The translations under genes were made by a program, and so were the position numbers. DNA of 28,683 nt, from positions 1-28,683 of IMG/VR virus record IMGVR_UViG_3300032282_000241. One strand, given 5' to 3'. Shown here one piece after another: positions 1-28,683 of the stretch. The notes below the pieces were generated by a model. The model saw only the letters and a list, made by a program, of their open reading frames with translations. It did no database searches and was not told where the DNA came from. Position 1 is the stretch's first letter, and every line of letters begins with the position of its first letter. The stretch is from a virus.

Positions 1-1
1 C

Positions 2-274
2 GTGCAAAGCTACCCGCAATTACCTGACTGGAAGGTGCTACCATCCGTCAAGCGCACCTTTATCACCAACGCCAATGCTGGTGGCGGCATGAGCAACATG
101 TGGTCTTTCCCATGTGTTGTCCGCCCGCGCAAGGTCAATGGTGTAAGGCTGGCTGACTGCAAGGGGCCGATGAATGAAAGCCCGTGGACAGGCGACACCG
201 TTCCCTTTGGCGCAACTGTAGGCACCGCTGCCCCTGTTGGCTTACCCAACCCAGTCGGTGGTAACTTCCCATGA
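2..274 (+). CDS. Hypothetical protein, C-terminal part (5' end outside the window)
   Basis: The frame is open from the window edge to a TGA at 272-274. The GTG at position 2 is only the first in-frame possible start, so the gene probably begins upstream. The visible 90 residues are rich in Pro, Gly and Asn and include two cysteines; I recognise no family. The stop overlaps the ATG of the next ORF (ATGA), the same tight packing as the rest of this arm, which supports it being a real gene. Being on the + strand just ahead of the recombination genes, it probably belongs to the early/replication transcript. Function unknown. Confidence 0.55.
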   Translation: MQSYPQLPDWKVLPSVKRTFITNANAGGGMSNMWSFPCVVRPRKVNGVRLADCKGPMNESPWTGDTVPFGATVGTAAPVGLPNPVGGNFP

Positions 275-438
275 TTAAAGAACGCATTGATGCGCTGCGT
301 AAGCGCGAAGCTGCGTGCTGGGACATGTCAGAAGTGTTCCTTCATGCCAAGGACGCGCACGGTCTGCATGATATGGGTGTCGAGATCCAAGGCATCCAGT
401 GGGCGGTTCGCGAACTTGAAAACCTGTTACGTAGATGA
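271..438 (+). CDS. Small hypothetical protein (55 aa)
   Basis: This ORF starts at an ATG overlapping the previous stop (ATGA) and ends in a TGA that overlaps the next possible ATG. The product is short and charged, beginning MIKERIDALRKREAACWD, and the whole length looks helical, with heptad-like spacing of Ile, Leu and Val, so a small coiled coil or dimer is plausible. The longer ORF in another frame across this stretch (from 287) has a scrambled Cys/Arg-rich composition typical of a shadow. No family recognised; coupling to both neighbours is the main evidence. Confidence 0.5.
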   Translation: MIKERIDALRKREAACWDMSEVFLHAKDAHGLHDMGVEIQGIQWAVRELENLLRR

Positions 439-521
439 CGCTGTTTCTATTGTTCACCTACGTTATCGGCGCGGCTTACATTCTTGGAAGTGATGATGGC
501 GTACATCCTCGCCAAAGATAA
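435..521 (+). CDS. Possible 28-aa membrane mini-protein
   Basis: An ATG overlaps the stop of the 55-aa ORF (ATGA) and opens a 28-codon frame. The first 18 or so residues form one continuous hydrophobic stretch (starting MTLFLLFTYVIGAAYILG), followed by a short charged tail. This could be a single-pass membrane micro-protein, but at this length chance is a serious alternative. The following 79 bases to the helicase start contain no ORF I would call. Confidence 0.25.
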   Translation: MTLFLLFTYVIGAAYILGSDDGVHPRQR

Positions 522-600
522 CGTGTCACTTTTCTAACAAAGAAATTACGCAAACAGGCGGATAGCTTGGGTTTGCGGGATATACACCTCAAGGAAACGC

Positions 601-2091
601 ATGGTTCAACTTAGAGACTACCAAGACTCAGCTGTTCAGGCTGTGCGCGATAGCTTTCGCAGCGGGCATAAGAAAACCCTGCTTGTTTCCCCTACGGGTT
701 CGGGCAAGACGGTGATCTTCAGCTACATCGCAGCGGGCATGGCGCAGAACAACAAGCGCATTCTGATCGTGGCGCACAGGCGTGAGCTGCTCAAGCAAAT
801 CAGCGGCGCACTGAAGAAGGTGGGCGTATCACACGCTGTCCTAGCTGGCGGCACTCCGGGCATACCTATTGCCAATGTGGTGGTTGCATCTGTGTTCACT
901 CTGGTGCGGCGCATGAAGAGCATGAAGCCGTTCGACCTTATCATTGGCGATGAGGCGCATCACTTCACGACGGACAGTAGCTGGGGCAAGGTTGTCACTG
1001 GCTTCCCGACCGCTCGTGTGCTGGGCGTTACAGCTACGCCTGAGCGCCTTGATGGTAAGGGTATGGGGCAGATGTTCGATGACATGGTAATGGGGCCTAC
1101 AGTCGCAGAGCTGACCGCTCAGGGGTTTCTATCCAATGCTGTGGTCTATGCACCAAGCGCACCGGATCTTGGCACTGTTTGCACGCGCATGGGCGATTAC
1201 GTATCAAAGCAGCTGGAAGACGCGATGGACAAGCCGATCATCACTGGCAGTGCGGTCAAGCACTATGGTAAGTATGCCGATGGCAAGAAGGCAATTGCGT
1301 TCTGCGTGAGCGTGAAGCACGCCAAGGATGTAGCCGAGGACTTCCGCAACGCTGGTTATGCAGCCAGTCACATCGATGGTGGTATGGATGAGACTGAACG
1401 CGATGGTGTTCTGAAAGCATTCGAGGATGGCACGGTTCAGATTCTGACCAGCTGCGATCTGGTGAGCGAGGGCTTCGATCTCCCGTCTGTTGAGGTAGCT
1501 ATCCTATTGCGCCCGACGAAATCACTAGGACTGTTCCTGCAGCAATGCGGTCGAGCGATACGGCCACACCCTGACAAAGAGAAGACTATCATCCTTGACC
1601 ATGCAGGAAACACTGCAAGGCATGGATTCATAGACGATGAGCGCGACTGGAGTCTTGCCGATGGTTTCGTTGCGAACCGTGGCATAAGCGGCGATAAGGC
1701 TGTCTCAGTTCGGACATGCACTGCCTGCTTTGCGGTTCATAAGCCAACCCCTACATGCCCTATGTGCGGGCACGTTTATCCTATCACAGCCAGAAAAGTT
1801 AAGCATGTTGACGGGGATCTGATTGAGACGCGCCGGGATGGTGAAGCAGTAAATGAAACAGCTGAAGATATGATGCAGAAGAAGTTTAGGGTTCTCACTA
1901 GCGTTGCCCGTAAGCGCGGCTATAATAATCCGACGCAGTGGGCATTCAATGTTATCTGCGGTCAAGAAGCATCACGCCTTGCCAAAAAGGTTGGTATGCG
2001 AGATGCGCGGACAACCAATGGTTTGACGGCAGAAGAGAGGGCTTCGATATGGAAGATGACGGCGGGGAAGACTCAGAGTACCATGCGGTAG
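601..2091 (+). CDS. DEAD/DEAH-box superfamily 2 helicase with C-terminal zinc finger
   Basis: An ATP-dependent nucleic-acid helicase or translocase of superfamily 2 (RAD25/SSL2-like phage helicases). Visible motifs in order: Q-like RDYQ near residue 5, Walker A PTGSGKT at 31-37, DEAH at 117-120, TATPER at 144-149, motif V around SEGFDLP at 289-295 and motif VI QQCGRAIRP at 314-322. A CxxC-x9-CxxC zinc finger follows at 373-389, then a helical C-terminal region. At 496 aa the length is normal and all motifs are intact. AAGGAA at 591-596 is a good ribosome site. It is followed by a VRR-NUC nuclease gene, a common phage pairing, suggesting joint work on replication forks or recombination intermediates. 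Family is firm; the exact role is inferred. Confidence 0.93.
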   Translation: MVQLRDYQDSAVQAVRDSFRSGHKKTLLVSPTGSGKTVIFSYIAAGMAQNNKRILIVAHRRELLKQISGALKKVGVSHAVLAGGTPGIPIANVVVASVFTLVRRMKSMKPFDLIIGDEAHHFTTDSSWGKVVTGFPTARVLGVTATPERLDGKGMGQMFDDMVMGPTVAELTAQGFLSNAVVYAPSAPDLGTVCTRMGDYVSKQLEDAMDKPIITGSAVKHYGKYADGKKAIAFCVSVKHAKDVAEDFRNAGYAASHIDGGMDETERDGVLKAFEDGTVQILTSCDLVSEGFDLPSVEVAILLRPTKSLGLFLQQCGRAIRPHPDKEKTIILDHAGNTARHGFIDDERDWSLADGFVANRGISGDKAVSVRTCTACFAVHKPTPTCPMCGHVYPITARKVKHVDGDLIETRRDGEAVNETAEDMMQKKFRVLTSVARKRGYNNPTQWAFNVICGQEASRLAKKVGMRDARTTNGLTAEERASIWKMTAGKTQSTMR

Positions 2092-2273
2092 TAGTGCCTA
2101 TCTCCCTCATCCATGCGCTGACATTTGAAATGCTGCACGTTATTGATGAGTGGCATGAGGACAGAGGCATTGTTGAATTGGATGGTAACAAATGCTTCGT
2201 TGCGATGATGGCTTCCGTTGAGGCCGCAATGGAGGCGCTCAACAACGAATCTGGAAAAGCAACATTGCAATGA
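2049..2273 (+). CDS. Small hypothetical acidic protein (74 aa) overlapping the helicase end
   Basis: I chose the ATG at 2049, which has an AGAGAGG ribosome site about nine bases upstream. The frame is open further back to an ATG at 1938, but that part would lie wholly inside the helicase gene and its composition looks like a shadow. The product begins with an acidic stretch (MEDDGGEDSE) and then has a helical region with methionine, histidine and tryptophan residues. It overlaps the helicase by 43 bases and ends in an ATGA shared with the nuclease gene. No family recognised; a small accessory protein of the helicase or nuclease is conceivable but unsupported. Confidence 0.6.
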   Translation: MEDDGGEDSEYHAVVVPISLIHALTFEMLHVIDEWHEDRGIVELDGNKCFVAMMASVEAAMEALNNESGKATLQ

Positions 2274-2590
2274 GAGAGGCTGTAATCCAGCAGGAAATTC
2301 GCCTTGCGCTAGGCCAGAGGCAGGACATCATGATGTTCCGCATCAACGTAGGTAAGTTCCGACCGCTCGATGGTGGAGCCCGTGTTATCCAGTCTGCCCC
2401 TGAAGGAACACCTGATTTACTTGGCGTTATAACGCCGGGCCGAGCGTTCGCTATCGAGGTTAAGACCGAGAAGGGTAAGCAGAGACTCGCCCAAGCGGCA
2501 TGGCAAAGTGCGTGGGAATTAAGGGGTGGATTATATATATTGGCGCGATCTGTTGAAGATGTTTATAAAGGGCTTGACATAACTCCGTAG
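2270..2590 (+). CDS. VRR-NUC domain nuclease (PD-(D/E)xK fold)
   Basis: A stand-alone VRR-NUC domain of 106 aa, the usual size for phage versions. The family is a PD-(D/E)xK nuclease group, related to the FAN1 catalytic domain; phage members have been linked to cleavage of branched DNA. Visible catalytic elements: an N-terminal QQEI helix, EGTPDLLG at 45-52 with the metal-binding Asp at 49, and IEVKTEKGKQ at 62-71 with Glu63 and Lys65. The gene starts within the previous stop (ATGA) and is directly downstream of the helicase, so the two are probably co-translated and act together in replication or resolution of DNA intermediates. Confidence 0.9.
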   Translation: MREAVIQQEIRLALGQRQDIMMFRINVGKFRPLDGGARVIQSAPEGTPDLLGVITPGRAFAIEVKTEKGKQRLAQAAWQSAWELRGGLYILARSVEDVYKGLDITP

Positions 2591-2603
2591 TCACTTGTAT
2601 GCC
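2574..2603 (+). promoter_or_regulatory. Candidate sigma70-like promoter ahead of the recombination genes
   Basis: A perfect -35 hexamer TTGACA lies at 2574-2579, with a weak -10 candidate TATGCC at 2598-2603 (18-base spacing). It overlaps the end of the nuclease gene and would fire into one of the longer gaps of the arm (2591-2645). A short GC-rich inverted repeat (GGCCG/CGGCC, 2611-2628) separates it from the exonuclease ribosome site. The -10 match is only three of six, so this may be chance. Confidence 0.28.
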
Positions 2604-2634
2604 ATGTGTAGGCCGACTAGATACGGCCATAACC

Positions 2635-2649
2635 GGAGAAAATAAATGG
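2635..2649 (+). promoter_or_regulatory. Strong ribosome-binding cassette of the YqaJ gene
   Basis: GGAGAAAATAAATGG covers the Shine-Dalgarno sequence, an A-rich spacer and the ATG at 2646. The identical 15 bases occur at 4766-4780 before the SSB-like gene. These two genes start clear of the previous stop instead of overlapping it, and both carry this independent initiation signal. Confidence 0.75.
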
Positions 2650-3581
2650 CTATAATAAATGTACGTGACCAGAAGCACTGGCACGAGTTGCGTTCCCAGC
2701 ACATTGGCGGGAGCGATATTGCTGCGTTGTTCGGGTTGTCGCCCTATAGCAGCCGCTGGCAGCTGTGGATGGAGAAGTCTGGTAAGCTGTCGCCGGAGGA
2801 CATCTCAGGCAATAAGGCTGTGCAAGCAGGCACGTTCCTTGAGAGCGGTATTGCAAACTGGGCGGCTCACCGTTGGTCGATGGATCTGACGAAGGTCAAT
2901 GACTATTACACGGTCGATGATTGTCCCGGCATGGGTGCATCGTTCGATTACATCGCGAACAATGGAGCGCCTGTCGAGATCAAGTGGTCTGCCCGTGGCT
3001 ATGGCTGGCACTATAATGGTGAAGAGATTGATGAAGCGCCTGAGAACTATCTGCTTCAGGTGCAGCACCAGTTGGCTTGCACGAACTCAGATCACGCATG
3101 GCTTGTTGCCCTGATCGATGATGAGCCGCGCCGCATGAAGGTTCCGCGCAACGACAACATCATTGATGCTATCAAGGATCAGATTACATCTTTCTGGCAG
3201 TCGATTGCTGATGGCAAAGAGCCGGAGCCGGACTATACAACAGACGTTGGAGCTATCACAAAGCTGATGGGTGCATTGCCCAAGAGCGATGTTGTCCTTG
3301 ATGATGCAGACGCACCGCTCTTCGCTGCCTACAAGGCCGCTAAGGAAGATGAGAAGAATGCAGCAGCTCGTGCTGACGAGGCCAAGGCTACGCTCTTGAT
3401 GAAGGCCCGTGCCAAGCTGGAGCTCATGAACACATCGCAGGACAAGGCTTCTGTAAAGTGCGGGTCATATAAGATGTCTATCAGCAATGTCGCGGACAAT
3501 CCGGGCAAGGAAATAACGCCCGATATGGTTGGCACTATAACTGGAAAGCGTTCTGGTTACACAACCGTGAGGATCACCTGA
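2646..3581 (+). CDS. YqaJ-type viral recombinase / exonuclease
   Basis: Lambda-exonuclease-like (YqaJ family) PD-(D/E)xK nuclease, expected to degrade one strand of duplex DNA and leave 3' single-stranded tails for the RecT annealase two genes downstream. Motifs: GGSDIAALFG at 21-30, Glu66 in the FLESGIANW helix, GASFDYI at 97-103 with Asp101, VEIKW at 110-114 with Glu111 and Lys113, and LLQVQHQLA at 136-144. These are the residues expected of an active enzyme. The length of 311 aa is normal; the last 100 residues are a Lys/Ala-rich helical tail. Start chosen by the GGAG ribosome site eight bases before the ATG. Its stop overlaps the next ATG by one base. Confidence 0.92.
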   Translation: MAIINVRDQKHWHELRSQHIGGSDIAALFGLSPYSSRWQLWMEKSGKLSPEDISGNKAVQAGTFLESGIANWAAHRWSMDLTKVNDYYTVDDCPGMGASFDYIANNGAPVEIKWSARGYGWHYNGEEIDEAPENYLLQVQHQLACTNSDHAWLVALIDDEPRRMKVPRNDNIIDAIKDQITSFWQSIADGKEPEPDYTTDVGAITKLMGALPKSDVVLDDADAPLFAAYKAAKEDEKNAAARADEAKATLLMKARAKLELMNTSQDKASVKCGSYKMSISNVADNPGKEITPDMVGTITGKRSGYTTVRIT

Positions 3582-3742
3582 TGAAAGATGTTGTTATGAT
3601 GAGGATCAGCAGGGATCTGCTGGCAAAGCTGCGTGACATTGCAGCCCAACATCCGCTGAAGCCTACGCTTCGGGCTACTGTCGAGCGTGCTATCGAGTTG
3701 ATGATTGAAGATTTGGAAGAGGAAATGAAAAATGCAAAGTAA
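3581..3742 (+). CDS. Ribbon-helix-helix-like small protein (53 aa)
   Basis: This short gene fills the space between the exonuclease and RecT genes, starting on the last base of the previous stop (TGATG) and overlapping the RecT start by 11 bases. The product has an N-terminal beta-strand-like VVMMRISRDLLAKLRDIA followed by a helix, a turn, and a second helix (LRATVERAIELMIEDLEEEM). That is the strand-helix-helix pattern of Arc/CopG/MetJ-type DNA-binding dimers. Such proteins are usually repressors, so it could autoregulate the recombination operon; an accessory role for RecT is the alternative. Fold assignment is from pattern only. Confidence 0.7.
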   Translation: MKDVVMMRISRDLLAKLRDIAAQHPLKPTLRATVERAIELMIEDLEEEMKNAK

Positions 3743-4766
3743 TGAGATCGTTCCTGCCAAGCCGATGGATCGGTTCAAGCAGGAGTTAGTCGCACGCGAA
3801 GGCCATCTTCGCAGTCTGCTTCCGCAGACCATGACGGTCGATAAGTTTCAAGCTATCGTAGTGGCTGCTGTCGCTGATAACATGGACTTGCTGGACTGTG
3901 ATCGTGGTTCGCTGCTGAAGGCGTGCCTGAACGCTGCAGAGCTGGGCCTGTCGCTCAATAAGAACATGGGTGAAGCTGACATCCTCAAGGTCTGGGATGG
4001 CCGCATGAAGAAGAATGTCGCCCAGTTCCGCCCGCGCTATAAGGGATTGATGAAGCTGGCCTTGCAGGCTGGTGAAGTTCTGAAGATCGAGAGCCGTTTG
4101 GTCTACGAGAATGATATGTTCGAGGTCGAGGAAGGCATCGAGCCGCGCATCATTCACCGTCACGGCCTATCGGATCGCGGTGAGAAGACTGGCGCGTACT
4201 GCGTGTGGAAACTGAAGAACGGCGAGACGCAGTTTGAGATCATGAGCAAGGAAGAAATCCTTTCGATCCGCAACCGCTCATCATCCAAGACTAAGGAAGG
4301 CGTTATCGTCGGCCCTTGGAAGACTGACGAAGCTGAGATGTGGCGGAAGACCGTAGTGCGCAGGGCCAGTAAGTATATGCCCCTGTCCACTGAGGCACAA
4401 CGCGCAGTGATGGCTGACAACCAAGCCGAAGGCATCATCGAGGCCGATGAATACAACGGCAACGAGATGGACATCACTGACTTCAACGATGTTCCTGTGG
4501 CAGTAGCTCAGGTTCAGACCCTTGAGGAAAAGATTGTCGCTAAGGCTAAGCCGAAGACACCCCTGCACATCGATATACTGGAAGCAGGCGATGATGATGA
4601 AGGCATGACAGATTGGGATGGTTGGGCAATTTCTGCGTGTGAGATTGTTGCAAGCCTGTCCCCTGAAGAACGCGATGCATGGCGCGAATTGCACGAAGGG
4701 ATGCTCGAAGAAGCTGAACTGATGGCTCCACGCAATACCACCAAGTTAATGAAATTTTTTAAGTAG
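3732..4766 (+). CDS. recT: RecT family single-strand annealing protein with C-terminal extension
   Basis: RecT binds single-stranded DNA and anneals complementary strands, using the tails made by the YqaJ exonuclease. The core covers residues 1-235: the helical LLKACLNAAELGLSLN at 61-76, QFRPRYKGLMKLAL at 98-111, the SRLVYENDMF strand at 121-130, and VGPWKTDEAEMWRKTVVRR at 193-211 are all typical. After about residue 235 comes an acidic linker and a roughly 80-residue helical domain (CEIVASLSPEERDAWRELHE within it) not needed for the standard fold. At 344 aa it is longer than many RecT proteins. It overlaps the RHH-like gene, with a GAGGAA ribosome site upstream. Confidence 0.92.
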   Translation: MQSNEIVPAKPMDRFKQELVAREGHLRSLLPQTMTVDKFQAIVVAAVADNMDLLDCDRGSLLKACLNAAELGLSLNKNMGEADILKVWDGRMKKNVAQFRPRYKGLMKLALQAGEVLKIESRLVYENDMFEVEEGIEPRIIHRHGLSDRGEKTGAYCVWKLKNGETQFEIMSKEEILSIRNRSSSKTKEGVIVGPWKTDEAEMWRKTVVRRASKYMPLSTEAQRAVMADNQAEGIIEADEYNGNEMDITDFNDVPVAVAQVQTLEEKIVAKAKPKTPLHIDILEAGDDDEGMTDWDGWAISACEIVASLSPEERDAWRELHEGMLEEAELMAPRNTTKLMKFFK

Positions 4767-4780
4767 GAGAAAATAAATGG
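4766..4780 (+). promoter_or_regulatory. Strong ribosome-binding cassette of the SSB-like gene
   Basis: GGAGAAAATAAATGG, identical over 15 bases to 2635-2649, fixes the start of the next gene at 4777. The site begins on the last base of the RecT stop codon. A high, independent initiation rate would suit a single-strand binding protein needed in large amounts. Confidence 0.75.
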
Positions 4781-5067
4781 GTAAGAAGTATGATCTCGTC
4801 GTTAAGGTCGGCGAATACACAGATGGCCAAGGACAGACCAAGGGCCGCTTTAAGAATGTCGGCGTCATGATGGACGGGGACAAAGGCCCCTACCTTCTGC
4901 TCGACCGCACATTTAATCCAGCTGGCGTTGGCGGGAACGAAGGCCGTGAGAGCATCATCGTCTCGCTGTATGAGCCCAAGGATAATGTTGGCCAGCAACA
5001 GGCCCCAGCGGTTAAGTCTGGTGGCTACAAGGCGCGTGACCTAGACGGCGACGACGTTCCGTTTTAA
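4777..5067 (+). CDS. Putative single-stranded-DNA-binding-like protein with SSB-type acidic tip
   Basis: A 96-aa protein with strand-rich N-terminal two thirds (KYDLVVKVGEYTDGQG, then RFKNVGVMMDGDKGPYLLLD), a Gly/Gln-rich linker and a tail ending DLDGDDVPF. This ending closely resembles the acidic DDDIPF tip by which bacterial SSB recruits its partners. Short beta-rich body, flexible linker and acidic tip match the layout of SSB, though the body is too short for a typical full OB fold and I do not recognise it as a named SSB family. It directly follows exonuclease and annealase genes, which fits a ssDNA-binding role. Last gene of the + strand block; its stop abuts the opposite-strand late operon. 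Confidence 0.7.
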   Translation: MGKKYDLVVKVGEYTDGQGQTKGRFKNVGVMMDGDKGPYLLLDRTFNPAGVGGNEGRESIIVSLYEPKDNVGQQQAPAVKSGGYKARDLDGDDVPF

Positions 5068-8000
5068 TTATTCGGGGAAGGCGGGGTCAGCTCCGCCTTC
5101 CACATCTGCGTAATCTTCTTCTTCGTCGGGGATAAGATCGTCTTCACTGTCCTCGACCATGATGTTCCGGTAAGCATCGATGTAAGCCTGCTTCTTCAGT
5201 TTGCCCACATTGTCCAGCTTCATGCCCGGATACAACTCCGCCATCATTGCTTCTTTCAACGTCTGCTCTGAAGGTGGCTTGACGGCCTTAGCCATGTTGC
5301 CAGCCTGAATTTGTGCTGCAAACTCTTTGACAATCTCATTCATCTCTTCGCCGAACTTTACGCGAATTGCTTCCGCCTTCTTGGGGTCTCCAGCTTTTTC
5401 AGCTTTGATTGCGTCTGCCAGCATCTTACTCAGGCGCAGCGTGTTGTTGCGCTCAGCGTTTTGTGTTGCCTTGGCAATCTCTGTGCCTGCCTGACGAGCC
5501 TGCTGCCGTCGTGCAATGTCAGCCGATTGGAAGCCAGCGCCGCGTGGAAGCTGCTCAGTAAGGAAGTCCATTTCCTCAGCTGGCTTGACGAGCGTACCAT
5601 AGCGCGTCCGATAGCCTTCTATCGGGTACTGCACAAAACCCTTTAAAAGATCCGATGGCCCCTTACCAATGAATGGCGATATAGCCGTTACATATGCGCC
5701 TATTGGCTGTACGCCAGAGGCTCTGCGATCAAGATACTCTTGAATCTTTAGCACGCTAGTTGAGATAGCCGGTACGATACCAAGTCCGTCTTCAAATTCA
5801 GGGACAATAGAAGTAAAACCAATGCGCTCACTGATATTCAAGCCAAGTAATGCCCGCGATGGCCCACGGAATATTGCTTCGGCATCCCGGCGTGCGTCTT
5901 CTCCGCCACCGAACATCTCGGCCAGCATCATCTGACCTTCAGTACGGAAGTCCATCTTCTCACCGGCAAACTTGTTATAAATCCATTGGAAGATATTGAT
6001 TGCGTCATCGCCAAACGGAATTGCAAACAACAAGCCAGCCACAGTCCACATCGTCATTATGGTGAACATGGCCGCAACCTTACCGCGAGGCCCTTGCTTG
6101 CGCAGGTTTTCCGACAGTAGGAACATGGTCTGCAAAGCGTACTGGGAAAACTGCAGAAGCACACCACCAGCACCGCGCATAACAGGCGGCTTCTCGATCT
6201 GGCCGCCCATAAATGTCGCTGTCTCGACCATGAACTCAGCAACATCGTAAGGATTAGAGCCCTCATCCATAATGATCTTGGCGCGTTCGTTTTCAGCGTA
6301 GGCTTTCTGCCAGTTCTTCAGGGCCTTTGGATCTTTGGCATAGCGGTACGCCACAATGAACGCAGCCACCTTGTTCATCTCCTCAGTTACTGAGATGACG
6401 CTCGATCCGTATTGGAAGTAACGGCTTGCAGTTTGCTTAATCTTGCCGCCACGGGAGGCCATAGCTTGGCTCTCGATACCCATAAGCTCTGGGTTCATCT
6501 GGGCCCGGACGGTTCCACGCTTGTTTGCAAGGATAAGAACCTCGCGCTCTTCATCCGTCAGGCCGGGTATTGCGTATGGATTAACGTGCATTCCATGGCC
6601 GATCTGCCCACGGAATCCGGCGATAACCTGAACCGACATCTTGTAGACATCGAGGCCAGCTGAACCCTTCATGATTGTCATCTGCGGAGCGGTAACTGTC
6701 CACACGGACATGGCGTTGACAGCCGAAGACGCAATGCTTCCCCACATGGAATTGTAAAAGCCAATCGTCCGGAGCGCACGCCACATGGTATGCTCAGGGC
6801 TATCGACATACTCGTCCCATCCTTCGGCGTATTTCTTTTCAGCTTCCCCGACGTTGCGCTTTAGATCATCAAACGCCTCGGAGTATTCCTCGCGGTACAT
6901 CCGGTGCGAAACCGTTGATGCCACGATGCGGTTGTAATCGAGCAGCCGATCCGTGAAGTTCGTATCGTAGCCGGGAATGTCACGGGATTGCTTCATGAAG
7001 CTGGAGATAAGATCCTGCATCAAGACTGAGCGCACACTCTTAGGAAGGCCAGCAATCACGCCACGCGCAACCTGCTCCGCATTCGCCGCGCTAAGGCCGC
7101 CGACAGTCTCCTCCGAGAACATGCCACCCATCGTCCGGTCAAAGTAATTCTTGATGATCTTGCCAGCATTGGCATCCATCAGGTTGAGCAGCTTGTCCAA
7201 TCCTGACAGGTCATCGATAGACAGGCGCTCGTTTATGTCGGCGGCCTTGCGGCTCACAACAATCTTGTATCCATCGCTGGCTGGGTACTTCTTTTGAATC
7301 TCTGCAATCTTTGCTTTGACGTTGGGATCAGGAATCATCTTCGCAATCTTTGGGCCGACCAAATCTTTGAGCCACTGAAGGCTGTCCAGCATAATGAAAG
7401 CGCCGCTGTCTATCGTTCCGTCACGGCCATAGACCATGATGCGTGTATCGCCTGATCGCATGAACGGGATGTACGATATGAGGCGCTGCGATTCGATGGC
7501 ATCAAACAGGCGTAGAAGATCATCGCGAAAACTATCGTCCTCAACCCCCTCCTCTATAGCGTTGCGGCTGTATTCGCCATCGTAACCAAGAGCCGCCAGC
7601 TGCGACTTTGCATTCAGGGTATATCGACTATCCAGATAGTCCCGCATCTCGTGGAGCATACGGGTTTCATTCGCGTCTAGCTTCAGCGTTTGGCCGGGCT
7701 TTGACAGCTGTGGAGTAAACAAGCGCTCGATGCCATCCGCACCCTCCCTGCGGATCTCACGGGTCTTCAAGGCAAAGTTACGGCCAGTGTCACGCACAGC
7801 GGTTCTGGACAGGCGGAGATACTCAACAACCGAATTGATCCTGTCTTTGGATTCCTGCGGCAGCTGGCCCAACTCGTGCAGCATCTCTTCATAGTCAGCC
7901 ATGAGGAGATTGCGCATTTTGATCTTGTCGTTGGTCGCCTTATGCAAACGCGCAAAGTACTTACTTTTTCTGGCGACAGCAGTTGCCGGACGAAGCCACG

Positions 8001-8106
8001 ATGACAGAGCGCCAATGTTCTGCACAGGATCCAAGAAGACCGGGGCCTCCGGTGGATTGTCCATAGCGACATCAGCTATATCAAGGGAGCAGTTAGATCC
8101 TATCAT
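5068..8106 (-). CDS. Large internal virion / polyvalent protein with LPD38-like region (1012 aa)
   Basis: Last gene of the late operon. The protein is mainly helical. Residues about 560-750 resemble large polyvalent protein-associated domain 38: a Phe/Tyr-rich helix, the stretch VLLQFSQYALQTMFLL at 649-664, and a strongly hydrophobic span at 678-699 (centre TMWTVAGLLFAIPF) followed by an acidic GDDAINIF. The C-terminal 150 residues are charged coiled coil and end with an Asp/Glu-rich tail. Its start overlaps the stop of the 1878-aa gene by one base, and in other phages LPD38 often ends a single giant polyvalent protein, so the pair looks like one protein split in two. The hydrophobic span fits a role in crossing or coating host membranes during DNA ejection. 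LPD38 call is by pattern. Confidence 0.75.
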   Translation of the reverse strand: MIGSNCSLDIADVAMDNPPEAPVFLDPVQNIGALSSWLRPATAVARKSKYFARLHKATNDKIKMRNLLMADYEEMLHELGQLPQESKDRINSVVEYLRLSRTAVRDTGRNFALKTREIRREGADGIERLFTPQLSKPGQTLKLDANETRMLHEMRDYLDSRYTLNAKSQLAALGYDGEYSRNAIEEGVEDDSFRDDLLRLFDAIESQRLISYIPFMRSGDTRIMVYGRDGTIDSGAFIMLDSLQWLKDLVGPKIAKMIPDPNVKAKIAEIQKKYPASDGYKIVVSRKAADINERLSIDDLSGLDKLLNLMDANAGKIIKNYFDRTMGGMFSEETVGGLSAANAEQVARGVIAGLPKSVRSVLMQDLISSFMKQSRDIPGYDTNFTDRLLDYNRIVASTVSHRMYREEYSEAFDDLKRNVGEAEKKYAEGWDEYVDSPEHTMWRALRTIGFYNSMWGSIASSAVNAMSVWTVTAPQMTIMKGSAGLDVYKMSVQVIAGFRGQIGHGMHVNPYAIPGLTDEEREVLILANKRGTVRAQMNPELMGIESQAMASRGGKIKQTASRYFQYGSSVISVTEEMNKVAAFIVAYRYAKDPKALKNWQKAYAENERAKIIMDEGSNPYDVAEFMVETATFMGGQIEKPPVMRGAGGVLLQFSQYALQTMFLLSENLRKQGPRGKVAAMFTIMTMWTVAGLLFAIPFGDDAINIFQWIYNKFAGEKMDFRTEGQMMLAEMFGGGEDARRDAEAIFRGPSRALLGLNISERIGFTSIVPEFEDGLGIVPAISTSVLKIQEYLDRRASGVQPIGAYVTAISPFIGKGPSDLLKGFVQYPIEGYRTRYGTLVKPAEEMDFLTEQLPRGAGFQSADIARRQQARQAGTEIAKATQNAERNNTLRLSKMLADAIKAEKAGDPKKAEAIRVKFGEEMNEIVKEFAAQIQAGNMAKAVKPPSEQTLKEAMMAELYPGMKLDNVGKLKKQAYIDAYRNIMVEDSEDDLIPDEEEDYADVEGGADPAFPE
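5076..5101. terminator. Hairpin at the convergent junction, possible bidirectional terminator
   Basis: GGAAGGCGG at 5076-5084 pairs perfectly with CCGCCTTCC at 5093-5101; the stem extends inward by a G-T wobble and one G-C pair to leave a 4-base loop (TCAG). It lies immediately after the + strand stop and inside the last codons of the - strand gene, where both transcripts end. Neither strand has a clean U-tract after the stem (only TTTT on the + strand, before it), so this is not a textbook intrinsic terminator. Confidence 0.45.
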
Positions 8107-11100
8107 CAGTCACACCCTCGGTTATCTTTCTGCAGGTCAGCGCCTTCTTCAATGATCTTATCGTTGGGTTCTTGAGCTTTTGCAACAGCATTGCGCATCT
8201 GCTTGGGCGTGCCGTTGATCAAGGCTTGAATAGCCTGCCTATTATTAGTGACATTCTTGGGCGAAACCGCTTCATCATTTATCGCAGCTACACGGAAGTC
8301 AGCTTTTGTCTTTTTGCCAGCAGCCAGTACGCTATTACCAGCATCGAGGAAGTCGTTAAAGAACTGGTCACGCGCCGGAGCCATACCGAATATCTTGCGG
8401 AGCATATCCACAAAGTCATCCCACCAAGAGCGTTTACCAGCTTCTTTCTCACTCATCAGCCGATAGCCGTTTCCATCAGCTACAATACGCTTAGCGTATT
8501 CCTGAACACCCTTATTAGTCAGGAGATAGGAGAGCGCTTCGTTGGGAGACTCTGCTGCGCTTATGACGGTGGTGGTAATTTCCGTGCCACCTTCGTATTC
8601 TTTTTTAATAACATTAGTAAATTTGCGCCACATGTTATTAAATTTCTTAACCTCTGCAGCAACCTCTTCGTTGTATAGGCCGCGATTGTCTAACACCTCA
8701 CGGTTGGATTCAGTGTAGGCAGCAACACTTGACCAACGTGCCTTTACATAAGCATGGATTGCTTCATGTAAGAACGTCTGCTCGTTCACGCCGTTTGAGG
8801 CTTGGTCAGGGTTCTTTATGAGATAGATGTTCTTATCTTTTGCGGTCGAAAGAACCATGCCGCGAACATCGCCCATGCTTATAAGATCGATGGACTCTTG
8901 GTCAGCACCATTCTTTGAGAGTACATCTACCGTTTTGTCCAAGTTGTTAACTGGATCAAGGATCACCATCTTCTGGTCACCAACGCCGTTCGCGGCAAGG
9001 ATGGTTGCAATCCTGCGAGCAGCTGGGTTCTTGCTGCTCCTCTGAATTATCTCAATGGCTTTCTTTGTGTCGCCACTTTCAAGCGTTTTGTAGAGAACGC
9101 TGCTCGGTGCAATCGGCGTATCGTTTATATTTGCGTTCACTGGTGATGTGGTTAGGACCGTCACTGCCGCAATGGCAGTCTTGAGAGACTTAGACGCCTT
9201 AGCTGACGCGGCTTCACCTTCCACATCATTCATGCGGCTAAAGTTCTTGGAACCAGCAATAAGTTTAGCGCCAGTTTCTAATACGGTATTGAGCTGCGAT
9301 TGGAACTTGGGCTCAAAACCAAGTAGCTTCCGTACAAATTCTACAAATCGCGTCCATAGATTGCCCTTATCGAGAAACTTCTGGAAGCTAGGCTGGGTCA
9401 GACCTTCAGCAATGAACTCATCTAGGTCAGTCATGCCGTAAGGAGGGGCATCAATCGCTGAATATTTTACATCAGTCAGCATATCTCTGTATGCGTCTAC
9501 CAACTTACTAGCTTCGTTACGTAGCGCAACTATCTCTGGGTCAGTGCTTGCTGCCATATTCTTCAAGCGCATAAAGCCAGCGCCATACTTAGCTACCAAT
9601 GCAACGTGGACTGCCTCATGAAGAAGGGTCACAATGTTTGCTGCAGTTGACACCCCACGCAAACGAACTTCGGGTGTTTCACCTATATTAAAAGAAGCCA
9701 GACCTAGAGTGAAAGCTCGTTGAAGGCTAAAATTCTTATTGCCAATCTTGACGTTAACATCGTCATCGATGACTCCTGCCAAAGCAGCAGCAAGCTCACG
9801 CTGCGCGGGGCTCATCTTATTGAGAATGTCCGGGTCGCGCAATAAATCTGTTAGCTTAGCATCGGTCTGTAAAGTCTTACCCGTTAGCGCAGACCATGCG
9901 TCCTGCATCCGGTAGATCATGTACTGGATAGCTTCGGCTGGATTTGTAATTGCAGTGCTGACGCCGCTTAGAAGGCCGCTGCGAAGTTTTCTTGATTTTG
10001 TTTGCGAAGGTTTCTCAACGCCGCCAAACATATCAGACTGTGGAGCGCCACTGCCACGCTCTTCCAAGATGCCGTCAAGAATTTCAGATGGCGACATTGA
10101 CTCACGCTCGAATAGACCATCGCCCGTTGTCTGCTCAGAAGCCCGGCGTACATACTTATCAAGCACATCGGCGATAGCTTCGCGACCAGCTGCACGACCT
10201 AATGTTTCGTTATAGAACGAACGGATGAAACGCTCCGTCACGGGGTCTAAAGGATTGAAGGCGTCATTCTGAGCAAGGAAGTCAGCAATCTTCGTGCCCT
10301 TGTTACGGACATCTCGAACGATTTTTGCCGCTTCAACGAGCTGCTTGGTCGTGTCCATTTCTGGCTCGACATCGCCTTCTTTGATTGCATCGAGCATCCG
10401 CCGCCATGCTGGGGCGACATCCTCAAGTGCACCACCAATGCTCTTGATGTTATTGTCCTGCGACTCATCGAGGGTATTGATCAGGTCAGCATCACCGTAT
10501 GCAGATGACTTGACGGCTGTGCGAAGGCGGCGACTGCCTTCAGCTGATAGCCGCCCATCTTTATCAAGAAACGCAGCCTGCTCTTGCGTTGGCAGCTTTG
10601 ATAGGAACGCACGCACAAAGCCCTGATTAACTGAAGCATTGACATCAGGAGACGCCATTAGGCCCATGACATCCGGAGTCAAAGACGCCGCGTCGGTCTG
10701 GGCTTTCTCGCTAGTGCTAAGCTGCAGCTTTGTGTCCATGTTGCTTTCGCGCACAAATTTAGAGCGCTCTTCAGGCGACATCCGGTCAGTCCGGCGGCGC
10801 ACCAGAACGGGACGATCAATCCCAGATATGTCAAAACCCTGATCTTCAATGAACTTACGGTATGCAGCAGCTTTCTCAGGTGACTCGTCGTACACCTTGT
10901 TGATTACCATGACGCGACCGTTGCCACTTTCAATTACGTTATCGAAACCAATAATCGGTGAACCACGGTCGCTCTCAAGGCTCTCACCAAGGCGCTCAGG
11001 GTCAAACTTGGAGAAGATGTCCTGAACCTGCAGGGCAGTGGAATCCCTGTCGCGCTGGCGATTCTGCAAGTCACCTGTTGCAGCTATCAGATCGGCAGCA

Positions 11101-13742
11101 TCCACAACCTCGAAGGCTGTGTTCACCTTTGATCCACCGGGCGTAGTAACGGTGCGAACGCGCTCTGGCGGTGGTGGTGGAAGTTCAGGTTCTTCTGCGA
11201 TAGGCGCGGTCACGGGTACTACGGCATCCTCAAGAAATGCCTCCGAGAAATTGTCCGTGGATTGATTACCACCTTCGCTCGTCAGACTTGAACCAAACGC
11301 GCTGATCTTCTTTTGATTAAGCGACTTGGCGCGACCTTCGCCTTCCCCAAAGATATGGACTGGGACAGGCTCATCCCCATTCTTTTCCTGAATGACCATC
11401 ATCCGGTGGCGACCGTCATGACCTTTGATCTTGCCTGTCTTAAAATCCAATGACAGGAATGGCGAACCAACGCCCCTGCCTTCATCAATAGAATCTCGAA
11501 TAAAATTAAGGCTGGATTGCTTTGGCTTGTCAATATCAGCCGCCAATTCAAGGAACTTTGACGGGCGCATCATAGCTGTGAAGCCGCGATACTTTACATT
11601 TTGGTTAAGCGGAACCTGACCAACGCCATTTACTTGGTCAAAGATTACGTTTCCAACTTTAGATTGCTTCTGCGTATTTTTTGGTGATGGAGCCTCAACC
11701 ACTGGCGCTGGAATCTCAGGTTCTTGTACAGGTTCTTGTACAGCCTCTGGCCGTGGCCCATACAAGCGTGTCATCAGGGCTTCAGCGTTACGACGGTAGG
11801 ATGCCTTGTTAGGCACGCCGCTACCCATAGTCCAATCAGATCCTAGAGCCCATGAAAGATTTGGGAAGTCTTGTCCTTCAAAAGACTTGCTAAATTTATC
11901 CCACACAACAGCAGGCTCACGCTTGTCTGGACGGTATGGCGCAATTGCAACTTTTTCAGGCGCTTCATCTGGAACTGTCTTAAATAACGCATTGTCAAAG
12001 GCCATCCCGGCCTGAAGCATGTCCTGCGTTGACACACTTTCCGCCCCACGCTCAGTCGCAATCTTACGAGCATCATCTTCGACCTGACGCATCTGGCTGG
12101 GCGTGCGGGTTTTCGCGTACTCCTGCATGTAGGAGTCTACATCTTCGTCGATAGGTAAGACTGTGGTGGGTGCGGCAGCCACGACTGGAGCATCAGGCTC
12201 AATGATTAGCTTCGGCTTCGGAGGCGATGGTACGTAGTCTGCAGCACGAGGCGGCGGCGGAGGCGGCGGTGGCGGAGGCGCGACCACATCAGGTAGATCC
12301 TCAGTAATATCCATACCAAAGGCCATGCCGCCCAAGCCACTCTCTGGCGCAGCAACACCAGCCTTGATTGCAGCCTGAACCTGAGCAGGATCTTCAGAAT
12401 AGATTACGCCATCTTCATCTGCGAGAACAACGCTACCGTCTTCATCGATTCCTTGGTATGTGTAGTCCCGTGGCCCAGATGGTTCGTTGAGCGTGACCTT
12501 ACCACCGACCGGGCCAAGGGCCTTAGACAATGTGCCCATGTCTGCAGGTGGTGGGGGCGGCGGCGGAGGCGGGCGTGAGGCGCGTGATGATGATGGTGGG
12601 GGTGGAGTTCCGTCGTCTGTCGCGCCCCTATTGAAAGCGCCTTGGAGTCCACCCAGAGGAGCTGCCATTATGCCGCCGCCGATGGCGCCAAGAACACCGG
12701 AAGACAGAACGTCTTCACCAATAGGCACTTCTGCTGCAGTCCCCAACTTAGCTACGTTCGTTGCCAGCTTAGAGCCAGCCTCTTCAGCAAATTCCTGAGG
12801 AGCTTCACCAATAACTGCACGACCAGCTGATCGAAGAATGCCACCTTTTGCTGGCTTCTCGGCAAATGCTAACTGCTCAAGGCCGGGTATTTTTGTCGCT
12901 GCTGCGGACACAATGCCAGCGCCAGCCGCCGCTATCTTAAATGCACGGTCAGCCTCTTCTTGAGTTCCACCCTTAGCAAGAACATCTGCATAGGCTTGGC
13001 TACCAGCATCTACGGCATTTATTGTTCCACCTGCAGTAGTCACGCCTATGCCAACCTGCCTAGCAAGCGCGGCCTCTGCAGCTTCACGCCCTGCAACTGG
13101 TAGGAATCTCTTGCCCACAAGTTGGACAGCCTTGCCTCCACCCATTGGGAGAAGTGTAGCTGGTAGCTGGCTGGCCACAAACTCAGAAGCGCCTCGCGCT
13201 GTTTGGAATGGAGCCTGAACGGTAGCTATTGAACGGGCTGCTTCGACAGGGGTTTGCGGTAAAAACTGACGCGCCAAGGGGCCAACAGTTGGGTTAGCTG
13301 CAGCTGCCCTGCTAAACACGGAAAGAGCCTGAGAGCCTAAACCGGGCTTTGCCTCTTTAATGTATTTCTGCTGCGCTATACGCTCTTGCTTACTGGCTTC
13401 CGGTAAATAAAGATCAGATTCAGTTTTAATTTTCTTGCCGACATCTTTTTGCAAAGCGCCAGCTAATGAAAGCAACGGAGAAGCAATGCCTGCTGTAGTT
13501 CCAAGATAGGGTGCAGCTTGCTGCAGTCCTAATCCAAGAGTAGAGGCAAGATCCCCAATAGCACCTGTAAATGTTGGAATAACTCCACTGAGAAACGACT
13601 CTTCCTCTTTCTTCTTTTTCTTCGGTTTAGCAGCCGACGAAGGTGGATAATTCTGCCGCATCACCCGCGTTATATCGCTGTCAGACATTCCATCCGGGAA
13701 GTTGACAAGTGTTCCGTCAGGTGCGCGAACTGTAATAGGCAT
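8106..13742 (-). CDS. Giant polyvalent internal virion protein: two ParB-like and two zincin domains (1878 aa)
   Basis: Layout: residues 1-34 a short module (MPITVRAPDGTLVNFPDG) seen at the start of phage ejection proteins; 50-370 an Ala/Gly-rich amphipathic region; 391-399 and 489-498 poly-proline tracts around a small beta-rich unit; 695-830 a ParB/Srx-like domain with GHDGRHR at 774-780; about 873-1200 a DdrB-like ParB region with RQRDRD (895-900), DPERLGES (914-921), IESGNGRVM (937-945) and RPVLVRRRTD (977-986); 1375-1379 a HEAVH zincin motif; 1659-1663 a second, HEAIH. Likely third ligands are Glu1446 and Glu1735. Polyvalent proteins are thought to enter the host with phage or plasmid DNA and to blunt restriction or remodel proteins. 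The ribosome site is poor, so translation may depend on the gene two bases upstream. Confidence 0.85.
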   Translation of the reverse strand: MPITVRAPDGTLVNFPDGMSDSDITRVMRQNYPPSSAAKPKKKKKEEESFLSGVIPTFTGAIGDLASTLGLGLQQAAPYLGTTAGIASPLLSLAGALQKDVGKKIKTESDLYLPEASKQERIAQQKYIKEAKPGLGSQALSVFSRAAAANPTVGPLARQFLPQTPVEAARSIATVQAPFQTARGASEFVASQLPATLLPMGGGKAVQLVGKRFLPVAGREAAEAALARQVGIGVTTAGGTINAVDAGSQAYADVLAKGGTQEEADRAFKIAAAGAGIVSAAATKIPGLEQLAFAEKPAKGGILRSAGRAVIGEAPQEFAEEAGSKLATNVAKLGTAAEVPIGEDVLSSGVLGAIGGGIMAAPLGGLQGAFNRGATDDGTPPPPSSSRASRPPPPPPPPPADMGTLSKALGPVGGKVTLNEPSGPRDYTYQGIDEDGSVVLADEDGVIYSEDPAQVQAAIKAGVAAPESGLGGMAFGMDITEDLPDVVAPPPPPPPPPPRAADYVPSPPKPKLIIEPDAPVVAAAPTTVLPIDEDVDSYMQEYAKTRTPSQMRQVEDDARKIATERGAESVSTQDMLQAGMAFDNALFKTVPDEAPEKVAIAPYRPDKREPAVVWDKFSKSFEGQDFPNLSWALGSDWTMGSGVPNKASYRRNAEALMTRLYGPRPEAVQEPVQEPEIPAPVVEAPSPKNTQKQSKVGNVIFDQVNGVGQVPLNQNVKYRGFTAMMRPSKFLELAADIDKPKQSSLNFIRDSIDEGRGVGSPFLSLDFKTGKIKGHDGRHRMMVIQEKNGDEPVPVHIFGEGEGRAKSLNQKKISAFGSSLTSEGGNQSTDNFSEAFLEDAVVPVTAPIAEEPELPPPPPERVRTVTTPGGSKVNTAFEVVDAADLIAATGDLQNRQRDRDSTALQVQDIFSKFDPERLGESLESDRGSPIIGFDNVIESGNGRVMVINKVYDESPEKAAAYRKFIEDQGFDISGIDRPVLVRRRTDRMSPEERSKFVRESNMDTKLQLSTSEKAQTDAASLTPDVMGLMASPDVNASVNQGFVRAFLSKLPTQEQAAFLDKDGRLSAEGSRRLRTAVKSSAYGDADLINTLDESQDNNIKSIGGALEDVAPAWRRMLDAIKEGDVEPEMDTTKQLVEAAKIVRDVRNKGTKIADFLAQNDAFNPLDPVTERFIRSFYNETLGRAAGREAIADVLDKYVRRASEQTTGDGLFERESMSPSEILDGILEERGSGAPQSDMFGGVEKPSQTKSRKLRSGLLSGVSTAITNPAEAIQYMIYRMQDAWSALTGKTLQTDAKLTDLLRDPDILNKMSPAQRELAAALAGVIDDDVNVKIGNKNFSLQRAFTLGLASFNIGETPEVRLRGVSTAANIVTLLHEAVHVALVAKYGAGFMRLKNMAASTDPEIVALRNEASKLVDAYRDMLTDVKYSAIDAPPYGMTDLDEFIAEGLTQPSFQKFLDKGNLWTRFVEFVRKLLGFEPKFQSQLNTVLETGAKLIAGSKNFSRMNDVEGEAASAKASKSLKTAIAAVTVLTTSPVNANINDTPIAPSSVLYKTLESGDTKKAIEIIQRSSKNPAARRIATILAANGVGDQKMVILDPVNNLDKTVDVLSKNGADQESIDLISMGDVRGMVLSTAKDKNIYLIKNPDQASNGVNEQTFLHEAIHAYVKARWSSVAAYTESNREVLDNRGLYNEEVAAEVKKFNNMWRKFTNVIKKEYEGGTEITTTVISAAESPNEALSYLLTNKGVQEYAKRIVADGNGYRLMSEKEAGKRSWWDDFVDMLRKIFGMAPARDQFFNDFLDAGNSVLAAGKKTKADFRVAAINDEAVSPKNVTNNRQAIQALINGTPKQMRNAVAKAQEPNDKIIEEGADLQKDNRGCD
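11718..11741. repeat. Perfect 12-base tandem duplication
   Basis: AGGTTCTTGTAC occurs twice without spacer. On the coding strand it gives a repeated Val-Gln-Glu-Pro unit in the proline/glutamate-rich linker just before the first ParB-like domain of the 1878-aa protein. It is in frame and recent-looking (no mismatch). Confidence 0.85.
12249..12278. repeat. Poly-proline triplet tract (GGC/GGA/GGT repeats)
   Basis: A run of ten proline codons (residues 489-498 of the 1878-aa protein), seen as a GGC/GGA/GGT triplet array on the + strand. Such tracts act as stiff spacers between domains and can slow ribosomes. Confidence 0.85.
12546..12572. repeat. Second poly-proline triplet tract
   Basis: Nine proline codons (residues 391-399 of the 1878-aa protein). 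Together with 12249-12278 it flanks a small beta-rich unit of about 85 residues (GGKVTLNEPSGPRDYTYQG and following), isolating that unit from the domains on either side. Confidence 0.85.
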
Positions 13743-13744
13743 GT

Positions 13745-15223
13745 TTATTTCAACGTGTTAGTTGTGGGATCATACGTGCGTACTTTAGCGCCACCCGCCG
13801 GAGCAGCAGCGGATGGAGAAAAATTCAGCTGCTTCTCAATAGATCTCATTTGCGCCTCGACAGTCGCCAGCTGAGCCCTGTAGCCCGCCTTAACCTTAGG
13901 ATCAGTTATAAGTATATTGTCAGCTGCAGCACGCAGGCTCTTCGCCTGTGCCCCAAGCGCGGCATAATACGTGGCAACTCCCTTTGGTATTCCCGTACTG
14001 TTGGCTGAAGGTGGGTTCTTTCTATATGCAGCAAGAGCGTCAGAAGCGCGTATCGCGGCCTTTTGAGTTTGCACCTCAAGCCGCTTCAATTCTTCTGCAT
14101 AATTGGCTTCCACTTCAAGTGTCTTTGCCTTTGACTTAGCTGCGCTAAGTTCTAGTGGCGCCATAGCTAATTTATTTACGCCTTCCTGATTCAGATTCGC
14201 AAGCGTCATTTCACCTTCAGTTAATGTTGCTCCAGCATTGGCACGATTAATTGCATCGGCACGAGCCTTCTCAATTAATTCACGATTCTTCAGGATAAGC
14301 TCATCACGCTTTTCTTCAATGGTGCGACGAGATTCCTCACGCGCATCACGAGCGCCTGTGTAGCTTTCAGAGCCAGCCTGTAGGCCACGAGCCAAGACGG
14401 AAGCAAACTTCTCACCGGGTTTTGCGCCTGCAAGTGCAGCACCAAATGCCATCAAAGCATTTCCCGGAGCGCGTTTGCGTGCTTGATCAATTAGCTCTTC
14501 TTCGCGGGTAAGCCGATTGGTCTGACGTTCCAATACAGCTGCGCTCTCCGCATCGACAAATGCAGCTTCTTCAGCATCGACCATAGCTTTTAACTTAGAA
14601 GCTACGCCAGATTTAATCTGTATTTCATAGGTGGTCTTGGCATCAACTGGCTGGCCTTGTGCTAATAACGCATCCTTCTGCGCATTTAGCTGTACAAGCT
14701 CAGCCTGCGCGGCCTCAAGCTGTGGCCTGAGACGCGATGTGAATTTTGGCTTTGCTGGAGCTTCAGGAACAGATTCAGCCGTACTCAAAGCTGCAGCTAT
14801 GGGACTAGCCACAGGGGCTCCCTCAGTCGATTCCGCTTCAGAGCCTGCGCGTAATCCAGCAGCAAGGTCATCTACCCGTGCGTTAGCAGCTGCCATCTCA
14901 GCAGGAGTTGGGGGCTGCTTGTTGAAGTCACGAACTTCCTGTGCCCGCTGATAAGCACCAACGTCTGTACCAGTGAGTGTTTGAGCAGTCAGCGGCGGAG
15001 CCGTCAGCTTTACGCCCGGTTCTTCAGGTGCTGGGGTAGCTGCCGTTACCAGCTTAGTTGAAAATAGATTAGCAAGTCCACCACCACCAGCGCCCAAATC
15101 TCCAGCAGCTTCAGACGCCATAATCTGTGAGATTAAATCTCCAACAGCCATGTTCTGAAGCTCAGGCTTTGCTGCCCGCAGCCGCATTGCAGCCAAATAC
15201 GCTTGCTGGGATGTCATCGCCAT
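13745..15223 (-). CDS. Probable internal virion protein, Ala-rich coiled coil (492 aa)
   Basis: The protein is very rich in Ala, Glu, Lys and Gln. Residues 1-150 are Ala/Pro-rich and loosely structured; about 165-245 and 295-385 are long charged helices with coiled-coil spacing (for example REESRRTIEEKRDELILKNR), separated by a Gly/Ala-rich turn. No enzymatic motif is visible. Its place between other late genes and immediately before the giant polyvalent gene is where podoviruses keep core or ejection proteins; a scaffold-type function is the alternative. The ribosome site is made from the last codons of the upstream gene (GAAAGGCAAATAA, 15225-15237), and the start at 15223 is one base after that stop; an ATG two codons later is also possible. 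Confidence 0.7.
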   Translation of the reverse strand: MAMTSQQAYLAAMRLRAAKPELQNMAVGDLISQIMASEAAGDLGAGGGGLANLFSTKLVTAATPAPEEPGVKLTAPPLTAQTLTGTDVGAYQRAQEVRDFNKQPPTPAEMAAANARVDDLAAGLRAGSEAESTEGAPVASPIAAALSTAESVPEAPAKPKFTSRLRPQLEAAQAELVQLNAQKDALLAQGQPVDAKTTYEIQIKSGVASKLKAMVDAEEAAFVDAESAAVLERQTNRLTREEELIDQARKRAPGNALMAFGAALAGAKPGEKFASVLARGLQAGSESYTGARDAREESRRTIEEKRDELILKNRELIEKARADAINRANAGATLTEGEMTLANLNQEGVNKLAMAPLELSAAKSKAKTLEVEANYAEELKRLEVQTQKAAIRASDALAAYRKNPPSANSTGIPKGVATYYAALGAQAKSLRAAADNILITDPKVKAGYRAQLATVEAQMRSIEKQLNFSPSAAAPAGGAKVRTYDPTTNTLK

Positions 15224-15224
15224 T

Positions 15225-16157
15225 TTATTTGCCTTTCAGCCAACCAAGCCCGTGCATCGGATGCTTGATGTTTCTCTTACCATCAGCGTTAATTGGGCCG
15301 CCCTCTTTCTTCTTAAACAGGTTCGCCAATGCACCAATGCCGGTAGCTACAGCGCCGACTGTTGATGCCGTGTTGCTCACGCCGGGAGCCGTTTTATATT
15401 CAGTGCCGCCAGCGCCACTGGCACTTGGTGTGCCGACAAAATTTTGAAAACGTAGAGCCTGATTGTAATCATAGTCGCGCTGAGCTTCAAAGTCTTCCCG
15501 CATTAAATCAAGCGAACGCTGATCCATGTTGCGCTGCGACGAACCTGCAGCCTCAAGCGCAGCTGTATCCGTTCCAGCCATGTCCTGAATACCACGACCA
15601 AGCATCTGCGCCCGCTCAGCTGCCGTCAGGTAACGATTAGCCTCAGTGTTGAACTGACCCATGCCGCTCTCATAGCCCTTCTGGAGAGCCTCGTTCTGGG
15701 CCGCAAGTGCAGCAGCATTTGCATCACGAATAGCGCGGGCCGTGAACTCAGCGCTCCGGCTACCACCAAACGTGCCGCCACCAACGAATGTACGGTTTAC
15801 CTGAGGCAGAAGATTCTCATATAGGTTGCGGCCAGCCGCAGAGCCGATCCCAGCAACGACGCTATCCGTATATGGATTCATATACTGAGCTACGACACCC
15901 GGATCTGTGAATGATTGCGTTGAGTTTGCAATGTAATTGCCCGCTGCTTCCGTATATGGTTTGTAGTTCCCAACATTCCGGGAAACCATATTGTAAGCCT
16001 GCATCTCTTGCGGAGAAAACCCAGCAATACGTGGGCCAGCAGTGTATGGCTGATAGCCCCCAGTTGTAGAGGTATAGCCCCTTTCAATGCTTTTTTTGTA
16101 AGCATCCACAAGCCACTGGGGTAGCCTAGTTTCGGTGACGGTTTCTGTGACAGCCAT
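15225..16157 (-). CDS. Probable internal virion protein (310 aa)
   Basis: Residues 1-110 are Tyr/Gly/Pro-rich (TSTTGGYQPYTAGPRIAGF), residues 120-225 are Ala-rich amphipathic helix with Gly-rich breaks (FVGGGTFGGSRSAEF), and the last 60 residues hold a hydrophobic stretch (TVGAVATGIGALANLF) followed by KKKEGG and a basic tail. The KKEGG motif near the end also occurs in the 651-aa protein next door. I know similar proteins only as uncharacterised structural genes of podovirus-like phages. It is coupled to the 651-aa gene (the ATG overlaps the neighbouring stop at 16157) and has a good GGAGG site nine bases upstream. A DNA-ejection or internal-core role is inferred from place and composition. 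Confidence 0.7.
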   Translation of the reverse strand: MAVTETVTETRLPQWLVDAYKKSIERGYTSTTGGYQPYTAGPRIAGFSPQEMQAYNMVSRNVGNYKPYTEAAGNYIANSTQSFTDPGVVAQYMNPYTDSVVAGIGSAAGRNLYENLLPQVNRTFVGGGTFGGSRSAEFTARAIRDANAAALAAQNEALQKGYESGMGQFNTEANRYLTAAERAQMLGRGIQDMAGTDTAALEAAGSSQRNMDQRSLDLMREDFEAQRDYDYNQALRFQNFVGTPSASGAGGTEYKTAPGVSNTASTVGAVATGIGALANLFKKKEGGPINADGKRNIKHPMHGLGWLKGK

Positions 16158-18112
16158 TATGCCATTCCTCCAACAGCTTTGAGCATTCTATCTATACCCT
16201 TCTGGGGTTTTGCAATCTTTTTTACATTCTTGCGTCCGGCTTGACGCCGCACCATTTGGCGCATTTTATCAAGACGGCGCACACCTTCATCATTAGAACC
16301 ATCACCAAGATCAGAAACATCCTGTGCGCTCCAGACATATTCCCCATCGGAGAGGTACGCTGGGATCTTATCTTCCTGTCCGCTGCCAATACCCTTTACC
16401 TGTCCGGGGCCATTATGACCGCCATTCTTACGGTACTCGACAAGATGCTTTACCATATCATCATCAATTTCGCCGCCTTCTTTTTTAACGGGGATAGTCG
16501 CAGGATTGACAGCACCAGATGGCGCGGTTGTTATTACGGGCGCTCCAGTTATTGGGTCTAGATCAAAGAACATAAACTCTGTCTCCTGATCCCCGCCTGT
16601 GCGGCCATACGTTGTTGGCGTATAAGGATAGATATTGGCATCGCCAATTCCACCGCTGGTAAAAGTTGGCCGCAGGGGTTTAGTTACAAAGTTCAAGCCA
16701 GTTGTATCCGGTGGTCGCGTCCCACCGCTGCCGCTGCCGCTACCAGCAGCGATTCCAAGCAGAGGAAGAAAGTTACTTGCCGTGCTGGCTAAATCAGCGG
16801 CATCTTTAATTTTGTCTAGCGTGGATTTTTCTGCGTCCTTACGACCCTGCTCTTCTTTAAGTTTGTTTTGGTATTCAGTTGATAATAAATAGTCTTCAAT
16901 CCCCGGAATAGCGCCACCAATACCAGTAACATCAACTGGAGTTGTAACTGGTTGCGGTGTACTAACAACGATTTCGCCTGTGGTTTGGTCAACACCCTTT
17001 ACAACATTCGATCCTGAGCCAGTGCCGCCGCCTGCTGTGGTAGCGGCTGTAACGCCGCCAAGGCCACCAATACCGACTATAGCGGCTAGTGCTTCAGGTG
17101 ACAGAAAGGATCTCGGTGCATTGGCAACGATTTCGCCCGTGATCTGATCAACGCCGTTTACAACATTTGAAGTGACGGGCTGTTGCGTTGCTGGCGGCTT
17201 ATACCCAGAGAGTTCGCCCAATCCAGCATTAGCTACGTTAGACACTAACGCATTAGCGGCTGTTCCTCCAAGAGCTTGCGCTGCCTTTGAAAGACCAGTG
17301 ACAACAATATCGCCCGTAGCGTTAGCGGCAGCTTGACCGCCAGCTTGCGCCGCACTTCCACCAACACCACCCAGTGCTCCGCTAATTGCTTTATCAAGAC
17401 CAGTGCCGCCTACTATACCTGCGGTAGCGCCACCCAGTAATGCACCTTTGAGGATGTCATCACCTTTGAGTGCAGCGCCTAAACCACCCGCGCCTGCAGC
17501 AATTGCCATTTGTGCGGGTAGGCTCATGCCGCCTGTTGCGATAGCGGCAATAATCGGAGCAACAGTTCCCAATACACTGCCAATCGTACCCAGCGTACTC
17601 TTATTTCTCTTCTCATGGGCAACGGTTGTGTACACCCCATTAGGGCTTGCAGTTTGAATATCATATTGCGCTTTGCGGCCCAGTGTATCAGTAAGGTTCT
17701 GACCCATCGCGGTTGCTTGGCGTGCGGCGTCGTAGCCTGTGCCTTCAAAGATAACGGTATTGGTGTTAAGATCAACGAGACGCACTTGCTGCGTGGGCGT
17801 CATCGTAAATACGTTGCCCGACGGCGAAGTGGGGTTGCCTTTATTGGATATTGGCGCGGTGATGTATTGCAGGTTGGGATCGTCTTTGTACATCCCGCTG
17901 CCCCAACCAAAGTTCATTCCATATAGGCTGTCCAGTCCGCTTAGATCGATGCCGGTAAAATCAAGTTTGCTAAAATCAACTGGTGTGTCAGCAGACGCAT
18001 ATGTTTGTGTCGTTGGCACAATCCCAGCTTGCTGATACGCGCCAGCGGGGTAACTACCCAAAGAAGACGTCAAGTAATTGTCGTAATTGGGGAAAGATCC
18101 GTATTCAAACAT
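16157..18112 (-). CDS. Probable virion protein with C-terminal SDGEY/F motif domain (651 aa)
   Basis: N-terminal 170 residues are Tyr/Asp/Gly-rich; 172-300 is a long Gly/Ala-rich, partly hydrophobic region (GTVAPIIAAIATGGMSLPAQ) that could insert in membranes; 316-386 contains two copies of an 18-residue repeat (GVDQxTGEIV core); the C-terminal 90 residues carry GPGQVKGIGSGQEDKIPAYL and SDGEYVWSAQDV, a recurrent phage virion motif of the form GxGTGxSDxIPAxLSDGEFV, then a basic tail. This C-terminal module appears in many phage structural proteins, but I know of no defined function. GGGGGA is a strong ribosome site ahead of the ATG. Likely internal or ejected, by neighbourhood. Confidence 0.72.
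   Translation of the reverse strand: MFEYGSFPNYDNYLTSSLGSYPAGAYQQAGIVPTTQTYASADTPVDFSKLDFTGIDLSGLDSLYGMNFGWGSGMYKDDPNLQYITAPISNKGNPTSPSGNVFTMTPTQQVRLVDLNTNTVIFEGTGYDAARQATAMGQNLTDTLGRKAQYDIQTASPNGVYTTVAHEKRNKSTLGTIGSVLGTVAPIIAAIATGGMSLPAQMAIAAGAGGLGAALKGDDILKGALLGGATAGIVGGTGLDKAISGALGGVGGSAAQAGGQAAANATGDIVVTGLSKAAQALGGTAANALVSNVANAGLGELSGYKPPATQQPVTSNVVNGVDQITGEIVANAPRSFLSPEALAAIVGIGGLGGVTAATTAGGGTGSGSNVVKGVDQTTGEIVVSTPQPVTTPVDVTGIGGAIPGIEDYLLSTEYQNKLKEEQGRKDAEKSTLDKIKDAADLASTASNFLPLLGIAAGSGSGSGGTRPPDTTGLNFVTKPLRPTFTSGGIGDANIYPYTPTTYGRTGGDQETEFMFFDLDPITGAPVITTAPSGAVNPATIPVKKEGGEIDDDMVKHLVEYRKNGGHNGPGQVKGIGSGQEDKIPAYLSDGEYVWSAQDVSDLGDGSNDEGVRRLDKMRQMVRRQAGRKNVKKIAKPQKGIDRMLKAVGGMA
16955..17167. 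repeat. Two-copy 18-codon repeat in the 651-aa gene
   Basis: Copy 1 spans 17114-17167 and copy 2 spans 16955-17008 (reading on the - strand). Both encode NVVxGVDQxTGEIV plus flanking residues; the DNA copies differ mainly at silent or conservative positions. The intervening 105 bases are Gly/Thr-rich and unrelated. Confidence 0.75.
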
Positions 18113-18113
18113 G

Positions 18114-18350
18114 TTATTCCCCCTGATTCAATGCTTGCATCAAGCGCATTGCCCATTCGTGCCAATCATCAAACATATACGTACTTGGCGCTCCACGCTG
18201 TGCTACACCATTTAGAGCTAATAATCCAGTTCCCCAATTTCTCCAATCATCACCCGGGATAAATTGAGCAACAACACCATACTGCTGCAATAACGGATAG
18301 TTGAGATCCGCCCAAAGATCAAACGTCGGAATGTTACGAGGATCTATCAT
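18114..18350 (-). CDS. Small hypothetical late protein (78 aa)
   Basis: The product is unusually aromatic, with seven tryptophans (FDLWADLNYP, DDWRNWGTG, FDDWHEWAMRL). It starts inside the stop of the stabilisation/nozzle gene (ATGA) and ends one base before the 651-aa gene start region, so it is firmly within the late operon. Small Trp-rich proteins at this place are common in related phages but I know no assigned role; a plug, a small virion protein or a chaperone for its neighbours are all possible. Confidence 0.65.
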   Translation of the reverse strand: MIDPRNIPTFDLWADLNYPLLQQYGVVAQFIPGDDWRNWGTGLLALNGVAQRGAPSTYMFDDWHEWAMRLMQALNQGE

Positions 18351-19951
18351 GACTGATACCTATGATCAGTGGATTCGATGTGCGCAATTACTTCACCCAT
18401 CTGATAATCTCCACCAACCGTATTGCTGTTGAATCTAAAGCGAAGCTCCCGCCGCTGCTCCTTGAAGAATACTACCTGCTCTTCTGGCGTGTTGGCCATA
18501 GCAGGGAAGAACCTTACTTCCGATGTAACTTCAGGTGAACGGGCGTTAATGCGACCCGTAATCTGAACCGACATATCCCCAGACTGCACAAAGTCAGGCT
18601 CAATTATAGCGCAACGAATAGCTGAGCTGTTTGGGTTTTGAGATAAAAGATTGCTAATGTCGCCAGTTTCAAAGTAACTTTCAATCGCGTTTAATGACGC
18701 ACCATCAATTTCATCGTTACCAAATTCATGCCGCCAGATTTTGTAGTTGAGATACCCTGTGTCGGTAATGCGCAAATCTTCAATTTCTGTCTCGCGCAAA
18801 TCTGATGCCTCTGTAATGCGAAAAGCACTAGCTGGCAGTTCTAAAGGAACAATTCCAGCCATGATAGGTGAATTAAATACCTGCGCATAGATGCCAGCAG
18901 ATCGGCCATAATTTGGAAGTTCAGTGTCGTACCATGTCCCCTCACGGACATTATAGATTACGGCATGTGTGCATTCAGTTGCCTCTCCACGAGGGTAGCA
19001 CCACCATATTTCACCGTAACGCGGAACCTTATAGGCAAAGACCTTGTTTGACTGCTGCGCGTTTAAACCATCAAAGAAATAATTTATGTTCAGCTCATTC
19101 GGAATTTCGCGAACAACGCCGTTATACAGCAGGAAGCGGTCAATCCCGCACCAATAGTAGATTCCGTCATACTCAATGACGCTGTTGGCCGAGAGGATAG
19201 AAGAGGATGAGCTGATCGTGTCAAACGAGAAAACGTCAGTCCCGCCTGTATAGCTGGCCCGGATAACGCTATCGAGCGTCCAGAAAAGACCTGCTGGATT
19301 CTGACCACCGCCACGTAATGGCAAACCCTTGACCACTTTAGAAGACGAAATAAATGCGTTGCCAGCATCACCCGTCGTGAAGTTTGTCGGGTCATTAGCG
19401 TCAGACCATTGAACGAAGCCGTTCGTGCCATACAAGAACAGGTATGGATGCAAAACGCATACGCCCCCAGAGGTTGATACTGCTGGAATAGCAGTTAGTT
19501 GAGATGTGCCGTAGATGTTGCCAATGTAAACAGTCTTTGCATCACCATTTGAAATATCACTTGCTGTGTTGGTGGCAACGCCAATGATGACTGCGCCACC
19601 GCCAGCACCATCGTTCATCGCATCGAGCGACCACATGTAATTATCACCACCAGAGAAGCTGCTAGGCGTTCTATCTGTTGGCGCACTGGTGTTGCCTAGA
19701 GTGTCTATAGTCATAGACTGAATGCCAGCTCCATAACCCATATGCACGTAAACAAAGTTGTTCAGTGCCTGTGCGTGAAACTGACGGACTATGCCTAATG
19801 CAAAATTACTAATCTGCCGATAGCCACCAATCTTCCTTGGCAAGCCACGCTGGAAACGCACCCACTGACCGTCAACGTAGTTTGCACCTTCAAACTTCGT
19901 GCCATCCCGTTTAATACCGGGCTTTGACTGGATGTTGACGGGAGTAAGCAT
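18347..19951 (-). CDS. P22 gp10-like packaged-DNA stabilisation / tail nozzle protein
   Basis: A 534-aa beta-rich protein opening with MLTPVNIQSKPGIKRDGTKF and WVRFQRGLPRKIGGYRQI, the characteristic start of phage stabilisation proteins (P22 gp10, nozzle of SU10-like phages), where the chain describes a ring of beta-propeller-like blades that closes the tail below the adaptor. Further blade-like signatures: VYVHMGYGAGIQSMTI, WSDANDPTNFTTGDAG, EYDGIYYWCGIDRFLLYNG. The last 130 residues, including HRYQS at the end, are also typical. It would seal the portal channel and pass DNA at ejection, docking on the adaptor encoded at 22776. GAGGGG gives a ribosome site. Confidence 0.85.
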   Translation of the reverse strand: MLTPVNIQSKPGIKRDGTKFEGANYVDGQWVRFQRGLPRKIGGYRQISNFALGIVRQFHAQALNNFVYVHMGYGAGIQSMTIDTLGNTSAPTDRTPSSFSGGDNYMWSLDAMNDGAGGGAVIIGVATNTASDISNGDAKTVYIGNIYGTSQLTAIPAVSTSGGVCVLHPYLFLYGTNGFVQWSDANDPTNFTTGDAGNAFISSSKVVKGLPLRGGGQNPAGLFWTLDSVIRASYTGGTDVFSFDTISSSSSILSANSVIEYDGIYYWCGIDRFLLYNGVVREIPNELNINYFFDGLNAQQSNKVFAYKVPRYGEIWWCYPRGEATECTHAVIYNVREGTWYDTELPNYGRSAGIYAQVFNSPIMAGIVPLELPASAFRITEASDLRETEIEDLRITDTGYLNYKIWRHEFGNDEIDGASLNAIESYFETGDISNLLSQNPNSSAIRCAIIEPDFVQSGDMSVQITGRINARSPEVTSEVRFFPAMANTPEEQVVFFKEQRRELRFRFNSNTVGGDYQMGEVIAHIESTDHRYQS

Positions 19952-19983
19952 TAGAACCCCTCAGCCTCTCTTTTAGTAATCAT
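19951..19983 (-). other. Possible 10-codon coupling mini-ORF
   Basis: In the 45-base gap between the glycine-rich gene and the nozzle gene, an ATG at 19983 opens ten codons (MITKREAEGF) and stops in a TAA whose last base is the first base of the nozzle ATG (TAATG). AAAGGT lies upstream as a possible ribosome site. This would restore the coupled arrangement seen elsewhere in the operon; it may also be chance. Confidence 0.25.
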
Positions 19984-19996
19984 GCTTCTGTACCTT

Positions 19997-21031
19997 TTAA
20001 AACATCAAAAACATGTTGCTAGAACCTATAACGGTATAGGTAATGATAATAGCGCCTTGCGCGCCGGAACCACCATTAGCTTGTGTACCCCCAGAACCAC
20101 CTGAGCCGCCACCGCCGCCATATCCGCCGCCACCGCCGCCAGCACCAGCAACACCGCCCGGAGCGGACGAACCGCCCCCGCCAGCACCACCGCCGCCTGA
20201 GCCAGCAGTTCCGCCCGCAGAGATAGAAAATTCAGAACCAGCACCACCAGCAGCGCCATTACCAGCAGTAATAGAAGCACCGTTCGTGCCGCCGCCGCCG
20301 CCGCCGCCTCCGCCATTCGTGCCAGTAGTTCCAGAAGTGGGGACTGTTGCGCTACCTGTACCGCCAGTGCCGCCTGCGCCGCCAGTATATGTTAAACCGC
20401 CAGCGCCACCATTACTGTTTGCAGCCGCAGTTGCGGCAGTACCTACGCCGCCAACACCCCCGCCGCCACCGCCACCGCTACCTGCTGTACCTGCGGTAGA
20501 TGCACCTACACGACCCACTCCAAGCGAACTACCAGCAGAGCCACCAGCAGCAGAACCAGACCGACCAGTGCCACTACCAGCACCACCCGCTCCACCAGAG
20601 TTCTTAGTTGTTCCCCATCCAGATGCAGATGCGCCGCCAAGACCGCCTGTGGAGCTACCGTTAGAACTCGCGCCACCCTTGGCAAGCAGTCCCGTCGTGT
20701 TGGACGTTGGCGCTGTGTTTGTAGATGCTTGAGTTGAGGTGTTCCAGTTTAGCCAAGTGTCACCACCAGCAGTACCGTCGGTGTCATCAACCGTAGCGCC
20801 CGTGCCGCCAGCGCCGATAGATATGTAAACAGTAGCCGCTGCCGTAAAGTTGAGATTGGTGCTTTGAGACCAAGCGCCACCGCCAGCGCCGCTATAATTT
20901 ATGCCAGCACGCGCTCGACCACCGCCACCACCACCACCTATAACAGTAACAGTTGCATTAACCGTAGTGTCGAGGTCAGCCGGAACCGTAAATGTGGTTC
21001 CAGAAGTAATTAGGACGGTTTTAGTGGCCAT
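19997..21031 (-). CDS. Glycine-rich tail adhesin (344 aa)
   Basis: Residues 1-35 form beta strands (TSGTTFTVPADLDTTVNATV); a Gly_rich_2-like domain follows to about 95 (VIGGGGGGGRARAGINYSG, YISIGAGGTGATVDD), then about 200 residues in which Gly, with Ser, Ala and Thr, forms nearly every position, closing with GSGAQGAIIITYTVIG. Glycine-rich receptor-binding tips of this kind can fold into bundled polyglycine type II helices, as in the gp38 adhesin of S16-type phages, and determine host range. Codons are dominated by GGN, so the opposite strand reads as a false proline-rich ORF. It shares a TAATG overlap with the small gene upstream and lies within the fibre gene group. Confidence 0.75.
   Translation of the reverse strand: MATKTVLITSGTTFTVPADLDTTVNATVTVIGGGGGGGRARAGINYSGAGGGAWSQSTNLNFTAAATVYISIGAGGTGATVDDTDGTAGGDTWLNWNTSTQASTNTAPTSNTTGLLAKGGASSNGSSTGGLGGASASGWGTTKNSGGAGGAGSGTGRSGSAAGGSAGSSLGVGRVGASTAGTAGSGGGGGGGVGGVGTAATAAANSNGGAGGLTYTGGAGGTGGTGSATVPTSGTTGTNGGGGGGGGGTNGASITAGNGAAGGAGSEFSISAGGTAGSGGGGAGGGGSSAPGGVAGAGGGGGGYGGGGGSGGSGGTQANGGSGAQGAIIITYTVIGSSNMFLMF
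20288..20315. repeat. Triplet microsatellite (GCC/GGC) in the adhesin gene
   Basis: An almost pure GCC triplet run on the + strand, coding for an uninterrupted stretch of about nine glycines in the adhesin. Similar shorter tracts lie at 20106-20140, 20460-20480 and 20920-20940. Such repeats are prone to slippage by whole codons, which would change loop length without a frameshift. Confidence 0.8.
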
Positions 21032-21228
21032 TAGACTACCGGTTCAGGCGGGGGGATAAACTCCGTGCCTGTCCAGAACCAACCAATATCGCATAGTTGT
21101 TCATTCATAATCTCAACAAGCTGGCAGCCATCTGGTGCAGGATCGTAGGGAGACGCAATGATGATGTTAATCACCAGCCCGTCACTTAGCTGGCAGACCG
21201 CACAAGTGGTTGAAATACTTTCAGCCAT
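21031..21228 (-). CDS. Small fibre-associated protein (65 aa)
   Basis: The protein holds a compact pattern: VINIIIASPYDPAPDGCQLV, then CDIGWFWTGTEFIPPPEP. This form (V-N-I-I-x-A-x-P ... P-D-G-C ... I-G-W-x-W-x-G-x-x-F) recurs in short phage proteins next to tail fibres and at the ends of some fibre chaperones. Four cysteines are present. It lies between the fibre and the glycine-rich adhesin and shares a TAATG overlap with the latter, so an assembly or tip-attachment role is likely, though this is inferred. AGGAAA serves as ribosome site. Confidence 0.65.
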   Translation of the reverse strand: MAESISTTCAVCQLSDGLVINIIIASPYDPAPDGCQLVEIMNEQLCDIGWFWTGTEFIPPPEPVV

Positions 21229-22773
21229 TTACGTTTCCTGCGCCACAGCAACAGCATCCCAGCGACTATCAGCAATATTGTAAATGCACCCAACATAAAC
21301 AGTTTTGTTGATTACCGTAGTCGTAGGCAGCGTAACGCCAATCGCCCGAAACGAATTGGAGGTTCCAGTTGTCCAAGTTAAGGCGCGGGCAGTGCCGTTA
21401 TCTTTAAACCGAAACATAGCCTTTTGACCATCTGTCGGCGTTCCTGCATCAGCGTTAATGGTTAGCGCATTAGCAAGAGCTGAAAAGGATTGCTGGTCAT
21501 AGCTATTGCTGTTCCATGCAAATGGTGATGCTGTCGTTGTCTGTGCGTTAACTCGTGGCGTAATGCGCTTATTGGTTAATGTCTGTACGTCTGCTGTACC
21601 AACGTCACCCGCACCAATCGCCGTGCGTGCCGCAGCAGCAGAGACTGACGTAAATACGGCAATACCAGTTGATGTTCCACCAAGATTAATAAGCGCACCG
21701 GCTGCTGTTGTTGAGTTTGTCCCGCCCTGCACTACGCTTACCGGAAAGGAGACGGATGATGTGTCAGCATCTATCAAATCAGTTCCGTTGCAATAGCAAA
21801 TGGCACGGACACCGTTAGCAATGACAACGCCCGTCTGGCCTGCAACTTTAACAGTTATGGAAAAACCGCCAGTCGTTTCATTTGAAATCCAATACTGCTG
21901 AATGGTCGGAGGAATATTTATAACCATATTAGCGCCTAAGACGCCGCCAAAGGCATACGCAATACGATTCAGTTCTGCACCTGCCAGAGTGTAAGGAGTA
22001 GGCTGGCCCGTGAGACTAATTGAAACATAATCAAATACAAAAGATGCAGACTGACCAAAGCCAATAGTGAAGAAATTAGCGCCATCGCAAATTATAATTG
22101 CGCTATCGCCGGGGTTAAACGCAAGGGATGCAGCGCCATTGATTAACTGAACACCCGGAGGAGTTGCAGAAATAGCCCCTGTTCCGCTATTTCTTATTTG
22201 GCAAAACCAATCGCTCCCAACGGTCGTTGCGGATGGAAGAGTCAATGTGCCAGCGCCGCCAGACCATACGAATGCTTCTGATCTATCAGCATCGCCAATA
22301 GTATAGTTCGAGTTCAGCGTTGTGACAGCCATTGACTGATTTAAGGATGTGCCAATAGCCTTTATCCCTGCACCAACTAACGAGCCCGCCGTTGCGGAAG
22401 ATGTGCCAGCAGCATATTGCGTCGAACGCCAAGTCCCATTTACCGTGCTGTTGCCAATCAGGTATACCTGATACGATAGACCTGTGGGTATGGATACAAT
22501 GGTATTGCCGCCATTATCCTTTACCGTGAAGGCAAATGATCCCGCGTTGAAGAACAGGGTTGTCTCACCAACAGACACCTCATTTGCAGGCGGCATGATA
22601 ATACTCAGGGATCCGGCGGACGGCGTAACATCCATGATCTGTGCAACAACATCACTGCTGGTAGCAGTCTCAACAGGCCAAGATAGCGTCTGGTCTACAG
22701 AAAGTGCAACTGCCCGGTAGCTAACGCCTGCCGGATAGATCGTTGTACCGCCAAAAACTTGAGTGAACGTCAT
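21229..22773 (-). CDS. Tail fibre / tail-associated protein (514 aa)
   Basis: A beta-rich, Ser/Thr/Gly-rich chain. Repeated beta units fill residues 20-340 (two recurring forms: strand-rich NDGANFFTIGFG-like and TLTLPSATTVGSDWF-like segments). Residues 347-395 have VVQGGTNSTTAAGAL and AARTAIGAGD, common trimeric-fibre repeats; DVQTLTNKRITPRV at 395-408 is a well-known fibre motif; the final 60 residues form a C-terminal beta domain (KAMFRFKDNGTARALTW, YVGCIYNIADSRWDAVAV) seen at the end of other phage fibres. Likely trimeric and receptor-facing or connecting the adhesin to the tail. AGGGA ribosome site; it ends directly before the 65-aa gene. Confidence 0.8.
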   Translation of the reverse strand: MTFTQVFGGTTIYPAGVSYRAVALSVDQTLSWPVETATSSDVVAQIMDVTPSAGSLSIIMPPANEVSVGETTLFFNAGSFAFTVKDNGGNTIVSIPTGLSYQVYLIGNSTVNGTWRSTQYAAGTSSATAGSLVGAGIKAIGTSLNQSMAVTTLNSNYTIGDADRSEAFVWSGGAGTLTLPSATTVGSDWFCQIRNSGTGAISATPPGVQLINGAASLAFNPGDSAIIICDGANFFTIGFGQSASFVFDYVSISLTGQPTPYTLAGAELNRIAYAFGGVLGANMVINIPPTIQQYWISNETTGGFSITVKVAGQTGVVIANGVRAICYCNGTDLIDADTSSVSFPVSVVQGGTNSTTAAGALINLGGTSTGIAVFTSVSAAAARTAIGAGDVGTADVQTLTNKRITPRVNAQTTTASPFAWNSNSYDQQSFSALANALTINADAGTPTDGQKAMFRFKDNGTARALTWTTGTSNSFRAIGVTLPTTTVINKTVYVGCIYNIADSRWDAVAVAQET

Positions 22774-22775
22774 GA

Positions 22776-23429
22776 TCAGTCTTCCCTGCGAGTGATGCCA
22801 CGATCCTCAATCTGGCGGATGTCTTCACCATTGAGGGCCGCGAGAGCGCGATTGTAGAAACTTTCCCAAACCTGAATGCGCTCATCATTTTTCAAGAACG
22901 GTGTAGCCTCAAGGAGTGAAGCGTAAAGCAAAATGTTTGGCGCAAACTCAGTGAACCAGTTCGTCTGCGTTGTGTCATCCAGCAGCGGCGGAAGTTCGTA
23001 ATAGAGAATCTCATACGGAAATGCCGCGCTTGGCGTTGGTGTGATTAGCCAGTGGCTATAGTCGTAATCCGCGTAGAACCGTGGCGTCCCAGTTACCGTT
23101 GGGTCTGGGTTATACAGGCGGATATATTCATAAGACCGGGGGAAAATTTCTAGTCGAGTGTTGTTGCCAGTACCGGTTCCGACGAACATACTAACAGTTT
23201 CGCGCCACCGATCTGGCTTAGCGTAAACGGAGTCGCCAATATTAAATGTAGAGTTTACTACATTTATCGTGCCTTGAACCTTGAGTTCACGCGCCAATCT
23301 GCGCTCTGCCATATTGATCAGTTGTGGGAGTTGCTCATATACCGTAGGGTCGGTCGCCAACGTAGCTCCGCGCTCAAGGTAAGCCCTGAGGTCGTTTAGT
23401 AAGCTGTTGTACGTCATAGCAGTTGGCAT
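22776..23429 (-). CDS. Tail adaptor protein, SU10-adaptor type
   Basis: The sequence matches the SU10 adaptor family: MTYNSLLNDLRAYLERG at the start, the helix INMAERRLARELKVQG, a beta domain with PDRWRETVSM, TGTPRFYADYDYSHWLITPT and FPYEILYYELPPLLDD, and a closing helix FAPNILLYASLLEA. Adaptors form a twelve-fold ring beneath the portal, bridging it to the nozzle. The start is uncertain: ATGs at 23438, 23429 and 23417 are all in frame. I chose 23429 because AGGTG is six bases upstream. The gene lies apart from the other adaptor-like gene at 27271, with the lysis cassette between them. Confidence 0.85.
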   Translation of the reverse strand: MPTAMTYNSLLNDLRAYLERGATLATDPTVYEQLPQLINMAERRLARELKVQGTINVVNSTFNIGDSVYAKPDRWRETVSMFVGTGTGNNTRLEIFPRSYEYIRLYNPDPTVTGTPRFYADYDYSHWLITPTPSAAFPYEILYYELPPLLDDTTQTNWFTEFAPNILLYASLLEATPFLKNDERIQVWESFYNRALAALNGEDIRQIEDRGITRRED

Positions 23430-23483
23430 AACATGCACCTATATCAGTTTTTTACGTCTTGAACACCAGAAAAGCCACATTCA

Positions 23484-24662
23484 TCATACAGCATCCAGCA
23501 TTTCTGTTGTAACCATTACTCGCCCCACAGCGCCATACTTTTTATGATACGTTATAGCCCATGCAGCACGATCTGAAATCCAGCCACCACGCGCAGCGTA
23601 GGCATCTCTGGCGCTAAGTGTTGGATGTTGCACCACAGTTACCCCATTATATTCTTTCTCATCCCTGCTATGGCGGTGGCCGCAGTGGATTTCACGTCGT
23701 ATCGTGCGGCCCCACTCTTGCGGGAACTGCGCCGCGAACAACAGCGGCAGACTTTCATTCTTTACCTTGTGGCCGTGGTGAACGCCTAGCATGGTGTTGC
23801 CCCATTCAAACACGTAGAACGGCAAAACGCTATCGTTGACAGTGACGCGAGGGTCATCTTCGTAATGTACAGCGAACAGGTCAGCCAACCAGCCAGCGCT
23901 CTCTTCGTCGTGATTACCTTCGGCTATAATTAGATAAACTTCCTGATGGCGCTGCAAACATACTGCCATCAGTGAACGGATGATGCGGATTGCGGCACGG
24001 CGGATTTTTGGGAAGCGGCTATCTGCGTCCAACACATTCTTAGAAGCTGGTGTTACCGGCGTCTTGCCGTCCGTGTGCAGGAAGTCACCTTGGATATTGA
24101 GCATCCCTGTGTGTGCATTTGGGCTTTGATTGACCATCTGTACCAGTGCAGCGATGATAGTCTTCTCTGCAATTTCAAGATTCCAATCCGATCCACCTTC
24201 TTTATGCCATGCCAGCATCCCAAGATGGTAATCGGTAAACGTATAGAGGTTGCACAGATGCTCCTCAGAAGCAGATGGAGCAGCAACAGCCGCCGCTGGC
24301 GGTATCTCGTCCTTGAAGCCAGCAACAGTCTCACGCATGGCGTCTATGAGCGCCTCATGCGTCAGTGATGCCTTTACCCATTGCCCAGACGGTTTGCCTT
24401 CGGAGTTATAGTAGGTTGACACGCCTTTTGTGACGTAGCCGTTTGGCACGGGTCGAGTGAAATCATGCTCTGGTGCATAGCCTTTTAACGCGGCCTTTTT
24501 CTTGACTGCAACGTAAGCATCGCTTGCCGCGCCTATGTTAACGCCCATTGCAAGCGACGCAGCCCTAGCGCCGCCATGCGTTTCTATAGCCTCAAGCATC
24601 TCTCGCTGCCTTGGTGTGCAATACGCATACAGTTTTGGGTCTATGGATATGGATGAGGGCAT
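23484..24662 (-). CDS. Calcineurin-like metallophosphoesterase with N-terminal helix-turn-helix-like region
   Basis: The metal-binding motifs of calcineurin-like phosphoesterases are all visible: DYHLG with Asp144 and His146, GDFLH at 192-196, GNHDEE at 249-254, HHGHK at 295-299 and CGHRHS at 327-332. Substrate is not evident: nucleic-acid ends, nucleotides or phosphoproteins are possible. Residues 10-60 (CTPRQREMLEAIETHGGARA, then AASLAMGVNIGAASDAYVA) resemble the homeodomain-like helix-turn-helix of small terminase subunits and recombinases, suggesting DNA contact. It lies in the late operon between spanins and adaptor, an odd site for a nuclease. The start directly follows the o-spanin stop and uses its last codons as ribosome site. 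Confidence 0.88.
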   Translation of the reverse strand: MPSSISIDPKLYAYCTPRQREMLEAIETHGGARAASLAMGVNIGAASDAYVAVKKKAALKGYAPEHDFTRPVPNGYVTKGVSTYYNSEGKPSGQWVKASLTHEALIDAMRETVAGFKDEIPPAAAVAAPSASEEHLCNLYTFTDYHLGMLAWHKEGGSDWNLEIAEKTIIAALVQMVNQSPNAHTGMLNIQGDFLHTDGKTPVTPASKNVLDADSRFPKIRRAAIRIIRSLMAVCLQRHQEVYLIIAEGNHDEESAGWLADLFAVHYEDDPRVTVNDSVLPFYVFEWGNTMLGVHHGHKVKNESLPLLFAAQFPQEWGRTIRREIHCGHRHSRDEKEYNGVTVVQHPTLSARDAYAARGGWISDRAAWAITYHKKYGAVGRVMVTTEMLDAV

Positions 24663-24675
24663 TTATTTGCCTTTC
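24663..24675 (-). promoter_or_regulatory. Ribosome site built from a C-terminal Lys-Gly-Lys-stop
   Basis: GAAAGGCAAATAA on the - strand ends the o-spanin gene (Lys-Gly-Lys-stop) and supplies the AAAGG Shine-Dalgarno for the phosphoesterase, whose ATG follows at once. The same 13 bases stand at 15225-15237, ending the 310-aa protein and starting the 492-aa gene. Confidence 0.6.
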
Positions 24676-24896
24676 GGGCAATCAGCCTCACAGATACAAA
24701 TAAAGGCGCTGTTGTGCGCCTCTATCTCTGCGACAGTTTCTGATGTGTCTTGCGTCGCGTCGTAAGATATAGGTTTTGCAATAGCGCAATAGCTATTTAC
24801 GGGAGCGGTCAAAACGGTTGCGCAGCCGCTCGTCGCGCTCAGGATCAGGGACGATAACAGCAGCTTCGCCAAGTGCGATTTGCTCGTTAATAGCAT
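24663..24896 (-). CDS. Outer-membrane spanin (Rz1-like lipoprotein)
   Basis: A 77-aa lipoprotein. After a basic start, SLILSATSGC is a lipobox with the lipid-bearing Cys at residue 25. The rest (VNSYCAIAKPISYDATQDTS, then VAEIEAHNSAFICICEADCP) matches a common group of o-spanins with the Y-C-x-I-A-x-P-I core and a Cys-rich end. In complex with the i-spanin it fuses the inner and outer membranes in the last step of lysis. The real ATG is at 24896; a longer frame starting at 24950 would add 18 charged residues and spoil the signal peptide. It overlaps the i-spanin by 104 bases in another frame, the classic Rz/Rz1 arrangement. Confidence 0.82.
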   Translation of the reverse strand: MLLTSKSHLAKLLLSSLILSATSGCATVLTAPVNSYCAIAKPISYDATQDTSETVAEIEAHNSAFICICEADCPKGK

Positions 24897-25005
24897 CGTT
24901 TGCCTCCTTGATTGTTTCCTGTCGGCCCTGCTGCTTCCAACGGTTCTCATCCCAAAGCCCTAAGAGCTTGTTGATGATACCCAGCAAGGCTGACAGGAAC
25001 TTCAT
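24793..25005 (-). CDS. Inner-membrane spanin (Rz-like)
   Basis: A 70-aa protein with a hydrophobic N-terminus (MKFLSALLGIINKLLGLW) that can anchor it in the inner membrane and a charged helical periplasmic part (EANDAINEQIALGEAAV). It lacks the length of lambda Rz, but many short phage i-spanins have exactly this form. Its 3' half contains the start of the o-spanin gene in another frame, and its start overlaps the holin gene stop (TAATG). Assignment rests on this overlap and on the anchor-plus-coiled-coil layout. Confidence 0.75.
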   Translation of the reverse strand: MKFLSALLGIINKLLGLWDENRWKQQGRQETIKEANDAINEQIALGEAAVIVPDPERDERLRNRFDRSRK

Positions 25006-25190
25006 TACTCAGCTATATCTGTGGGCTTTTCAGATAGAAGCATGGCGGCTAGACCAGCCAGCCCTGCAACTGCTGTGTAGACAGCGCTCCACTCTTCACC
25101 AGACAGACCGAACGCTAATGCAATACCAGAAAATCCCGCATACGTGCTAGGTTCTTTCAAACGGTTTAATAACCAAGATACGATTTTCAT
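25005..25190 (-). CDS. Putative holin (61 aa)
   Basis: I chose the ATG at 25190, one base past the endolysin stop; the longer frame (to 25361) would be entirely inside the endolysin gene. The product begins MKIVSWLLNRLKEPSTYAG, a recurrent beginning for short phage holins, and has two hydrophobic segments at about 17-29 and 34-53, then a charged tail (SEKPTDIAE). A small two-pass membrane protein between an endolysin and spanins is best explained as a holin or pinholin that times lysis. Confidence 0.75.
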   Translation of the reverse strand: MKIVSWLLNRLKEPSTYAGFSGIALAFGLSGEEWSAVYTAVAGLAGLAAMLLSEKPTDIAE

Positions 25191-25191
25191 G

Positions 25192-25584
25192 TTACTTCTC
25201 CTTTGGATAAAACTTCCAAGGCAGTTCCCAATGCGGGCCATCCTTGAACTGACGCCAATCGCCACCCCACTGAAGCGGTAATTTCTCTTCTGCCGCAGCA
25301 GCCTTAACAATCTTGGCCAATCGGTTGTAGAGCGGCCAGTCCCAAGATACTTTACCACCAATCATTGGTGCTAGATCAACAGCGTGACCCGTGAGGTGAC
25401 GCGAGTTCATCGTCTTTGTAGCCTTCTGCGCAAAAAGCTCTTTCTGCCGCTCAACTGTGCGCAAGCCTTCTAGGACGGTAAAGTCTAGGTCGGACATTAC
25501 AGCTGCCTTCTTCACAATACGCACAAGGTCAGGGTGGACTCCCTCAAGGCGTGTTAATGATCGTGTGCCAAGCGTGATACTCAT
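25192..25584 (-). CDS. M15 family peptidase endolysin
   Basis: A 130-aa zinc peptidase of the M15 (VanY / L-alanyl-D-glutamate peptidase) type, which cuts peptide cross-bridges of peptidoglycan. Zinc ligands: SRHLTGHAVDL at 61-71 gives His63 and Asp70, and DGPHWEL at 115-121 gives His118. LEGLRTVERQKELF at 38-51 is a further family signature. Single catalytic domain, no cell-wall-binding domain and no signal peptide, so export needs a holin, supplied by the next gene. Length is typical of Gram-negative phage enzymes. Confidence 0.9.
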   Translation of the reverse strand: MSITLGTRSLTRLEGVHPDLVRIVKKAAVMSDLDFTVLEGLRTVERQKELFAQKATKTMNSRHLTGHAVDLAPMIGGKVSWDWPLYNRLAKIVKAAAAEEKLPLQWGGDWRQFKDGPHWELPWKFYPKEK

Positions 25585-25585
25585 G

Positions 25586-25750
25586 TCAGTTCATCTTCAT
25601 AATTATACCGATAAGCAACATGATGATCGCGCCAGCCACAGTTAAGCTAGTGTTTTCAAGTCGCTTGATACGCATGATAGTTTCACGCCACCGTTCAGCG
25701 CAGACGGCCTCATGCGTGGATAGGCGAATGTTTAAATCATCATCGTTCAT
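25586..25750 (-). CDS. Small coiled-coil plus membrane-anchor protein (54 aa)
   Basis: Too short for most gene finders. The N-terminal 33 residues are charged and helical (NIRLSTHEAVCAERWRET), and residues 36-52 are one membrane helix (AGAIIMLLIGIIMK within it). This soluble-helix-then-anchor plan is common in XhlA-like proteins next to endolysins. It overlaps the upstream gene (ATGA) and ends one base before the endolysin start. It may act as an antiholin or accessory holin in the lysis cassette; that role is inferred from position and shape. Confidence 0.65.
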   Translation of the reverse strand: MNDDDLNIRLSTHEAVCAERWRETIMRIKRLENTSLTVAGAIIMLLIGIIMKMN

Positions 25751-26109
25751 CGTAGGTTCCGTAACTTATAGATTGCAGAAAGGTAAACGCCCGTTAGCGT
25801 ATCGATCAGGTTTCCAACTGCGCGGTTGCCCCTGCAGATCTTCTCATGATTTTCTTCAATCCATTTGGCGTCAGCTTCAAGGCACTTTAACACATCTTTT
25901 CCCATTTCACCGGGAACTGGTATGGCCCCAATTAAATCATATGCACCCTGATAAGCCTCAACAACATCATCAATTGCATCAATTACGCCATCGTAGAACT
26001 TGCCTAGAGCCTTGTGTTTGGCATAGCTACCATCGCCCTTTGCACGCCAATGAGCAAAGTGAGCAAGGTTGCGTGCATAGAATACGCGACTGATAAGCTG
26101 CTCAATCAT
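25747..26109 (-). CDS. DUF5856-like helical protein (120 aa)
   Basis: An all-helical protein: ARNLAHFAHWRAKGDGSYAK, HKALGKFYDGVIDAIDDVVE, then two more helices to the end. The His/Glu spacing (H..H in the first helix, E/D in the second) suggests a ferritin- or Dps-like four-helix bundle, and the family DUF5856 has this pattern in several tailed phages. Whether it binds iron is not known. It is the first gene of the apparent lysis group, lying between a fibre gene and a small membrane protein, with ATGA overlap downstream. Function unassigned. Confidence 0.7.
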   Translation of the reverse strand: MIEQLISRVFYARNLAHFAHWRAKGDGSYAKHKALGKFYDGVIDAIDDVVEAYQGAYDLIGAIPVPGEMGKDVLKCLEADAKWIEENHEKICRGNRAVGNLIDTLTGVYLSAIYKLRNLR

Positions 26110-26921
26110 TATGCAATCCGCTGCGCGGCGACTTGGATAGACGGAATAGCTGGAGCAATGGCCCCAGCCGCTGTGGCGTCGACCGTAACAGCGACGTTTG
26201 CAACAAAAAACATCACTTCGATGTATTGGCCTGCCGTGACCGTTTCAAACCAAGTTGTACTGTGATCTGCCACCCCACCATCGCCCACTTTTGGAACAAC
26301 AATAGAACTTGCAGAGGCTACAATATTGGTTCCGTTCTTTCTTAGCCAAATAGTGGCCGCGTAGTCCGCTGCTGCTGAGTTAGCAAACTGAGTGGAATGT
26401 GCTATCATATACGTCCCAGCGGCAGCGAACGTAATTTGAGAGCTGGCGTTTACAGTAATGCCAACTCCTGTGGTTCCGGTGTTCATCGTGAGAGCAGTGG
26501 CGGTTGATACACTCCCCGTCTGGTCTAAGGTGCTTGAAGCATTGATCCATGCGCGGCCCGCTAAATCGTCAAATGGTATAGTCGCAGAGGCCGTCATAAT
26601 AGCCGTACCAGCCCCCTTGACGTATCCTGTCAGTGTTGCTGCGCCTGTCCCGCCTTGAGCAACAGTGGCCGTCCCTGTAATATCAGTCATTGGAATAGTG
26701 GCCGAGGCCGTCATGGCCGTAACGCCAGTCCCCTTAACATATCCAGTTAGCGTTGCCGCGCCTGTGCCTCCGGTCGGTACGGTACGCACACTATTAGAGG
26801 AGTTACCAATCTCACTTGCTGCCACTTTGCTACTGACGCCAGCTTGTACAATCTCAAGAAGCTCCGCCCCAGACAGTGGTGTAGTTGCTACAGGAAGATC
26901 TGTAATTTTTTTGTTTGTCAT
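26109..26921 (-). CDS. Repeat-containing fibre protein with C1q-like C-terminus (270 aa)
   Basis: N-terminal residues 1-45 (MTNKKITDLPVATTPLSGAE, LLEIVQ) match the typical virion-attachment opening of phage fibres. Residues 51-117 hold two copies of a 39-residue repeat with GGTGAATLTGYVKG and MTASATIP. After a linker, 150-270 looks like a C1q/TNF-like jelly roll (QITFAAAGTYMIAHST, IWLRKNGTNIVASASS, WFETVTAGQYIEVMFFVANV), a fold used as trimeric head in phage fibres and probably the receptor-binding part. It overlaps both neighbours by one base (TAATG-type). Confidence 0.8.
   Translation of the reverse strand: MTNKKITDLPVATTPLSGAELLEIVQAGVSSKVAASEIGNSSNSVRTVPTGGTGAATLTGYVKGTGVTAMTASATIPMTDITGTATVAQGGTGAATLTGYVKGAGTAIMTASATIPFDDLAGRAWINASSTLDQTGSVSTATALTMNTGTTGVGITVNASSQITFAAAGTYMIAHSTQFANSAAADYAATIWLRKNGTNIVASASSIVVPKVGDGGVADHSTTWFETVTAGQYIEVMFFVANVAVTVDATAAGAIAPAIPSIQVAAQRIA
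26571..26771. repeat. Two-copy 28-codon fibre repeat
   Basis: Copies lie at 26688-26771 and 26571-26654 on the - strand. The protein repeat is nearly identical but the DNA has drifted at many third positions, so it is old and kept by selection on the protein. Confidence 0.8.
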
Positions 26922-27271
26922 TATGCCAATCCGTACAATATGTTAAGGAGATCTGATTCAATATCAGCTGCAGCTGTTTGCGCATTTGTCGCAGCATCCT
27001 GCGTGTCTGGACGCGGATTCATCAGCGGAATAGGATCTGGCCGGAGCAGAAGGCGACTGTAATATGGCTGTGGAATGTCATCGCATGATGCGCAAACGCG
27101 CAGACTCAGGCCGACAGGTACACTTCCGCCACGATAATCTTTCTTCTCACGAAGATGAATATGCTGCACTTCAAAGCCACAGCCATCGCAGATTGCAAGC
27201 CCCTGCGGAGACTTTGTATCAAAGAAGCGCTTCTTCCTATGTTTCTTGCCTTGTCCAAACGCATACTGCAT
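26921..27271 (-). CDS. Zinc-ribbon late protein (116 aa)
   Basis: The ATG at 27271 overlaps the adaptor stop (TGATG); an ATG four codons earlier is less likely. Residues open with a basic segment (MQYAFGQGKKHRKKRFFDTK) and contain a CDGC and, about 32 residues later, a CASC pair, likely a structural zinc knuckle or ribbon. A stretch rich in Pro, Arg and Leu follows (RLLLRPDPIPLMNPRPD), then an Asp/Ala-rich C-terminus. I have seen this form in podovirus-type late regions without known role; a virion or head-completion protein is the simplest guess. Confidence 0.65.
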   Translation of the reverse strand: MQYAFGQGKKHRKKRFFDTKSPQGLAICDGCGFEVQHIHLREKKDYRGGSVPVGLSLRVCASCDDIPQPYYSRLLLRPDPIPLMNPRPDTQDAATNAQTAAADIESDLLNILYGLA

Positions 27272-27954
27272 CAGTAGCTCCACGGATCAATGGTGAGACG
27301 CAGCGGAACCTTCTCCCTATCTTCGGCCTTGGCCCGGACATAGGATACGTCAGCCTCTCCCTTAAGGTACTGAAGACGGTCAGGGGCAAACTTCGTAGCC
27401 AGCTTGGCGGCAAGGCCAGCTGCAATAGCTTCCATCCAGCGGTTTGGTGCATCGAGCGAATCAGTCATTGCGCCGGCATCCTGCTGAATCTTCATCCGAT
27501 AGTAGCGCAGGGTTACGCTGCTATCCATAGGAACCTGCCACAGAAATAGCGTTGGAATCGATGTGCGTTGAAAATAATACTGGAACGGACGAGCGCCTTC
27601 CTGAGCCTTGTTAGGGATCGCTGCGTATTCGCTGCGGCTAATAGGTTGGATCAATATGTCATTGTTGATTCCGCCAGATGTGACGCGGGTATAAGCCTGC
27701 AGAATTGATACAGTCTCAACGTCAAGCGTGTAGCTTTGCACCCCGGCAAGCAGGGGAAGAACGACAAGATCCACTTCCCACAGATTAGGCCCATCGTTCG
27801 ACCAATCTGAAAAAAGGTAATTGATAGATCTGCGTGCGCTTTCAACATCCTGAGAAGACAGCGATGCGGGATTACGACCGACGCGCTCAAATGCCTCAGT
27901 GATAATATCAATCTGCTCAGAAGAGCCAAAATCATATGTATTGCTGGTTGTCAT
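27271..27954 (-). CDS. Head-tail neck/adaptor-like virion protein (227 aa)
   Basis: The protein has an N-terminal helix set (IDIITEAFERVGRNPASLSS; RRSINYLFSDWSNDGPNLWEVD), a beta domain (QSYTLDVETVSILQAY; QYYFQRTSIPTLFLWQVP; SVTLRYYRMK) and a C-terminal helix (RWMEAIAAGLAAKLATKFAP). That arrangement is the same as in the adaptor encoded at 22776 and in P22 gp4-like tail accessory proteins, so it probably forms a second ring between portal and tail or a DNA-retaining plug. It is the first large gene of the visible late operon. Assignment is by pattern and layout, not by close match. Confidence 0.7.
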   Translation of the reverse strand: MTTSNTYDFGSSEQIDIITEAFERVGRNPASLSSQDVESARRSINYLFSDWSNDGPNLWEVDLVVLPLLAGVQSYTLDVETVSILQAYTRVTSGGINNDILIQPISRSEYAAIPNKAQEGARPFQYYFQRTSIPTLFLWQVPMDSSVTLRYYRMKIQQDAGAMTDSLDAPNRWMEAIAAGLAAKLATKFAPDRLQYLKGEADVSYVRAKAEDREKVPLRLTIDPWSY

Positions 27955-28190
27955 CTAAAGCCCGCCGTTTTCTTAGCGATAGATTTAGGCTGGGCGACAA
28001 ACTGTTTTCCAGCCTTTTTACCTTCACGCTTGGCTTTAGTTGTAGCAGCATATTCAGCAGATGTAAGTGATTTAATAGCATCCTTAGGCAGATAGCGCTC
28101 ACCAGTCTTGCTGGATGGCTTACCTGACTTCGTAGACCACTTCTGATCAGTCCAGTCCTTGAGAGATTGCTGGGGTTTTCTAATCGGCAT
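27951..28190 (-). CDS. DUF5872-like basic protein (79 aa)
   Basis: Start at 28190 gives MPIRKPQQSLKDWTDQKW followed by STKSGKPSSKTGERYLPKDA and a Lys/Arg-rich tail ending in IAKKTAGFR. The pattern W-x-x-Q-K-W-x-T-K-S-G-K-P-S-x-x-x-G-E-R-Y-L-P is that of DUF5872, widely found in marine and freshwater phage genomes. The longer frame to 28340 would overlap the upstream gene deeply and is rejected. Very basic, so probably nucleic-acid associated. It overlaps the upstream gene by 11 bases and the adaptor by four. Confidence 0.75.
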   Translation of the reverse strand: MPIRKPQQSLKDWTDQKWSTKSGKPSSKTGERYLPKDAIKSLTSAEYAATTKAKREGKKAGKQFVAQPKSIAKKTAGFR

Positions 28191-28368
28191 ATCCGCCACC
28201 TTTGGCTTTATAGGACTTGGCCAGAAGCTGTGCCTTGCGCCCAGACCATTGGCCTGCCTTAGTGCCCTGCGTCTCGCGAGATTTAATGCTGTTAAAAAGA
28301 CGCTTGCGTAGGTCTGGCTTCGTATAGTTACCAGCCTCATTCACACGCGACTCTTTCTTCCCACGCAT
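28180..28368 (-). CDS. Small basic protein (62 aa)
   Basis: A lysine/arginine-rich protein, starting MRGKKESRVNEAGNYTKPDL then RKRLFNSIKSRETQGTKAGQ. It has the same style as phage late genes next to DUF5872 and may bind DNA or the prohead interior, but no role is established. Start overlaps the stop of the 55-aa gene by one base (TAATG) and its end overlaps DUF5872 by 11 bases. Confidence 0.65.
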   Translation of the reverse strand: MRGKKESRVNEAGNYTKPDLRKRLFNSIKSRETQGTKAGQWSGRKAQLLAKSYKAKGGGYAD

Positions 28369-28535
28369 TATTTCTTCCTCTTAGCTGGAGCTTTTACGGC
28401 AACCGGAGCTTCTGCAGCTTTCTTAAAGCCGAGTAACATTTTAAGAGATTCTTCAGTGACCTTTTCCCAATCTTCTTGAGAAAGGGAGATTTCCTGCTGA
28501 CCACCATTTGCATTTGTATATCTACGAAGGATCAT
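28368..28535 (-). CDS. Small lysine/alanine-rich protein (55 aa)
   Basis: ATG at 28535 has a strong AGGAG ribosome site seven bases upstream (the AGGAGTTAATC stretch before it). The product starts MILRRYTNANGGQQEISLSQ, continues with an acidic helix (EDWEKVTEESLKMLLGFKK) and ends in an Ala/Pro/Lys tail resembling histone-like tails (VAVKAPAKRKK). Too short for standard gene calling but flanked tightly by real genes. Function unknown. Confidence 0.6.
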   Translation of the reverse strand: MILRRYTNANGGQQEISLSQEDWEKVTEESLKMLLGFKKAAEAPVAVKAPAKRKK

Positions 28536-28548
28536 GATTAACTCCTAT

Positions 28549-28683
28549 TTATGCCCACACTCTATACGGCACTGCTGGGTCAACGGTCAATGGCGTCAAT
28601 AACGTCAACTGCTCCTCGTCGAAGCTGCCGCGCAGGTTGGTGTGCCAGTCGGGATAATCCTCGACAATCGGGTTGCCCTTTGC
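28549..28683 (-). CDS. Partial gene at the window edge: C-terminus of a probable virion protein
   Basis: On the - strand the frame is open from the right edge to a TAA at 28549-28551. The visible 44 residues (IVEDYPDWHTNLRGSFDEEQ, then LTPLTVDPAVPYRVWA) read as ordinary protein, with codon use like the neighbours. The gene lies just upstream of the small basic genes and adaptor, where head genes would be expected, but I cannot identify it from this tail. Confidence 0.6.
   Translation of the reverse strand, partial: AKGNPIVEDYPDWHTNLRGSFDEEQLTLLTPLTVDPAVPYRVWA

Follow-up and report, generated by a model that had tools for sequence, protein, structure and literature searches.

We analysed a linear virus record of 28,683 bases (hereafter the window, meaning this whole stretch of DNA) and found that it encodes a giant polyvalent ejection protein divided between two adjacent genes. 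On the simplest history the two chains derive from a fused form by gene fission. Across the relatives of the window, the cargo of the larger chain is swapped and its C-terminal tail and its partner chain stay constant. Both chains follow a rule of cysteine avoidance whose exception lies at the cut, where each end bears one conserved cysteine. Based on these features, we lean towards a model in which the split giant docks through the tail, is held together by a C1877-C6 disulfide outside the cell, and would release its cargo on reduction in the cytoplasm.

The large chain (P0002, 1878 aa; an ORF at 8106..13742, minus strand) is the split-off N-terminal cargo half of the polyvalent ejection protein, and the small chain (P0001, 1012 aa; 5068..8106, minus strand) is a free-standing, divergent PLxRFG (tail-700) module. 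As an earlier note on this DNA had described, the two genes are adjacent and overlap by one base: both are minus-strand ORFs joined by a TGATG stop/start overlap (8104..8108, minus strand), and all split relatives keep this overlap, as either TGATG or TAATG. A Shine-Dalgarno-like GAGGG for the small chain (8115..8119, minus strand) lies 8 nt before its ATG, within the codons of the large-chain tail. This constant tail, about aa 1834-1878 of the large chain, is encoded at 8109..8243 (minus strand). The sole cysteine of the large chain, C1877, is its penultimate residue (...NRGCD; codon at 8112..8114), and the sole cysteine of the small chain is C6 (MIGSNC; codon at 8089..8091, both on the minus strand). 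We rejected a frameshift or an assembly error as the origin of the split, because the identical junction occurs in >25 contigs. A programmed frameshift giving a fusion was likewise rejected, because the small-chain frame of window-type relatives has a stop two codons before the ATG and we saw no slippery site. At the far end of the small-chain gene (5065-5070), no base separates its stop codon from that of a plus-strand 96-aa gene, and two convergent operons meet there end to end.

The pair lies in a late, structural gene context. Its neighbours in the ejection operon, all on the minus strand, are a 492-aa protein (13745..15223, placed by synteny), a 310-aa DNA ejection protein (15225..16157; phrog_4287, 8.8e-18; homologue of RW GP065, 1.7e-33), and a 651-aa homologue of RW GP066 (16157..18112); these three and a 78-aa ejection neighbour contain no cysteine. 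By the 534-aa structural protein, the nearest cultured relatives are the Caulobacter phages RW, GB2A, RLK, and KcrB (49% identity). In RW (proposed Riverwalkvirus), homologues of the 534-, 651-, and 310-aa proteins occur in the same order, followed by a 435-aa gene and then by the last gene, whose 722-aa product carries an SLT transglycosylase domain at its C-terminus; the pair sits in that last slot. The 'DNA ejection protein' assignment of the 310-aa neighbour and this synteny confirm the ejection slot in which the earlier note had placed the pair. Like T7 gp16, the pair occupies the position of the last ejection gene, and it contains a segment homologous to phiKMV gp37, the equivalent of T7 gp16 (PMC8954989). 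The slot, the gp37 homology, and the cysteine-free signature described below together suggest that both chains are packaged in the virion and injected. As to the probable host, the nearest isolates infect Caulobacter, and one locus (L047) lies within an alphaproteobacterial MAG.

The large chain joins unrelated domains, a DdrB-like ParB domain and two zincins, in one polypeptide, as polyvalent proteins do. From its N-terminus (all on the minus strand) it comprises a Gly/Ala-rich chassis (aa 46-380; 12603..13607), a small domain (aa 405-478; 12309..12530), a swappable ParB-like segment (aa 690-830; 11253..11675), the DdrB-like ParB domain (aa 870-985; 10788..11135), zincin 1 (aa 1355-1505; 9228..9680; HEAVH at 1375), and a swappable zincin 2 (aa 1640-1810; 8313..8825; HEAIH at 1659). 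Profile searches bear out the DdrB-like ParB domain named in the earlier note (PF18763, E=1e-31), and aa 870-1348 align with P1 DdrB (E 4e-32). The other, non-DdrB ParB-like region named there, which comes first in the chain, survives as a motif, GHDGRHR, which is found in a minority of relatives and matches no Pfam model. The zincin call also holds: in a one-sequence search both zincins, putative metallopeptidases, align to the HExxH region of phiKMV gp37 (2e-12 and 7e-6), and the alignment spans the region of the distal Glu on the following helix. A search of all phages further matched zincin 1 to phiKMV-like gp16-type ejection proteins. Neither of the two chains, nor the 492-aa neighbour, gave a match to an SLT or lysozyme domain, the peptidoglycan hydrolase of gp16-type proteins.

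By the sequence tests run, the small chain is a divergent PLxRFG module, not LPD38. It matches NCBIfam NF032893 (PLxRFG, tail-700) at 5e-29 with 101.3 bits, against a curated cut-off of 100, over aa 396-918 (5353..6921, minus strand); some members of the split clade score 94-99 bits, slightly below that cut-off. The highly conserved SYIPFMRSGD appears to correspond to the YFPLxRFG motif that opens the canonical PLxRFG domain, and alignments place a degenerate candidate for the motif, PFMRSG, at aa 214-219 (7450..7467, minus strand). The window's small chain has no Pfam or PHROG match. The LPD38-like region claimed in the earlier note was not recovered: 0/16 aligned small-chain members match LPD38 (PF18857) at E<=1, and a profile comparison with LPD38-bearing C-termini, made with thin profiles, gave an hhalign probability of 1.9%. 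LPD38 does occur in the same phage lineage, in locus L027, where it is a positional analogue of the small chain.

An AlphaFold model of the small chain built from 16 close relatives was uninformative (pLDDT 42), and an AF2 model from a 53-row alignment with distant PLxRFG rows was mediocre (pLDDT 61, pTM 0.52). Searched against a viral fold library, the small-chain model matches C-terminal chunks of large polyvalent proteins (top score 9e-16, TM 0.55). A weaker match (1e-4) is to proteins annotated 'internal virion protein D' in podophages of Roseobacter and Bordetella; such weak matches have to be weighed against the modest confidence of the model. A PDB fold search with the model gave nothing significant, and sequence searches against solved structures gave nothing. 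Residues 1-35 have a pLDDT <50 in AF2, and the cysteine-bearing ends are predicted to be disordered. The small chain has a TM-like hydrophobic span (aa 678-696; 6019..6075, minus strand; Kyte-Doolittle 1.89), as the earlier note had observed, and the fused relative L046 has a span of the same type (1.99); hydrophobic stretches rich in Gly and Ala are also present in the large chain (aa 345-363, 1.63). The clear TM-like span is confined to the PLxRFG half, and a membrane/cytoplasm division of labour between the two chains, suggested in the earlier note, is plausible.

PLxRFG modules are usually found in fused proteins. Among closed canonical PLxRFG ORFs, 52/54 are fused giants of 1308-3680 aa, and prophage copies are fused except for one 659-aa open frame (L112), probably a degraded copy. 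We considered the short PLxRFG ORFs L097 and L112 as parallel splits and rejected them, as they look frameshifted or degraded. In the window's clade, every complete example has the PLxRFG module as a gene of its own, encoding 1000-1111 aa, and the small chain is 65-90% identical within the clade. This split clade is a single lineage of metagenomic contigs represented by about 27 samples, which do not count as independent origins. A survey for fused relatives, which the earlier note had suggested as a check, found L046 and Shewanella phage Y11. In the sister L046, where the gene order is the same, a single 1994-aa ORF in the same slot encodes the chassis, a zincin, and the PLxRFG half. Its PLxRFG half is 51% identical to the small chain, and the large-chain tail matches the L046 linker directly before that half (13.2 bits vs <=9.2 in 1000 shuffles). 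Because the tail corresponds to the L046 linker and the giants are usually fused, we conclude that fission of one gene within the linker gave rise to the pair; this is the simplest history, and on these sequence comparisons we count it among the results.

The tail has since been kept under purifying selection (dN/dS 0.17-0.20), which argues against a neutral, accidental fission of a chain that is processed by zincin autoproteolysis, as proposed for polyvalent metallopeptidases. Such an account can point to the fact that zincins are the commonest domain of polyvalent proteins and have been proposed to separate their units (PMC5512222), and to the presence of HExxH in 15/19 split large chains. 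The four split relatives without any HExxH (L007, L012, L038, and L041) nevertheless keep the split, the tail, and both cysteines, and neutral fission makes no prediction of a cysteine at each cut end of otherwise cysteine-free proteins. We therefore consider this explanation decidedly improbable.

The large chains of the split relatives (n=19) are mosaics of modules and range from 909 to 1896 aa. The domain at aa 405-478 occurs in every split relative whose ORF reaches there, as well as in the fused L027 and L046. Every large chain that could be followed to its end has the 41-aa tail, and the Gly/Ala-rich chassis has several forms. The DdrB domain is present in 17/19, in two forms (L039 and L041 are without it); zincin 2 is found in a minority, and zincin 1 is convincing only in the window's large chain. 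The homologue in L040 (L040:4329-10001) carries a GHKL/Hsp90-type ATPase domain, and the L013 protein is 89% identical to the window's large chain over the first 514 residues and 49% identical over 685-1266. Overall, the cargo is swapped around a fixed small chain, tail, and beta-domain.

This pattern bears on the interpretation offered in the earlier note, an injected anti-restriction plus protease machine, here taken in the sense that its ParB and zincin activities would be fixed parts. The wide occurrence of DdrB-type ParB among the split relatives speaks for it, as does the presence in P1 virions of DdrB, a component of the Dar system (PMC9024508; PMC12810830). However, neither activity is constant, as DdrB is missing in 2/19 and HExxH in 4/19, and the cargo of L040 includes the Hsp90-type ATPase. 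P1 DdrB, the best-known relative, is itself listed as helping DarB addition to the capsid, not as an anti-restriction enzyme (PMC9024508). Finally, the syntenic slot of RW holds a transglycosylase protein, which indicates that the constant role of the slot is ejection. The machine reading thus says more than the relatives bear out, and we regard it as quite unlikely. In its observations the earlier note was largely right, including a polyvalent protein split into two chains in the ejection slot, and its interpretation is partly supported; the LPD38 assignment was not supported, and the machine goes too far.

We asked how cysteines are distributed in the two chains. Residue 6 is the sole cysteine in 24/24 complete small chains, and the penultimate residue is a cysteine in 19/19 large chains, of which only L040 has a second (aa 1190, in the ATPase cargo). 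Each chain thus offers one conserved cysteine, as a disulfide pair between them requires. To avoid circularity, we searched the viral collection with a junction pattern in which either cysteine codon could vary. The scan returned 32 matches: 26 true junctions, with Cys/Cys in 26/26, and 6 unrelated chance matches. With one cysteine per chain placed randomly, and conservation not counted, both would fall so near the cut with a chance of ~6e-6. The fused proteins of L046, L027, L028, and Shewanella Y11 contain no cysteine. L027 serves as a natural control for the cysteine rule: its slot (L027:3407-10438) holds a single fused 2343-aa LPD38-type giant, it nests inside the split clade by RecT (90% identity), and several flanking genes show 79-90% identity, a pattern we attribute to replacement of the whole slot.

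A constraint on the DNA or RNA, such as translational coupling, the Shine-Dalgarno sequence, or the overlapping start, could in principle keep cysteine codons irrespective of protein chemistry. In favour of this, the GAGGG overlaps codons of the tail, and C6 is always encoded by TGC. Against it, the tail cysteine is invariant although its codon may be TGT or TGC, adjacent third positions vary, and C6 follows the start codon, where it could play no Shine-Dalgarno part. The junction also has no conserved RNA structure (consensus fold just -1.2 kcal/mol, no compensatory change). We consider this explanation most improbable. A second possibility is that the cysteines serve other thiol chemistry, in homodimers or with a metal or another virion partner, and that the chains are ejected separately. 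There is a single cysteine per chain, both on flexible ends, and cysteine occurs in further virion proteins of the phage (five in the 534-aa protein, five in a 514-aa protein, and four in a 65-aa protein), all of which this possibility would accommodate. It fits less well with the placement of the two cysteines on either side of a single cut, within a linker that is unbroken in the fused L046, and with their joint absence from fused relatives; we judge it unlikely. Because the cysteines flank one cut and are missing together from the fused relatives, a bond between the halves is favoured. That the two chains act together, as the earlier note had claimed, is likewise supported by inference, from the purifying-selected tail on the cargo gene and the cysteine pair at the cut.

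Cysteine is scarce in ejected proteins beyond this clade. It is absent from T7 gp15 and gp16, phiKMV gp35-37, P22 gp7, gp20, and gp16, N4 vRNAP (3500 aa), and RW GP063-066; T7 gp14 has a single cysteine, its second residue. Cysteine does occur in most of the non-ejected podovirus virion proteins that we compared. Among distinct fused PLxRFG giants, 30/45 have none, and the rate is 0.14 per 1000 residues vs 13.9 in the window's early genes. Some cysteine is present in the Dar proteins of the myophage P1. Cysteine rarity is possibly a signature of ejected proteins in the podoviruses checked. We found no literature linking ejection proteins with cysteine or a disulfide in a search of open-access papers. 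Two side observations may be recorded. In the related record ctpbd312 (L049, MW202545), the syntenic slot runs counter to the rule: it holds two extremely cysteine-rich proteins (24059-25978 and 25982-27220), one of 639 aa with 36 cysteines and one of 412 aa with 33, which include near-poly-Cys runs. In the window, the 65-aa late protein with four cysteines (21031-21228) lies beside cysteine-free neighbours.

Our preferred model, reduction of a disulfide between docked chains, would run as follows. The ancestral giant, an ejected polyvalent protein in the position of T7 gp16 and partly homologous to it, was divided by fission ahead of the PLxRFG module at its C-terminus. Both chains would be translated successively from the overlapping genes, the small chain from its own Shine-Dalgarno sequence, and packed in the virion core, where the constant tail of the cargo chain may dock on the PLxRFG chain. 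In the oxidising virion or periplasm, C1877 and C6 could then form an intermolecular disulfide, and the pair would travel as one giant. The reducing cytoplasm of the new host would open the bond and free the cargo (DdrB-type ParB, zincins, or another module), and the PLxRFG chain, with its TM-like span, would probably stay with the conduit. Cargo release that needs no protease fits the four split relatives without HExxH. We tentatively extend this to a broader reading, which we hold with slightly less than even confidence: a redox-released, two-chain injected protein whose halves are re-joined by the only two cysteines the lineage allows, and in which cargo can be exchanged without rebuilding the conduit.

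Several known systems share parts of this arrangement. Like phage-type polyvalent proteins (PMC5512222), the pair combines DdrB-like ParB, zincins, variable cargo, a late operon, and predicted injection. However, Iyer et al. 2017 described such domains in single polypeptides and proposed zincin autoprocessing (the word 'split' is absent from that paper; PMC5512222), whereas in the window the protein is divided between two genes, the cut falls at a fixed linker, and either cut end bears a cysteine. The small chain resembles PLxRFG proteins (NF032893) in its above-cut-off score, its candidate degenerate motif, and its fold match to the C-termini of giants, but it is free-standing at about 1010 aa, whereas the module elsewhere ends proteins of 1.3-4.3 thousand residues. 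With phiKMV gp37 and T7 gp16 the pair shares the last place in the ejection cluster and, for gp37, zincins that align, and its small chain gives the weak fold match to internal virion protein D, the name of this family; it differs in having no detectable lysozyme or SLT domain, two chains, and much larger cargo. P1 DdrB, which aligns with the large chain, is packaged in the virion (PMC9024508), but it belongs to a myophage, is unsplit, has 2 cysteines in 995 aa, and lacks a PLxRFG partner. RW GP063 occupies the same slot after the 651- and 310-aa homologues and shares the Gly/Ala-rich start, yet it is the single 722-aa SLT transglycosylase protein, with no ParB, zincin, or PLxRFG. A precedent for functional virion disulfides in an alphaproteobacterial phage is the tail disulfide network of Agrobacterium phage Milano (PMC10811340); unlike in the window pair, those bonds are many, lie in external tail proteins, and involve no injected cargo (PMC10811340).

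For the passage of thousands of protein residues through the cell envelope and their release inside, zincin autoproteolysis is the standing proposal. The split lineage offers an alternative, in which a covalent link would be undone by the destination itself. It also illustrates, in nature, how a delivery chain can stay constant while its cargo, joined through a 41-residue tail, is exchanged. What is new here is the conserved cysteine at each cut end of ejected proteins that are otherwise nearly cysteine-free.

Two further observations concern the rest of the structural operon. Homologues of the 651-aa neighbour (16157-18112) in L012, L020, L025, and L046 range from 562 to 1575 aa and are all cysteine-free, and its position resembles a second variable slot. 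In addition, a 392-aa DNA repair exonuclease (23484-24662; phrog_704, 4e-111) is encoded between the head-tail adaptor and lysis genes.
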